A DNA stretch of 64,000 nt from Acinetobacter boissieri (GTDB taxonomy: Bacteria; Pseudomonadota; Gammaproteobacteria; Pseudomonadales; Moraxellaceae): contig NZ_FMYL01000005.1 of NCBI RefSeq assembly GCF_900096955.1, positions 62,001 through 126,000 on the forward strand. The letters are read 5' to 3'. Position numbers and translations under genes: made by a program. The first letter of the stretch is position 1; each line of letters starts with the position of its first letter. Shown piece after piece: positions 1-64,000 of this stretch. The notes beneath the pieces were generated by a model that was given only the letters and a program-made list of their open reading frames with translations, searched no databases and was not told where the DNA came from.

Positions 1-210
1 TTTACTTGTGGTCTAACAGTCCGACTGAAGCGCACGCACACAAGTCCGTATAAAATCAAGCCTTGGGGTTTTATACTAAATTAAGAGGATCGTGCTTTTA
101 ATCCTGTTCGTCGGGTCTTTAAGCATTAAAATAATAGACGATATCTAAGCATGTAGTATTCTGGAGTGTAGTGCTGGCGGACGCGGGTTCGACTCCCGCC
201 ATCTCCACCA
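1..210 (+). ncRNA. ssrA: tmRNA (transfer-messenger RNA), 3' part
   Basis: This is the 3' portion of tmRNA; the 5' end lies outside the window. It shows the T-arm GGTTCGACTCCCGCC at 186-200 and an encoded 3' CCA at 208-210. tmRNA rescues stalled ribosomes by trans-translation. Its 3' end is a classic tyrosine-integrase attachment site, and an integrase gene follows 180 bp downstream, so this end is almost certainly attL of the adjoining element. Confidence 0.93.
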
Positions 211-253
211 AATCCTTAAATTTATATGACGAAATATGAGTGATATAAATTAT

Positions 254-288
254 AAAGCCTTGATCTATAATGGATTGAGGCTTTTTTT
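254..288 (+). terminator. Terminator downstream of tmRNA
   Basis: Seven-base-pair stem (AAAGCCT at 254-260, AGGCTTT at 278-284), extended by wobble pairs and followed by a run of seven T. It lies about 45 bp after ssrA and before int. A close copy of this segment recurs at 10648-10687. Confidence 0.6.
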
Positions 289-315
289 ATGCCTGTATAT
301 AACTTTATATAAACG

Positions 316-383
316 TGTATAGTATTGATTAGCTTGTATAGTGGTGTGTATAGTGTGAGTTCGATATGTTTTCACTATACAAG
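316..383 (+). repeat. TGTATAG repeats upstream of integrase
   Basis: TGTATAG occurs three times in direct orientation (316-322, 335-341, 347-353) and once inverted as CACTATACAAG (373-383), ending 5 bp before the integrase ATG. Small repeats between the attachment core and int usually serve as arm-type integrase or excisionase sites and may also autoregulate int. That role is inferred. Confidence 0.45.
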
Positions 384-388
384 AATCC

Positions 389-1747
389 ATGAAAAGAAAT
401 GCTATTAAACGCTTTCCAATGAGTGATACGGTTTTAATTGCCCTTGAGCCTGAGGATAAAGACTATCGAGTTAAAGATAGTGAAAATCTTTACTTTTCTG
501 TAAGTCATAAAGGGAATAAAAGATGGGATTTTCGTTATAAAGACCCTATTACACAAAAATGGGCTTGGCTAGGCTTAGGTTCATTTAATGAAGTAAGTGG
601 GAAACTTGCAAGAAAAAAAGCTGATGAATGGAAAACACTCATATCTCAAGGTATAAGCCCGAAAGATTACAAAGAAGAAAAAGCCAAAGAAGCTGAAAAT
701 AATGTTCTATGTACTTTTAAATATCTTGCCGATAACTATTGTTTAGGTAAAAAGTGGACTGATGACACAAGAAAAAGAAATGAGGGCTCACTAAAAAACC
801 ATGTTTATCCATTAATGGGTAAGCGTGATTACCGAAAAATTACTAAAAAAGAGTGGCTGGAGTTATTCCAAGAGATTCAAAAAAAGCCACACCCTAAAAC
901 AGGTAAACCCATTATTGAAATGGGGAATCGTGTAAGGGGCTTATGTAAAGACATTTACGATTTAGCAGAAGTAACAGGATTAATTGATTACAACCCAATA
1001 TCTGGTATTCATAAGTTTTTAGAAAAGCATGAAAAGAAAAATATGGCCCATGTGGCTATAGATGAATTACCAGCATTGTTACAGGCTATACGGCGTTTTC
1101 CTAGTCGCCAAACTTCTATAGGTTTAGAGTTATCTATTCTATTTGGTTGTCGCCCCAGTGAAATGAGAAAGGCTGTATGGGAAGAATTTAATTTTGATAA
1201 GAAATTATGGACGATTCCAGCCCATCGTATGAAAAAAAGGATTGAACACGTTATTCCTTTACCTAAACAGGCAATAGCACTGTTGGAAGAATTAAAACAG
1301 TTTAGTGGTAACAGTCCTTATTTATTTCGTGGTCGATCTCGTTCAAATATACCAATTTCTAATAATACCTTTGGTAAAGCTCTTAAGGAAATGGGTTACC
1401 AGGGAAAACAAACGCCACATGGTTTTAGACATATTCTAAGCACGGCGTTACGTGAGCATGGTTTTCAACGTGAGTGGGTAGAATCTGCCTTAGCTCATAA
1501 AGTGGGTGGTGTAGAGGGTGTGTATAACAAGGCAGTTTATTTAAATCAAAGAACACAAATGATGCAAATATGGGCTAATTATTTAGACGCACTTGCTGAG
1601 GATAAAGAACACGATATTCCAAGCAATATAGACATGATTGGCGATTTAATAAAACGTTTAGATTTAAGTACCGAGCAGTCTACATTGTTGAAAGTTTACT
1701 TTGATTCAATGACTGATGATTCAGAAATAGATCAAAAAATTGCTTAG
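389..1747 (+). CDS. int: Tyrosine recombinase (P4-type integrase)
   Basis: Site-specific recombinase expected to integrate and excise the element at the 3' end of ssrA. The N-terminal ~90 residues resemble the DUF4102 arm-binding domain, followed by a core-binding region and a C-terminal catalytic domain. Visible catalytic motifs are the Arg in FGCRPSEM (about residue 255), HGFR (about 343-346), a His in LAHKVGG (about 369) and the nucleophilic Tyr in VYNKAVY (about 380). The 452-residue length is slightly long for the family because of a ~50-residue tail after the Tyr. The position directly downstream of tmRNA and the upstream repeats fit an ssrA-specific integrase. Confidence 0.93.
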   Translation: MKRNAIKRFPMSDTVLIALEPEDKDYRVKDSENLYFSVSHKGNKRWDFRYKDPITQKWAWLGLGSFNEVSGKLARKKADEWKTLISQGISPKDYKEEKAKEAENNVLCTFKYLADNYCLGKKWTDDTRKRNEGSLKNHVYPLMGKRDYRKITKKEWLELFQEIQKKPHPKTGKPIIEMGNRVRGLCKDIYDLAEVTGLIDYNPISGIHKFLEKHEKKNMAHVAIDELPALLQAIRRFPSRQTSIGLELSILFGCRPSEMRKAVWEEFNFDKKLWTIPAHRMKKRIEHVIPLPKQAIALLEELKQFSGNSPYLFRGRSRSNIPISNNTFGKALKEMGYQGKQTPHGFRHILSTALREHGFQREWVESALAHKVGGVEGVYNKAVYLNQRTQMMQIWANYLDALAEDKEHDIPSNIDMIGDLIKRLDLSTEQSTLLKVYFDSMTDDSEIDQKIA

Positions 1748-1893
1748 ATATTTAATGTGCATAATTGGATTTATATGCAGAATGATAGCTAAATATGAGT
1801 TATTATTAACCCACTAGGTCTAGGTTCGCTACCGAAAACATATACCCAATATGCTGATCTAGTATCTTTTTGGGTGCAGTGGGAAGCATATTT

Positions 1894-2607
1894 ATGAGTA
1901 ATGAAAAAAAGCCTCTTAGAATAATAACACCAATAGAAGCACATGCTTATTTACAGGGTTTAGATGATGATATTTGGTTTTTTTTATGTCTAGCAGTTGA
2001 TGTGATTATTTCATTTTATACAAAAGACTCTAAATTTGAATATGATGTAGATGGCACTACTCTATTTTCTATAAGTCTACTTGAAGATGAACCAAAGTCT
2101 ATTTTTGAGTTTAGAGATCGGTTTAAACACTTCATATTAAAAAATGGCGATATTTTTAGAAAGTTAAATGAATTTCCCGAAGGATATAATGCTAAAAACA
2201 AAAAACTAACTAAAAACCAAGATGGTGAACTAGGTCTATATTTTGCATTAAAGCATTGTGCTGTATATAAAAATTCTACAAGTGCTATAGATGATATTTA
2301 CTACCTAAATAGGGCTAATTTTTTACTTGGTCATAGTATGGCGTTATTAGGTATAAATTCATTCTGGAAGAACTCCTTACATAATGAAGTAAACCTACAT
2401 GAACTAGGTGGGAAAAAAAAGGCATTAAAATATGAGTCTATAAAAAAAGCTGTGTATGCAGAGTGGGATAAAAATATATATCACACATATACGGCATGTG
2501 CTGATGTGCTTCTTTTAGAGTTTAAGTCAATAAATGGCATATCTCATAGGACAATTTGTCTATGGTTATCAACGTATGAAAAAGAAAAGAAGAATACCGT
2601 CTGCTAG
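1894..2607 (+). CDS. Hypothetical protein, accessory gene of the ssrA element
   Basis: I do not recognise this ~237-residue protein. It is soluble-looking, rich in Lys and aromatic residues, and has no convincing signal peptide or membrane segment. The reading frame extends upstream to 1870, but the ATG at 1894 (start MSNEKKPLR) looks more natural. Its last codons run into the 20-bp tandem repeats at 2596-2655. It is AT-rich like other satellite accessory genes and lies alone between int and the alpA operon, a position that often holds cargo. Confidence 0.6.
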   Translation: MSNEKKPLRIITPIEAHAYLQGLDDDIWFFLCLAVDVIISFYTKDSKFEYDVDGTTLFSISLLEDEPKSIFEFRDRFKHFILKNGDIFRKLNEFPEGYNAKNKKLTKNQDGELGLYFALKHCAVYKNSTSAIDDIYYLNRANFLLGHSMALLGINSFWKNSLHNEVNLHELGGKKKALKYESIKKAVYAEWDKNIYHTYTACADVLLLEFKSINGISHRTICLWLSTYEKEKKNTVC

Positions 2608-2655
2608 CAAACTGTACCGTTTGCTACTAGGCTGTACCGTCTGCTAGCAAACTGA
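2596..2655 (+). repeat. Three tandem 20-bp repeats upstream of alpA-like gene
   Basis: Three contiguous 20-bp units at 2596-2615, 2616-2635 and 2636-2655. Units 1 and 3 (ACCGTCTGCTAGCAAACTG plus one base) differ only in the last base; the middle unit differs by several substitutions. Each outer unit contains the palindromic core TGCTAGCA. The array overlaps the stop codon of the preceding gene and ends about 60 bp before the AlpA-like start, as expected of an operator array. That function is inferred. Confidence 0.7.
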
Positions 2656-2683
2656 TTTTATAAGATAAAAAACAAAATCATAC

Positions 2684-2711
2684 TAGCTCCATACACCAAC
2701 GTATGGAGCTA
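2684..2711 (+). promoter_or_regulatory. Hairpin occluding the RBS of the alpA-like gene
   Basis: A perfect 11-bp inverted repeat, TAGCTCCATAC (2684-2694) and GTATGGAGCTA (2701-2711), with a 6-nt loop. The right arm contains GGAG (2705-2708), the only plausible Shine-Dalgarno for the ATG at 2717. The folded RNA would therefore hide the ribosome binding site of the first gene in the operon. Without a T-run it does not look like a terminator. Confidence 0.55.
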
Positions 2712-2716
2712 TATAA

Positions 2717-2932
2717 ATGCAACCTTTACGCATTACATATAATCAAGCATGTGAATTACTCAGCGTTACTCGTGACACGCTAAGAAGCCTACCTAAAAAA
2801 GACCCTACCTTTCCTAAAGCCTACAAGTTTGGCACTACACGACAATCACCAGTTTATTTTGATTATGCAGATTTATTGGCATGGCATAACGCACAAAAAG
2901 AAAAAGTAAACGGCGTGGAGGTTCAAGCATGA
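2717..2932 (+). CDS. AlpA-family helix-turn-helix regulator
   Basis: A 71-residue MerR-like winged-helix protein of the AlpA type: ITYNQACELLSVTRDTLRSL forms the HTH, and a later PVYFDYADLLAWH matches the typical end of the fold. AlpA proteins in P4-like elements activate int or act as excisionases. It is the first gene of an overlapping operon ending at 6212. The SD (GGAG, 2705-2708) lies in a hairpin, and three 20-bp repeats lie just upstream; both suggest tight control. Confidence 0.8.
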   Translation: MQPLRITYNQACELLSVTRDTLRSLPKKDPTFPKAYKFGTTRQSPVYFDYADLLAWHNAQKEKVNGVEVQA

Positions 2933-3138
2933 ATGCTCAACAACAAATACTTAATCACCTCAAAGCAGGTAAAACAATCACAGTGATTGAAGCTGGGTAT
3001 AAATTTAAATGTTATTCCCTCACTGGTGTGATTAGTCGCCTACGTAAAAATGGTTATGACATCGTGACTCATTACGAAAGCAATATTAATAACAAAGGTA
3101 CACATGCACGTTATGAATTGGTAGAGGTGCAATCATGA
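2929..3138 (+). CDS. Small helix-turn-helix protein
   Basis: A 69-residue protein resembling the phage-type helix-turn-helix domain (HTH_39-like): ILNHLKAGKTITVIEAGYKF then YSLTGVISRLRKNGYDIVTH. The ATG overlaps the AlpA-like stop by 4 bp and has a good SD (GGAGG) in the upstream coding sequence, so it is translationally coupled. In related elements such proteins adjoin replication genes. Its exact role is unknown. Confidence 0.7.
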   Translation: MNAQQQILNHLKAGKTITVIEAGYKFKCYSLTGVISRLRKNGYDIVTHYESNINNKGTHARYELVEVQS

Positions 3139-3701
3139 AGAATATTACCAGAAACCTGATCCACCGATTAATGGGTGAGGTTATCGTTAAAAATAACGTA
3201 AAGGTACAACCTCCAATGGAGGGTATGCTCAAAATTGAGCAGGGGCATATCCAAATTTGGATAACCCTAAATGCTTTTACACCATTGGTGGATATTTCAA
3301 AAGAGAATAAAACTTTAGCATTTATTAGCCATTTTGAAGTAGAACGAAATTTTTCGTTCTGTGTAGATATAACACAACGTACTGGTTGCAAACCTCAAGT
3401 AAAAGCCAAAAAGGTGATTGCAAATAAAAACCATAGCCATTATGCTAACCATGCTTTAAGCAAAATCTTAAAGCTAGTTTTGACAGACTATAAATTCTCA
3501 ACAGGCGTACAGTCCGCAAGGGCTTTTTTTGTACGTAATATCTCTATGCGTTCGCATATCTATGTGGAGCTGTGGAGGGACACTTTCGAGTGTGCAGGTC
3601 ACCTGTTGAGCCTGTCTGTCAACCCTTTACAGCTTCGCACCAATCAAATGACAGTGATTAGCGAAGCTCCTATATCAACAGGAGTGCATACGCATGTCTA
3701 A
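3135..3701 (+). CDS. Ash/Icd-like phage protein
   Basis: A 188-residue protein. The C-terminal half (SARAFFVRNISMRSHIYVEL onward) resembles the Ash / host cell division inhibitor Icd-like family found in P4-like satellites and prophages; the N-terminal half is not recognised. The ATG overlaps the upstream stop (ATGA) and its own end overlaps the next gene. An internal segment (3241-3268) forms a hairpin almost identical to the terminator hairpin at 7923-7950. Function is tentative, as Ash proteins are poorly characterised. Confidence 0.55.
   Translation: MKNITRNLIHRLMGEVIVKNNVKVQPPMEGMLKIEQGHIQIWITLNAFTPLVDISKENKTLAFISHFEVERNFSFCVDITQRTGCKPQVKAKKVIANKNHSHYANHALSKILKLVLTDYKFSTGVQSARAFFVRNISMRSHIYVELWRDTFECAGHLLSLSVNPLQLRTNQMTVISEAPISTGVHTHV
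3241..3268 (+). repeat. Inverted repeat shared with 7923-7950
   Basis: A 28-bp imperfect palindrome with core ATCCAAATTTGGAT, flanked by AGGGGC and ACCCT. It lies inside the Ash-like coding region and nearly matches the reverse complement of the hairpin at 7923-7950. A third related core (ATATCCAAGTTTAGATAT) lies at 8267-8282. Confidence 0.5.
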
Positions 3702-4023
3702 ACAAAATATTCCCACACCTAAAAACGTACAGGAAGAATGGCTTAATACTGTCTTGAAAGACACTCGCTATTGTCACTTTTTTACTGTCAGCATTGCAGA
3801 CAAGACCCCATCTATTGGCAATCGCCCATCACAAACTAGCAAATATTTTTACACGGTAGGTGAAGCTAAACAGCACAAAGCAGAGTTAGAACAACAACAC
3901 CCTAATAATGATTATGTTATGGCTAGTGGATTAACTCATGTGGATGGGTTGGTGGGTGACTTTAGCCGTTGGGCGTTACTACATAAACAACGTATTGAGT
4001 TATTAACTGGAGGTGAAGCATGA
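3694..4023 (+). CDS. Hypothetical protein of the replication operon
   Basis: I do not recognise this 109-residue protein. It is hydrophilic, with TSKYFYTVGEAKQHKAELEQ in its middle and no membrane segment. It overlaps the Ash-like gene at its start and the DUF3987 gene at its end, so it is an integral member of the operon. Confidence 0.65.
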   Translation: MSKQNIPTPKNVQEEWLNTVLKDTRYCHFFTVSIADKTPSIGNRPSQTSKYFYTVGEAKQHKAELEQQHPNNDYVMASGLTHVDGLVGDFSRWALLHKQRIELLTGGEA

Positions 4024-6212
4024 ATAGCACCTCACAATTACGCAATGTACAGACAAAAGAAAGCCCACTTAAAAAAGTGAGCAATCACATGCCAGTGCCA
4101 ACTAGCCATAGCGATATTATAGCTCAATCTACGCTATTAAAGCCACAAAATAACCAATATTTAACACATGATTTAATCGCACGTTTTGGCAGTCCTAACC
4201 AACCTATTCATGTTGATATAGGTAACGTCACTATAGGCAATCAACAGTACATAGACCCTTTGTTATTGCCTATTTTTGATGGCTCATTACAGCATATACA
4301 AACCTCAGTTTTGAGTTTTGATCAAAGTGTATGCATCTATCCTGACGGCGGTATAGCTAAGGGTTTTAGCTATTTTGGTGAGATGGTAAAAGATCAACCG
4401 ATTATTATTACTCACCACCTCGAGGCATTTTTTAAAGTGGCTAGCACTGGCTATGCTGTGGTTTTGGTATTGCTTCCAAGTATCGTCAAACCTTGCACTT
4501 ATGAGGCACTGAGTAGCTATGACTTTAAGCAGATTGAATATGTTGTTAATCAACTGAGCAAAGCAGGCTACACGGCGTTATACATGCCTACACGCCCCGA
4601 ACATATCAAAGCTGACGGATATATTCAGTTAGAACAAAACACGGCTGTAAAATTGGTAAATCAGCATATCCAAGTGGGTGAAAGCGAGTTTTTAATTAAC
4701 TTATGCCAAGAAGATGATACGCAGGAAGTAAAGGCTTTTCTTGATGAAGCTTTGCATAAAATAGGCATGTTGCCTACTGGTGAATGGGGTGAGTTAATAC
4801 CTCTTAATACATCAAATACAATGGATAATGGCCCTTATCCGATTAACTCAATCCCACCGCTAGCAAGACAGGCAATGCAAGCCATAGCCGAGCATGTGCA
4901 AGCCCCTATTGCCATGACTGCACAATGTGTTATTGGGGCAATGTCACATATTGCACAAGCAAAGGTAAACGCACCCCACCCATTTAAAGTACAAGGTGAG
5001 CCATGCGGATTATTCTTACTTACAGAGGGGCAAAGCGGAAGCCGTAAGAGTACAAGCCGTGATATGGCAGATAGAGCCATTATTCAGCATGAGCGACAAC
5101 AATATGACGAGTACCGTAAGGAATTGGAGCAATGGAAAACCCAATTAGCAGGGCTTGAGAAAAAAGAAAAGGACGTTTTTTTAAGAGAAAGTCCACCACC
5201 AATAGACCCAATTACACGCTATAGCGACATTACCCTTGAAGCGATTGCAGGCTTGTATGTTGATGGTGCTATCTGTGATGCTTCCATTTCGAGCGATGAA
5301 GCAGGGCAGTTCTTTGGCGGTAATACCATGAAGTCAGATACACGTAATCATGCACTAGGAAGTTATGCCAAACTATTTGATGATGGTTCGGTAGAACGTA
5401 CACGATCTAAGTCAAACCTTAACGGTAGTGGTCGGGCTTATGATGTGCGTTTGACATTTAACCTACAGGGGCAACATGAAGTTTTATCCGATGCACTCAA
5501 AGACCCAGTGTTACGAGGTCAAGGCTTCCTACCACGTTTTATATTAACCATACCTGAGAACTTAGCAGGCACAAGGCTACAAAGTGCAGATAAACAGGCT
5601 ACCAATGCTAACTTAGATCATCGGTTAATTGCCTACTGGAATCGTTGCCAGTATCTACTCGATGACACACCTATGCCACAAGGCACAGAAAAGGGCGAAG
5701 ATGGGCGGTATGTGGTGCAGATGGATAATGATGCCACACAGATAGACCTTGCGTTCTACAACGAAATAGAGCGATTACAAGCTAAGGGTGAGCGTTATGA
5801 ATACCTACAAGCATTTGCAAGTCGTGCCAGTCAACTTGCTAGACGATTAGCTACAGTATTTGCTTACTTTGAGGGATTAGACCAGATTGACGGCAAAACA
5901 TTACAAGGGGCGTGTGATGTAGTACGTCATTCATTGGGTGAATGGGCGAGATACGCTGAGATTGAATCTAAAGAGGAGAGTAATACCATTAAACTAATTA
6001 ACTGGTTTACTAAGTATTGCTTGAATAAGAAAATCAGTAAATTGGCATATTCTAGCTTTATGAATAACAGCCCTAGACCAATGAGAGGAAATAAACAGCT
6101 ACTTGAGTTGGCATTGAATGAGTTAATTGACTCTCAATACTTTCGAGTTGATGAAAGTGGCAGAACTCGTTATGTTGCTATTAACCCTCTTTTGTTAGAA
6201 AAAGTGGCGTAA
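4020..6212 (+). CDS. DUF3987 (YfjI-like) primase/helicase-like protein
   Basis: A 730-residue protein and probable replication enzyme of the element. Residues ~70-240 resemble a toprim-like region (PDGGIAKGFSYFGEM, then IIITHHLEAFFKVAST). From ~275 a DUF3987 ATPase region begins (NSIPPLARQAMQAI), with a P-loop-like TEGQSGSRKSTS (about 340-351) and an acidic segment CDASISSDEAGQFF (about 420). These proteins take the place of P4 alpha-type primase-helicases in many integrative elements. The gene ends the operon that starts with the AlpA-like gene, and repeat-rich DNA follows immediately. Enzymatic activity is inferred from family. Confidence 0.75.
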   Translation: MNSTSQLRNVQTKESPLKKVSNHMPVPTSHSDIIAQSTLLKPQNNQYLTHDLIARFGSPNQPIHVDIGNVTIGNQQYIDPLLLPIFDGSLQHIQTSVLSFDQSVCIYPDGGIAKGFSYFGEMVKDQPIIITHHLEAFFKVASTGYAVVLVLLPSIVKPCTYEALSSYDFKQIEYVVNQLSKAGYTALYMPTRPEHIKADGYIQLEQNTAVKLVNQHIQVGESEFLINLCQEDDTQEVKAFLDEALHKIGMLPTGEWGELIPLNTSNTMDNGPYPINSIPPLARQAMQAIAEHVQAPIAMTAQCVIGAMSHIAQAKVNAPHPFKVQGEPCGLFLLTEGQSGSRKSTSRDMADRAIIQHERQQYDEYRKELEQWKTQLAGLEKKEKDVFLRESPPPIDPITRYSDITLEAIAGLYVDGAICDASISSDEAGQFFGGNTMKSDTRNHALGSYAKLFDDGSVERTRSKSNLNGSGRAYDVRLTFNLQGQHEVLSDALKDPVLRGQGFLPRFILTIPENLAGTRLQSADKQATNANLDHRLIAYWNRCQYLLDDTPMPQGTEKGEDGRYVVQMDNDATQIDLAFYNEIERLQAKGERYEYLQAFASRASQLARRLATVFAYFEGLDQIDGKTLQGACDVVRHSLGEWARYAEIESKEESNTIKLINWFTKYCLNKKISKLAYSSFMNNSPRPMRGNKQLLELALNELIDSQYFRVDESGRTRYVAINPLLLEKVA

Positions 6213-6417
6213 TGGCTTAATTGGCTTGAAACCCTTACACAGCAAGGGATTATATTAAGCCTATGATATTTTAAGCCGTGGCGTAATGGCGTAATGAGTG
6301 GCTTAACATTGATATTTTTAGTCTTTATTAAGCCACTAAGCCAAGTGGCTTTTTAGTGGTTGCTTAATGAAAAGTATTGGTACATAAGGCTTACAGCCTG
6401 ATTAAGCCATTAAGCCA
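6213..6417 (+). repeat. TTAAGCC/GGCTTAA box cluster (candidate origin)
   Basis: A noncoding stretch after the primase-like gene holds about ten copies of the heptamer TTAAGCC or near variants in both orientations. Examples are GGCTTAA at 6214-6220 and 6300-6306, and TTAAGCC at 6255-6261, 6271-6277 (TAAGCC core), 6328-6334, 6402-6408 and 6410-6416. Clustered boxes right after a replication gene suggest an initiator-binding origin or regulatory region. No test is possible here. Confidence 0.5.
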
Positions 6418-6545
6418 AGATTTCTAAAGAAAAGTATATAAAAGAGGTTCAAAAAATAGCCCTATCATGTATGGGGCTTTTAAAAGTCAGGTTTTGTCAT
6501 GTTTCGTTAGATCGTCAAAGGTAAATGTTAGGGTTCTACTGGAGT

Positions 6546-6745
6546 ATATAAGCCCTACTCATGTTTATATTTCATGGTTTTATCGACACGTTATGTCTTT
6601 CATGTTTACACCATCGACATATAAAGCCCCTCATGTCGATATTTTGCCTTTTTATCGACATGACATTGCCAATATGTTTATAGTATCGACATATAGTTAT
6701 ACTCATGTCGAAGTTTTGCCCTTTTATCGACATGACCATATTTAG
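6546..6745 (+). repeat. Palindrome-bearing ~73-bp tandem repeat upstream of fic
   Basis: About 2.7 copies of a 72-73 bp unit starting near 6546, 6619 and 6691. Each unit begins ATATA, has CTCATGT early and TTATCGACA later. In units 2 and 3 this makes a hairpin with arms CATGTCGA and TCGACATG around a ~14-nt spacer; unit 1 is more diverged. The array ends about 10 bp before the Fic start codon. It could be an origin, an operator array or a structured leader. Confidence 0.65.
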
Positions 6746-6754
6746 GTGTTTGAG

Positions 6755-7864
6755 ATGAATCAATGGCAAGCCGAGCAACCATATAACCAACTGCCACAGC
6801 TACCACCTGAGCAAGATGTCGAAACAAAGGTGGTTTTAAAAGCATGTATCACGGCGAACAAAGCCCTTGCCGAGTTAAAACAGGCAGGCGAGTTAATCCC
6901 TAATCAAAACATGCTCATTAATATCATTCCATTGCTTGAGGCTAAAGACAGCTCAGAGATTGAAAACATTGTCACCACTACAGACAAGCTATTCCAACAT
7001 GCACAAGGCAATGATGATACTGCCGACCATTCAACCAAAGAAGCCCTACGCTACCGTACTGCATTGTATAAAGGCGTACAGTCAATTAAAGAACGTCCAT
7101 TGTCTACAGGTACAGCCATAGAGATATGCCAAACGCTTAAAGGTGTGGATTTAGGTATTAGATCGACAACAGGTACAGCATTAAAGAATAGCTACACTGG
7201 TGAGGTGATTTATACACCACCAGTCGGTGAGGACAACATAAGAGGGCTATTGTCTAATTGGGAGAAGTTTATTCACTACAATGATGACCTAGACCCTTTA
7301 GTGAAATTGGCAGTATCACATTATCAGTTTGAAGCAATACACCCTTTTATAGACGGTAACGGACGTACAGGGCGTGTACTCAATGTATTGTATTTGATGG
7401 GTGAGAACCTTTTGAGCTTACCTATACTTTACCTGAGCCGTTTTATTATTCAGAACAAGGCAAAGTATTACGAGCTATTGCTAAATGTGACTAAAGATGG
7501 CGATTGGCAATCATGGATATTATTCATATTACAAGCCATTAAAGTCACCAGTGAGTGGACACTTGCCAAGATTAACGGTATTAAACAGCTACATGAGCAT
7601 ACAGTGGAGTATGTGAAAGCCAATGCTGAGAAAATATATACAAGAGAGCTTGTAGACCTCATATTCGAGCAACCCTATAGCCGTATTAGCAATGTGGTAG
7701 AGAAAGGCATAGCTAAACGTCAATCAGCATCAAACTATCTCAAGAAGCTCACAGAAATAGGCGTACTGGAGGAAATGACAGTAGGCAAAGAAAAGTTATT
7801 TATCCACCCTAAACTATTGGCTTTATTGCAAGACGATAGCCATGGCTTCATGCCTTATGAGTAA
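6755..7864 (+). CDS. Fic family protein (probable AMPylase, class II)
   Basis: A 369-residue Fic protein that probably transfers AMP from ATP to target protein hydroxyls. The active-site motif HPFIDGNGRTGR is intact (about residue 196). An N-terminal S-x-x-x-E-N motif (SSEIEN, about residue 70) matches the inhibitory helix of class II, self-inhibited Fic proteins. A Fic_N domain precedes the core and a winged-helix-like region follows it. I chose the ATG at 6755 over an upstream GTG at 6746 because AGGTG (6744-6748) is well placed as SD. It lies directly behind the 73-bp repeats and is the element's clearest cargo gene. Confidence 0.9.
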   Translation: MNQWQAEQPYNQLPQLPPEQDVETKVVLKACITANKALAELKQAGELIPNQNMLINIIPLLEAKDSSEIENIVTTTDKLFQHAQGNDDTADHSTKEALRYRTALYKGVQSIKERPLSTGTAIEICQTLKGVDLGIRSTTGTALKNSYTGEVIYTPPVGEDNIRGLLSNWEKFIHYNDDLDPLVKLAVSHYQFEAIHPFIDGNGRTGRVLNVLYLMGENLLSLPILYLSRFIIQNKAKYYELLLNVTKDGDWQSWILFILQAIKVTSEWTLAKINGIKQLHEHTVEYVKANAEKIYTRELVDLIFEQPYSRISNVVEKGIAKRQSASNYLKKLTEIGVLEEMTVGKEKLFIHPKLLALLQDDSHGFMPYE

Positions 7865-7922
7865 TCCAATATAGTAGGTACAAAACGCACTTTTGCGCTT
7901 TGCTTATTTGTCAGTTTTATAG

Positions 7923-7955
7923 AGGGGTATCCAAGTTTGGATATGCCCCTTTTTT
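7923..7955 (+). terminator. Rho-independent terminator after fic
   Basis: GC-rich hairpin, arms AGGGGTATCCAA and TTGGATATGCCCCT with a 2-nt bulge, followed by a T-run, 60 bp after the Fic stop. Its reverse complement closely matches the hairpin inside the Ash-like gene at 3241-3268. Confidence 0.75.
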
Positions 7956-8014
7956 AATGATCATTAATGTAACGCCGTGAAGTAAAAGCAAGTTCGATTT
8001 ATATAAAATATCCG

Positions 8015-8439
8015 TGTCAAAGATCGTGTCAAATCTATGTCAAAAATGGGGGGTAGTCGTGTCAAAAATGACGCCAATAACGGGAAAAATAGAAATGTTG
8101 AAAATCATATAGAAAACCCTGATAAATCAGATACTCAGAGTGTCAAAAATGATGTCAAATTAGTGAAATTTGACAGTCAAAAGGAGCACGAAAGAGAAAA
8201 ATCCAAAAAGTCGTCCCTGATAACTTTATAAGTGGTCAAAATATAGTAGACAAAGCGGTAATATATCCAAGTTTAGATATACTTTGTTCATGTCAAATCT
8301 ATGTCAAAAATGGGGGGTGAGCGTGTCAAAAATAAGCCCCATCTATAAAAAATAATTTGTGTCAAAAATAAGCATAAAGTTTATTTAAATCAGATACTCA
8401 GCGTGTCAAAAATACTGTCAAAAAGGTGGGAATTTGACA
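8015..8439 (+). repeat. TGTCAAA iteron field
   Basis: The 700-bp gap after fic contains at least twelve direct TGTCAAA copies (8015, 8027, 8038, 8060, 8141, 8153, 8291, 8302, 8324, 8360, 8404, 8416) and two inverted TTTGACA copies (8169, 8433). A ~40-bp block at 8027-8066 (TGTCAAATCTATGTCAAAAA and following G-run) is repeated nearly identically at 8291-8330, and a shorter block (CAGATACTCAG near 8128 and 8391) also recurs. Iteron fields of this kind are typical of replication origins or Rep/operator DNA. Confidence 0.7.
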
Positions 8440-8566
8440 CAAAATTCCTCCACTCATAAAAAAAATGCCAAACCCGTCCTTACATAAATATCTAAAACTT
8501 GGAATACGCTATTTTTGAGCTGAATCTATTACATATCCTTGAGTTTGTTTTTTTATCGGATTTTAT

Positions 8567-8830
8567 ATGAGTACCTCAATAGACAGACCTTATGTGTTGA
8601 TTGGTTACACTCGGTCTTTTAATGCTTCAAGTAGCCATATGGTCGTCAATTCTGCTCCAGTAGATATTATCGACTTAGCTATGGTTAGCGGTGGTTTTAC
8701 TGATGTAAGGGCAAGTATTAAAACAATGAAAAAAGACCCATTAGTTATGGGTACATTGGTGCTAACTAAAGAAGCCTATATGTGTATATCAGAAAAAATG
8801 AAAGCACTGGAGGCACAGTATGGGGGGTAA
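8567..8830 (+). CDS. Hypothetical small protein
   Basis: I do not recognise this 87-residue protein (starts MSTSIDRPYVLIGYTRSF). It has an ATG after a leader with no strong SD. Its stop overlaps the next small gene by 11 bp, so the two are probably coupled. It follows the iteron field and precedes the XRE regulator. Confidence 0.55.
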   Translation: MSTSIDRPYVLIGYTRSFNASSSHMVVNSAPVDIIDLAMVSGGFTDVRASIKTMKKDPLVMGTLVLTKEAYMCISEKMKALEAQYGG

Positions 8831-8999
8831 ATCAGAAAAACATACACTCGCTTGGACACTTAATCGCAGAGAACAGCAAAGGCAACGTATTCTAAAGGCA
8901 AAAATATGGGAAAAATCCACAGGTGCAAAGACGATAGAGGGTAAAAACATAGTCAGTCGTAACGCATGTAAAACAAAAATAAATCAAGCTGGGGATTAA
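8820..8999 (+). CDS. Small protein with TGxKTxxGK motif
   Basis: A 59-residue basic protein. Its C-terminal part STGAKTIEGKNIVSRNACK matches a motif common in phage and mobile-element small proteins (T-G-P/A-K/R-T-x-x-G-K ... S-x-N-A-x-K). The ATG lies inside the last codons of the upstream gene and the stop is 3 bp before the XRE gene's GTG, so it sits in a compact three-gene unit. Function unknown. Confidence 0.6.
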   Translation: MGGKSEKHTLAWTLNRREQQRQRILKAKIWEKSTGAKTIEGKNIVSRNACKTKINQAGD

Positions 9000-9002
9000 G
9001 TA

Positions 9003-9677
9003 GTGAATGAAAAAGTATCGTCATTTAAACGCCGTGAAATACTCATCGGTCGTAAATTGGCTAAAGCACGTATCTTGGTTAAATTGTCACAATCAGAAGT
9101 GATGAGCCGTATCTTTTCTGTTCCGATCAGTGCAAAAAGAGCGAATCGAATTTCAGAAATTGAGAATGGTCATAAAATTCCTGATGCTGAGGTTTTACAA
9201 AAGCTATGCTTGCTATACGGCGTTTCAGCAGATTGGGTGCTTGGGTTTACTATAGACCCTGAATTTGACCACAACGCCTCAAGAGTGGGTATTTTACTAA
9301 ACGGCGTACATGATGTCACAACACGAATGATTAAAGAAATTAGCCAAAGTGTTGCGGAGGTCGGTGCAAATTATATCGGGCAATTACCTAAGTCATGTTA
9401 TTTAGAATTATTGGATCGAGCAAAAATACTAATATCTCATCATCAAGGCGAAATTACCGATGATATGGCGCACCTTATGGCATGTGTGCGTGAGTGTGAG
9501 GTTTTACTTGCTAGAGAACAACAGGGGTACTACAAGCAACTCGATCATATGGCTGAGCGTGACACAAAAGAATGGCAAGAAATATTAATGATGGATTTTA
9601 AAAAAATACAAATTAGCTCTATTAGTACACCACCAGTCATGACAATGGAACATATGGAATTAGAGGAATCAAACTAA
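9003..9677 (+). CDS. XRE-family transcriptional regulator
   Basis: A 224-residue protein with an N-terminal HTH_XRE domain (LAKARILVKLSQSEVMSRIF, then SEIENGHKIPDAEVLQKLC, then YGVSADWVLG) and a ~140-residue helical C-terminal part not recognised. The start is GTG. It is a plausible repressor or maintenance regulator of the element. It forms a transcription unit with the two small genes upstream and is followed by the coiled-coil gene. Confidence 0.75.
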   Translation: MNEKVSSFKRREILIGRKLAKARILVKLSQSEVMSRIFSVPISAKRANRISEIENGHKIPDAEVLQKLCLLYGVSADWVLGFTIDPEFDHNASRVGILLNGVHDVTTRMIKEISQSVAEVGANYIGQLPKSCYLELLDRAKILISHHQGEITDDMAHLMACVRECEVLLAREQQGYYKQLDHMAERDTKEWQEILMMDFKKIQISSISTPPVMTMEHMELEESN

Positions 9678-9719
9678 AGAATAATACTCACATCACTTAT
9701 ATAAGTAGAGTTAATTAAT

Positions 9720-10301
9720 ATGAACCCTGAGCAAATTTTAAAAGCTATTCAGTTGTCAGAAACTTTGGCAGTATTTCAGCTTGATTTATGCAAGAAAGGT
9801 GTAAGAACAAGCATAGCCGATCAAATACTCGCAATTGCAGAAACACAAAATATGAGTGTAGATGATGCCTCCATCATACTTAAAGGCCAATACGATAAGG
9901 CATATGTGCAGTATCAGGAAAAGCATGATAAAGCGGTACAGGCATATGATGACTGCATTGCACAGCATCAAAACGAGATTAGTCAGTTAAAACGAGCCTT
10001 AAATCAGAGCGTAAGTCTGGCATTGAGTAAACAGGGGTATATCAAGGCTTATAAGCTAAAACAGCATGAGCAATTAAATACGTTGAAGAATTCAGGACTG
10101 AGCCAAGACCAGATTAATGCAGTAACCGCATTACAAACGCCACTAGATGAAAAAGGGATTGACGCAGAAATCCAACAGCTTGAGCAACAAGCAAAAGAAC
10201 AGCAGGATAGAATTGATACAATTTATCAAACTGCTAAGTCAATACAGCTAAATATCTTGTTTGGTAATACAATAAATGCATTAGATGTAAGTACGATATA
10301 A
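9720..10301 (+). CDS. Coiled-coil hypothetical protein
   Basis: A 193-residue protein, unrecognised by family. Residues ~60-180 are rich in Gln, Glu, Lys and Ala with heptad-like spacing (for example HQNEISQLKRALNQSVSLAL and IQQLEQQAKEQQDRIDTIYQ), predicting a long coiled coil. It is the last gene of the element and is followed by a strong terminator. Confidence 0.6.
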   Translation: MNPEQILKAIQLSETLAVFQLDLCKKGVRTSIADQILAIAETQNMSVDDASIILKGQYDKAYVQYQEKHDKAVQAYDDCIAQHQNEISQLKRALNQSVSLALSKQGYIKAYKLKQHEQLNTLKNSGLSQDQINAVTALQTPLDEKGIDAEIQQLEQQAKEQQDRIDTIYQTAKSIQLNILFGNTINALDVSTI

Positions 10302-10357
10302 TAACCTCGCTTTATGCTTTGCATGTAAATAGTCTATATTGTTTTAAAATAAAAGAG

Positions 10358-10390
10358 CCACACCAGTAGAATTATTGGTGTGGTTTTTTT
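10358..10390 (+). terminator. Rho-independent terminator
   Basis: Perfect 8-bp stem, CCACACCA (10358-10365) and TGGTGTGG (10376-10383), followed by seven T. It closes the right-hand transcription unit of the ssrA element. Confidence 0.85.
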
Positions 10391-10604
10391 ATTGTACTTT
10401 TGGGGTGCTATTGATCCAATCTCATATATAAGGGCTACAGGTAGGCTTACTGAGTTGTGGGGAGAATATGGAAGTTAAACTCAAATATTAGGGGGTAATT
10501 AGTGCTGTACAAATTTACAGCAACGACTTTTTTGTATCCCTATGTGTATCCCTTGAAAGTTGACTGTTAACTATATTTATATAAAACAGTATCTTATGAG
10601 TTGA

Positions 10605-10687
10605 GTTCAATTGTCGCCATCATTGCTCTAATATGAAAAATGTAAGTTATAAAGCCTTGATTCTTAATGGATTGAGGCTTTTTTTAC
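10605..10687 (+). other. Degenerate attachment site and relic of a second element's left end
   Basis: GTTCAATTGTCGCCATC (10605-10621) resembles the tmRNA 3' end GTTCGACTCCCGCCATC, with five mismatches. It is followed at 10648-10687 by a near-copy of the post-tmRNA segment 251-290 (TATAAAGCCTTGAT, ATGGATTGAGGCTTTTTTTA), then TATATAG-rich DNA similar to that upstream of int. This looks like the right junction of element 1 abutting the left end of a decayed second element. The rest of 10302-10837 has no gene apart from the terminator. Confidence 0.5.
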
Positions 10688-10837
10688 GTCTATACATAGT
10701 GTTATATGGCTTTATATAGTGTTATATAGTATTGCTTAGTATAAGTTGCCGATTTATTTTGAACTGTTTTACATTTCATTTTGCACTAGATTTTAATGGT
10801 TTATTCTGCACTAAACCCAAATAAAGGCCATATTCTA

Positions 10838-11475
10838 ATGGTAGGATTAACTGATGAGGTTGGATAGTATCGTCAAGGTGGAGTCGGTGTAATGTCTGGT
10901 GGTCAAGTAATACATATGGTACCACCAGTAAATCAAGCTCCTCGTTTAATAAGTGTTTTCTTACAGTGGCTTGGCGCGAGTCAAGAATATCTACTCATTC
11001 AAAATTTCATTACGGGTTTGAGTTTATACATCCTTTTGTAGATGGTAAGGGACGAATGGGAAGACTTTGGCAAACTTTAATACCAAGTCAATGGCATCCA
11101 ATTTTTATCAATATTCCTGTTGAAAGCTTAATTTATCAAAATCAGAGAGCTTATTACGATGCTTTACAAGTAAGTACAAATCAGACTGATTCAGCGCCTT
11201 TTATTGAATTTAGCTTGCAAATGATTTTAGATGCTATTTTGAACTCAAACATGACCGCTCAAGCTAATGAGTATGTAAGTCAACTGATTAATAAGATACA
11301 TAAAGGAAAAGGATATAGTCTGGTCGAGCTTATGGCATTGGTTAATCTTTCACATAGAGCAACATTTCAAAAGAACTATTTGAATCCTGCTATTGAAAGT
11401 CACTTAATAGAAAGAACAGTACCCGATAAACCGAAAAGTCCAAAGCAGAAGTATAGACTCATTAATAATATTTAG
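10838..11475 (+). pseudogene. Broken Fic family gene
   Basis: A disrupted fic homologue. The first part encodes MVGLTDEVG, is stopped by TAG, then continues in frame with RQGGVGVMSGGQVIHM and APRLISVFLQWLGAS. A frameshift near 11000 moves the rest (FEFIHPFVDGKGRMGRLWQT to the stop at 11475) into another frame. The Fic motif carries Lys in place of the conserved Asn (DGKGR for DGNGR). The family is unlike the intact Fic at 6755, so it is not a duplicate of it. It follows the relic left end. Confidence 0.75.
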
Positions 11476-11536
11476 TTGAATATTAATAGGATTACATCGT
11501 CGTACTTGTATTTGATATTTTTTATTTAACTAGTAT

Positions 11537-11572
11537 AAAACTAGATTTCTTCTTAATAAGAAATCTAGTTTT
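11537..11572. terminator. Bidirectional terminator
   Basis: Perfect 15-bp stem, AAAACTAGATTTCTT (11537-11551) and AAGAAATCTAGTTTT (11558-11572), with a 6-nt loop and A/T tracts on both sides. It lies between the convergent fic pseudogene and the HEPN-motif gene and can serve both. Confidence 0.75.
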
Positions 11573-11662
11573 ATCTTTTGTAGATATGATTGGCTTTATG
11601 AACATTTATATTTAAAAGAAGTATAAGTATAAAGTTGTTGAAGCTTAACTCAAACTTTAGAT

Positions 11663-12499
11663 TTATTCGTCATGGATAATCAAGATAGCTTCTTTCTCGA
11701 TTAAATATAGCTCATTAATCAATAAAAACTCACGATACTGATGAACTAAGTTTTCCTCTTTTTCACGGTGAGCTCGGGCATTACGGAATGCCATATATGT
11801 GCCTTTAAATAAATCTATCCTACCTTGTATTTCAGAATGATCAGGTACGTCCCAAGTTAATAAGGCATTTTTACCTTGAAAGACTTGAGAAAATAGTCTG
11901 GTACTAGCTTCATTTAAATTTGTACGTTGTCTAATGATGTCTTCTAAGCGTTTATATGCTTTGCTTAATGCTGAATCTGGATCTTGTTTAAAGAGTAGAG
12001 CAAGATCAAAAATTCTGTCATCAATGATTGAATACGGTAGCTCTAATAGGTAGTAACGTTTTTGCTTTAATGCTTGATTAACTTCGCCTCCGAAAGGGTA
12101 GATATAGTCATGTAAACGGATCGGACGGATGATTTTTTGTTGGAAAATGAAATCGATGTCTTGATCAGTCAATAATGACTTATTTAGCTTATTGAGTAGC
12201 TTTGATGGGATGGGTACTTCCTCTATATTGATTTGATGTTTTTTTAAGATTGCTAGTGCTTTTGCAAGCCCTTTCGGGCCTTCACCTGGATAACCCGATG
12301 AAAAACCTGATCTAATAATGTAGTAGTTGTCAAATTGATCTTTAAATATAAATGCATGAGACTGCTCACTTGTGAGCAAACGTGCATCAGTGAGATCTGC
12401 ATTTGTCTGGATTAAATTGCAAAGGCTATAGAGACATGTTTCTGTTACTCCAGCTTGAGCTAAGTAATCTATGTGGTAATAGTTCTCAGTTTTAAACAT
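11663..12499 (-). CDS. TIGR02391-like protein with HEPN-type RxxxxH motif
   Basis: A 278-residue protein. The C-terminal ~100 residues resemble the TIGR02391 (Ymh) family: FSQVFQGKNALLTWDVPD, then GRIDLFKGTYMAFRNARAHR. FRNARAH gives the R-x4-H signature of HEPN ribonucleases, at about residues 237-243. Members of this family occur in restriction and abortive-infection contexts, so an RNase-type defence role is possible but inferred. The N-terminal half is unrecognised. It is monocistronic with no partner antitoxin. Confidence 0.65.
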   Translation of the reverse strand: MFKTENYYHIDYLAQAGVTETCLYSLCNLIQTNADLTDARLLTSEQSHAFIFKDQFDNYYIIRSGFSSGYPGEGPKGLAKALAILKKHQINIEEVPIPSKLLNKLNKSLLTDQDIDFIFQQKIIRPIRLHDYIYPFGGEVNQALKQKRYYLLELPYSIIDDRIFDLALLFKQDPDSALSKAYKRLEDIIRQRTNLNEASTRLFSQVFQGKNALLTWDVPDHSEIQGRIDLFKGTYMAFRNARAHREKEENLVHQYREFLLINELYLIEKEAILIIHDE

Positions 12500-12819
12500 T
12501 TTTAATAATTAATAAATAGTTGTTTGAAATATGATGAAGTAAATGATATTAGAAATCTAGAGTTTAAGTTTTTAAAGAGCAGATTTAATGAAATTTTTGA
12601 GATGAGTTAGATTGTCGCTGCCTCAAATTATAATTGGTTTATTGTTGGTAAAATATTTATCTTATATTATTAAATTTTCTATTTGATAATGCCAACAAAT
12701 GTATATGCAAGCTGGAGTAACTAAGTTTCCAAAACCAAATATCATTTAATATAAAGTGTAGATTACTCATTATATTTCCAAGAAAAGTAACCAGTCATCT
12801 AACTGCTTATTTGAATATA
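12500..12819. other. AT-rich intergenic gap, nothing recognised
   Basis: 320 bp between two genes on the minus strand. Very AT-rich; it presumably holds the promoter of the HEPN-motif gene and the 3' region of the AraC-type gene. I see no gene, RNA or clear terminator. Confidence 0.5.
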
Positions 12820-13707
12820 TTAGATCTTTTGGTAGCCATGTTCTTTTAAGTTTTCAGATGGAGATAAACCAAAAAAACGTTTATATTCTCGAGAAAATTG
12901 TGACAAACTTTCATAACCTACTTGTATGCCAATAGATGAAATGTCTAATCCTTCTGTAAGAAGTAATCGACGAGCTTCATTGAGTCTAATTCTTTTTTGA
13001 TACTGTAAAGGACTAATGAGTGCAATCTCTCGAAAATGTTGATAAAAACTAGAAGAACTCATCCCAACCATATGTGCTAATTCATCAACGGTAAATGGTT
13101 TTGAAAAATTAGTTTTAAGCCACTCTATTGCCTTTATAATTCTGTGGCCTGCTGTTCCTGCTGCTGCAATTGTTTTTAAACGTTCTCCTTGCGGACTCAT
13201 TAAAAGTCGGTAAAAAATTTCTTTTACTATTAAAGGAGCAACAATAGGGATATCTTGAGGTTGCTCTAATAATTTTAATAACCTTATAAAAGCATCCTCT
13301 ATTTCATTATTAATAGATCCAACAGCTACCCCTTTTTTTCCATAATAATTTTGTTTAAATGTAATGTGTGCTTCAAGTATTAATTGAGCAATGACGTGGG
13401 GATCTAATCTCAAGATTATTCCTAAATAAGGTTTTTCTATTGATGCTTTTGTAATTTGTGTAATGACGGGTAGGTCAACTGCCGTAAAAAGAAAATGCTT
13501 CTCATCGTAAAAGTATGTTTCTTTACCTAAAATAACCTGCTTTTCTCCTTGAGCACTTAAACACAAGCTAGCATCTAGAAAGTTACTTGTAGGTGGTGTT
13601 GTGCTCTCACGACGATACAGCGTTAAGCCATCAATATCTGTCTCAAATCTAGACCGTCCAACGGTTAATCGATTCATAATTTGTAAAAGTGTTTCATTAT
13701 GATTCAC
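12820..13707 (-). CDS. AraC-family transcriptional regulator
   Basis: A 295-residue regulator with an N-terminal AraC_N-type domain (about 20-180; LDASLCLSAQGEKQVILGKE) and a C-terminal double-HTH AraC domain (about 195-290; KPFTVDELAHMVGMSSSSFY, then ISSIGIQVGYESLSQFSREY). It is divergent from the cupin gene across 197 bp. In many proteobacteria regulators of this group control adjacent aldehyde or alcohol oxidoreductase genes, so the cupin/SDR/ADH cluster is the likely target. Confidence 0.88.
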   Translation of the reverse strand: MNHNETLLQIMNRLTVGRSRFETDIDGLTLYRRESTTPPTSNFLDASLCLSAQGEKQVILGKETYFYDEKHFLFTAVDLPVITQITKASIEKPYLGIILRLDPHVIAQLILEAHITFKQNYYGKKGVAVGSINNEIEDAFIRLLKLLEQPQDIPIVAPLIVKEIFYRLLMSPQGERLKTIAAAGTAGHRIIKAIEWLKTNFSKPFTVDELAHMVGMSSSSFYQHFREIALISPLQYQKRIRLNEARRLLLTEGLDISSIGIQVGYESLSQFSREYKRFFGLSPSENLKEHGYQKI

Positions 13708-13904
13708 AGTATTTTTCCATACTTTTTGATGTGTTTATTGTAAAAAATAAATAATTAAAAATCCGTAAACTTATAGTTTTAGGCAAATATAAAGGAGGAA
13801 TAGAACAGTGTGATTATTTGAAAAGTTTTATATTAATAGCCATAACGTAATTTCAAAAACTTACGCTTATATTTACCTTATTATTTGCAACAGGAGTAGA
13901 CGTA

Positions 13905-14321
13905 ATGTCTAAACAAACAATTAAAAAAGCAAGTGAACAACAGGTAATTAAAGGCCCAGATAGTATTTTTACAGGTAGTGTGGAAATTAAACCACTTACA
14001 GGTGTAACTGATGGAATTAATGCTTCTAGTGCTTATGTAAGTTTTACTCCAAGTGCACGTTCATTTTGGCATACCCATCCTAAAGGACAATACCTTGTTG
14101 TAACAGAAGGTGAGGGAATTGTCCAAGAATGGGGGAGACCTGCTCAACGTATTGGTGTTGGTGATGTTATTCATTGCCCCCCAGGAATTAAACATTGGCA
14201 TGGAGCAAATGGTAAAGTGGTGATGACCCACCTTTCAATTGCTGGAAGTGATGAAAATGGTAAAAATGTTGATTGGTTAGAACCTGTAACTGACGAACAA
14301 TATGCAGAAGCAAATTTATAA
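13905..14321 (+). CDS. Cupin domain protein
   Basis: A 138-residue single-domain cupin. The metal-ligand motifs are SFWHTHPKGQYLVVTEGEG (two His and a Gln) and CPPGIKHWHGA with a third His later. A relative group is the small cupins that sit beside carboxymuconolactone decarboxylase (CMD) genes, and a CMD remnant indeed follows. It starts a run with the SDR and alcohol dehydrogenase genes under the divergent AraC regulator. Substrate unknown. Confidence 0.85.
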   Translation: MSKQTIKKASEQQVIKGPDSIFTGSVEIKPLTGVTDGINASSAYVSFTPSARSFWHTHPKGQYLVVTEGEGIVQEWGRPAQRIGVGDVIHCPPGIKHWHGANGKVVMTHLSIAGSDENGKNVDWLEPVTDEQYAEANL

Positions 14322-14345
14322 ACGCACAGATAAAAAGATAATACG

Positions 14346-14948
14346 GTGAAAAGTTCTTTATCTCTAAAGCAAAAATGGATTATTCCTATTTCAGCTTATG
14401 CAACTATTGGTGATTAAGCTCAACTTGAAAATGCATTGAATAGTAAAATAAACAGTGAATGAAATTAAGGAAATATTAATTCAAGTTTATGCCTATGCTC
14501 GTTTCCCTCGTAGTCTAAATGCACTAGGAAAATTTTTATCTTTATTAAAAGAAAGAAAAGCGGATGGAGTTGTAGATATTAAAGGAAAAGAAAGTAGTCC
14601 TTTTCCTAAAAACGATCAATCTTTGAAAGATGGGACACAACACCAAAAAACCTAATTGACTCTACTGTAAAAGGTAAAATTTTTGAATTTGCTCCTGCAA
14701 TAGACGAGTATTTAACACACTTATTTTGCGATATTTTTTCTAGAGATTTACTAAGTTGGCAGAACAGAGAAATTGCAACAGTCATTATATTATTGGTACT
14801 AGAGGGGGTAAGAAGTCCACTCCAATCGCATATTAAAATTGCTACAGTACAAGGTGTAATACGTGAACAAATTAATGAAATTGATCAAGTTTTATCATTA
14901 GAAGTAGACTCCGAGATAGAAAAACGATTTAGAGAAGCGCTTACTTAA
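14346..14948 (+). pseudogene. Degenerate carboxymuconolactone decarboxylase (CMD) family gene
   Basis: The translation is recognisable as a CMD-family protein but broken at least three times. A GTG-started segment (SLSLKQKWIIPISAYATIGD) ends at TAA 14415-14417. A TGA near 14458 follows before EIKEILIQVYAYARFPRSLN. A frameshift near 14645 separates this from AVKGKI-like sequence VKGKIFEFAPAIDEYLTHLF and the tail ending at 14948. It lies between the cupin and the SDR genes, where an intact CMD gene occurs in related clusters. Confidence 0.8.
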
Positions 14949-14971
14949 ATATAAATGAGGAGAGTATAAAT

Positions 14972-15799
14972 ATGAAAAATGTTATTGTTCTTATTGGAGC
15001 AGGATCAATAGGTCAAGCGATTGCACGTCGTGTAAGTGCAGGAAAACATATTTTATTGGCAGATCTCAAAAAAGAAAATGCTGATGCAACTGCAAAAGTA
15101 CTAAGTGAAGCTGGCTTTGATGTCAGTACTGCAAGTGTTGATATTGCCTCTAAAGATTCTATAAAAAAATTAGTGGATATAGCGACATCTGTAGGAAGTG
15201 TTACAGGTGTTATTCATGCAGCAGGTGTTTCACCCTCTCAAGCAACAGCAGAAATGATTTTGCATGTTGACTTATATGGAACAGCTGTCATTTTAGAGGA
15301 ATTCGGTAAAGTAATTAGTGACGGTGGCTCCTGTGTTGTAATTTCCTCTCAGTCGGGGCACCGTTTACCTAGTTTAACCGAAGAACAAAATAAATTGCTC
15401 GCAACAACGCCAGCAGATGAATTGTTAGCACTACCAATGCTTCAACTTTCTGAAATTAAAGATACTTTACATGCGTATCAAATATCAAAACGCGGAAATG
15501 TGCTACGTGTCATGGCTGAAGCAGTAAAATGGGGGAGAAGAGGTGCCCGAGTAAATGCAATTAGTCCGGGTATTGTCATTACACCATTAGCAAAAGATGA
15601 ACTTACAGGACCCCGCGGAGAGCGTTATCGTAATATGCTTAAGCTTTCTCCATCTGGACGTGCTGGAACACCAGATGAAATAGGGACAGTGGGAGAACTA
15701 CTCATGGGTACAAATGCAGGTTTCATCACAGGAAGTGATTTCCTAATTGATGGGGGCGTAACAGCTTCCTACTGGTATGGCGATTTAGTTAACAAATAA
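14972..15799 (+). CDS. SDR family oxidoreductase
   Basis: A 275-residue short-chain dehydrogenase/reductase. The Rossmann motif is VIGAG-like LIGAGSIGQAIA (residues ~6-17); VIHAAGVSPS replaces the NNAG-type motif; the catalytic Ser lies in VVISSQSGH; and YQISK gives the Tyr-x-x-x-Lys pair (about residue 169). It ends with the usual GSDFLIDGGV. It has a GAGGAG-like SD. It is in line with the cupin gene upstream and the alcohol dehydrogenase 11 bp downstream. Substrate unknown. Confidence 0.9.
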   Translation: MKNVIVLIGAGSIGQAIARRVSAGKHILLADLKKENADATAKVLSEAGFDVSTASVDIASKDSIKKLVDIATSVGSVTGVIHAAGVSPSQATAEMILHVDLYGTAVILEEFGKVISDGGSCVVISSQSGHRLPSLTEEQNKLLATTPADELLALPMLQLSEIKDTLHAYQISKRGNVLRVMAEAVKWGRRGARVNAISPGIVITPLAKDELTGPRGERYRNMLKLSPSGRAGTPDEIGTVGELLMGTNAGFITGSDFLIDGGVTASYWYGDLVNK

Positions 15800-15810
15800 T
15801 TGGAAAAAAT

Positions 15811-16863
15811 ATGACAATTAAAGTATTAGGTTATGCAGCACAGTCTGCTCAAAATCCTTTGGCACCATTTCAGTTTGAACGTCGTAATCCTCGTGATAAT
15901 GACGTGGTTATTCAAATTTTATATTGTGGTGTCTGCCATTCAGATCTTCATCAAGCAAAAAATGATTGGGGATTTAGTATTTACCCGCTCGTACCCGGCC
16001 ACGAAATTGTTGGACGTGTAATATCAATAGGTTCACAAGTTACCAAATTTAATGAAGGTGACCTGGTTGGTATAGGGTGTATGGTTGATTCATGTCGTAC
16101 GTGTTCTGCATGTGAATCAGAACAAGAGCAGTATTGCGAAAATGGTAATACTCAGACTTACGGCAGTAAAGATCGTTATGATCAACGTCCAACTTATGGC
16201 GGTTTTTCAGAAACTATGGTGTGCAATCAGGATTTTGTACTGAAGATCCCTAAAAATCTAGACATTAAGGCCGTGCTACCTCTTTTATGTGCAGGTATTA
16301 CAACATGGTCACCTCTGCGTCACTGGAATATTGGTGAAGGCAGTAAGGTAGCTGTTGTTGGTTTAGGTGGTTTAGGACATATGGCGCTTAAACTTGCTCA
16401 TACTTTAGGCGCAGAAGTTACGCTTTTTACCCGTTCACTGGATAAAGAGCAAGATGCGAAAAACCTAGGTGCACATCATGTTGTGTTATCGACAGATGAA
16501 GATAAAATGAATGCTGTATCAAATCAATTTGATTTAATTATAGATACTGTACCTTATGAGCATGATTTAAAACCCTATATTCCTACATTAGCATTAAACG
16601 GTACACTCGTTTTGGTTGGTTATCTAGGTGAGATTAAACCAAACTCTATTCCTATGATCATGGGAAGAAAGTCTATTGCTGGATCTTTAATCGGTGGTAT
16701 TAAAGAAACACAAGAGCTACTTGATTTTTGTGGTAATAATAATATTGTTTCTGAAGTAGAAATGATCAAAATTGAACACATAAATGAAGCTTTTGAACGC
16801 ATGCTAAAAAGTGATGTGAAATATCGCTTTGTAATTGATATGAAGTCTCTACCTAAAGCATAA
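15811..16863 (+). CDS. Zinc-dependent NAD(P) alcohol dehydrogenase
   Basis: A 350-residue MDR-family dehydrogenase similar to YahK/cinnamyl-alcohol-dehydrogenase types, reducing aldehydes with NADPH. The catalytic zinc site is YCGVCHSDLHQ and PGHEIVG. The structural zinc site has four Cys in CRTCSACESEQEQYC. The Rossmann motif is VVGLGGLGHMALKLA (about 180-194). It is 11 bp after the SDR gene, probably co-transcribed, and is closed by the terminator at 16875-16911. Confidence 0.9.
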   Translation: MTIKVLGYAAQSAQNPLAPFQFERRNPRDNDVVIQILYCGVCHSDLHQAKNDWGFSIYPLVPGHEIVGRVISIGSQVTKFNEGDLVGIGCMVDSCRTCSACESEQEQYCENGNTQTYGSKDRYDQRPTYGGFSETMVCNQDFVLKIPKNLDIKAVLPLLCAGITTWSPLRHWNIGEGSKVAVVGLGGLGHMALKLAHTLGAEVTLFTRSLDKEQDAKNLGAHHVVLSTDEDKMNAVSNQFDLIIDTVPYEHDLKPYIPTLALNGTLVLVGYLGEIKPNSIPMIMGRKSIAGSLIGGIKETQELLDFCGNNNIVSEVEMIKIEHINEAFERMLKSDVKYRFVIDMKSLPKA

Positions 16864-16874
16864 AAGAGATTATA

Positions 16875-16911
16875 AGAAGAACTATCCCTTAGGTTTAGTT
16901 CTTCTCTTTTT
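16875..16911 (+). terminator. Terminator after alcohol dehydrogenase
   Basis: Ten-bp stem, AGAAGAACTA (16875-16884) and TAGTTCTTCT (16896-16905), followed by CTTTTTG, 12 bp after the stop codon. Confidence 0.75.
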
Positions 16912-16974
16912 GATCTGTCTGAGCATCAAATATCGCAATTACTGAAATAGTCATTATCTCACCTTAAATTCATC

Positions 16975-17973
16975 TTAAAAATTTTCTAGTACAATTTTTC
17001 CTTTTGCCTTTCCTGATTCAATTAACTTATGTGCCTGTTCTAAATTTGCAGCATTAATTTTTCCTAAGTTTTGACTTACTGTACTTCTAAGCTTTTGCTG
17101 ATCAATTAAATAAGAAACTTGTTGTAAAATATAGCTCTGCTGTTGAATATCATTGGTTTCATACATTGAACGGGTGAACATTAATTCCCAATGTATGGAT
17201 ATAGATTTACGCTTAAACGGCATAATATCGAAAGCTTGTGGATCATCGATTAATCCAAGCTTGGCTTGTGGTGCGATAAGAGAAACTATTTGATTGGTAT
17301 ATGTTTCTGTATGATTTGTAGAGAATACATATTTTGGTTGGTCGATCTTTAGTTCTTCAATTTGTGCACTTAAATCTTGGCTATGATCAATCACATGATT
17401 GGCTCCTAGTGATTTTACCCAAGATTTTGTTTCTTCTCGTGAGGCTGTTGCAATAACTGTAAGGTTTGTCTTTGCTTTTAGCAGTTGAATAGCGATTGAT
17501 CCTACACCCCCAGCGCCACCAATAATTAGAATACTACCAGACTCTGTTTCTGAAATTTTAAATCGATCAAATAGCATTTCCCATGCAGTAATTGCTGTTA
17601 ATGGTAAAGCTGCTGCTTCTGCATTGGATATTGTAATAGGTTTAAGACTAATGATTCTTTCATCAACTGCTTGAAATTCAGCATTGCTACCATCTCTTGT
17701 TAAATCACCAGCATACCAAACAGAATCGCCGACTTTAAAAGATGTAACCTTTGAACCAATTTCTACAATTTCACCTACTGCATCCCAACCTAAAATATGA
17801 TTGTTCACCTGATTTGCACTTTTTCTAATTTTAGTATCGACAGGATTAACAGATATCGCTCGAACTTTTACAAGAACATCACGCTCCTTGAGTGTAGGCT
17901 TATCTTTTTCAATATCTCTTAGTGCATTTTTAAAATCAATATTGCTATCTACAACATATGATATAGCTTTCAT
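16975..17973 (-). CDS. Zinc-binding dehydrogenase family / quinone oxidoreductase-like protein
   Basis: A 332-residue MDR-superfamily enzyme of the quinone-oxidoreductase (ZADH) type. The N-terminal GroES-like domain has VRAISVNPVDTKIRKS, and the nucleotide-binding motif is IIGGAGGVGSIAIQLLKA (about 150-167). The Cys ligands of zinc ADHs are absent, as usual for this group. It is probably an NADPH-dependent reductase of quinones or enones. It is transcribed divergently from the HxlR regulator 93 bp away, a pairing typical of electrophile-response modules. Confidence 0.88.
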   Translation of the reverse strand: MKAISYVVDSNIDFKNALRDIEKDKPTLKERDVLVKVRAISVNPVDTKIRKSANQVNNHILGWDAVGEIVEIGSKVTSFKVGDSVWYAGDLTRDGSNAEFQAVDERIISLKPITISNAEAAALPLTAITAWEMLFDRFKISETESGSILIIGGAGGVGSIAIQLLKAKTNLTVIATASREETKSWVKSLGANHVIDHSQDLSAQIEELKIDQPKYVFSTNHTETYTNQIVSLIAPQAKLGLIDDPQAFDIMPFKRKSISIHWELMFTRSMYETNDIQQQSYILQQVSYLIDQQKLRSTVSQNLGKINAANLEQAHKLIESGKAKGKIVLENF

Positions 17974-18066
17974 AAATCTGTCCTCTTGTAATAGAGCTTT
18001 AGTTTAACTAATATTCCCATATTGTTTATACTGACAAATTTGACATATGGTGACAAAAGGATACTG

Positions 18067-18420
18067 ATGGGCAAAGTTAAGCATTCTAGATTTAACTGTA
18101 CACCTGGTTGCTCTGTTGAAGCTACAATTGGGCTACTTGATGGAAAGTGGAAAAGTATTATTTTATGGCATTTATTATGTGAAAAAGTTTTAAGATTTGG
18201 TGAGTTAAAAAATAAGATACCTGCAATTACTCAAAAGGTATTAACTCGACAATTACGTGAACTTGAAGAAGATGGCATTATTATAAGAAAAGTTTATGCT
18301 CAAATTCCTCCTAAAGTTGAATATAGACTTTCTGATTTAGGATTTTCACTTGAACCTGTGTTAGTTGCTTTGAAAGAATGGGGAGATAAAAATATAAATT
18401 TATATGGCAAGCCGAACTAA
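18067..18420 (+). CDS. HxlR-family winged-helix regulator
   Basis: A 117-residue HxlR-type regulator: CTPGCSVEATIGLLDGKWKS, ILWHLLCEKVLRFGELKNKI, and QKVLTRQLRELEEDGIIIRK form the winged helix. The frame is open upstream to a TTG at 18022, but the ATG at 18067 with AAGG at 18057-18060 is the better start. The N-terminal Cys (CTPGC) fits a thiol-sensing mechanism known for HxlR members, which is inferred here. The divergent dehydrogenase is the likely target. Confidence 0.88.
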   Translation: MGKVKHSRFNCTPGCSVEATIGLLDGKWKSIILWHLLCEKVLRFGELKNKIPAITQKVLTRQLRELEEDGIIIRKVYAQIPPKVEYRLSDLGFSLEPVLVALKEWGDKNINLYGKPN

Positions 18421-18637
18421 CATAATAAACGTTACACGAAGTGAAAGCTAATACTCCATTTTGGTATTTAATATAAATGCCATTATGTTAATGGATATCT
18501 GTTTATTGGAAGGGGTTTAGTATCACGTACTAAATTTGGGTTGAAATAAATGCTCTTATTTTTGTACGATAATACGCTTGAAAGTTAGACATTTATTTCC
18601 TAAATTAAAGATTAAATACTCAGAAAATAAAATACTT

Positions 18638-19246
18638 ATGAAGCTATATTACACTCCAGGTGCATGTTCGCTCGCTGCACATATTATTTTGAATGAAATT
18701 AATGTGGATTTTGAAATAGAAAAAGTAAATTTAGATACCCATCGCACTGAAAAAGATCAAGATTTTTATAAAATCAATCCAAAAGGATTTGTGCCAGCTT
18801 TAGAAATAAATCAAGGCTCAATTCTAACAGAAAATGTAGCTATTCTTACATTTTTAGCGCAAAAAGATCCACATCAAAAAATGATTCCTAGTTTAGGTCT
18901 CGATAATATAAGACTTTTAGAGTGGCTGGGTTATTTAAACTCACAACTACATAATGCATATCTTTATTTTTTTCATAATGAGTTGACCGACGATCAGAAA
19001 TTAAAAGGCTTTGAAAAAATTAATAAATATTTAGTTTTTATCGATAATTTTTTAGAACATTCTGATCATCTTTATTTAGTTAATGATAGTTTTGGTCCCG
19101 CAGATGCATACTTTTTTGTCCTTACAAACTGGTCTAGTTACATTAAACATGATTTAACGCCTTACAAGCATATTTTAGCTTTAAGAAAAAATATTGAACA
19201 GAGACAATCTGTACAAGTTACAATGAAAAAAGAAGGTTTGATTTAG
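18638..19246 (+). CDS. Glutathione S-transferase family protein (beta-class-like)
   Basis: A 202-residue GST. The N-terminal thioredoxin fold begins MKLYYTPGACSLAAHIILNE, with the beta-class Cys at position 10, followed by KINPKGFVPALE (cis-Pro) and LTENVAILTFLA. The C-terminal helical domain follows. The frame is open 60 bp further upstream, but the family start is clearly MKLYYTPG at 18638. It would conjugate glutathione to electrophiles, which fits its neighbours. It has its own terminator-like hairpin at 19283-19325. Confidence 0.88.
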   Translation: MKLYYTPGACSLAAHIILNEINVDFEIEKVNLDTHRTEKDQDFYKINPKGFVPALEINQGSILTENVAILTFLAQKDPHQKMIPSLGLDNIRLLEWLGYLNSQLHNAYLYFFHNELTDDQKLKGFEKINKYLVFIDNFLEHSDHLYLVNDSFGPADAYFFVLTNWSSYIKHDLTPYKHILALRKNIEQRQSVQVTMKKEGLI

Positions 19247-19282
19247 ATAGACACTAGAGGGATTCAGCCCTCATATAATAAT

Positions 19283-19325
19283 AAGGCTCTAGCCCAATAG
19301 ATCTATTCTACTAGGCTAGAGCCTT
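19283..19325. terminator. Hairpin after GST gene
   Basis: Perfect 12-bp stem, AAGGCTCTAGCC (19283-19294) and GGCTAGAGCCTT (19314-19325), 36 bp after the GST stop codon. The T-run is weak, so it may be a terminator or mRNA 3'-end stabiliser. Confidence 0.55.
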
Positions 19326-19380
19326 ATAAATAAGTCATGCATTTTTCAATTCGAACTTACTATTAATGCCCTTTAAAATA

Positions 19381-19412
19381 AAAAGAACTGCTCAATTGGA
19401 ACAGTCCTTTTT
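19381..19412. terminator. Hairpin just outside the transposon left end
   Basis: AAAAGAACTG (19381-19390) pairs with CAGTCCTTTT (19402-19411) with one mismatch, with A/T runs on both sides. If the Tn7-like element were removed, this hairpin would lie a few tens of bases beyond the nrdB stop codon on the strand nrdB uses. It may be the original nrdB terminator displaced by insertion (inference). Confidence 0.5.
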
Positions 19413-19444
19413 ATTGGGGTAACAACTCGTGTGGCACACCGCTG

Positions 19445-19572
19445 AACGACACATCAGTTGTCATTTTTCAATATAACTAATCAAGACTTTAGTATTTTAA
19501 CGACATTGGATGACATCTCTCAACGACACAACAGCTGTCATTTTTCGCTAATAACGACACAACAGCTGTCAT
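19445..19572 (+). repeat. Transposon left-end TnsB-type binding sites
   Basis: Four 20-bp sites: AACGACACATCAGTTGTCAT at 19445-19464, a diverged copy at 19499-19518 (AACGACATTGGATGACATCT), and two identical copies AACGACACAACAGCTGTCAT at 19522-19541 and 19553-19572. They are oriented opposite to the right-end sites. Spaced sites on one end and abutting sites on the other are typical of Tn7-like elements. Confidence 0.85.
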
Positions 19573-19622
19573 TTTCTTAAGTTAATGTGAGGGGAACGTT
19601 TGTTCTCTCGAATTTTCCTTCA

Positions 19623-21356
19623 TTATTGTATGCTTTGCTTGCGCCAGTTATCGACAGCAGCCAGTAGACGATTATCTTTGACGGGATTTTGCCATTCATC
19701 CCAGAAATTTACAGTTCCACTGTTTGGTTTATTGAGAGGTTCATCAATCCTGATTCGACTTGGCAGCAAACTGGCATCACCGACAACTAATGCTTCTCCA
19801 GTGTCGAGAGTCGGAAGAATATCACTAAAACCACCGAGGCTATCAGGAAGAAGGCGTTTGATAACTCCTTGATCTTCAGCATTAGTCAGTCGCATGGAAA
19901 CGAAGTTGCTACATTGGCTTAACAGTGTTTTATTTACTTCAGATGGACGTTGGCTGATTACAACTAAGCTGACACCATATTTGCGTCCTTCTTTAGCGAT
20001 GCGCTCGAAGATATCCAGTGAAATATCATCAGCAGAATCTGCCATATTGCGCTGTGGCATATATAGATGGGCTTCATCACAAAGAAGGGCAATAGGATGG
20101 CGAAGTTCAGATGGGGTCCATTGTTGTACGGAAAATGTGACTCGTGCAACAAGGGAAACGATCAGGGGAAGAATATCTGAGGGAACTTCAGAGAAGTTGA
20201 TGATCTTGATGCCTGCCTTACCATTTTCATCTGTGCTGCCGAGTGCAGCACTAGCAAATTTCTCAAGCCAAGCAAAATCAAGAATATCCTCACCACCATT
20301 AAACATGAAGCCGAGGCGTCTATCAGAGATTTTGTTTTCAAGTCTGGAAATCATGCGCGCGAGTTTTCCGAAGAAATCGCCCTGTTTTTCAGTTCCTATT
20401 TTAGCGCCAGGAACCATTTCGACGTTAATAGAATTCAGTCGCTCCAAAAGGAAATCCAGATCAAATGGAACGGGGCTATCAACAGTAAAATGTTTTAGTA
20501 AATCATGCTGCCTATTGTCTTCTAGGTACTTTCTTTTTGCTTGGTTAATCTCACGAGCCATGATCATGGCTTGATTGGGGGCATTTTGATCGCTACGATC
20601 GACAAACATGGAAACCAGCGCCTCATAAGAAAGGAGCCAATAAGGAAGATAAAGTACATCATCAGAAATGGTACTTTTAGCTTCCACATCTGTTGGTCCT
20701 GCAACCTTGAAGTGTTGAATGCCTATCCCAGTTAATGGAGCGTATTCACCGTGAAGATCAAAGACAATAGCATTGGCAGTAGCAAGCCCTGACATCTGTT
20801 CAATAATTTTGGCAGTTGTCCAAGACTTTCCAGAACCTGTACTTCCTCCAATAAAAGCATGGCGTTGGAAAAATTTGTTGCCATTGAGATAGGCTACTGC
20901 GTTCTCATCCAACGTGTACTTACCTAGCGTCAAGGCATTTCCATCTGCTGAAACACTTGAAAGTGTACGCATAAATCCAGTGAGGTTCTCACCTTCGAGC
21001 GAAAAGCAGTTTGCATCTATTTCTGGAACACTTTCGAGTGTTCGACGGAAGACATTCTCTTTGGAACTATCACGATCTAACATGGTTCCAATTAATGCAA
21101 TACGACACAGATTTAATTCTGAATTTTGGTCGATAATCCCATCATTGGAAAGACTCTCTACGCTTCGCTTTCTAGTCACTTGCGTAATAAGACCAATGAG
21201 ATGCTGTCCTGGTCTGCTGCTTTGGAGTACTGCAAGATGATTAACTTGTAGTCTTTTTAGGTGAGTAACGTTCTCCACATCCACAATGACATTCGTGGTG
21301 TCAACAGAGGCAACCTTTCCGAGTGCTTCTTCATCCTTAAAGTTAAATATTGGCAT
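19623..21356 (-). CDS. HerA-like ATPase of a SIR2-HerA defence pair
   Basis: A 577-residue FtsK/HerA-superfamily ATPase (DUF87). An N-terminal HAS-barrel-like region (about 1-90) precedes Walker A GGSTGSGKSWTT (about 169-180), then FDLHGEY, Walker B ALLCDEAHLYMP (about 430) and sensor-like VISQRPSEV. HerA proteins form hexamers; in SIR2-HerA systems the complex depletes NAD or cuts DNA on phage infection. It is 9 bp after the SIR2 gene and co-transcribed. Base composition appears less AT-rich than the tns genes, suggesting separate acquisition. Its stop lies only about 50 bp from the left-end TnsB sites. Confidence 0.9.
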   Translation of the reverse strand: MPIFNFKDEEALGKVASVDTTNVIVDVENVTHLKRLQVNHLAVLQSSRPGQHLIGLITQVTRKRSVESLSNDGIIDQNSELNLCRIALIGTMLDRDSSKENVFRRTLESVPEIDANCFSLEGENLTGFMRTLSSVSADGNALTLGKYTLDENAVAYLNGNKFFQRHAFIGGSTGSGKSWTTAKIIEQMSGLATANAIVFDLHGEYAPLTGIGIQHFKVAGPTDVEAKSTISDDVLYLPYWLLSYEALVSMFVDRSDQNAPNQAMIMAREINQAKRKYLEDNRQHDLLKHFTVDSPVPFDLDFLLERLNSINVEMVPGAKIGTEKQGDFFGKLARMISRLENKISDRRLGFMFNGGEDILDFAWLEKFASAALGSTDENGKAGIKIINFSEVPSDILPLIVSLVARVTFSVQQWTPSELRHPIALLCDEAHLYMPQRNMADSADDISLDIFERIAKEGRKYGVSLVVISQRPSEVNKTLLSQCSNFVSMRLTNAEDQGVIKRLLPDSLGGFSDILPTLDTGEALVVGDASLLPSRIRIDEPLNKPNSGTVNFWDEWQNPVKDNRLLAAVDNWRKQSIQ

Positions 21357-21365
21357 ATGTCCTCT

Positions 21366-22379
21366 TTACATAATGAGTGATAAGTAGCCTTCAAGGCTCC
21401 AGATGTTTTTATTTACTGTGAATGAAGAGTTACTTAATGAAGAGTAGACTACAGACTCGTCATCTGTTGTTCCACGTTCTATAGCTAAGTAATTTTTTGC
21501 TTTGCCATCAATAATAAGATTCTTGGCCGAATCGGAAAGTGCATACGTGATGATTGTGACTGGCGCTCCCAGTCGGTGACATTTGGCCATAAGTTTTGGT
21601 TGAATATGCTCATCATTGAATCCATATCCAATACACAAGTATGATCCTGCCTCATTGATAGCTATATCGGCGTTATTAATGATTGATCGGAATGGTTCAA
21701 GATGTGTTTTTTGATACTTTTGAGTGCCAGGAGTCACAATCTGTGGGCTATAATTTTCAGGAATTTCTTGTGCTCCTGAAATTGCAATAGTGTCTTCTAA
21801 TGAAGATTGAAACCAGTCTAGAGAACCATGTACTTTCCAAATATTCACTCTACGAGAGCAGGTTAACTCATCAGGCGTGGTGAGTTGGCGGAAAAAGCCA
21901 TGTGTGAATCCTGTGTAGTGATGAATTTTACTTTGCTCACATGCATATTCTGCCAGTCGATCATAATTTGTAGTGACAATATTTATTTTTTTTAGACTTG
22001 TTTTGAACATATGTTGAAGTAAGCGACTCAACGGAAACATTGAAATATTTTGCAAACCATTTTTGAAAATATTGCAATCTTCAGAGTTAATGAGTGACCA
22101 GGTGGAATTTATGATCTTGCAAGTTAAGTCTTTAGATACATCTACTTGATGGAGTGCTGTTTCAAGATCTACGCCATTTTTAAGTGTTTGGCAGAAATTG
22201 TCCCAAGCTCCCATATCTGCATCAGATAATCCTGAAACATCAGTTTTTTCAGTCAAATGTTGTGCAAGTGCTCCCATTCCCGACATTCCATGTGCTGCCG
22301 AGGCCCCACTACCCAAAATTATGATAGGAGCCTTACCATAATAATCCTGAGCCTGTTTTTCATAATTAATATTAGACAA
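21366..22379 (-). CDS. SIR2-domain NADase of a SIR2-HerA defence pair
   Basis: A SIR2-family protein of ~337 residues. NAD-binding motifs are IIILGSGASAAHGMSGMGAL near the N terminus, VTTNYDRLAEYA, the catalytic-type KVHGSLDW, and GYGFNDEHI. In phage defence, such SIR2 domains cleave NAD after infection. The frame runs upstream to a TTG at 22427 without an SD; the TTG at 22379 has AAGGA seven bases upstream and is preferred. It is first in a two-gene operon with HerA. Identification as a Nezha-type SIR2-HerA system rests on this pairing. Confidence 0.87.
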   Translation of the reverse strand: MSNINYEKQAQDYYGKAPIIILGSGASAAHGMSGMGALAQHLTEKTDVSGLSDADMGAWDNFCQTLKNGVDLETALHQVDVSKDLTCKIINSTWSLINSEDCNIFKNGLQNISMFPLSRLLQHMFKTSLKKINIVTTNYDRLAEYACEQSKIHHYTGFTHGFFRQLTTPDELTCSRRVNIWKVHGSLDWFQSSLEDTIAISGAQEIPENYSPQIVTPGTQKYQKTHLEPFRSIINNADIAINEAGSYLCIGYGFNDEHIQPKLMAKCHRLGAPVTIITYALSDSAKNLIIDGKAKNYLAIERGTTDDESVVYSSLSNSSFTVNKNIWSLEGYLSLIM

Positions 22380-22427
22380 GATATTATCCTTTAATATTAT
22401 TGAGTTAGTATTTTTTGGTTGGTTCAA

Positions 22428-22774
22428 GTGTAAAGATGTATCTTGTTGTAACTTACAAAAAAAGATAAGTCAAATATACATTTATGTCAGCAGTAAAATT
22501 TAATTGAATCAAAATAAATGGATAAGAAATGAAGGAGGAGGTATGAGGAATACACCTCAATGACATAGTTTTCTTTTGAGTGCTCGCTATCATTGCCTTG
22601 AAAACAGTAAAAAATAAAACCGATATGTCATGTGATGTCGCTGAGTGACGAATGCGTTTTCGTTACTACTGTTTTTTAAATGGGATTGAGGTTTTGCGAC
22701 AGTTTGTGTCTTCCATGCCTTGTTTTATTACGCATGCGCTTTATTATTAAAATCTTTGTTAGAGATAATTTAAT
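22428..22774. other. Intergenic region between SIR2 and the split gene
   Basis: About 350 bp between divergent genes, presumably with both promoters. It holds a short possible leader ORF (ATG near 22542 after GGAGGAGGT, six codons) and paired AAAACAGTA / TACTGTTTT segments near 22602 and 22668 that could form a large hairpin. A GATGTCGCTGAGTGACGA stretch near 22634 faintly recalls transposon-end sequence. Nothing is firm. Confidence 0.35.
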
Positions 22775-23242
22775 ATGAATTTAGGCTTAAAAGAACTTAT
22801 AGCTGAAATTGCTCTTTCCTCATCAATAAAAGAAGCAGCAGAATTATACAAAATATTTGAGGGTATATTAAAAGACTATGTTTTTATCTTAAGTTTTGAC
22901 AAATCTTCAGCTGCTATTCCAGGTCTTGCAGTAGATAAAAATTTTTCAAAGACAGGTGCCATAAGAGGTTTATATAAATATAATAATGTATTCGTTTTAA
23001 GTGGGAAAACTGTTGATTCCTTATTATCTGGGAAGAAGGAGGAGATTCCAATTGACTATTCTATATCTTTGGATACACAAGCTGTAAGTTATTTATATTC
23101 ATATTTTTTTGATAGAAATAATAATAGATTGCCAGGAGACCTGGATGAATTTTTTAGGTTTATTATAGAGCCAGATGTAAATGTTGATCCTATCCCTCAC
23201 TTGACTGAGAATACATATAACTTAAAATCTGGTGTAATTTAG
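22775..23242 (+). CDS. Unknown protein, first part of a probably frameshifted gene
   Basis: A 155-residue frame starting MNLGLKELIAEIALSSSIKE; family not recognised. It ends in NLKSGVI followed by TAG. In the next frame the downstream sequence (NLDEIYDVKLAYEMFRNLD) is open across this stop and leads straight into the 23275 frame. The two are therefore probably one ~413-residue gene broken by a single-base change around 23221-23236. It is divergent from SIR2-HerA. Confidence 0.6.
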   Translation: MNLGLKELIAEIALSSSIKEAAELYKIFEGILKDYVFILSFDKSSAAIPGLAVDKNFSKTGAIRGLYKYNNVFVLSGKTVDSLLSGKKEEIPIDYSISLDTQAVSYLYSYFFDRNNNRLPGDLDEFFRFIIEPDVNVDPIPHLTENTYNLKSGVI

Positions 23243-23274
23243 ATGAAATTTACGATGTTAAGCTTGCTTATGAG

Positions 23275-24018
23275 ATGTTTAGAAATTTGGATGTTGAGGC
23301 ATTTAAGAATGAGAATAAACTAAAATTCAATAAAACTGATTTTGAGATTCAGCAAATAGCTCAGCAGCAAATGTCTCAAGAAATATTTAGGTTAACTAAT
23401 GAACAGTTTAATATTGAGTATGAAAGAATGTTTCATGAGCAATATATAATTATTTTAATAATTGCTATTATTCGATGGAAATATAGTAAAAAATCAATTT
23501 ATACAAAGATCTACACCTACTTTGAGATGAATCAAAAGTATCTTGGTTTGATGTCTGTCCGTGATGCAAATCTTGCATATGCTATTTTTTCAAATAAATC
23601 TAATTTCTTTGGAAAAATTCAAAAGAATTCTGACGAATTGGTTAGAAAGATGAAAGCTATGGCATGGGATATTTTTCATTTTAGATATTTAGAGAAAGCA
23701 TCTACATTTTCTCTTAGTAAAAATGCGGATTATTTCTTTCCTGCATTATGTAGCTTTGATGACGAGTTTGTTAAATTAATTGATTTTTATAAACTTAGTG
23801 GGTTGGTTTATAATAAGGAAGACTCTGATATTTATCCATTTTATGCTTTTGGTATGGATGATATGGTAGAGCTAAGTGATAAACATAAAATGCAAATTCA
23901 AGAGGCATTTTTTACATCTGATGCTATTATTGAAAGACAAAATACTTGTGAAAATAAAAGAATGAGATTTAATCAGTCAGTTCTTGAGCTAGAGGAAGAG
24001 TTTTTTAATCTTATATGA
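23275..24018 (+). CDS. Unknown protein, second part of a probably frameshifted gene
   Basis: A 247-residue frame (from MFRNLDVEAFKNENKLKFNK). It has a hydrophobic stretch IIILIIAIIRWKY near residue 55 and is otherwise charged and helical. The frame is open back to about 23221, overlapping the end of the preceding frame, with no RBS before the ATG at 23275; this supports a frameshifted single gene. Function unknown. Confidence 0.6.
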   Translation: MFRNLDVEAFKNENKLKFNKTDFEIQQIAQQQMSQEIFRLTNEQFNIEYERMFHEQYIIILIIAIIRWKYSKKSIYTKIYTYFEMNQKYLGLMSVRDANLAYAIFSNKSNFFGKIQKNSDELVRKMKAMAWDIFHFRYLEKASTFSLSKNADYFFPALCSFDDEFVKLIDFYKLSGLVYNKEDSDIYPFYAFGMDDMVELSDKHKMQIQEAFFTSDAIIERQNTCENKRMRFNQSVLELEEEFFNLI

Positions 24019-24027
24019 GATAAGCAC

Positions 24028-24216
24028 ATGAGCACCGTTTTTGACCCTATTGTGTCTGAATTTGATAGTTTCGACCACGAAGCAGAATATAACGCATGGT
24101 TTAGAGCTAAAATAGAAAAGGCATCTACTGACTCACGCCCAGCTGTGCCACATGATCAAGTCGTTGCACACCTAAAAAAGCGTCGTGAGGAACGAGAAGC
24201 AAATACTAATCGTTGA
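24028..24216 (+). CDS. Orphan PaaA2/ParD-like antitoxin
   Basis: A 62-residue acidic-then-basic protein. SEFDSFDHEAEYNAWFRAK and RPAVPHDQVVAHLKKRR closely match the stability-determinant/PaaA2-type antitoxins that partner ParE toxins. No toxin gene follows; the next 180 bp contain only a hairpin and the end of tniQ. It therefore appears orphaned, or it could act on a ParE elsewhere. Confidence 0.7.
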   Translation: MSTVFDPIVSEFDSFDHEAEYNAWFRAKIEKASTDSRPAVPHDQVVAHLKKRREEREANTNR

Positions 24217-24260
24217 GTTCATACTTAATACTGTCTCATTTAATAGATGTTTAGATTAAA

Positions 24261-24290
24261 TTCGCACCCAAATAATTACTTGGGTGCGAA
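24261..24290. terminator. Hairpin between antitoxin and tniQ
   Basis: Perfect 10-bp stem, TTCGCACCCA (24261-24270) and TGGGTGCGAA (24281-24290), with an AT-rich loop. It is placed between convergent genes. No strong T-run. Confidence 0.55.
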
Positions 24291-24399
24291 GCCATCTTAA
24301 CTTATATAAAAAGTTGGATTTCAGCTAGTGGTACTATCTTATGATGTATGAGATAAGGAAAACCTTAGTATCTGCCTAAACAATTGATTTAAAAATATA

Positions 24400-26391
24400 C
24401 TAGGTAAAGCTGTAGCCATCATTTTGCTTTTTAAGTAATTTTAATACATCTTCTCTTCGATATAAATTTAATGAATTTGATTCGCCAAAAGATATGGAAT
24501 CAATTTTTCCTTGAGCTTTGAGATTAATGATGTGAGTGCGGTGCATACCTAAAACCTTACTAGCTTCGATTGCTGTCATATATTCTTTTTGAAGAGTTTT
24601 TACTTGATTTATATCGTCCGTCTTTACAAACTTCCAGTACACAAAATCATACAGTTTTAGATAGCCTGTTTTAATCCAATTAATATGTAACCAATTGATT
24701 GCACATCCTAATTCTTTTGCAGCATCCTCTAGAGAAATAAAGTCTTGACGATTAAGCTCAGTTATCAAAGTAGATACAGAGGCTTTTTCTACCCTAATAA
24801 CTAAGTGGCAGTGTTTATCTTTTTTTAAGATCCCCTTTTGAACAAGTACAGCTACTTTTGATGGGCTGATATGTAATTTCGAACTTGTATGTCTTAATGA
24901 AAAATATAAAGTTGGATCTGATTCATAATGAACCAATTTTAATCTTTTTTTTGAGGGACGACCTGTATATGTTTCATAAATTTTGAGGTCATTGATCATT
25001 TCGGTGGTAATGCATTCAATATCAGTTTGTTGATAAAGGTTTGTTCTCAATCCATCAATGTGAGGGCCTCCTACAGGCTCAATGCCAAAATGCTTTAGCT
25101 TATCGGCTAGATTTGTAGAATTAACATTCAGCTGGCAAGCTAAGGTTCCAACAGAAATATATTTTTTGCTAAATTCTTCTATGATTTCTGGCAGTCCTAC
25201 ATTTTTTACATGTCCATCCACTTTCTTTTTATCAAGTTTTAACCAACCTTTGACACCAAGGTCTCGAACTATTTCCTTATGAATTTGCAATTGACCTGCA
25301 ATTTCTGGAAGTGTGAGAAGATCGCCTTTTGGAATATCTTGTACACATGAAGATAGTAAAGGTACTTTATGCGATTCGTCTAGCAGGAGCCGTTCAATAT
25401 CAATACTACTAATATTTATAAGCCCTCTAGCATTTTTTATGGTGTCTAATTTTTCTTTTTGAATTAAGGTTTTCAATCTAGTATAGGAAATATCTAGAAT
25501 AGTCCTTGTTTGATCCAAAGAAAAAAACTGTTTTAGATGATTTGTTGCAGGTTGAGCAACATGAATGCAATTGGCCAATATAGAGTTTGCATATTCACGT
25601 AGTATTGAACTTTGTTTCTTTAAATAGACAGCCTGAATTTGAGGATGTGCTTCAGAAACTCTTGAATTAATGATATGAATAAGTGTTTTCTTAGATTGTT
25701 CAGGATTTGTGAAATATTCATATGCCATTTGAATACGTTGATGATCGGCATCAATATCATTAGATTTCCAGTCAAACTTTTCTAAAGCTAGCCAATAATC
25801 TGATAATTGATTAATAACGTTTTGATCGCCATGGTATATGGTATCTATGAACCATTGTATTGCTTCAGAATTCTTTAAATTGGTTGGTAGGATTCGTAAG
25901 TCTTGTCCACAACTATGACAAAAAACAATTTTATTCCTACTAATATTGAGAGATTTTTTACATGTTGGACAGCAATCATATAACTGTGTGCCATGTTTCA
26001 AACACACAGTGTAAGGGCGGAGTAACCAATGACGTCTCCAATAAGATTGTTCACTTAAACATTTAGGGCAAAAAGCCTGAACATCTTTTCGAAATAAACT
26101 GTGCTTTAAAATAATTTTAGAATATTTTCTTGGCATAGCTTGAGTAGAGCCACTTAGTGCAAATGCTAATGATGTATATTCATCAGATAAGCCTAGTAAC
26201 TGAAGTAGTTTTCTAAATCTCTTTTGATGAGTTACATGACTACTGAGTGTTGTGGAAGGACTGCTTGACTGAATTTTACAAAGAGAATAAACGCTAGAGA
26301 ATCCATTGGCTTCCGCAGCTCTAATTAAAAGACTGGCTGCACTTTCATCTGGATAGGGTATAGGTTTGATTAATAAAGAATAAGAATTCAT
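24400..26391 (-). CDS. tnsD: TniQ/TnsD-family target-selection protein
   Basis: A 663-residue protein. The N-terminal TniQ domain opens with PIPYPDESAASLLIRAAEAN and has a zinc finger near residues 110-165 (FCPKCLSEQSYWRRHWLL, CLKHG, CCPTCKKS, FCHSCG). The long C-terminal part contains repeated HTH units, for example LTLPEIAGQLQIHKEIVRDL and MTAIEASKVLGMHRTHIINL. TnsD binds the chromosomal attachment site and recruits TnsC. The size and HTH tail suit a site-specific TnsD, here probably reading the nrdB 3' end. ATG overlaps the tnsC stop by 4 bp. Confidence 0.88.
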   Translation of the reverse strand: MNSYSLLIKPIPYPDESAASLLIRAAEANGFSSVYSLCKIQSSSPSTTLSSHVTHQKRFRKLLQLLGLSDEYTSLAFALSGSTQAMPRKYSKIILKHSLFRKDVQAFCPKCLSEQSYWRRHWLLRPYTVCLKHGTQLYDCCPTCKKSLNISRNKIVFCHSCGQDLRILPTNLKNSEAIQWFIDTIYHGDQNVINQLSDYWLALEKFDWKSNDIDADHQRIQMAYEYFTNPEQSKKTLIHIINSRVSEAHPQIQAVYLKKQSSILREYANSILANCIHVAQPATNHLKQFFSLDQTRTILDISYTRLKTLIQKEKLDTIKNARGLINISSIDIERLLLDESHKVPLLSSCVQDIPKGDLLTLPEIAGQLQIHKEIVRDLGVKGWLKLDKKKVDGHVKNVGLPEIIEEFSKKYISVGTLACQLNVNSTNLADKLKHFGIEPVGGPHIDGLRTNLYQQTDIECITTEMINDLKIYETYTGRPSKKRLKLVHYESDPTLYFSLRHTSSKLHISPSKVAVLVQKGILKKDKHCHLVIRVEKASVSTLITELNRQDFISLEDAAKELGCAINWLHINWIKTGYLKLYDFVYWKFVKTDDINQVKTLQKEYMTAIEASKVLGMHRTHIINLKAQGKIDSISFGESNSLNLYRREDVLKLLKKQNDGYSFT

Positions 26392-27341
26392 AGAGCAATC
26401 CTCATCTGACTGGCCAAAATATTACGTGACATTTTGAAAGGATCATTTTTGGTCAAACTGACTTTAGCTGTAGTTCCTTGTAACCATGCGTTGCTAAAAT
26501 CATCACTTGTAATAATTTCTCTATTATCTTTAAGGGCAAATAGTACACTATCTTTGATGAGTGACATGATAAAGGCTGGATTGCCAGCAGTAGCAGCATA
26601 AAGCTGTGTAGTTATTAGAGGAGAGCTTAAACTCTGATAAAAAGAGATTTCACATCTGATTTTGATTTGATTTTCTACTTCAGCAAGAAATGGAAACATT
26701 GAGCCGTATGATGTAGATGAACCTAGTGTCATAGCATGCAATGGATAATGATATTGAAATCGACGGGTTAGCTGTGAATCCATTTCTAATAAGGGAACAA
26801 ACTGTGATAGACCAACCAAGCAGAAGCTAATTTGTGTTTCATTAACGATTGATTTAATCCAATCACAAACCACAATATTTAATTTAGTCATGGTTTTTTG
26901 AAAACGAAATAGATGATGAAATTCATCTAGAAAAACCAGTCTGGTTTCACATTGGCGAAGTAAATGACACAGGCGCAACGAGATTTGAGTGGTATTTCCA
27001 GATGCTGGGTTAGGATCTCCTAGTTCTTTGAGTAGCATACTTGCCACTGATTTAACTGATGCTGGAGATGGAATTTGAGCATAAAATGCTGGAATAATAG
27101 TTTTTTCATAGCCCTCAATGAGAGTTGTATAAGACGGCATTTTTTTGATAATGGCTCTACAAAGTAAAGTTTTACCATGACCGCCGTCGGCATGTAAAAT
27201 ACTGCCGATAGGCTCTTGGTAGAGTTGACTTTTTTCCATGCATTCAGTAATACCATGAAATGCATGATTAAATTCTGGATGGCTTACAATGAAGCGATTG
27301 ATTTGAGCAACTCGTTCAAGAATAGATATTGAATGATTCAT
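26388..27341 (-). CDS. tnsC: TnsC-like AAA+ transposition regulator
   Basis: A 317-residue AAA+ ATPase linking target choice to the transposase. Walker A is HADGGHGKTLLCRAI (near residue 50), Walker B is TRLVFLDEFHHLF (near 135), and an Arg-rich QLTRRFQYH lies further on. The frame is open 20 codons upstream, but the ATG at 27341 has GGAG seven bases upstream and lies one base after the tnsB stop, so it is preferred. Translationally coupled to tnsB and tniQ. Confidence 0.9.
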   Translation of the reverse strand: MNHSISILERVAQINRFIVSHPEFNHAFHGITECMEKSQLYQEPIGSILHADGGHGKTLLCRAIIKKMPSYTTLIEGYEKTIIPAFYAQIPSPASVKSVASMLLKELGDPNPASGNTTQISLRLCHLLRQCETRLVFLDEFHHLFRFQKTMTKLNIVVCDWIKSIVNETQISFCLVGLSQFVPLLEMDSQLTRRFQYHYPLHAMTLGSSTSYGSMFPFLAEVENQIKIRCEISFYQSLSSPLITTQLYAATAGNPAFIMSLIKDSVLFALKDNREIITSDDFSNAWLQGTTAKVSLTKNDPFKMSRNILASQMRIAL

Positions 27342-27342
27342 C

Positions 27343-29181
27343 TTAGATCTCCATTGAAGAGAATGCTGTATAGCCATCGGTGGCTTGCTGTTCTTCCGCA
27401 ACGATTGGGGGTGGCTTAATTGGCATTGAAAGATTTTTAATTTCTTCAGGAAAATCTATTACTAGTTGGCGTAATTTAGGCTTTTTCCTCTGTAAATCTT
27501 CTTGGATTTTTTTCAGTAAATGCCAACGGGCAAGTAGATTAGCCTTTTCACCTAAACGTGTAACATCAGCTTGAGCCATCTGTTTTTTGATTTTTTGTGC
27601 TTCTTGATGAGCATATATAGTCAAACCCTGTGCATAACTAGGATTGGTGCATTCAGCTTTGATGAGATTAGTTGGATCATTCGGATCAACGATAAATACA
27701 TGCCCTAAATCTATTTCATCAACAAGTACAATCACTTTGGTGAGCTTCTGTTGTTCAAAGGTTGCTAGAGCAGGGGAAAAATAATACAAGTAGTCGATTA
27801 AGACACGTCCCTTGTTAATGCTACGCTCGTAAGGTTTTCGGCATAGTACAGATGCCTCATCATCTGAAAGCGAAGTTGGTTTGACGATTTTTGTGGCGTC
27901 TTCCCAAGCAAGTATAGGTATACGATTGGTTTCAGAATGAATACGTGTGTGGTAAATCTCATTGATCCATTGCTCTGCATATTTCTGAACATCTGCAAGT
28001 GTCATTTTGGCAGTTTTACTGGCGTTATAATCTCCTCTTGCTGTGGAATTCGAGAAAGTTGTACCAGATAGTTTTTGAGTTAAATCTTCAGTTAGTGTTC
28101 TAAAGAAGCTTTCAATATGCGGTTTATTATTTGGTGTACCGACTTGAGAAGGTGTAATGGTAATCTTTAAAGTTTCACATAGTCGTGCAAAAGAATTATT
28201 TTTGAATTCCACGCCATTATCGGGGACAATTTGACTAGGAATTCCCCCAGATAAGCCCTGATAAGATCGAGTGATCATATTCCTAATTACACATAACGTC
28301 GTTAGAGCACTTGGTGGATATAAACTAATGTAAATTCCAACGATGGCTCGGGTATAAACATCAATAGCACATGATAGGAATGGACGGCCTAAAATGGCTC
28401 CTGTTATATCATCAATGATAATGATATCCAGGTAATGGGTATCAATTTCCACCAAAGCCATTACGGTTGGGCTGATGATGGATTGTCCAGCAGCTTTGAG
28501 TAATTTTCTTGCAGTACGAGATCCTTTTTTGGCGTTAATTACTACATAAGGATCTAAACGATTGATACGACGCTCAATCGTTCGTAAACAAGGGATTTTA
28601 TGTGATGTCCAGCCATGTTCCATGGCTTTTCCAACAATAAATGCCAGTACATCTTTACCATCTCGTCGCTCAGAACGGAGGTAAATTTCTTGGATGGCTT
28701 GATGGATTAGACGTTCGATTTCTAAAGAAAATCGGACATAATGATTACCGGATTTTTTCTTTTCAAGAGATTCTGTGCACTGATTACTTAGTAGATATAC
28801 TCGAATCCATCGTGCAACAGATCTAGGGTTTGGTGGTATCTGGTCTTGAATCTCTTTGGCAATCTGCTGAATTAATATCGTTAATGGTTGAACTGCAGTT
28901 GGGCGTGGCAGCTTAGATAGAGCTGCTTGTATATACCTAAGTTTACGTATTCTTTTTGCTGTCATCTCAGGATTAACTAACAAATTTGATGTATTAAAAT
29001 CATATTCAATCTGACCAGACTTATACCATTCTTCAAACTGATGATATGGAATTTGAAATATACGACCACCAGCGATCGCAGAATATCGGCATATACCATG
29101 ACCGATAAAGCTAATTTCAAACTGTGAACCGTGAAATAAAAAACGAGTACCAATACTGGGAATAGGAATGGAAGTATTCAT
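27343..29181 (-). CDS. tnsB: TnsB-like DDE transposase
   Basis: A 612-residue Mu/TnsB-type transposase. Catalytic residues are the Asp in ALVEIDTHYLDI (about 245), the Asp in SQIVPDNGVEF (about 325) and the Glu in NKPHIESFFRTL (about 360). N-terminal HTH regions bind the transposon ends, and a Mu-C-like barrel follows the core. It makes the 3'-strand breaks and joining. ATG overlaps the tnsA stop (ATGA). Confidence 0.93.
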   Translation of the reverse strand: MNTSIPIPSIGTRFLFHGSQFEISFIGHGICRYSAIAGGRIFQIPYHQFEEWYKSGQIEYDFNTSNLLVNPEMTAKRIRKLRYIQAALSKLPRPTAVQPLTILIQQIAKEIQDQIPPNPRSVARWIRVYLLSNQCTESLEKKKSGNHYVRFSLEIERLIHQAIQEIYLRSERRDGKDVLAFIVGKAMEHGWTSHKIPCLRTIERRINRLDPYVVINAKKGSRTARKLLKAAGQSIISPTVMALVEIDTHYLDIIIIDDITGAILGRPFLSCAIDVYTRAIVGIYISLYPPSALTTLCVIRNMITRSYQGLSGGIPSQIVPDNGVEFKNNSFARLCETLKITITPSQVGTPNNKPHIESFFRTLTEDLTQKLSGTTFSNSTARGDYNASKTAKMTLADVQKYAEQWINEIYHTRIHSETNRIPILAWEDATKIVKPTSLSDDEASVLCRKPYERSINKGRVLIDYLYYFSPALATFEQQKLTKVIVLVDEIDLGHVFIVDPNDPTNLIKAECTNPSYAQGLTIYAHQEAQKIKKQMAQADVTRLGEKANLLARWHLLKKIQEDLQRKKPKLRQLVIDFPEEIKNLSMPIKPPPIVAEEQQATDGYTAFSSMEI

Positions 29182-29891
29182 AGATCTACTCCCAGCATAA
29201 GATGATTATTTTTGGAATTTTTGATTTGAATGATTTGATGGAAAAGCAAATAGTCTGCAAGTTGTGGAGACAATTGGTCTTTTTCTAAAATGCTATACGC
29301 TTGTTCTAGATCATCCAATTCATAGCGAATCAAGAGGTCTCGTGCCAATTCAATTTCAAGTGATGTCCAGTCCTGAAGATGGCCACGAGAATAAAGATGC
29401 AATAATTGTGTTAGGGATTGGCGTTGGGGTAATGTATTTGCATCAACTAACTTAAAAGGGATATTTATAGACGCCAAAATGGAAGCTAGTCTCTCAAAGC
29501 GTTGCAGGCTTTCTAGGGACAGATGTTGAATGGATGGCTTAACTTCGTGGACTTCAAAATCACCTTTGTGAGTACGAATCAGAAAGTCAGGATAAAGTTC
29601 CAAATTTTGCCCAATCGGAATTTTTAAGGCCTGTGTTCGATAAGATTGTACGGCAGGATGACTTTCTAGTTGTACAGCATAAGCCAATTCCAGAAAGCTT
29701 TCTAAAGCAACTGAACCACCAGCTTTACGGCTGGGAAAAAGAGAAGTTCGACGTTCTAAGCAGCCTTGATAAATACGACGCTGGCCATGTAGTGTTCCAG
29801 CAATATTTGGTTTTTGATTAAACGCTGAATGGATCTGTTCATGAATGAGTTGCTGTATATGTTGTTGTATGTGGCTTATAGGATAAGACAT
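29178..29891 (-). CDS. tnsA: TnsA-like endonuclease
   Basis: A 237-residue TnsA protein that cuts the 5' strands at the transposon ends and so allows cut-and-paste movement. The PD-(D/E)xK core is visible as the Glu in SVALESFLELAY, YPDFLI, and FEVHEVKPS. The C-terminal domain contacts TnsC. The frame is open to a GTG at 29963, but the ATG at 29891 has GGAG seven bases upstream and gives a TnsA-like N terminus. First gene of tnsABC-tniQ. Confidence 0.9.
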   Translation of the reverse strand: MSYPISHIQQHIQQLIHEQIHSAFNQKPNIAGTLHGQRRIYQGCLERRTSLFPSRKAGGSVALESFLELAYAVQLESHPAVQSYRTQALKIPIGQNLELYPDFLIRTHKGDFEVHEVKPSIQHLSLESLQRFERLASILASINIPFKLVDANTLPQRQSLTQLLHLYSRGHLQDWTSLEIELARDLLIRYELDDLEQAYSILEKDQLSPQLADYLLFHQIIQIKNSKNNHLMLGVDL

Positions 29892-30024
29892 ATTATATCT
29901 CCATGTTTTTGAAGCATATGTATCCATAGAATGTTGTTTTCTAGGGATAAATAAGCCCATCACAGCTAAAAAAGATAGGTGTGAAAGACTTGACGTATGG
30001 TTCTACACAGAAGATACTAAGGGT

Positions 30025-30088
30025 CTCAATCTCTATATTATCTTCGTGTAATGTAGAACTAACGGATCTTTAAAAAGATCCGTTTTTT
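30025..30088 (+). ncRNA. Candidate small RNA with its own promoter and terminator
   Basis: A promoter-like TTGACG (29990-29995), 17-bp spacer and GATACT (30013-30018) precede ~64 nt ending in a strong terminator (AACGGATCTT / AAGATCCGTT, 30061-30084, then T-run). Part of the transcript (ATTATCTTCGTGTAATGTAGAA, 30037 on) can pair with the upstream TTCTACACAGAAGATA. It lies between tnsA and the gp16-like gene on the opposite strand to both. Unsupported beyond these signals; it could be a leader or attenuator. Confidence 0.35.
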
Positions 30089-30111
30089 ATTTATGCGTGA
30101 CTAATTTTTCG

Positions 30112-30336
30112 TTAATTTGTCTCCTTATTTGTATCAAAGTTAAATATAGGAACATTAACTTCTTCTTTTAAACCTAATTTGACTGCTATCTTATGGCTTT
30201 CTCCACGAATGGGAATGTGCTTACTTTTAAGTACGCTATACACAAGATCTGGTGAAAAATTATTTTGACGAGCCCAATCAGCTATTGAGAGTCCACTAAG
30301 TTCGAATTTTCGTCGAATCTCATTTTTATCTACCAT
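30112..30336 (-). CDS. BcepMu gp16-family phage-associated DNA-binding protein
   Basis: A 74-residue HTH protein (IRRKFELSGLSIADWARQNN, DLVYSVLKSKHIPIRGESHK, IAVKLGL) matching the small gp16 family of Mu-like phages and transposons, where it acts as an early regulator. Chosen start is the ATG at 30336; a GTG lies two codons upstream. It is divergent from the Avs1 genes and upstream of tnsA, so it could control transposition or cargo. Confidence 0.75.
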   Translation of the reverse strand: MVDKNEIRRKFELSGLSIADWARQNNFSPDLVYSVLKSKHIPIRGESHKIAVKLGLKEEVNVPIFNFDTNKETN

Positions 30337-30619
30337 AGTCACATTGCCCGAAAAAATTTGGAATAGTTTAAAAATAAGTCAAACCTCGTGGAAGGTCAAC
30401 TTTTTAATTTAGGTAAGATCATGTTTTCTAAGATTATTTTTAATATAATGTGTATTATATAGAAAATTTTTCACTGGAAATTTTTTATAAAACCTTAAAA
30501 ATCATTTGATTATATACATATTGATTTTTAACATCTTGGATAGGGGGAGCACTAATAAGTCAACCACTTATTTTTATTGCTTAATCATAAAATAACTTGC
30601 ATAGCTTAAAAGAGAAAAA

Positions 30620-31810
30620 ATGTTACGAATCAAAATGTATCAAGCAGGTAATGGTGATGCTTTCTTAATATGTACAGATACTACAAATATCCTAATCGAT
30701 GGTGGTTATGCTAGCTCTTTTATCCAATACATTAAAGATGATTTAATAGAGCTAAATTCAGCAAATAAATTTCTAGAACTTGTTATTACAACACATATTG
30801 ATTCTGATCATATAGGTGGAATACTTAAGTTCCTCAGTTTAAATGGAACTTCGACACAACCATCAATTATTTCTGTTAGTAATATTTGGCACAATAGTTT
30901 ACGTAGCATAACCATGCCTATTGCAGAGCCTTTAGAGTTAGAAAAAAATCGAAGTTTGCTTCAATCCATCCATGATAGAGGTCATCCTAAAATACAATCT
31001 GATACAGATTCCAATGCTGAAAAAATAGGTGCTCAACAAGGTAGTACGCTAGCTACATTGATTCATAATGGGGGGTATCGTTGGAATAATGGTGATGGAA
31101 CGACAAGTATAACTAAAGAAGGTCTAGAATCATTTGCTATAACTGGAGGTATGATTCGAGTTTTATCTCCATCTCAAGATTCTTTAAAATCATTATTAAG
31201 TGAGTGGGAAAAGCAACTAAAAAAATATGGTTTCAAAGGTTCAATATCTTCAGGAGAGCTTATTGATGATGCGTTTGAATTTATGCTAGAGCATATGAAT
31301 GATTATCAAAGAAAAACTCCAAAACCAATTTCTGCAACAACTCGTAAATCCCTTCATGAAATTTATAAACCAGATGATTCTCCTACCAACAAAAGCTCTA
31401 TAGCGACAATTATCGAACTCAATGGTATTCGAATTCTAATGTTAGCTGATGCATGGGCTGAAGATATAATATTTAGCCTTCAAAAGTTAAAGGACGAAGG
31501 ACATTCTATGATTTTCGATGCTATTAAGATTTCACATCATGGAAGCTATCATAATACTAGTCCAGAACTATTGGATCTTATTGATTCACCTGTTTATTTT
31601 ATTTCATCCAATGGGAATAGACATTATCACCCAGATATTGAAACTCTTATAGCTATAGTAGATAGGCCTTCTACATTTCCTAGAACACTTTATTGCAACT
31701 ATGCCACTGTTGCTTCAACAGAACTTAAAAACTATCAAACTAAATCAGAAGCCAAATTTTCGGTTATTGAAAATGCCTGCGACTGGATTGCATTTACGGG
31801 GAATAAATGA
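30620..31810 (+). CDS. avs1a: Avs1a-like metallo-beta-lactamase-fold protein
   Basis: A 396-residue MBL-fold hydrolase, ComEC/Rec2-like in layout. Metal-binding motifs are LVITTHIDSDHIGG (H-x-D-x-D-H variant, about 55-70), LMLADAWAED, KISHHGSYHNTS (about 300) and ISSNGNRHYHPD. It is the first gene of an MBL / protease-NTPase / small-protein trio, the arrangement of type 1 AVAST (Avs1) systems. Its stop overlaps the next start (ATGA). Its exact role in Avs1 defence is not known to me. Confidence 0.82.
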   Translation: MLRIKMYQAGNGDAFLICTDTTNILIDGGYASSFIQYIKDDLIELNSANKFLELVITTHIDSDHIGGILKFLSLNGTSTQPSIISVSNIWHNSLRSITMPIAEPLELEKNRSLLQSIHDRGHPKIQSDTDSNAEKIGAQQGSTLATLIHNGGYRWNNGDGTTSITKEGLESFAITGGMIRVLSPSQDSLKSLLSEWEKQLKKYGFKGSISSGELIDDAFEFMLEHMNDYQRKTPKPISATTRKSLHEIYKPDDSPTNKSSIATIIELNGIRILMLADAWAEDIIFSLQKLKDEGHSMIFDAIKISHHGSYHNTSPELLDLIDSPVYFISSNGNRHYHPDIETLIAIVDRPSTFPRTLYCNYATVASTELKNYQTKSEAKFSVIENACDWIAFTGNK

Positions 31811-34800
31811 TGTTAGAAAGTACAATCAAGATCGCAGTATGCAAAATTAGATGTGGAACAGATTCCGGATCAGGTTGGCTGATCAAACAGAATATTGTCA
31901 TAACAGCATAGCACTGCGTAGAAAATGCAATTAAGGATAGTGATCCTATAAAATTAGGATTTAATTTTTCTGAAAATTCAGATGAATTGACTGCTGAAAT
32001 TATAGACTATGATGAGGACTTAGATATTGCATTGCTCTCATTAAAAAATATTAGTAGCACTTATTTACCAGTCTCTTTCAGTGATTCTCTGCCTGTAGTA
32101 GGTAAAGATTTTTATTCCCATGGCTGGCCAGTCACAAAATTAGAAATGGGTCATCAATTAAAAGGATCAATAGTACAAGTTCTAAATACATTGAAGTTAG
32201 GTAATGATATTGAAATCCAAATAGAAGCTCCTAATTCGCTTGATGACTATAGTGGGCATTCTGGAGCACCTCTCATATGTGATGGTACGTGTTTCGGGAT
32301 AATTCGATACTCGATAGAAAAGACGATTGGTGCGATATCAGTTTTTAGAATTAGAGAATTTTTAATTAAAAATAATATTCTCGAGGAAGAGTTAATTGAT
32401 AAAGGTGTAGAAATACCTAAATTAGCTCCGAGAACTGAATTTAATACGATTTTTGATGAATTTTTAATTAGTAATACGGGTAAATACATCTTTCTAGAAG
32501 GTGCCCATGGTATTGGAAAGTCTACATTTTGTGGGAATTACAGAGCCCAAAATCCTTCAATTGAGAATTTTAATACGTATAGTTTTACGCATAATAGAGA
32601 TCTCATAAACGTTGCTCATTTAGCACAACCAGTTGAATTCGTTAATTGGCTTAACATGCAAGTTTCAATGTTAGTTAATGGAAGCTCTGGAGTTGCATTA
32701 AAAGATGAATATGCTCAACTAATTAAAGAAACTCAGAATGTAATACAAGCTTTAGGACAATATTACAGTTCTATTAATAAAATTGGTGTGCTTTTTATTG
32801 ATGGAATAGATGAAATTGATAAATATGATAGAGAGCTATTTAAAAAATTTCTTGGGTTATTACCTCAAGTGATTCCCTCGAGTCTAGTTATAGTACTTTC
32901 TGCACCAAGTTATACGCAATATTCTGCACTTTTAGGAAATAAATTAAGACAAGAAACCTGTATTACTTTACCTTCTTTGTCCTATGAAATAACTCAACAA
33001 TTTTGCATAGTAGCATTACCTAAAGAGCTGTGTGATCCCGTCATAGTTAAATTAATCTGTGATAAGGCTGAAGGCCATCCTCTATATCTTCGATATTTAG
33101 TTGATCTAGTCAATGATGGTAAAAGCTATGATGATATTTCTAAGCTACCTTTACTAGAAGGCAGCATTCTCAATTACTATGAATCTTTATGGCATCAACT
33201 TTCATCAGACACAGATGGAGTTAATCTTTTAGCTATTATGGTTCGCTTGAGATGGGGAATACCTATTTCACTCCTAGTAACAACATTGAATGCAAATGAA
33301 CAAGCTGTATTAATAAGTACGATTGAGCGTATCAAACACTTACTTTTAAGCTCGGACAATACCAATGTTTATCATTCTTCTTTTTCGGAATTCCTAAAAG
33401 GAAAGACTCATTTACGTGAAAATGATATTCAATTAAGACTTTTTAACTTTTGTGAGAATAGTCCTGACGTTGAGTATGGTATGTTTAATATCATCTACCA
33501 CGGTCTTAAAACTCTAAATAGTGATAAATCTCTTGTTATTAGCTATTGCAATCAAGATTGGGCTGACAAATGTGTTTTAAGAGGGATAAAGCCTGATACG
33601 TTATTAGGCGATATTGAGGATGTCCTTAAAGCCATTACAGATCTTGGAGATTTTACAGAAACTAATCGTATCTTGTTGTTATCTCAAAGAATGAAATTTA
33701 GATATGATACATTATTTGCTCAATCTGCTGATCTTACAGCTAGCGCTTTAATATCTTTAGATAAAACTACAGAAGTATTACAACACATTATTCGTTATAA
33801 GCAATTAATCATACCCATTGAGTTGGCGCTTAAAATCTCTTTACAACTAATAGAAGTAGAAAGCTATAAGGAAGCTCGTATTCTACTAAAGACTATTGAA
33901 ACGAAAATTGCGAAAGTGCTTGAGCTTATTGCTACTGAGGGGCTCTCAATTCCAGACTTCTTGACTTTATTTGATTTGCAGTTGCAGCAGTACATGCTAA
34001 AAAGCCAAGCATTAGTAGAAGGTTCGGATACAGAATTACTTAAATTCCAACATTACTGGCTAAAGTTGATGAAATCTTGTATTCAAGATGAAGAAGAAAG
34101 TAAGCAGGTTCGTCAATTAATGGCCATCTATTTACAATCAAACTTTATGTGCTTAATGCAACGCCCTTTTCCTTTAGAGGTTTTGAGGGAAATTTATTCT
34201 GGTCCAATCACAGATTATATTGAGCAGTATATTTGGGCTGCAGTTGAATACAATACTAGATGTAATTTTTTTGATATTCCCTATGATCAGAATTTACTTA
34301 ATAAACTTTTCGAAGACATCAACACATTAGTTACAGAAAATGAAGGAACTCTAGGAAAATTTGATTTAGGGATAATTAATTGTTTAATTTCTCTTGGTAG
34401 CCCATCTAATATTATGACTTCAATAGAAGTTGAAAACACGGTTGTAGAATTCCAGAAAATTGCCTTTATTGCTGATGATAATGTTTCTTTAAATGAGACT
34501 GCATTTAATGAGGCTATGTCTCAATGGAGAACACAGGCTTATCTTAGCCCTGATGTACCCAAACCAACTATTCTAGTCTTACTCGAATCAGATTGGATGG
34601 ATTGGCTTTTCTCCCTTACTAAAATTTTAGCATGGTGTGATGGCTTAGCTAGACGATTCAAGGAGGAAAATGATTTAGAACAATTGGATTCAATCTGGAA
34701 GGTGATTCATCAAGATATCTTTCAAAATCTAAAGTTCAGCCTATTTGAACGAGTAAATTGGAAGGATGCCTACGCTTTACCTGAAGCTGTTTTTCCACGT

Positions 34801-37581
34801 ATTTATAAGAATCTAACCTCATTGATTTTAGATATTTTCCTAACTCATATTGGAGAATTAATTAGCTTCATTCAAGATATATTTTCATATCAGTGTGGCA
34901 TCTATTCAGAAGGTTTTAGAGATGTACTAAAAAATGTTCTAGAACAAATTTCTAAATATGAGTTAGAAGATGATGTAGAGGATCTAGCTTTTTCGTTACT
35001 TGAACGTTGGGAAAATTTTATATTATTAAATCTAAAAAATAGGCATGAACTTATCCCTGAACTCTTAACTATAATTCCTTTATACAAACGTTTAAATGCT
35101 TTAGAGAAAGCAAAGGACACCTACAGACATGTCTTGGCATTTTCTATGGGCCCTAACTGGTATAAAGAGGATCAATTGGGATTAGCTGTTAGCACTTTGG
35201 AAGCTATTGATATACAAATGCCTTTAAAGAATGGATTTTTAAGTAAAATTGCGGGATTGTTGGAGGTGTCTAGTGGAGAGATGACCTTTGAACGTTTTGT
35301 TCGATATGCGAAGCGAGACTTCATAAATGCTTTGTGTTTAAGAGGCGAGTTTGATAAAGCTATCCGCTACTATATCCGACAAACTTATGGTTCATTAGGG
35401 CAAATGTATGGGGATATCACTAAAGGTGAGATTGATCGAGTATCTGAATTAGCTGGAACTCGTTTTCCTGGTGGGGCTTTGGATGAACAGGATTCAATAC
35501 TGTGTATTGTACGCTCTGCTATTCCTCATCTAGATTGGCAATTCTGTTGGGTACTTTTAGAAACTTTCCAATTTGGAGATTCTAGATATCTACATAATTA
35601 TGCTGAAGTATATGGAATATTAATACAAATAAATCAAGAAGATGAAAATGCTATCAAAATGATGTTTAGTAGGTTGGAAATTATCTGTGAATCTGAAATG
35701 TGTAAAGATGATCGCTCAGCTTTTTTATTGGCTCTAAAAAAACATATTCCAGAGAGTCTTAAGGAGTCATTTAAAAGTCAATTTGTTTCATATTCTGATT
35801 CATTAAATCCAACAGTAGATGAAATTGAAAAAAAAGCTACTGACTTAGTAGAAAAAAATAATGAAGATAATGATATTAAAGAAAATAATATAGATTCTCT
35901 TTTTACACCGGGAATGTTTGGAACGAGGAACTCTATAAGCCAAGCTAAAGAATTTTTGTCTAATGCTAAAAGATTTATTCGCCGCAAAAATTATTTACAA
36001 GCACAGCAAGAAATATTATCTGCAATAAAAACGATCCAAGATGGTCAATGGTCAATATGGAGTGGTGGTTTACCAGAGGTAAAAGAAGGACAAAATATCT
36101 TAAAGCAAATAACTAGTTCAAATTCAGAGTTGATTAAATTATTTAGTCAGTTAATTCTAAGCGAACGATATTCCAATCCATGGTTTATCGCTGAGAATTT
36201 AATAAGCTGGTTAGCTTCAGAGTCATCATGGGAAGATCAAAATAGATTGATTGAGTTATCTATTGAGCATATTCAACTCATGGTGGGGATGGTTGAAACT
36301 GAAATCAATGATTACGAGTTTCTGGAAGAATCTAATAAAAGTAATATATATGATGACTTCACCAAGCTTATTTTACATGTTATTGATCACCCTACATGGT
36401 TAAGAAGTGAGAAGGCTGCAGATATGTTACTGTGGCTATTGAGAAGTTACCCAAAATATATTCCTTTATTTGGGAATCAAGCCTTTTCTAATAATTTTGG
36501 TAACCATCCTGACATTATTTGTGGAGTATTAGATCAGCTGTCATACTCAGAAGCTAAACTTTGGGGGATATTATCTACTTCCTTGGATTTTGAGACTATT
36601 AAACACAAATGCAAACACATTGGAAGGCTTTCTGTTTTAAAGAAAATCTTAAATCAAGCAATAAAAAATGGAGATCAACATGCTGCTAATGTTTTAGCGC
36701 AATTACAAGAAAATCTTACACAAGTGATTAATCCTACTGATACTAGAAATGTAGCATGTCCAGAATGGGCAATAGGACTTAAATCTAAGTGGTCTAAATT
36801 AAATGTATTAGGTGTTACGAATTCATCTCTAGTAGAGTGTGCAACATCAATAATGCAAGATATATGTTCTCCATTGACATTAAAGACTTGCTTGGGAATT
36901 GAAGAACTATTGGCTCAAGGATATTATGCAAATAAGAATAATCCCATTAGATGGCGAGCAAAAGCACAGTATGCTTTACAGGTTGCACTTCAATCTACAG
37001 CACCTTCTAATTTGCATGAAAAGATTAATGCGATATTTCGATCATACAATCCCACTAGCCTCAATAATTTAAGAATTAAGAATTTTAACTCTCATGGACT
37101 AGCATGGCTAATCGCCCAACCTGAACCTATAAGTGGTGGAAATATTTATCTCGATTATTATGAGAATTTCTGGTATGAAGGTCGTTTAAGAGAAATAAGG
37201 CTGACAGCTTATTTAGGTGATCTATCACAAGTAACTGTACCATCAGGGCGCTTTCTATCAACTGAGAATCCTACATTAAATAGAACATTTCCTGTGGATG
37301 TATGTGCTAATGTAGATCCAGCTTTGGCTTATTTTGGTATTTTTACTCCAGCAATCCCAACACAACATTTTATGCAAATTCTGAGTACAGAAGCTAAATG
37401 CATTAAACGAGCTTGGTGGCGTTCTTCTCGCACTAATGTAGTAACAACTGGAGCACCAGAATCGGCAGGCTGCTATCTTTCTATTGATAAGGATGAGCTA
37501 CAAAAGTTACCTAGGAATATGAATCTATTCTGGATATATGAAATTGATTCTGACGTTGCAGGGTTCATACCTTATAAGTAA
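31807..37581 (+). pseudogene. avs1b: Avs1b-like protease-STAND NTPase with internal TAG stop
   Basis: A ~1924-codon gene. A trypsin-like protease comes first: VITA-TAG-HC marks the catalytic His region, DLDIALL (about 73) the Asp and YSGHSGAP (about 150) the Ser. A STAND NTPase follows, with Walker A EGAHGIGKST (about 232) and Walker B VLFIDGIDEID (about 330). A very long TPR-like helical C terminus is the likely phage-protein sensor. TAG at 31909-31911 interrupts the frame exactly one codon before the catalytic His; the rest is open to 37581. An internal TTG at 31987 without a clear SD could start a His-less form. Annotated as broken unless TAG is suppressed or is a sequence error. Confidence 0.8.
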
Positions 37582-37595
37582 GTAATGGAGAATTT

Positions 37596-37853
37596 ATGGA
37601 TTTTTATGATACCCCGAATACTAGATCAGAATTTGAACATCGGTTCCATTTTTTATTTAACATGATAAATGAAGGTAAATTGAGTGGTGTTTCTATCGAT
37701 GGACTATGCAAAGTCAGATTTCTTCCAAATGGCAGATTTGATTTTCTCAGTGTAAATGAAAGTGCTCGATTACAGGCAAATATGATGCTGCATATGCAGA
37801 AAATGAAATTTCCAGAGAGCGTGGTTGAAAATACAGTCCTAGATAAAGATTAG
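37596..37853 (+). CDS. avs1c: Avs1c-like small protein
   Basis: An 85-residue acidic protein (MDFYDTPNTRSEFEHRFHFL) 14 bp after the NTPase gene, with a good SD (GGAG). It is unrecognised by domain; its size and position match the small third gene of type 1 AVAST operons. The function assignment is by context only. Confidence 0.65.
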   Translation: MDFYDTPNTRSEFEHRFHFLFNMINEGKLSGVSIDGLCKVRFLPNGRFDFLSVNESARLQANMMLHMQKMKFPESVVENTVLDKD

Positions 37854-37980
37854 GTGATTAGTATAGAGATAGAGAAGTTCCTTAATTAATAAAATAGCTA
37901 TGTGTATTGTAAAATGGACAGATCTTTTTCAGCCTGAAAATTTTAAGGCATTTTTTGTAGGGATATGATAATTGAGCAAT

Positions 37981-38009
37981 AAAAAGGAGATCTAATAGAT
38001 CTCCTTTTT
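37981..38009. terminator. Bidirectional terminator after Avs1 operon
   Basis: Perfect 13-bp stem AAAAAGGAGATCT (37981-37993) and AGATCTCCTTTTT (37997-38009) with a 3-nt loop. Symmetric A/T tails let it end the Avs1 transcript and also nrdB transcription entering the transposon from the other side. Confidence 0.85.
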
Positions 38010-38092
38010 AATTTAGTAGCATTGTATGTGTTGCAAATATCAACTCATGTCGTGTTTCAGGTCAATCTAGCTGAGCTCTTTAAGTATCAATA

Positions 38093-38155
38093 TTGACACG
38101 TGTCATGTCGTTCCATGACACGTGTTGTGTCGTTTATGACAACTGATGTGTCGTT
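38093..38155 (+). repeat. Transposon right-end TnsB-type binding sites
   Basis: Three nearly abutting 20-bp sites: 38093-38112, 38115-38134 and 38136-38155, consensus TGACAnnTGnTGTGTCGTT. The outermost, ATGACAACTGATGTGTCGTT, is the exact inverted match of the outermost left-end site. The tip ends CGCACA at 38159-38164. Together with 37854-38173 this is the only content of the gap before nrdB besides the terminator. Confidence 0.85.
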
Positions 38156-38173
38156 CAACGCACACGATAAAAC

Positions 38174-39457
38174 TTACCAGCTTAAAGCACCACCAGTTTG
38201 ATAGTCAGTCACACGTGTTTCAAAGAAGTTTTTCTCTTTACGTAAATCCATCATTTCCGACATCCACTGGAATGGGTTATTTACGCCTTTATATTGTTCA
38301 GGTAAACCAAGCTGTGCAAGTCGACGGTTACAAATAAATTGTAAATATTCTTCCATCATTGCAGCATTCATGCCTAAAACACCACGTGGCATCGTATCAC
38401 GTGCATATTCAATTTCTAGCATTGTCCCTTCAAGAATCATTTGAATGACTTCTTCTTGGAATTCGGTTGTCCAAAGCTTTGGATTTTCAATTTTAATTTG
38501 GTTAATCATATCAATACCAAAGTTCACGTGCATAGATTCGTCACGTAAAATATATTGGAATTGCTCTGCAACGCCACCCATTTTATTACGGCGTCCCATG
38601 CTTAAAATCTGGCTAAATCCACAGTAAAAGAAAATCCCTTCAAGTACACAATAGAATGCAATCATATTACGTAACAAGGTTTGATCTGTTTCTGTTGTAC
38701 CTGTCACAAATGTCGGATCTCCCAACTCTTGTGTATATTTGAGGCCCCAAGCTGCTTTTTTAGCAACACTTGGAATCTCACGATACATATTAAAGATCTC
38801 ACCTTCATCCATGCTAAGTGATTCAACACAATACTGATAAGCATGGGTGTGAATTGCTTCTTCAAAGGCTTGACGTAAAATGTATTGACGACATTCAGGG
38901 TTAGTGATCAAACGATATAGTGCAAGTACTAAGTTATTTGCAACCAATGAATCTGCTGTTGAGAAAAAGCCAAGATTGCGTTTTACAATCATTCTTTCAT
39001 CTTCAGTCAAACCATCTTCTGACTTCCATAACGCAATATCATTCGTCATGTTTACTTCTTGTGGCATCCAATGGTTCGCACAACCATCAAGATATTTTTG
39101 CCATGCCCATTCGTATTTGAAGGGTACAAGTTGGTTTAAGTCTGCACGGCAGTTGATCATTGATTTATCATCAACTTCAACACGACCTGCACCCATTTCT
39201 AGCTCTTCTAGACCCGGTGCAACATCTAAATTTCTAAGTGACTCAGCTGCCCGAGCCATGGTATCGGTTTGATGAGTTGTTCTGTTGTTTGTGGTTGTTC
39301 CAGAATTTTCAGAATCGTCAGTGCTTTTCTTCGATTGCTGTGAATCAGGTACCATCTTTTGTTCAGACGCTTCTTGCGGTTGGATGGGCGTAGATTTGGA
39401 CTCTGGAGTTTGTTTTTTCGAATCATCTTCAAAATCGTCCCAACTTAGGATAGACAT
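38174..39457 (-). CDS. nrdB: Ribonucleotide reductase class Ia beta subunit
   Basis: A 427-residue NrdB, which holds the diiron-tyrosyl radical that drives dNTP synthesis with NrdA. Metal ligands appear in [33 protein letters not shown], and [14 protein letters not shown]. The first ~75 residues are a low-complexity hydrophilic extension (Ser, Thr, Gln, Asn rich) seen in NrdB of this bacterial group. The stop codon (38174-38176) is 9 bp from the transposon tip, so its native downstream region was displaced. Confidence 0.95.
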
Positions 39458-39664
39458 AGTTAATCTCTCTGCGTGGTGTTTATTTTAGCATAAATCATCT
39501 TTTTTATGCGTTGATGTCTTGATGCAATATAGCTGGAATAAATACCCGTGGAAAAGTCAGACAGAAATTTGACTTAAAACACGGGCAGTTTTCCCACAGA
39601 TTATACGGGTTGTCCTAAATCAGGACATTTAAGTGACATATTTTAAGACTATGTCACTTGACTG

Positions 39665-42469
39665 TTATTGGCATGCTTCGCAATCTGGATTGTCGATAGA
39701 GCATGCTAACGGTACAGGTGCTGCTTGAGTAAAGCCGTCTTCTGAACCTTTTGCTGTAACAGGTGCATTATTCACTGTAGTTGTTTTCACAGCATTGAGT
39801 GTACCTGTATTAATGGTCGATTTTTCAGTCGATGTTGCACCGAGTGCTCGTAAATAGTAGGTAGTTTTTAAGCCACGTAACCACGCCATTTTATAGGTGA
39901 GGTCAAGTTTCTTACCATTTGCCCCTGCAATATATAGATTGAGCGATTGTGCTTGGTCTATCCATTTTTGACGGCGTGATGCAGCATCAACAATCCAACG
40001 TGGTTCAACTTCAAATGCAGTTGCAAAGAGTGCTTTAATATCTTCAGGAATACGTGCAATTTTCTCTACCGAACCTTCGTAATGTTTGAGGTCATTAACC
40101 ATGACAACATCCCACAAACCACGCTCTTTAAGAGTACGAACAAGGTATGGGTTGATGATGGTAAATTCACCAGAAAGGTTAGATTTTACGTATAAGTTTT
40201 GGAAAGTTGGCTCAATAGATTGTGCCACGCCACAAATGTTTGAAATGGTCGCTGTTGGTGCAATCGCCATGACATTTGAGTTGCGCATTCCATTTTTTTG
40301 CACAGTGGCACGTAAGGTATCCCAATCTAAACGTTGTGTACGGTCAACTTCAAACATTTTTTCAGGGCGTGTTTTTGCCACAAGGTCAAGTGAATCAATT
40401 GGTAAAATACCTTGATCCCACAGTGAACCTTTAAATGTTGAATATGTACCACGTTCAAGCGCTAAGTCACTTGAAGCCTGAATCGCATGGTAACTAATGA
40501 CTTCCATTGATTCATCTGCAAACTCTACAGCTGCATTTGAACCGTAAGCAACATTCATTTCATACAGGGCATCTTGGAAGCCCATAATTCCCATACCCAC
40601 AGGGCGGTGTTTCATGTTTGAATTTTTAGCTTGTGGTACAGCGTAGTAATTAATATCAATGACATTATCGAGCATGCGCACAGCAGTTTTAATCGTACGT
40701 TTGAGCTTTTCTTCGTTTAGCTTACCTTGTTCGATATGGCGAACAAGGTTGATTGAGCCTAAGTTACATACTGCAATTTCATCTTTGCTGGTATTTAACG
40801 TAATTTCAGTACACAAGTTTGATGAGTGAACGACACCAACGTGTTGTTGTGGTGAGCGTAAGTTACATACATCTTTAAACGTAATCCATGGATGACCTGT
40901 TTCAAATACCATAGACAGCATTTTACGCCACAAGTCTTTTGCATGTAGTTTTTTATGCAACATGTTTTTTTCTTTGGCAACACGTTCATAATAACTGTAG
41001 CGTTCTACAAAAGCGCTACCTGTTAGGTCATGTAAATCTGGTGTTTCTGATGGTGTAAATAACGTCCATTCGCCATCTTCAATCACACGTTGCATAAACA
41101 AATCTGGAATCCAGTTCGCTGTATTCATGTCGTGGGTACGGCGACGGTCATCGCCTGTGTTTTTACGTAGTTCTAAAAACTCTTCGATGTCTAAGTGCCA
41201 TGTTTCTAAGTATGCACATACAGCACCTTTACGCTTACCACCTTGGTTGACAGCAACTGCAGTATCGTTTGCTACTTTTAAGAAAGGTACAACACCTTGT
41301 GATTTACCGTTTGTGCCTTTGATGTATGAGTTTAATGCACGTACAGGTGTCCAGTCGTTACCTAAACCGCCAGCCCACTTTGAAAGCATGGCATTGTCAC
41401 GCATTGCGCCGTAGATGTCGTATAGGTCATCATCAATGGTGGTGAGATAACAGCTTGAAAGTTGTGGGCGTAATGTACCTGAGTTAAACAGTGTTGGCGT
41501 TGATGCCATGTAGTCAAAGCTAGATAATAGGTTGTAGAACTCAATGGTACGATCTTCACGATTTTCTTCGTTTAAGCACAGCCCCATAGATACACGCATG
41601 AAGAACAGCTGTGGCAGTTCAAAGCGAACACCTTTTGAATGGATGAAGTAACGGTCAAACAGTGTTTGTAAACCTAAATAAGTAAATTGGTTTGAACGTT
41701 CTGGTTGAATCGCATTCGATAGTTTTTCTAGGTCAAAATCAAGCAGTACAGGTGATAGCAACTCAAGCTCTACGCCTTTTTTAAGGTAAGCTTCAAGTGC
41801 ATTGGCTTCTGATGTTTCAGTATCTAAGCCTAAAAATTGTAGTCCGGTTTGTACCAATTCGTTGCGTAATAAACGTGCAGTCACATACGTGTAATTTGGC
41901 TCGTGTTCGATACGTGTACGTGTTGCCATGATCATTGTGGTTGCAATATCACTGGTCTTAACGCCGTTATATAAGTTTTTAACCGTTTCATCAACGATGG
42001 TTTGAACATCAATACCTTCAAGGCCTTCAGCGGCTTTGCTAATCTCTGTATTGAGTGCAGCTAAGTCCAGTGGTTGTAGGCTACCATCTGCCGCTGTTAC
42101 TTGTAGCGTTGGGTGATGGTTTTCTGACAGGTTGTGACGAGCATTGGTGCGTTGTTCACGATAAATCACGTAGCTACGTGCAACTTTCTGTTCACCTTCA
42201 CGCATGAGTGCAAGTTCAACTTGGTCTTGAATTTCTTCAATATGAATCGTGCCACCAGATGGGAGTCGACGTTTAAACGTATTACTCACCATGTCGGTTA
42301 ATTCAGTAATACGGTCATGGATACGGCTTGAGTCAACGCTTTGTTGCCCTTCTACAGCTAAAAAGGCTTTACCAATCGCTACAGAGATTTTCTGGGCATC
42401 AAAAGGTGCAACATCACCAGTACGTTTGATGACTTGAAGTTGCCCTGGGGTTGATGAGATGATGCTCAT
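39665..42469 (-). CDS. nrdA: Ribonucleotide reductase class Ia alpha subunit
   Basis: A 934-residue NrdA, which reduces ribonucleoside diphosphates. An N-terminal ATP-cone (about 10-100) handles allosteric control, and a second cone-like segment follows (about 120-200). Catalytic-barrel motifs are SNLCTEITLN and VCNLGSINLVRH with its radical-site Cys. The C-terminal CSIDNPDCEACQ carries the redox-shuttle cysteines. It is 207 bp upstream of nrdB on the same strand. Candidate NrdR boxes lie just upstream. Confidence 0.95.
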   Translation of the reverse strand: MSIISSTPGQLQVIKRTGDVAPFDAQKISVAIGKAFLAVEGQQSVDSSRIHDRITELTDMVSNTFKRRLPSGGTIHIEEIQDQVELALMREGEQKVARSYVIYREQRTNARHNLSENHHPTLQVTAADGSLQPLDLAALNTEISKAAEGLEGIDVQTIVDETVKNLYNGVKTSDIATTMIMATRTRIEHEPNYTYVTARLLRNELVQTGLQFLGLDTETSEANALEAYLKKGVELELLSPVLLDFDLEKLSNAIQPERSNQFTYLGLQTLFDRYFIHSKGVRFELPQLFFMRVSMGLCLNEENREDRTIEFYNLLSSFDYMASTPTLFNSGTLRPQLSSCYLTTIDDDLYDIYGAMRDNAMLSKWAGGLGNDWTPVRALNSYIKGTNGKSQGVVPFLKVANDTAVAVNQGGKRKGAVCAYLETWHLDIEEFLELRKNTGDDRRRTHDMNTANWIPDLFMQRVIEDGEWTLFTPSETPDLHDLTGSAFVERYSYYERVAKEKNMLHKKLHAKDLWRKMLSMVFETGHPWITFKDVCNLRSPQQHVGVVHSSNLCTEITLNTSKDEIAVCNLGSINLVRHIEQGKLNEEKLKRTIKTAVRMLDNVIDINYYAVPQAKNSNMKHRPVGMGIMGFQDALYEMNVAYGSNAAVEFADESMEVISYHAIQASSDLALERGTYSTFKGSLWDQGILPIDSLDLVAKTRPEKMFEVDRTQRLDWDTLRATVQKNGMRNSNVMAIAPTATISNICGVAQSIEPTFQNLYVKSNLSGEFTIINPYLVRTLKERGLWDVVMVNDLKHYEGSVEKIARIPEDIKALFATAFEVEPRWIVDAASRRQKWIDQAQSLNLYIAGANGKKLDLTYKMAWLRGLKTTYYLRALGATSTEKSTINTGTLNAVKTTTVNNAPVTAKGSEDGFTQAAPVPLACSIDNPDCEACQ

Positions 42470-42527
42470 ATCAGCTTCGCTCCATTGTATTGTTTATAAT
42501 GTTTTGACCCATTGAGATACGTTTTTG

Positions 42528-42566
42528 CAACATATATAGCAAAGATGAAAACACAATATTTGGTGG
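42528..42566 (-). promoter_or_regulatory. Candidate NrdR boxes upstream of nrdA
   Basis: Two AT-rich near-palindromes, CAACATATATAGCAAA (42528-42543) and ACACAATATTTGGTGG (42551-42566), resemble the NrdR consensus ACACwATATwGTGT and sit about two helical turns apart, some 60-95 bp upstream of the nrdA start. The match is partial. The remainder of the 474-bp gap 42470-42943 shows only AT-rich DNA and the metG terminator. Confidence 0.4.
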
Positions 42567-42912
42567 TTTATATTAAGTATGGGCACAAGATACGGTAATT
42601 TTTTTAAATTATCAATATTGACATTTTGTTATTTATTTTGTTGTAAGAGGCAAGGTGTTGTAAGTGGTTGTTGTTTGTAAAATATGATGGTTGTAGGATA
42701 ACAAAAAATAAATAAATTGTATTTATATTCTTAAAACTGGCGTGCTTGTTTGGCTATAAAATATCAACGTTAGGTTGAACAGTTTGGTTGGTTATTTAGA
42801 TTGAGTTCATTTTAAACGCTTCTGATCTTGTGGCTTAAAGAAGAAATAGTAGAGCGTATTTTTAAGTTGCTTAATACGATAAAAGGTTTCACATTTTCAC
42901 ACACATTATAAA

Positions 42913-42938
42913 ATAGAGCCCCTTTAAAGGGGCTCTAT
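42913..42938. terminator. Terminator after metG
   Basis: A perfect 26-bp palindrome (arms ATAGAGCCCCTTT and AAAGGGGCTCTAT) 5 bp past the metG stop codon. Confidence 0.8.
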
Positions 42939-42943
42939 GAAAT

Positions 42944-44992
42944 TTAAGATACTTTATCGCCAGGTTTGGCATTACTTGCTGGTGAAATAATAAAACCGTC
43001 ACCTGAGCACAGCACCATACCGTTTGAAATGCCAAAACGCATTTTTCTTGGTGCAAGGTTAGCCACCATGACCACTAATTTATCTTGTAAGTCTTCGGGT
43101 ACATATTGTGCTCGAATACCACTAAATACATTGCGTGGTTCAGTTTCCCCCACATCTAGGGTGAGTTGTAGGAGTTTGTCTGAGCCATCTACAGTTGTGG
43201 CTTGTAAGACTTTTGCCACACGTAAATCCACTTTTAAAAAGTCATCAATCTGAATCGATTCACTGGTCGTATTTTGGGCAGTTGTTACAGTCGTTTTAGC
43301 AGTTTTTTTCACAGCTTTTACTGCGGGTTCAATCGCAGTGAGCGAAGATTTTGAGGCATCAACCATTGCATCTACTGCTTTTTTATCTACACGTTGCATA
43401 AGCGGTGTAAATGTATTGATTTCCCAATCTGTCAGTATGCTTTCTCTTGATGCAAAGTTAAAGTGCTCCAGTTTTAAAAACTGTTGTACTTCATCTGCAA
43501 GTGCTGGCAATACCGGTTGTAAGTAAACCATAAGCTGACGGAACAGATTGATACCCACTGAACAAATGTCATGTACCTGTTGTTCTTGGCCTTCTTGCTT
43601 TGCCAGTGACCACGGTTTTTTCTCATCAATGTATTGGTTGGCTTTATCTGCCAATGCCATGATTTGACGAATAGCGGTACTAAACTCACGGGCTTCATAC
43701 GATTGCATGATGTGTTGTCCTGCATCAATGAATTGTTGCACGAGTTCAAGTTCAGCACATTGTTTTGATAGTGTGTTGTTAAAGTCTTTATTAATAAACT
43801 TCGCACAACGACTGGCAATATTAATCACTTTACCAACAAGATCTGAATTTACTTTTTGTATAAAGTCATCAAGATTTAGGTCAGAGTCTTCGACTTTGTC
43901 TGATATTTTTGATGCAAAGTAGTAACGTAGTTGTTCAGGGTTAAGATATTCTTTATATGTGGCCGCTTTAATGAATGTACCACGTGACTTAGACATTTTT
44001 TGCCCGTTCACAGTCAAGAAACCATTTACAAAGAGTGCTGTCGGGGTACGGTAACCGGCACCTTCAAGCATTGCAGGCCAAAACAAGGCATGGAAGTAAA
44101 CAATGTCTTTACCAATGAAGTGGTAAACTTCATTTTTACTGTCTTTGCCCCAGTATTCTTCAAAACTTAACTCAGGGCGTTTAGTTTTAATATAGTTTTC
44201 AAAACTGGCCATATAGCCAATAGGAGCATCTACCCATACATAAAAGTATTTGTTGGGTGCATTTGGAATTTCAAACCCAAAGTATGGTGCATCTCGTGAA
44301 ATATCCCAATCAGATAAGCCGGCTTCAAACCATTCATCTAGTTTGTTGGCAATGGATACAGGCAACCGACCTTGGTCACGTGTCCATTGTTGTAAGTAGT
44401 GATTGAAATCTGGGAGTTTAAAAAAGTAGTGATCTGATGATTTTTCAACAGGCGTTGAGCCACTTAAGGTTGAACGTGGGTTAAGTAGTTCTATCGCGTT
44501 ATAGGTTGTGCCACATGATTCGCATGCATCGCCATACTGATCTTCAGTATTACATTTTGGGCAAGTGCCTTTAATAAAGCGATCTGAAAGAAACATTTGT
44601 TTTTCAGGGTCAAATAGTTGTGTTACAGGGCGAACAGCAATATGACCTGCCTGATAGTTTTTTAAGTAGATTTCTTCGGCACGTATTTTGTTTTCACTGC
44701 TATGCGTTGAATCATAATGATCAAAGCTAATATTAAAGGCAGCAAAATCGCTTTCATGCTCTTTTTGTATAGACGCAATATAGGACTCTGGTGTAACCCC
44801 CCCATTTTTTGCGCTGAGCATAATGGCTGTACCGTGTGCATCATCTGCACATACATAAGTTACATCATGTCCGAGAGAGCGCATTGCCCGAACCCAAATG
44901 TCAGCTTGTATGTAGCCGAGCAGATGCCCCATGTGAATTGGGCCATTTGCATAAGGTAAGGCATTGGTAACGAGTATTTTGCGCACTGACAT
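42944..44992 (-). CDS. metG: Methionyl-tRNA synthetase
   Basis: A 682-residue MetRS that charges tRNA-Met. Motifs are PIHMGHL (HIGH type, about 17), a zinc-knuckle region CPKCNTEDQYGDACESCG (about 145), and KMSKSRG (about 335). The C-terminal ~110 residues are the dimerising tRNA-binding domain (QIDDFLKVDLRVAKVLQA). The frame is open 28 codons upstream, but the family start MSVRKILVTNALPYANGP at 44992 follows GAGAGAA. Confidence 0.96.
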   Translation of the reverse strand: MSVRKILVTNALPYANGPIHMGHLLGYIQADIWVRAMRSLGHDVTYVCADDAHGTAIMLSAKNGGVTPESYIASIQKEHESDFAAFNISFDHYDSTHSSENKIRAEEIYLKNYQAGHIAVRPVTQLFDPEKQMFLSDRFIKGTCPKCNTEDQYGDACESCGTTYNAIELLNPRSTLSGSTPVEKSSDHYFFKLPDFNHYLQQWTRDQGRLPVSIANKLDEWFEAGLSDWDISRDAPYFGFEIPNAPNKYFYVWVDAPIGYMASFENYIKTKRPELSFEEYWGKDSKNEVYHFIGKDIVYFHALFWPAMLEGAGYRTPTALFVNGFLTVNGQKMSKSRGTFIKAATYKEYLNPEQLRYYFASKISDKVEDSDLNLDDFIQKVNSDLVGKVINIASRCAKFINKDFNNTLSKQCAELELVQQFIDAGQHIMQSYEAREFSTAIRQIMALADKANQYIDEKKPWSLAKQEGQEQQVHDICSVGINLFRQLMVYLQPVLPALADEVQQFLKLEHFNFASRESILTDWEINTFTPLMQRVDKKAVDAMVDASKSSLTAIEPAVKAVKKTAKTTVTTAQNTTSESIQIDDFLKVDLRVAKVLQATTVDGSDKLLQLTLDVGETEPRNVFSGIRAQYVPEDLQDKLVVMVANLAPRKMRFGISNGMVLCSGDGFIISPASNAKPGDKVS

Positions 44993-45264
44993 AGTTCTCT
45001 CACGGTGTTTACAAGCAGATGATTTTACCTGACTTAAAAATTTCTTGCATGATTGAATTGCGAAAAATGTAGCCAAAGTGATTGCGATGTATCAGTCTAA
45101 GTTGTGTTATTCGGTTTAGATTAAAAAAGGTGCTTTATCTATTTATGTATTTTCTTTGTATCAAAGTGCAGTGTTTAGTAAAAAAGCTAACAAAATACTT
45201 AGAGTTAGATTACTTTAATAGCTGTGTACTTAAATAATTTTATTGAGTTCAAAAGGAAAATAAC

Positions 45265-45633
45265 ATGACTGACAGCAAATTTGACGAATTGAAAAACAAA
45301 GCATCTGACCTTTCTGATGCTGCTAAAGAAAAAGCTCAAGGGGTTCAAGCACAGGGTGAGAATGCTTTTGATGAATTCAAGAAAAATGCCGAAGATAAAA
45401 AAGATCAAGGCCAAGAAAAGTTTGACGAATTCAAACAAGGTGCAGAAGACAAGTTTGACGAACTGAAGCAAAATGCTGAAGAAAAGAAAGATTCAGCACA
45501 CTCAGCAGTGAGTGAAAAAATGGACGAAGCGAAAGAAAAAGCAGGAGACTTTAAGGACGCTGTAGAAGACAAAGTTGAAGAGTTAAAGAACACAGTAAAA
45601 AATAAGTTTGACGAGTTGAAAAATAAATTCTAA
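45265..45633 (+). CDS. LEA-like hydrophilic repeat protein
   Basis: A 122-residue, extremely hydrophilic protein with ~11-residue helical repeats such as KFDELKNKASD, KFDEFKQGAED and KFDELKQNAEE, nearly lacking aromatic residues other than Phe and having no Cys or Trp. This matches group-3 LEA proteins / hydrophilins, intrinsically disordered proteins linked to desiccation tolerance in Acinetobacter. It is monocistronic, with a strong terminator. The stress role is inferred. Confidence 0.78.
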   Translation: MTDSKFDELKNKASDLSDAAKEKAQGVQAQGENAFDEFKKNAEDKKDQGQEKFDEFKQGAEDKFDELKQNAEEKKDSAHSAVSEKMDEAKEKAGDFKDAVEDKVEELKNTVKNKFDELKNKF

Positions 45634-45651
45634 GCTGTTTTTACTACTAGC

Positions 45652-45703
45652 AACCGCCTATAAAACGTAGCTAAATTGACTACAGATTTATAGGCGGTTT
45701 TTT
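45652..45703 (+). terminator. Terminator after LEA-like gene
   Basis: Perfect 13-bp stem, AACCGCCTATAAA (45652-45664) and TTTATAGGCGGTT (45687-45699), followed by T-run. Confidence 0.85.
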
Positions 45704-45756
45704 ATGCTTTCATGAAGCATATGTAACAAGTTACTGTTAATTTTTGGGGAATTGAT

Positions 45757-46890
45757 ATGTCGTGGCGTGCGTTATTAAAATCTACTTTATTGAAACACAA
45801 TAATAAGCATCAAGAAGATATTGAGCGCATTTTACAGACATTTCAGTTACCTTCTGGACAGCTCCTGTGTGAGAGTATTCAACAGATACAATATGTTGAT
45901 GAGTGTTTGCAATTGATGTTAGATATATCTAAAGCAGATGTGGCACAGTTACAGGTCTTTCGTGACGCACTTGCTCTAGCGTTAGCACCATATGCCATTA
46001 AGCATTTAAATTTACATATTGTTCAACAAAAAACAGCAGGCGTAGAAACGGTTAGTCCTCAACCGAATAAACCATCGCAGCAACAGGCTTTAGCAGCACA
46101 CCCAATGATTCAACATGTGATTGTTGTGGCATCAGGTAAAGGTGGTGTAGGTAAATCGACCACAACTGTAAATTTAGCTTTAGCACTCCAGTCGCTCGGC
46201 CATAAAGTCGGTATTTTAGATGCAGACATTTATGGTCCAAGTATTCCAATGATGTTGGGAAGTGAAGGGCAAAGTCCTATTATTGAAAATGAGCGTTTTA
46301 TTCCAATTAATGCACATGGTATGGCTGTGTTATCGATTGGTCATTTATTAGGTAAAGGCAATACACCTGTGGCATGGCGAGGGCCTAAAGCGACTGGCGC
46401 ACTCATGCAATTATTTAATCAGACGTTATGGCCACAGCTAGATTTTTTGTTGATTGATTTACCACCGGGTACAGGCGATATTCAATTAACTTTAGCACAG
46501 CGTATTCCCGTAACGGGTGCAGTTGTGGTTACAACGCCACAAAATGTCGCATTACTTGATGCCGTAAAAGGGGTAGAGTTATTTAAGCGGGTGTCAATTC
46601 CTGTATTAGGTGTTGTTGAAAATATGGCAATACATATTTGTTCGCATTGTGGCCATGAAGATCATATCTTTGGTATGGGCGGAGGGCAGCATTTGGCTGA
46701 AGAGTACGCTGTGCCATTGTTGGGGCAATTGCCTTTATTACAAAGTATTCAAAAAAATGTAGATACAGGTTACCCAAGTGTATTGGCGCAAGACGATGCT
46801 GCACCGCATTATGTCAATATTGCAAAAAACATGTTAGTTGAATTAAATAAAGTGCCACAGCGTGTACGAGATAAAAGCCGTATTTTTTAA
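45757..46890 (+). CDS. apbC: Mrp/ApbC iron-sulfur cluster carrier ATPase
   Basis: A 377-residue Mrp-family P-loop ATPase that carries Fe-S clusters. A short N-terminal MIP18-like region (about 1-90) precedes deviant Walker A VVASGKGGVGKSTTTVNLAL (about 125-144), then IDLPPGTGD, and the cluster-binding C-x-x-C in HICSHCGHED (about 288). Confidence 0.93.
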   Translation: MSWRALLKSTLLKHNNKHQEDIERILQTFQLPSGQLLCESIQQIQYVDECLQLMLDISKADVAQLQVFRDALALALAPYAIKHLNLHIVQQKTAGVETVSPQPNKPSQQQALAAHPMIQHVIVVASGKGGVGKSTTTVNLALALQSLGHKVGILDADIYGPSIPMMLGSEGQSPIIENERFIPINAHGMAVLSIGHLLGKGNTPVAWRGPKATGALMQLFNQTLWPQLDFLLIDLPPGTGDIQLTLAQRIPVTGAVVVTTPQNVALLDAVKGVELFKRVSIPVLGVVENMAIHICSHCGHEDHIFGMGGGQHLAEEYAVPLLGQLPLLQSIQKNVDTGYPSVLAQDDAAPHYVNIAKNMLVELNKVPQRVRDKSRIF

Positions 46891-46912
46891 AAAAATCAGC
46901 ATGATCTTTAGG

Positions 46913-47455
46913 TTAACAGGCATTAAGTTTCTCATAGCGTAAGTGTCCCATGAGCCCTAAACTACTTTTATGCGATAAATCAGCAGAATATTTATGGCTA
47001 CAGTAGGTGAAGCTACCAATAGAGCCTCTAGGAAGGCCCGTATCACTTTGTAAAATAATTGTTTTGGGTGATGTAATACCACCTTTCCAAGTCAGCGTAC
47101 CATGATTAATTTTATTGGGATGAAATGTGATCATGGAATCTGTAGCGTCATATTTTTTGTTATTGTTGCGATCGTGAACGGCTAAAATGCCATGATTCCA
47201 AATCGTGCTATCGCTACAGGTTTTACTGTCATTGCTTGGACATAGAATAATAATTTGTCTTTTCAGCACAGCATTTTCTTTATGTTGTTGAATAATGGTT
47301 TTTAAGTAAGGATAAATATTTTTACTTTCTGAGCGAGCTTGTAAATGGTCGAATTTTGGTAAGGCCAATGTCGTGACTATTGCTAAAATTGTGAATGTGA
47401 TGGTCAGTTCAAAGAGCGTAAATCCGTACTGTTGATGTATTTTTATTTGAGTCAT
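46913..47455 (-). CDS. Type IV pilin-like protein (GspH/FimT family)
   Basis: A ~180-residue pseudopilin. The prepilin motif is YG-FTLFELTITFTILAI, with cleavage before Phe and a hydrophobic N-terminal helix. GspH/FimT-type minor pilins prime type IV pili and can bind DNA for uptake. The frame begins at a TTG at 47467; the ATG at 47455 is taken as the start. Four Cys in the C-terminal part may form disulfides. Isolated from other pilus genes. Confidence 0.8.
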   Translation of the reverse strand: MTQIKIHQQYGFTLFELTITFTILAIVTTLALPKFDHLQARSESKNIYPYLKTIIQQHKENAVLKRQIIILCPSNDSKTCSDSTIWNHGILAVHDRNNNKKYDATDSMITFHPNKINHGTLTWKGGITSPKTIILQSDTGLPRGSIGSFTYCSHKYSADLSHKSSLGLMGHLRYEKLNAC

Positions 47456-47565
47456 GTATTGTTTCAATGAAAATAACGCTAGATATTTAGGCCTATTTTA
47501 TGAGTTTGCACATATAACGCTGTAGTGGCGATATAAATAATATATGCCACAAGTTATGCGTTACA

Positions 47566-48399
47566 TTATTGACTGAGTTCTAATGCACGTTGGTAAGCCA
47601 CTTTCTTTTTAATATCAAATAAATCTGCTGCAATTTGTGCTGCAGTTTTTACTGAAACGTCTTGTAATAAACGCTGTAAAATATGATCAAGTTTTTCGGC
47701 CTGCAAGTCTACTTTTTCAGTAGCACCGGCAACAATCACGACAATTTCCCCTTTTTGTTGGTTCCTATCGCTTTCAACCCATTGGGCAAGTTCTGCTAAA
47801 GTGGTTTTTTTTATTGTTTCAAATGTTTTGGTAATTTCTCTTGCAAAACCAACATGACGATCTGGCCCAAAAACCGTAATCATATCTTGAATAGACGCTA
47901 AAATACGGTGGGGTGCTTCATAAAAAATTAAAGTTTGGTTTTCATTTTTAAGTTGCTCTAAAGTCGCCAAACGTTGTGATGATTTTGAGGGTAAAAATCC
48001 TTCAAAACTAAAGCGGTCGCTAGGTAAACCAACAGCACTCAGGCCTGCAATAGCAGCACATGCACCAGGAATAGGCGTCACTTTAATATTGTGTGCTTGC
48101 ACAGCACGTACTAGTTTGAAGCCAGGGTCACTAATTAAAGGTGTGCCTGCATCACTAATCAGAGCAATAGACTGTCCAGCAAGAAGTTGTTGTATCAGTT
48201 GTTCGATTTTATGCGATTCGTTGTGATCATGGCACGCCGTAAGTGGGGTGTTAATGTTAAAATGTTTAAGTAACATCGCAGATTGGCGAGTATCTTCGGC
48301 TGCAATCAGGTCAACATTTCGTAAAGTTTCTATTGCACGGTAAGTGATATCATCTAAGTGCCCAATTGGCGTTGCAACAACAAATAATTGAGCAGTCAT
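47566..48399 (-). CDS. rsmI: 16S rRNA 2'-O-ribose C1402 methyltransferase
   Basis: A 277-residue tetrapyrrole-methylase-fold RsmI. It opens with LFVVATPIGHLDDITYRAIE; AEDTRQSAMLLKHF, ALISDAGTPLISDPGFKLV and PIPGACAAIAGLSAVGLPSD are the standard blocks. It modifies C1402 of 16S rRNA. Divergent from yraN, the usual neighbour. Confidence 0.95.
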   Translation of the reverse strand: MTAQLFVVATPIGHLDDITYRAIETLRNVDLIAAEDTRQSAMLLKHFNINTPLTACHDHNESHKIEQLIQQLLAGQSIALISDAGTPLISDPGFKLVRAVQAHNIKVTPIPGACAAIAGLSAVGLPSDRFSFEGFLPSKSSQRLATLEQLKNENQTLIFYEAPHRILASIQDMITVFGPDRHVGFAREITKTFETIKKTTLAELAQWVESDRNQQKGEIVVIVAGATEKVDLQAEKLDHILQRLLQDVSVKTAAQIAADLFDIKKKVAYQRALELSQ

Positions 48400-48489
48400 A
48401 AGTATGATCTCGTCTTTATATTACATTAAATAGATAGTTTAACTGATTTTTTCACCACATGGTGATATATGTCGTGAGGTGAGTAATCA

Positions 48490-48891
48490 ATGGCACATCA
48501 AAATAGATTAGGGCAATGGGCAGAAGTTGTTGCAATCGAGCAACTACAGCAAACAGGCTTTTCTATTTTATATCAAAATTATTTTTCACGTTACGGTGAA
48601 ATAGATATAGTGGCTCTAAAAGATGATTTAATTGTTTTTACTGAAGTTAAGGCAAGATCGAATACTGCATATGGGAAAAGTGTGGATGCATTGGGTGAAC
48701 GTAAACAAGCGAAGATTATAAAAACAGCAGAGTACTTTATTATGCAACATATGCATTATGCAGACTATGATTTTCGTTTTGATGCGATTTGTATTGATTT
48801 AAAACATGTTATTGCAAAAAACACACAGCCAGATTTTTCTAAAGTAGCGTATGATTTAACTTGGATTGAAAATGCATTTACTTTGAGTTAG
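48490..48891 (+). CDS. yraN: YraN family (UPF0102) nuclease-fold protein
   Basis: A 133-residue YraN protein with the PD-(D/E)xK-like signature RYGEIDIVALKDDLIVFTEV followed by KARS. Divergent from rsmI and upstream of the BON lipoprotein gene, the conserved rsmI-yraN-BON neighbourhood. Biochemical role unsettled. Confidence 0.88.
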   Translation: MAHQNRLGQWAEVVAIEQLQQTGFSILYQNYFSRYGEIDIVALKDDLIVFTEVKARSNTAYGKSVDALGERKQAKIIKTAEYFIMQHMHYADYDFRFDAICIDLKHVIAKNTQPDFSKVAYDLTWIENAFTLS

Positions 48892-48953
48892 GGGTTACTT
48901 TAGTGTTGAGTCCAGTAAGGAACTACACTAAATGGCACAGAAGGAGTTTTAAG

Positions 48954-49613
48954 GTGTCTAAGCGTATTGTAGTGTCACTACTATGTGTGGCGAGTTTGTC
49001 AGGGTGTGCAAGTTTTATTGCTGGTGGTACAGGGTCTGCACCAGTCGGTACACAAAATGGTGTTCGTTCACTTGGCCAAGCGATTATTGATAAATCTATA
49101 GAAAGAACAGCGTATATTAATTTGTTTAAATTGGATTACCGTTTTAAGCAATCGCGTGTCAATATTAGTAGCTTTTTTGGTAGTGTGCTTATTACAGGTC
49201 AAGTACCAGACGCTAATTTGAAAAAATTAGCTGAAGATAATCTGAAAGCCATGAGTGATGTTAAATCTGTACATAATTATATTACTGTAGGGCCACAAAT
49301 TAGTTATGGCACGATTATGCAAGACACTGCTGTAACAGCGAACACACGTGGCTTAATTGCAAAAGCATCTGTGATTTCGGATAGTAAAGTGTCTGTACAT
49401 ACCGAAGATGCTGTTTTATATGTGATGGGTCGTTTAAATCAGGCGGAAATTGATGATTTAAAACAAGTATTGGAGCAAGTGGGTAATGTTACAAAAATTG
49501 TGACGTTAATTGATCCTATTGATGCGACAGGCACGTTACAACCTACAGTACAAACCCCTGTTGCTGTAGAGTCTAATACGCGTGGTGCAAATACAACACC
49601 TTATACAAATTAA
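48954..49613 (+). CDS. BON-domain outer-membrane lipoprotein (DolP/YraP-like)
   Basis: A 219-residue lipoprotein with two BON domains (about 45-115 and 120-195). The signal peptide ends in lipobox LSGC (VVSLLCVASLSGC). The frame is open to 48903, but the GTG at 48954 has AAGGAG seven bases upstream and gives a proper signal sequence. DolP-type proteins help maintain outer-membrane integrity. It follows yraN closely. Confidence 0.85.
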   Translation: MSKRIVVSLLCVASLSGCASFIAGGTGSAPVGTQNGVRSLGQAIIDKSIERTAYINLFKLDYRFKQSRVNISSFFGSVLITGQVPDANLKKLAEDNLKAMSDVKSVHNYITVGPQISYGTIMQDTAVTANTRGLIAKASVISDSKVSVHTEDAVLYVMGRLNQAEIDDLKQVLEQVGNVTKIVTLIDPIDATGTLQPTVQTPVAVESNTRGANTTPYTN

Positions 49614-49639
49614 TTAACGTTCATAGCGAATAGATACAG

Positions 49640-50509
49640 ATGATAAAACGACAGCGCATCACTACACGCATAAAACATGCACGTCAGGCATGGAAAAATT
49701 TTAGAGTTTATGAAGTGGTGAGTCATCGTTTAAATCAGTCTATTGGAACATCTCATTTTGCTTTAACGGCAAATGTTGCTTATGGTCAACATGAGCGACA
49801 AAATTTTGATTTATACCGTGCTGTTTCGCCTAGAAAAGATCGTGCATTAATGGTTTTTGTACATGGTGGTACGTGGGCTAGAGGTGATAAGTCTGATTAT
49901 GCCTTTGTTGCAGAGAGTTTCGCAAAAGAAGGTTTTGATGTGGTGGTGTTGAATTATCGTTTAGCACCACAGCATAAATTTCCAGAGTATGTCGATGACC
50001 TTATACATGCTGTAAATTACGTGCATTCACAGCAACAAGCGCTTTCCATTTCTACAGAAAATTTGATATTAATGGGGCATTCAGCAGGTGCATTTAATAT
50101 TATGTCTGCATTATATGCTCAAGCGCCAGATTATACTTTTAATTGCATGAGTCAGATTAAGGCTGTGATTGGCTTAGCAGGGCCTTATCATTTTAATTAT
50201 GCCAATGATGCAAATTTACAGCAGGCTTTTCCGCTAGAGCAACATTATAAACAGGTCATGCCATATTATTATGTGAAAAAAAATAATATCCAGCATCTTT
50301 TATTGATTGCTGAGTTAGACCTTATTGTTGCTTCGCATAATAGTAAAGACATGCATTACGCACTGTGTAGAGCCGGTAATGAGAGTACATTTGAACGTGT
50401 GCCTTATGCAGGGCATATTAGCTTGGTTGGTAGTTTATCGAGTCGTTTCTCCGACTATTTTGCAACCAAGCGATTAATTCTAAGTTATTTGGCGAAGGTT
50501 TTAAACTAA
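49640..50509 (+). CDS. Alpha/beta hydrolase (esterase-like)
   Basis: A 289-residue cytoplasmic hydrolase. Oxyanion-hole motif MVFVHGGTWARGDKSDY (about 72), nucleophile LMGHSAGAFN (about 145), plus late Asp and His (LLIAELDLIV, PYAGHISLVG). It resembles carboxylesterase/kynurenine-formamidase-like enzymes. Its 3' end overlaps nudC by 9 bp on the opposite strand. Confidence 0.85.
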   Translation: MIKRQRITTRIKHARQAWKNFRVYEVVSHRLNQSIGTSHFALTANVAYGQHERQNFDLYRAVSPRKDRALMVFVHGGTWARGDKSDYAFVAESFAKEGFDVVVLNYRLAPQHKFPEYVDDLIHAVNYVHSQQQALSISTENLILMGHSAGAFNIMSALYAQAPDYTFNCMSQIKAVIGLAGPYHFNYANDANLQQAFPLEQHYKQVMPYYYVKKNNIQHLLLIAELDLIVASHNSKDMHYALCRAGNESTFERVPYAGHISLVGSLSSRFSDYFATKRLILSYLAKVLN

Positions 50510-51247
50510 CGTTTTATTGATCCAAGCTTTAATCAGCGTATGTGCAATACTGCCTGCAAAAGGAATATCTGGTAAAGTATTGCGGTCAAAAAACTGCGCA
50601 TCGGCAATTTCATCTTCTTGTACAGTAATGTCACCACTGTCGTACTCGGCATGAAATCCAAGCATTAAATTGCTTGGAAATGGCCAAGGCTGGCTGGCAA
50701 GGTATTTGATATTTTTAATTCGAATACCAACTTCTTCGAGTGTTTCTCTAGCAACAGCTTGTTCAAGCGTTTCACCAACTTCTACAAACCCTGCGATTAG
50801 GCCATACATATTGTCTTTGCGGTGAATAGATTTTGCCAGTAAAACTTGGTCACCTTTAGTAATAATTGTAATGACACATGGATTAATGCGAGGGTATTGG
50901 CGTAAAGCACAGCTTGGGCAACACATGCAGTATTCACTGTGGTGCTGTGTGGTTTTTTCGCCACAGCGACCACAAAATTGATGATTTTTTTTCCATTCAA
51001 GGAGCTGAATTGCACGGCTGGCCTCTTCAGCTTGAATGCTTGACCAGTGTGGAATGAGTTGTCTGAGTGTAACAAATTGAAATGTTTGAGGTACACTTTG
51101 CTGGCTTGGCCATTCTCTTGCCACAATGTGAGGGTGTTTTTGTACGAGCACATCATCTGTTTGTATGCTTAAAGAGGGTATGTTGAGCGCATCATCAACT
51201 AAAAGTTGTTGTTGTTGATGTATATAGGCTTTGGCAAGTTTGGTCAT
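50501..51247 (-). CDS. nudC: NAD+ diphosphatase (NudC)
   Basis: A 248-residue Nudix hydrolase acting on NAD(H) and NAD-capped RNA. A zinc ribbon CGRCGEK and CMCCPSC (about 97-120) precedes the Nudix box GFVEVGETLEQAVARETLEE, then VGI, and the SQPWPFPSNLM motif characteristic of NADH pyrophosphatases. Confidence 0.94.
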   Translation of the reverse strand: MTKLAKAYIHQQQQLLVDDALNIPSLSIQTDDVLVQKHPHIVAREWPSQQSVPQTFQFVTLRQLIPHWSSIQAEEASRAIQLLEWKKNHQFCGRCGEKTTQHHSEYCMCCPSCALRQYPRINPCVITIITKGDQVLLAKSIHRKDNMYGLIAGFVEVGETLEQAVARETLEEVGIRIKNIKYLASQPWPFPSNLMLGFHAEYDSGDITVQEDEIADAQFFDRNTLPDIPFAGSIAHTLIKAWINKTLV

Positions 51248-51321
51248 CGCTGTAGCATCTTTTCAGTAGAATGATTGTTTAGTCAGCATAAATTGTTCGT
51301 GTGGTAAATAAAACATTTTCT

Positions 51322-52653
<1,332 letters not shown>

Positions 52654-52852
52654 GATACAAAACCAAAACTAAAAATAGAGTAATAAAGACGTATTCTAAC
52701 CTAGGGATAGACCTGTTTTAGTATAGCAGGTTGCTTTTTTTATTTATTGTAACATTTAAGCTAAGTTTGCGAGTATTATTTACTTGCTTGAATCATAGGC
52801 TCGCATAAAATAGCTGAAAAATTAGTAGCTCACGACGCATTTGGGATTGTAT

Positions 52853-55729
52853 ATGTTTAAATCTACCACAGTACTGTGGCACTCTTCTGTATCTAAAAAA
52901 TTTAAAATGTCATTACTTGGCTCAACTGTTTTAGGGCTATTACTTACAACAGGATGTGCGTCTACAGCAACAACCTCCACCGTACATAAAGTGAATATAC
53001 CTGCTAAAAATTCTACTAATAATACAGGTGCCAATTATTTAGATGCCAGTTCTTTAGATTCTTTAGAAGACTTACTATCTGCAACAGATATGAGAGCTGT
53101 AGAAGGCGATCGACTACTTATTTTAAAACATGGTGATGTGTGGAAGCGTATGACCGTTGGCTTTAAAATGGATGAAACAAAATGGGATCCACGCATAGAA
53201 GCTCAACGAAATTGGTTTATTTCTCGCCAACCTTATTTAGATCGTTTAAGTGCTCGTGCAAGTCGCTATCTATATCATACTGTCAAAGAGGCTGAACGCC
53301 GTGGTATGCCAACAGAACTTGCATTATTGCCTGTTATTGAAAGTTCTTATGATCCATCTGCAACTAGTTCAGCAGCAGCAGCAGGGTTGTGGCAGTTTAT
53401 TCCAAGTACTGGCAAGATTTATGGCTTACAACAAAGTGGCTCTTATGATGCTCGCCGTGATGTTGTTGAGTCTACACGTGCTGCATATGAGTTTTTAGGT
53501 TCGCTATATAACCAATTTGGCTCTTGGGAACTTGCATTGGCTGCATATAATGCGGGTCCAGGGCGTGTACAACAAGCCATTAATCGTAATGCGGCAGCAG
53601 GTTTGCCAACAGACTATTGGTCTTTAAAACTACCTCAAGAAACCATGAACTATGTACCACGATTTTTAGCTGTCGCACAAATTGTTAAAGATCAAAAAAC
53701 CTATGGCATTACTTTGCCACCGATTGCAAACCGTCCTCACTTTAGAGAAATACAGGTACAACCCGGTGTTTCTTTATTACAAATCGCTGAACTTACAGGC
53801 CAGTCTCGTACAGAACTTTCTACATTAAATCCAGGGTATCGTGGTGATTTTATCGATGCTTCAAGTCCAGGGCGAATTTTGATTCCTTCAGATGTAAATT
53901 TAAGTGTCGATCAAAAAATATCTGCATTGAAAGGGAATGGTTCAGCATCATTGTGGGTAAATACGAGCCCTGCACCTGTGGTGATCAAATCAACGCCAAA
54001 TGTAATAAAACCTGTAGTAATTACAACACAAAAAAGAGTTACACCTAAAGATGCTAATGACCTTGCAACGTTTGCAAGTAATGCAGATGTACCGAGTGCG
54101 CCACGTATCCCTGTTGCTGTGACTACTGCATCTGGTTTGCAGAAACCGGTTAATGTTGAACCGCCAATTTCGACGAAAGAGCGCGATCGAATTGTGGCTC
54201 AAATTCAAGCAGATGATGCCAAACAAACAGTATCTTCTGTCGTACAACCGATCGCAAATAAAGCTGAACAGCAACAAGTAATTAGCGAAATTAAAGCGAT
54301 TGCACCTGTGGGTACAGAGGTCGTTGATCCTTATGACGGTAAAATTAAATTAACGGCGATTCAAACTAGCCAGTCTATTGCAGACAGTCAAGGCAAAGAA
54401 GTGACGAAAAGTTTTGCTTCAGATGAGAGTAAAGGTAAACCTAGCACAGATAACAATGAACAACCCAAAGGCAGTCGTAGTACATATACCGTGACAGCAG
54501 GCGATACGTTAGCCACGATTGCAGCAAAAAATGGCGTGAACTGGAGAGATATTGCGAAATGGAACCAAATTGATCCAAATGCATCATTATATGTAGGTAA
54601 TATTTTATATCTTTACGATGCAAAGCCTCAAGTACAAGTGGCGAGTACACCATCTAAGCCTGAAATTTATACAGTAAAGGCGAATGATAGTTTAACTGCG
54701 ATTGCGAGCCAATATGGAATATCTATCAAAGACCTCGCTGATTGGAATGATTTGCAGGTCAACAGTAATGTGATGGTTGGACAAAAACTACATTTGAAAG
54801 CACCAAAAGAGCCATTAGTAAGTAGTAAAAATACAAAAAACAAGCCACCTAAAACTGTATTGTATACAGTGAAACGAGGGGAGTCATTAAGACTAATTGC
54901 CGAGCGTTATGATGTTTCGGTGCAAGCACTCGCTGATTTAACGCCTAATTTGACGGTATCTTCTGGTTTAATGGTCGGGCAGAAAATCAATGTGCCACAA
55001 GATGACAGTAATGCTGATCAAAACGATAAACCGCACGATCTTGCTCGTTTAAAAACAGAATTATACAAAGTACAGCGTAAAGAAAACTTTGCCATAATTG
55101 CGGATAAGTTTGATTTATCTGTTGCAGAATTAGCAAAGATGAACCAAGTGAAAGCCAATCATGTGGTCAAAGTGGGTGAGATTATCAAAGTACCTAAAGT
55201 TGACCAGCCTCAAGAGTATATTGTGCAACGTGGCGATACGTTGGCAACCATTGCGGCAAACTTTAACTTTCAGCCAAGTTATTTAGCTAGACTCAATGGT
55301 TTATCAACAAAGTCTACAGTTCATGCTGGACAAAAGCTTACGTTGGTTGAAGCAGACCAACCCACAGTAAGCACTAAGTCAGTCGTAACAAAGTCTGATC
55401 CAAGTCCTAAAAAATCAACGTCTACACGTGCAACAGAAAGCTATACAGTGAAAGCCGGAGATTCTTTTAATAGTATTGCTAAACGTTATGATTTAACGAT
55501 CAAAGAATTGGCGGAAATAAATGATATCTCTGTAAAATCTATGCTCAAACCCGGTCAGCAAATAGATGTTCCCAAGAAAACTATCTCTTACAAAGTTAAA
55601 TCTGGTGACAATTGGACTAAGCTTGCAACGAAGTACGATATAGACTCAAAAGATTTGGCAGAAATGAATGATACATCTACCGGTAAGCCATTAAAAATTG
55701 GGATAGTCATACAAGTCCCGAACAAATAA
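52853..55729 (+). CDS. mltD: Membrane-bound lytic murein transglycosylase D with many LysM repeats
   Basis: A ~958-residue lipoprotein; signal peptide ends with lipobox LLTTGC. The SLT domain (about 125-250) has the catalytic Glu in LLPVIESSYDPSATS and AAGLWQFIPSTG. A degenerate LysM follows, then seven recognisable LysM domains in the C-terminal half (for example YTVTAGDTLATIAAKNG, YTVKRGESLRLIAERYD, YTVKAGDSFNSIAKRYD). It cleaves peptidoglycan glycan strands. The ATG at 52853 is chosen over an upstream TTG. Divergent from rnhA-dnaQ. Confidence 0.93.
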   Translation: MFKSTTVLWHSSVSKKFKMSLLGSTVLGLLLTTGCASTATTSTVHKVNIPAKNSTNNTGANYLDASSLDSLEDLLSATDMRAVEGDRLLILKHGDVWKRMTVGFKMDETKWDPRIEAQRNWFISRQPYLDRLSARASRYLYHTVKEAERRGMPTELALLPVIESSYDPSATSSAAAAGLWQFIPSTGKIYGLQQSGSYDARRDVVESTRAAYEFLGSLYNQFGSWELALAAYNAGPGRVQQAINRNAAAGLPTDYWSLKLPQETMNYVPRFLAVAQIVKDQKTYGITLPPIANRPHFREIQVQPGVSLLQIAELTGQSRTELSTLNPGYRGDFIDASSPGRILIPSDVNLSVDQKISALKGNGSASLWVNTSPAPVVIKSTPNVIKPVVITTQKRVTPKDANDLATFASNADVPSAPRIPVAVTTASGLQKPVNVEPPISTKERDRIVAQIQADDAKQTVSSVVQPIANKAEQQQVISEIKAIAPVGTEVVDPYDGKIKLTAIQTSQSIADSQGKEVTKSFASDESKGKPSTDNNEQPKGSRSTYTVTAGDTLATIAAKNGVNWRDIAKWNQIDPNASLYVGNILYLYDAKPQVQVASTPSKPEIYTVKANDSLTAIASQYGISIKDLADWNDLQVNSNVMVGQKLHLKAPKEPLVSSKNTKNKPPKTVLYTVKRGESLRLIAERYDVSVQALADLTPNLTVSSGLMVGQKINVPQDDSNADQNDKPHDLARLKTELYKVQRKENFAIIADKFDLSVAELAKMNQVKANHVVKVGEIIKVPKVDQPQEYIVQRGDTLATIAANFNFQPSYLARLNGLSTKSTVHAGQKLTLVEADQPTVSTKSVVTKSDPSPKKSTSTRATESYTVKAGDSFNSIAKRYDLTIKELAEINDISVKSMLKPGQQIDVPKKTISYKVKSGDNWTKLATKYDIDSKDLAEMNDTSTGKPLKIGIVIQVPNK

Positions 55730-55740
55730 ATTTTTATAAA

Positions 55741-55772
55741 TAGATGCTTAAATCATTAAGCATCTATTTTTT
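55741..55772 (+). terminator. Terminator after mltD
   Basis: Perfect 11-bp stem, TAGATGCTTAA and TTAAGCATCTA with a 4-nt loop, then six T, 12 bp after the stop codon. It overlaps the apparent upstream ATG of the next frame, arguing that gene starts further down. Confidence 0.88.
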
Positions 55773-55794
55773 GATAGACCAACTGAGTTTTAAG

Positions 55795-56247
55795 ATGAGT
55801 GCAATTATATTATTTGTTGTAGGGGGGCTCTTGGGTTTTATACTTGGTAAAACATCTCGCCGTGATCAAGTACAAAACCCAGTAAATAAAGAACATAAAA
55901 AAGGATACTCTTATAGTGAAAGACAGTATCGCAAAGTGGTCTACTTATCTGATGCTGATCGGATTAGAGCGTTAAATCTCTTGTCTGCAAATGCAAGTGT
56001 CTTTCTTCGACTGTTAAAGCAAGAATTTCCTCACTGCAGCGTTGTTGTGAAGAACAAGCGTTTTTTTATTGTTGATCGTGATCAATATCCAATTGCTATT
56101 TTTGAATATAGAGATGGTGAACATGCAATGAAAACGATGACCATAGAAGATGGGCTTCCTTTATTTCTATACAAAGGCGTCATTTCTGCTGAAAAAATAA
56201 AGCAAGATGCAAACTTAATTACCGAGCAGTACCAAAGAAAAGCCTAA
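55795..56247 (+). CDS. Membrane-anchored hypothetical protein
   Basis: A ~150-residue protein. From the ATG at 55795 the N terminus MSAIILFVVGGLLGFILGK is a single membrane segment, followed by a basic linker and a soluble domain (YRKVVYLSDADRIRALNLLS, PIAIFEYRD). The layout recalls the DUF2726 protein at 57239 but the domain is not clearly the same. The frame extends to 55744, inside the mltD terminator, so the later start is preferred. Confidence 0.65.
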   Translation: MSAIILFVVGGLLGFILGKTSRRDQVQNPVNKEHKKGYSYSERQYRKVVYLSDADRIRALNLLSANASVFLRLLKQEFPHCSVVVKNKRFFIVDRDQYPIAIFEYRDGEHAMKTMTIEDGLPLFLYKGVISAEKIKQDANLITEQYQRKA

Positions 56248-56427
56248 AAAATGCTTTTGCTGTTATATAATAAATCATGTGAGTCAGCGAACATTCGTGG
56301 TTGTCTAGAGTTTTTTAATGGTACTTCATTCAGTTTCAATACCATAGATTTTTTAGTTTGCTAAATATTACTGTACGCAAAAATGATCTAGCCAATTAAA
56401 GTTATAAAAAATATAAGGAAAATACGA

Positions 56428-57165
56428 TTGGATACAGTAAATATTGCAAATATTTGTTTATTAGGTGATTTCTCAGGTCAAGTATTAGCACATAAAGCAA
56501 TTAATCATTCACTCTTTATCGCAGACTCAAAATACAAGGGTAAATTCACATACCATTGCGTACAGACACGTGACATTAATCAAGATATTGTTTCACAATT
56601 CTCTTTGTACGATGCGATTTGGTGTGTTCCTGCAAGCCCTTATGAAAATATGTCAGGTGTATTGAATGTTTTAAATTATGCGAGAACTCAGCATATTCCT
56701 TTTTTAGGTACATGTGGTGGTTATCAGCATGCTTTGATTGAGTATGCGAGAAATGTTCTACTGTTGAACAACGCAGACCATGCAGAAGTTAATCCGGATT
56801 CAATGACCCAAATTATCACGCCTTTATCATGTGCGCTTGTAGAAAAGAGCGATAGGGTGTCTGTGGTAAATGGAACACTTTTGCATCGTATATACGGGGT
56901 AGATCGGATCGAAGAGCAATACCATTGTAGTTTTGGCTTGAATGAAAGTTATTGTACATATTTTGAAAGAGATACATTGAAGTTTTCAGCATTTGATGAT
57001 CATGGCAATGTACGAGCATTCGAAATTTCGGATCATCCTTTTTTTGTTGCTACATCTTATCAGCCAGAGCGCACAGCTTTTCAGGGGGTATTACATCCTA
57101 TTGTGAATTATTTTGTTTTGGCGGCAATCGAAAATAAACAGTGTTGTACAGCAGATTTAATTTGA
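56428..57165 (+). CDS. CTP synthase-like glutamine amidotransferase domain protein
   Basis: A 245-residue standalone class I GATase fold related to the CTP synthase C-terminal region. The nucleophile elbow is FLGTCGGYQHALIEY (about 96). At the usual catalytic His the sequence is ATSYQPERTAF, with Gln in place of His, so canonical glutaminase activity is doubtful. Start is TTG with SD AAGGA. Substrate unknown. Confidence 0.75.
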   Translation: MDTVNIANICLLGDFSGQVLAHKAINHSLFIADSKYKGKFTYHCVQTRDINQDIVSQFSLYDAIWCVPASPYENMSGVLNVLNYARTQHIPFLGTCGGYQHALIEYARNVLLLNNADHAEVNPDSMTQIITPLSCALVEKSDRVSVVNGTLLHRIYGVDRIEEQYHCSFGLNESYCTYFERDTLKFSAFDDHGNVRAFEISDHPFFVATSYQPERTAFQGVLHPIVNYFVLAAIENKQCCTADLI

Positions 57166-57238
57166 ATAGAGTATGTTTAATATGTTGGTTTATCTAAGAT
57201 TTTAGTCTGTATTTATTTTATATGATATTGGGGGAAGT

Positions 57239-57691
57239 ATGAGTTTACTCATCATTATGGTACTTATTTTTGGTATTGTTTTTTTTGTCATTAAAAATAA
57301 AAAAATTGATAAACATACAAAAAATAATAGAACGCCTATTACAGGAAAACGCGTACTTACAATGAATGAACAACCCATGTTCAATCGATTAAATGAGGCA
57401 TTGCCTGAATACTATATTTTAGCCCAAGTTTCTTTTAGTGCATTTATGACAGCAAAAGGATATGCAACGAGAGCATTGTTTAATCGAAAGTTTGCCGATT
57501 TTGTTGTTGTAGATAAGCATTTTAATGTTGTAGCAGTGATTGAACTTGACGATGCTTCACATAACGGCCAAGAAGAAAGAGATACTCAGAGAGATGCTTT
57601 GGTTAATGAGGCAGGTTTTAAAGTTATCCGATACAAAAGAACACCCGAAGTACAAAAGATTCGTTCAGACTTGGGTTTAGGGTTGCTTTAA
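57239..57691 (+). CDS. DUF2726 family membrane-anchored protein
   Basis: A 150-residue protein. N-terminal membrane segment LLIIMVLIFGIVFFVI, then a DUF2726 nuclease-fold-like domain: KFADFVVVDKHFNVVAVIEL, DDASHNG, RDALVNEAGFKVIRYK. Those motifs resemble the D...E-x-D core of PD-(D/E)xK-like folds. Function unknown. Confidence 0.78.
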   Translation: MSLLIIMVLIFGIVFFVIKNKKIDKHTKNNRTPITGKRVLTMNEQPMFNRLNEALPEYYILAQVSFSAFMTAKGYATRALFNRKFADFVVVDKHFNVVAVIELDDASHNGQEERDTQRDALVNEAGFKVIRYKRTPEVQKIRSDLGLGLL

Positions 57692-57825
57692 CTATTCAGT
57701 ATTATATTTTTATTGAATAATATACGGATATTTGAGCGATTATAAGTTTTTAGCCAATCATCTATTTATAAAAAGATGATCGCGTATTTTTATACAATTA
57801 AAGATAGATAACTTTATTTTGACAT

Positions 57826-57860
57826 AAAAAAAGCTCAGTCTTTATTAGACTGAGCTTTTT
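57826..57860 (-). terminator. Terminator of tRNA-Glu transcript
   Basis: Perfect 13-bp stem AAAAAGCTCAGTC (57828-57840) and GACTGAGCTTTTT (57848-57860). On the minus strand it lies directly downstream of the tRNA-Glu pair and ends in T-run. Confidence 0.85.
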
Positions 57861-57866
57861 AGAATT

Positions 57867-57942
57867 TGGCGTCCCTACGGGGATTCGAACCCCGGTTACC
57901 GCCGTGAAAGGGCGATGTCCTAGGCCTCTAGACGATAGGGAC
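57867..57942 (-). tRNA. tRNA-Glu (anticodon TTC)
   Basis: 76-nt cloverleaf starting GTCCCTATCGTCTAGAGG on the minus strand, anticodon loop CCTTTCACG, T-arm GGTTCGAATCC and encoded CCA. Identical to the copies at 57977-58052 and 60140-60215. Confidence 0.97.
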
Positions 57943-57976
57943 ATTTAGAGTAACTGTCTGATGAATCTATAAAATT

Positions 57977-58052
57977 TGGCGTCCCTACGGGGATTCGAAC
58001 CCCGGTTACCGCCGTGAAAGGGCGATGTCCTAGGCCTCTAGACGATAGGGAC
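57977..58052 (-). tRNA. tRNA-Glu (anticodon TTC)
   Basis: Second identical copy, 34 bp from the first, same strand; probably one transcript. CCA encoded at its 3' end. Confidence 0.97.
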
Positions 58053-58129
58053 ACATCAGAAGGTGGGCGTATATTAGTTGTGTTTGATGATACTGTCAAA
58101 CCTTTTTAGTAAATATTTAGATTACTTGT

Positions 58130-59029
58130 TTAAAAAACGTGTTGATTTGCTTTCAAGGCTGATGTGTGTTCAAAAATACAACGAATAATACTTGGGTGTT
58201 GTAAATAACCAATAATTTCATGTGGTTTATCTACAAATGTCGTAATTAATCTATTATGAATCTGTGGTTCAAAATCAAATAAGGGAGGAGACATTGGAAA
58301 AGTCGTTAAATAGTCATCTTTAGAATAGAAATTATACCAGTCACCTTGTAATACACGTGGTCGGCTCATGGGTTGTTGAATATGTTTTTGTACCACATTA
58401 AAAGGTAGGGGCGAGGCAAGCGTAATAAATCGTTCTACGTGATATTCAGAAGATAATTCGTGTAATAGATTATATGCAATTACAGTACCCAAAGAGTGTG
58501 CAACAACAATATGTTTTTGACCGGGTTCGAAGCAGGTTTTAATTCTTTGGTGGATGGCTTGTTTGAACGTGGCTTGATACCAGTACAAATAGGCCTCAGC
58601 AATAAATTTTTCTACCAATGATTCATGTAAGTTTGGGAAATGATTGAGTAAAATGACCATTTCTTTCAGTGCACGGTCTTTTGTGATTTGTGAGAACTGA
58701 AAGAGTTTTTCTCGTAATGTCATTTTGGTATTGTACTGATAGTGTGGAAGTATGCGTAATGAGGTGTTTGGTGTTTTGTGTTGATGTAAGTGTTTGAGTC
58801 TATCCAAAAAATGCCAGTGTGGTCGCATTGTATCTAAGTTAATTGCATTTTTAAGATTATATTCGGTTAAGATATCGCCGTAAAATGGGAACTCGAGCGT
58901 TGTTTGTGCGCTTTCTAGCGTTAGATTGTTTTTATTAAGCCCGAGTGAAAACACATTTTTCCAATGTTGTTTAAAGCGATGTGCATCTAAGTTTTGCTGA
59001 TTAATGCCATGAATAAAAATAACTTTCAT
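58130..59029 (-). CDS. Alpha/beta hydrolase-fold protein
   Basis: A 299-residue protein starting MKVIFIHGINQQNLDAHRFK, an N-terminal HG motif, with nucleophile elbow IVVAHSLGTVIAYNLLHE (about 175). It resembles lipase/esterase-like proteins acting on unknown substrates. A late FVDKPHEIIGYL could supply the His. Lies between the tRNA-Glu genes. Confidence 0.78.
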   Translation of the reverse strand: MKVIFIHGINQQNLDAHRFKQHWKNVFSLGLNKNNLTLESAQTTLEFPFYGDILTEYNLKNAINLDTMRPHWHFLDRLKHLHQHKTPNTSLRILPHYQYNTKMTLREKLFQFSQITKDRALKEMVILLNHFPNLHESLVEKFIAEAYLYWYQATFKQAIHQRIKTCFEPGQKHIVVAHSLGTVIAYNLLHELSSEYHVERFITLASPLPFNVVQKHIQQPMSRPRVLQGDWYNFYSKDDYLTTFPMSPPLFDFEPQIHNRLITTFVDKPHEIIGYLQHPSIIRCIFEHTSALKANQHVF

Positions 59030-59158
59030 TTTTTAAATATAGAATCTAGAATTTAAATTGATTATATGTGAGTTTCTGTATTTGAAAGTATAAAACTACA
59101 TTTTTACAGCATTGATTTTTTATAAAAATTATCTCGTTATTTTGCCAGTGCTATACTT

Positions 59159-60121
59159 ATGATGGTTACGTTACTGATAGCAAAACTTATTTTATATAAA
59201 CTTGGTTTTTTATTTATGTTGATTTTACTTTTTCAAGCCATTTGGCCGATTACGTGTGCATTATTATTTGGTTGGCTTGTGGGGAAAAATGCCAACACAC
59301 GTTTACATCGCTTTTTTTCAAAAAGCATCGGTTATTTTATTTGGTTGTTGTTGATTTCTGTGGGTATGCAATTTGGAGAAGTATTAGCAAACCCCAAAAC
59401 AGGCTTAAGTATTGTTGGGTCAGCCATGTTGTATGCCGGCTTATTATCTGTCGTTACATTTTTGGCATTGATGCCATTTCAACGTAATCCCCAAATGACG
59501 AATACGCAAGTGATCTCTTTGAAAGAGATTATTGCTCCAATAAAAGCCTGTTTTTTAGCGATTTTAATGGTGGTGATTGGAGGTGTTTTATACTTCTTGT
59601 TACCCAATAGTGCACGGTCGGTCAATCTATCTGGATATTTACTGTATTTGGTGATCTTTATGATTGGTGCTGAGCTTTCTACCGTAAAAATTGAAAGAAT
59701 AACTAAACAGCATCTTTATGTTCCTCTCATGGCATTATTGGTATGGCCTCTAGTAGCATGGGTTTTGAGTTGGTTTTACCCACAAGACACTTTAACGTTG
59801 ATGATGTTGGGTGGAGGGCTTGGCTGGTTTAGTTTGTCGGGTTCATTGGTTGCTGAATTAACTCAAAGTAATCAACTGGGTGGGTTTGCTTTACTGACAG
59901 ATCTGTTTAGAGAAATATTTTCAATTATTTTTATTTACTTATTTGGACGCCGTTTTTCATTAAGTGCATTAGGTATTTGTGGTGCAACAGCAATGGATTC
60001 AACGCTACCTTTTGTAAAAAAGAACTGTACTCCAAGTGATGTACAAATTGCAATTTTTAGTGGGTTTATATTGAGTTTGCTTGCACCATTTTTAATTATA
60101 ATTTGTGCATCGCTACGCTGA
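59159..60121 (+). CDS. lysO: LysO-family lysine exporter
   Basis: A 320-residue membrane protein with about eight to nine hydrophobic helices and the DUF340/LysO signature GGGLGWFSLSGSLVAELTQ and LFREIFSIIFIYL, ending GICGATAMDSTLPFVKKN. LysO exports lysine and its analogue thialysine. An internal Met at about residue 20 (MLILLFQAIWPITCALL) is an alternative start. Confidence 0.85.
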   Translation: MMVTLLIAKLILYKLGFLFMLILLFQAIWPITCALLFGWLVGKNANTRLHRFFSKSIGYFIWLLLISVGMQFGEVLANPKTGLSIVGSAMLYAGLLSVVTFLALMPFQRNPQMTNTQVISLKEIIAPIKACFLAILMVVIGGVLYFLLPNSARSVNLSGYLLYLVIFMIGAELSTVKIERITKQHLYVPLMALLVWPLVAWVLSWFYPQDTLTLMMLGGGLGWFSLSGSLVAELTQSNQLGGFALLTDLFREIFSIIFIYLFGRRFSLSALGICGATAMDSTLPFVKKNCTPSDVQIAIFSGFILSLLAPFLIIICASLR

Positions 60122-60139
60122 GTATGGCATAAAATAGAT

Positions 60140-60215
60140 TGGCGTCCCTACGGGGATTCGAACCCCGGTTACCGCCGTGAAAGGGCGATGTCCTAGGCCT
60201 CTAGACGATAGGGAC
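60140..60215 (-). tRNA. tRNA-Glu (anticodon TTC)
   Basis: Third identical copy, separated from the other two by the hydrolase and lysO genes; same strand, CCA encoded, immediately upstream of nothing else on that strand. Confidence 0.97.
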
Positions 60216-60235
60216 GTTTAGAAGATGACGGTATC

Positions 60236-60895
60236 TTATTGATCTGTCATCAAACTGTCAAGGGTTTGGGGGGAGAGTTTGTTCAAAATATAGCAAAACA
60301 ATTCAGCCGTTTTTTGTGTATCGTATAACGCGGAGTGCGCTTCTTTACCATCAAAATCGATACCTGCTTGTATGCAAGACTTTGCCAATACGGTTTGCCC
60401 AAACATAACTGCACTAAGTGTTACTGTATCAAATACCGAAAAACTATGAAAAGGGTTTTGGTTTTTAGTTGCAGTACGGGTAACTGCCGCTTGTAAAAAG
60501 CCCAAATCAAAATGTGCATTATGACCCACTAATACGGCATGGCTACACTTTTGCTGGCGACGTACTTCAGTAATCGTTTTAAAAATTCGTTTTAGTGCAC
60601 TGGTTTCATCTTCAGCCATTGCAATACGTAAAGGACTAAAAGGATCTATGCCAATAAATTCGAGTGAGCGTTTGTCTAAGTTTGCGCCTAAAAACGGATT
60701 AATATGTGCATGAATAGATGGGCCGGGAATAAATTGCCCAGCATCATTATAAATAATTGGGATGCAGGCAATTTCAAGTAGAGCATCTGTTTGTGCGTTA
60801 AAACCAGCGGTTTCAACATCAACAACGACAGGTAGAAAGCCACGGAAACGTTGTCCAATAAGAGGAATTTGTTCTACAGTCACATTTTTCTCCAT
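60236..60895 (-). CDS. rnt: Ribonuclease T
   Basis: A 219-residue DEDDh exoribonuclease that trims tRNA CCA ends and other RNA 3' ends. Motifs: [34 protein letters not shown], and [15 protein letters not shown]. Overlaps pyrC by 16 bp and is likely co-transcribed. A tRNA gene lies 20 bp downstream. Confidence 0.94.
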
Positions 60896-61914
60896 TGAAG
60901 CGTTTTTCCTGCAAGTAATGGAATAATTTTTTGGTCTTCTAAATAATCAAATGATTCTGGTATTACAAAATCTTCTTTGACCAAGGTAATCTGTTGAGTA
61001 TTACGTGGCAAACCATAAAAATCTGCACCAAAGTGGCTAGAAAACCCTTCTAAGCGTTCAATTTTTCCAACTTGATCAAATGCTTGAGCATAGAGTTCAA
61101 TGGCAGTGAAGGCGCTATAACATCCTGCACAACCACATGCATTTTCTTTCGCATCTTGTGCATGTGGCGCACTGTCTGTGCCTAAGAAAAATTTAGGGTT
61201 ACCACTGGTTGCGACTTCAAGTAATGTCGTTTGATGGCTTTGACGCTTTAAAATCGGCAGGCAGTAAAAGTGAGGTTTAATACCACCTACAAGCATGTCA
61301 TTGCGGTTAAACAATAAATGTTGAGGAGTAATTGTAGCTGCAACTTTACGCCCTTGAGCCAGTACGAATTGAGCTGCATCTGCTGTGGTAATGTGTTCTA
61401 GTACAATTTTAAGATCAGAAAACTGTTGGATGACAGGTTGTAAAACTTCATCTAAAAAGCGTTTTTCACGGTCGAAAATATCTATATGCGAATGTGTAAC
61501 TTCGCCGTGTAGAAGTAGAGGGATTTGGTATTTTTCGAGTTGCTCAAGCACAGCATATACATTGCGTATATCACTTACACCATTGGCCGAATTAGTTGTT
61601 GCGCCTGCAGGATAAAGTTTAACGGCATTCACGTGCTCAGAATGTTTTATTTTTTGAATTTCATCGGGTGACGTATGATCTGTGAGATACAGTACCATGC
61701 GTGGGTCAAATGCCACACCTTCGGGTACATGTGCCATGATACGTGCTCTATACGCAAGCGCTTCTTCTACTGTTTTTACGGGTGGAACAAGGTTGGGCAT
61801 GCAAATGGCACGGTGAAATTGGCTTGCAAGGTCTGGAACAGTACGTTCTAAGGCTTTGCCATCTCTTAAGTGAGCATGCCAGTCATCTGGCTGAGTCAGT
61901 GTTATTGTATTCAC
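60880..61914 (-). CDS. pyrC: Dihydroorotase
   Basis: A 344-residue zinc enzyme of pyrimidine synthesis that cyclises carbamoyl aspartate. Metal motif [10 protein letters not shown] (about 11-20), carbamylated Lys region [13 protein letters not shown] (about 100), [17 protein letters not shown] and the Asp in [10 protein letters not shown]. Class II (bacterial) dihydroorotase length. Confidence 0.96.
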
Positions 61915-62043
61915 AGTGAAGTCTAATGGCTAAATTTAGTAAATGATAATGCATAATGCCTAAAATTCATAATCCGATTGAGGTAAGAAGCTATAAGTTG
62001 TGTACTAATAGTACAGTCAAAATCACTAAATCTTATAGATCAG

Positions 62044-62571
62044 CTATTGTTGTTGGGCAATCATTTTATAGTAGATGGCTGTACCGGCGTATTCACCATC
62101 TGAGCTTAACGCAAAATGAGGGATCATGCCTGCACGAATAAAGCCTTGTTTGAGATATAACTGCTCTGAAATATCACCTACACGTGTATCTAAAACCAAG
62201 AGTTGAATATTTAAATGGGCAGCACAGTCCTCTAGGGCATTTAATAGTAATGTGGCTATGCCTTGCTTTCTTTGTGATGAAAGTACCATCAGTTTTTCAA
62301 CTTCGGCACGATGTTGTCCATTTCTTTTTTGAGTTAAAGATAACTGAACACTACCAATAACCGTTTCATTTTTTGTGGCAATAAAAAAATGCTTTTGAGC
62401 ATGGCGTATTTGATGATTAACTTCGGTCAGATAATCATTGATTTCTTCTGGTTGAGTGGGTGTTAAAAAACCAATAGATGCACCGCTTTCAATACAGTCT
62501 TCAAACAGTGTGTAGAGTTGTTGTTGGAATGGTTGAATGTCTTGTATTTTTAATATGTCTATGTGGTTCAT
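62044..62571 (-). CDS. GNAT family N-acetyltransferase
   Basis: A 175-residue GNAT enzyme. The acetyl-CoA loop is SSQRKQGIATLLLNALEDCA (about 95-115), preceded by VEKLMVLSS, with the C-terminal LYLKQGFIRAGMIP. Acetylates an unknown amine. Confidence 0.87.
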   Translation of the reverse strand: MNHIDILKIQDIQPFQQQLYTLFEDCIESGASIGFLTPTQPEEINDYLTEVNHQIRHAQKHFFIATKNETVIGSVQLSLTQKRNGQHRAEVEKLMVLSSQRKQGIATLLLNALEDCAAHLNIQLLVLDTRVGDISEQLYLKQGFIRAGMIPHFALSSDGEYAGTAIYYKMIAQQQ

Positions 62572-62707
62572 TTTTTATGTCTAGCATGCTTTTGCTCATG
62601 TTAATTGACGTGTATTTATAGTTCAAGTGTCTGTAATGAAGTGATTGAGATATTGTTATTTTGCGATTTAAGTTAATTGTATGGTGATGGTTTTTTATTA
62701 TTAGAAA

Positions 62708-62738
62708 CCACCTCAATTAATCTTCAATTGAGGTGGTG
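62708..62738. terminator. Terminator after argG
   Basis: Perfect 12-bp stem ACCACCTCAATT (62708-62719) and AATTGAGGTGGT (62727-62738), 12 bp past the argG stop codon. Confidence 0.75.
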
Positions 62739-62749
62739 ATTTCAGCGAA

Positions 62750-64000
<1,251 letters not shown>

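What the first reader, a model, noticed from the sequence alone, without database searches (positions are those of the whole stretch)
31807..37581. Avs1b defence gene carries a TAG stop exactly before the catalytic His of its protease
The reading frame from the ATGA overlap with the MBL gene encodes VITA, then TAG (31909-31911), then HC, where trypsin-like proteases have T-A-x-H-C. The following ~5.6 kb stays open, with intact protease Asp and Ser motifs, Walker A and Walker B. A single base change (for example TGG or CAG to TAG) explains it. The absence of other lesions over 1,890 codons argues for a very recent event, a suppressor or readthrough, a reversible on/off state, or a sequence error. 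An internal start at TTG 31987 would give a His-less protease, possibly a sensor-only form.
Basis: partly seen in the sequence, partly recalled or inferred. Interest (0 to 1): 0.85.

Follow-up and report, generated by a model that had tools for sequence, protein, structure and literature searches.

The report
Broken Avs1b protease in phage-defence operon
A known three-gene phage-defence system carries one stop codon in front of the active site of its activating protease, so this copy has most likely been switched off by an ordinary recent mutation.

Summary
The TAG at 31909-31911 is real: in frame, directly before the catalytic His codon, the only stop in a 1924-codon frame. The genes form an AVAST type 1 operon above NCBIfam cut-offs: avs1a, avs1b, avs1c. 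In 60 of 60 other loci holding this stretch a sense codon precedes the His, with 12 different residues. Recoding has no support: RF1 is present, none of 58 detected tRNAs has anticodon CUA, no relative has a stop there. Damaged avs1b genes exist elsewhere: 6 of 60 whole-gene loci, two of them (L059, L076) with a single nonsense codon in an otherwise open frame. Best reading: a young loss-of-function allele; absence of further stops bounds neutral divergence at about 0.9%. Published work makes the Avs1b protease the activator of the Avs1a pro-nuclease, so this system should be off (inference). A sequence error cannot be excluded. Context: the operon is right-end cargo of an 18.7-kb Tn7-like element that also carries SIR2-HerA; a sister element in genome G058 has another gene beside its right end.

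The parts
30620..31810 (+). avs1a: MBL-fold pro-nuclease, uninterrupted; keeps 100 of 103 positions conserved in >=90% of 25 homologues, including H59-x-D61-x-D63-H64, D277, H306/H307 and I136 (which may correspond to a published gating Ile; that equivalence was not aligned here)
31807..31911 (+). 5' fragment of avs1b: 34 codons, then the TAG
31909..31911 (+). in-frame TAG directly before the catalytic His codon
31912..37581 (+). rest of the avs1b frame, open to its natural stop: remainder of protease, STAND NTPase, C-terminal region
31912..31914 (+). catalytic His codon (His36 of the undamaged numbering)
31987..31989 (+). first in-frame ATG/GTG/TTG start after the TAG (TTG); no strong ribosome-binding site seen by eye
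32023..32025 (+). catalytic Asp codon (Asp73)
32260..32262 (+). catalytic Ser codon (Ser152, GxSG)
32500..32526 (+). Walker A, GAHGIGKST
32785..32814 (+). Walker B, GVLFIDGIDE
37596..37853 (+). avs1c, uninterrupted
19443..38157 (.). Tn7-like element: 21-nt identical inverted ends read by eye, three TnsB-site-like repeats at each end; holds the avs1 operon as right-end cargo
24400..29963 (-). tnsA-, tnsB-, tnsC- and TniQ/tnsD-like genes of the element
19623..22427 (-). SIR2-HerA defence pair, second defence cargo of the element

Best explanation
This is an AVAST type 1 operon whose Avs1b gene has recently been inactivated by one nonsense codon. Shown: the stop is in frame, the rest of the gene and its partners are uninterrupted, relatives have sense codons there, and no suppressor tRNA was detected. 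Inferred: translation started by coupling to avs1a ends after 34 residues, so little or no protease-STAND protein is made. By the published mechanism, the Avs1b protease cleaves gating loops of Avs1a to release its nuclease. Without it the pro-nuclease should stay gated and harmless, and defence should be lost or strongly reduced. Untranslated message downstream may also lower avs1c expression through polarity (inference).
For: Single in-frame TAG in an otherwise complete frame. All 60 relatives holding this stretch have a sense codon plus His. RF1 present; all 58 listed tRNAs were read for anticodon and none is CUA; TAG ends 7 of 44 window ORFs of 150 aa or more, the TniQ-like gene among them (mechanical ORFs). 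Damage is standing variation: of 60 whole-gene loci, 54 have one open frame over the matched stretch and 6 do not: L059 one TGA, L076 one TAA, L060, L056 and L091 frame changes, L081 no 5' half. Past constraint: the window departs from 7 of 214 columns invariant in the other 24 sequences, L054 at like distance from 6 of 213. Mechanism: PMC12799240, Results section read.
Against: No reads, no second strain and no close copy (nearest about 51% identical), so a base-call error cannot be excluded and the event cannot be dated from a sister sequence. The window's 7 of 214 is the second highest fraction of 25 sequences, after L048 (16 of 223); it is also the third most isolated sequence, so this does not show decay, but does not exclude some. 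The column tolerates at least 12 residues, so even slight readthrough would probably give an active protease. No expression data. The cited text shows essential protease active-site residues for Hachiman HamMAB; for Avs1 it shows Avs1a cleavage on infection and the effect of cleavage-site mutants, not a His-less Avs1b.
Confidence: 0.83

Rival explanations
1. The TAG is a sequencing, assembly or single-colony artefact; the organism's gene is intact and the system works.
For: Draft genome of 29 contigs, no reads to inspect, exactly one lesion in 1,924 codons, no close second sequence.
Against: Substitution errors in finished consensus sequence are rare (general knowledge). Single-lesion Avs1b copies are recorded in other genomes, though those could be errors too.
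Confidence: 0.09
2. Leaky or regulated readthrough of the TAG makes a small amount of full-length Avs1b, limiting an autotoxic system.
For: The residue before the His is free to vary (12 kinds among 60 loci), so an inserted residue should be tolerated; the rest of the frame is preserved.
Against: No CUA tRNA among 58; RF1 present; 0 of 60 relatives have a stop there; preservation is equally explained by youth (bound about 0.9% neutral divergence).
Confidence: 0.04
3. Reinitiation at TTG 31987 yields a His-less, sensor-only Avs1b that regulates or titrates rather than cleaves.
For: TTG 31987 is the first ordinary in-frame start after the TAG; the protein from there on still matches Avs1b at 1768.8 bits.
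Against: It would lack about 60 residues; the model of homologue L037 shows strands and helices through that part. All 60 relatives with this region keep the His. No strong ribosome-binding site by eye.
Confidence: 0.03
4. Loss was selected because the active system attacked the host, for instance after a resident prophage supplied a recognised terminase. This is a cause for the best explanation rather than an alternative to it.
For: Avs1 is activated by viral terminase (PMC12799240), and loss of the activator alone would disarm the nuclease.
Against: No match in the own genome to four terminase families at E <= 0.001: PF03237, PF03354, PF05876, PF04466. Other terminase families, a lost prophage or another trigger remain possible.
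Confidence: 0.01

Closest known systems
AVAST type 1 (Avs1), with EpiAvs of Erwinia piriflorinigrans (PMC12799240)
   Same: MBL nuclease gene followed by a protease fused to a STAND protein; Avs1a keeps the MBL metal motif
   Different: Avs1b is interrupted before its catalytic His, so the activating protease is not expected to be made
Interrupted Avs1b homologues L059 (Pseudomonas alcaligenes MRY13-0052) and L076 (Flavobacterium araucananum)
   Same: One nonsense codon, the rest of the matched frame open, Avs1a uninterrupted
   Different: Their stops are TGA and TAA and lie downstream of the protease part
Avs1b of plasmid pHLA, Vibrio parahaemolyticus (L003)
   Same: Best plasmid relative, 48% identical over the whole length, same gene order
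   Different: Uninterrupted; no tns gene is annotated in the 17.6 kb seen

Membership tests
AVAST type 1 (Avs1) | Avs1a MBL-fold partner upstream | tested here: met
   NF041809 525.4 bits against cut-off 420; metal motif kept
AVAST type 1 (Avs1) | Avs1b STAND NTPase with Walker A and B | tested here: met
   NF041810 1768.8 bits against 1500 from TTG 31987 on; motifs kept
AVAST type 1 (Avs1) | Avs1c small third gene | tested here: met
   NF041811 94.5 bits against 70
AVAST type 1 (Avs1) | Complete N-terminal trypsin-like protease with His-Asp-Ser in one open frame | tested here: not met
   TAG directly before His; 60 of 60 other loci with this stretch have no stop there. So it is a broken member, not a working one
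AVAST type 1 (Avs1) | Protects against phage, cleaves Avs1a on infection | not testable with these tools
   needs experiment
Stop-codon recoding / suppressor-dependent gene | Cognate suppressor tRNA, or loss of RF1, or stop conserved among relatives | tested here: not met
   no CUA anticodon in 58 tRNAs (one search scored 150 of 235 first-look candidates); prfA 531.8 bits against 423.25; stop in 0 of 60 relatives
Phase-variable on/off gene | Simple repeat, invertible segment or similar switch at the site | tested here: not met
   no tandem array in 31500-32500; in 31600-32300 two direct pairs and one inverted pair, none overlapping 31909-31911; the wider scan showed only part of its list
Tn7-like element | TnsA/B/C and TniQ-type genes, TnsB-site repeats at both ends | tested here: met
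   target-site duplication sought by eye and not found

The most novel reading that the evidence does not exclude
The TAG is a maintained throttle: rare readthrough at a residue-tolerant position next to the catalytic His makes just enough Avs1b protease for defence while keeping an autotoxic nuclease cascade quiet.
Probability: 0.03. Interest if true: 0.8.

Novelty: new member of a known kind. Interest (0 to 1): 0.2.

Why it matters
Defence-system catalogues call a system present when profiles match. Here NCBIfam passes all three genes over its cut-offs and PADLOC names them, although the protease of Avs1b cannot be made as one piece. With 6 of 60 other whole-gene loci also damaged, presence calls for Avs1 probably overstate working systems unless frames are checked. 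If the throttle reading were true, it would be a new way to control a toxic immune protease.

Tried and rejected
Close copies, to date the event or see the ancestral state: plasmids (one hit, 66.6% DNA identity over 38% of the query; 11 records, best 48% protein identity), E. coli genomes (with the window, with a Citrobacter homologue: none), 175 genus genomes (own only), 369 class genomes (86 have a match at E <= 0.001, only the own one full-length), genome contigs (none by single sequence; 61 loci by two peptide patterns and tblastn, best 51%), viral contigs (one, identical to L074). No sister strain was available.

Autoimmunity through a resident prophage terminase: no support in four families. 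Suppressor tRNA: none. Switch by repeats: none at the site. Out-of-frame reinitiation at ATG 31925 gives only eight codons. Literature: six searches; from titles and abstract starts of the listed papers, none treats nonsense or readthrough in Avs1b. PMC11559045, a Vibrio cholerae anti-phage system paper with six mentions of nonsense mutation, was not opened.

Caveats on counts: L006 was dropped before the alignment, which holds the window and 24 others; several Avs1b starts in that script were set a few codons late. One search's filter found 56 loci; L005, L062, L074 and L082 were added. Five of 65 distinct loci (L049, L081, L094, L095, L096) do not hold the region. L049, L057, L094, L095 and L096 run off a contig end and are left out of the 60 whole-gene loci. 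'Open' for the 54 means over the tblastn-matched stretch, not proven to the last codon. L056 and L091 are MAG contigs, so their frame changes may be assembly errors; the isolate cases could be errors too. The Avs1a match of L060 contains one stop at its very end, read as the natural end. No TnsB-like repeat was found in L159, so G058's left end differs from the window's or is lost.

Full report
Observation. The base sequence and translation confirm a TAG at 31909-31911, in frame with the ATG at 31807 that overlaps the avs1a stop. It follows 34 codons ending VITA and precedes HC. The frame then stays open to 37581. A whole-genome six-frame profile search reports the same thing independently: Avs1b positions 1-1923 of 1924, 2597 bits, one TAG inside.

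Identity. PADLOC and NCBIfam name the three genes Avs1a, Avs1b and Avs1c; NCBIfam scores are above the curated cut-offs, Avs1b even when read only from TTG 31987. Pfam sees only a marginal trypsin match in that shortened window protein (Trypsin 20.7 bits, Trypsin_2 21 bits), whereas an intact relative gives 35.7 and 41.3. An AlphaFold model of the protease domain of the uninterrupted homologue L037 (mean pLDDT 87.1) matches HtrA/Deg and chymase-like serine proteases in the PDB (best E 1.2e-11).

Relatives. I gathered 65 distinct homologous loci: 4 plasmid loci and 61 genome loci; a 66th, from a viral contig, is identical to L074. Sixty of 65 hold the stretch around the His. All 60 have a sense codon followed by His; the residue before it is Y in 18, R in 14, E in 7, F in 5, L in 4, W in 4, D in 2, N in 2, and G, C, S and Q once each. 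So the His is kept throughout and the preceding residue is free; the ancestral residue here cannot be inferred.

Damage elsewhere. Of 60 loci with the whole gene inside the contig, 54 show one open frame over the matched stretch and 6 do not. L059 has one TGA and L076 one TAA with the rest of the matched frame open; L060 has frame changes in the protease part; L056 and L091 (both MAGs) have a frame change; L081 lacks its 5' half. Avs1a is uninterrupted in the first five (in L060 the match runs through its natural end). Avs1b makes up most of the operon, so lesions falling there rather than in Avs1a is what chance would give. The window case is one more of a kind already present in public genomes.

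Age. Of 16,992 possible single-base changes downstream of codon 36, 977 (5.7%) make a stop. Zero further stops bounds neutral substitutions at about 52, or 0.9% per site (95%; assumes neutrality and equal rates, ignores indels). In leave-one-out over 25 aligned sequences, the window departs from 7 of 214 columns invariant in the others (nearest neighbour 51%); L054 (50%) from 6 of 213, L048 (39%) from 16 of 223, L045 (56%) from 3 of 210, L055 (57%) from 6 of 213. The window's fraction is second highest of 25, about what its isolation predicts. The gene was thus under roughly normal constraint until lately, or the stop is an error.

Recoding tests. RF1 is present at 531.8 bits. All 58 tRNA hits of the own genome (which scored 150 of 235 first-look candidates) were read by ARAGORN and none has anticodon CUA. 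TAG ends 7 of 44 window ORFs of at least 150 aa, TAA 30, TGA 7 (mechanical ORFs, one overlapping shadow left out). No tandem array or repeat lies on the codon.

Mechanism. PMC12799240 (Results section read; passages) shows that the MBL partner is a gated pro-nuclease activated by cleavage; that in EpiAvs infection produces a cleavage product of Avs1a; that changing either of two conserved Ile residues reduces defence and changing both eliminates it; and that terminase expression activates the system. In the related HamMAB, substitutions of predicted protease active-site residues abolish immunity. PMC12931631 (passages only) says that the nuclease effectors of Avs1-Avs4 cause cell death on recognising terminase, portal or another phage protein. 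From this I infer that the window's operon is off. The text I read gives no His-less Avs1b, so this step is inference.

Context. The operon lies in a Tn7-like element, about 19443-38157. Six repeats match a TnsB-site-like pattern exactly, three at each end; eight matches were found with up to three mismatches, against 1.18 expected and none of 100 shuffles reaching eight (the pattern was drawn from the right-end copies, so the three left-end copies are the independent ones). The outermost 21 nt are identical in inverted orientation (read by eye); no target-site duplication was found by eye. Cargo includes SIR2-HerA. In G058, of the same genus, the window's 19618-30504 is matched at 92.6% over 10.9 kb, up to the contig end; the left-end repeats are not found there. 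On another contig, the right-end repeats and adjoining ribonucleotide-reductase small-subunit gene (nrdB, named from recall) match at 89%. The gene beside that right end encodes 1079 aa with no PADLOC or Pfam match; that the two contigs join is presumed. No Avs1b was found in that genome. So right-end cargo appears to differ between sister elements. That Tn7-like elements carry defence cargo is known (PMC8649781, listing and start of abstract only).

Verdict. Confirmed observation, ordinary explanation: a recent nonsense allele in a known defence system, sequence error not excluded, recoding unsupported.

Noticed in passing
window 19443-38157: Tn7-like element with two defence cargoes (SIR2-HerA and Avs1) abutting the 3' end of an nrdB-like gene; 21-nt identical inverted ends; no target-site duplication seen.
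   Followed up: partly
L168:221-3460 (G058): Right-end cargo of the sister element is a 1079-aa protein with no PADLOC or Pfam match; candidate unknown defence gene by position.
   Followed up: partly
L059, L076, L060, L056, L091, L081: Other Avs1b loci with stops, frame changes or a missing 5' half: 6 of 60 whole-gene loci.
   Followed up: partly
L131:181-254: A second tRNA-Trp (CCA) between two near-identical tRNA-Leu (TAG) genes, with a D-arm unlike what I recall for usual tRNA-Trp; not a UAG reader.
   Followed up: no
L063, L064, L068, L070, L097: Several distant Avs1 loci show two or three Avs1c-like tblastn matches in a row, suggesting tandem avs1c genes.
   Followed up: no
window 6746-7864: SoFic-type Fic protein, PADLOC match 406.5 bits, outside the Tn7-like element.
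   Followed up: no
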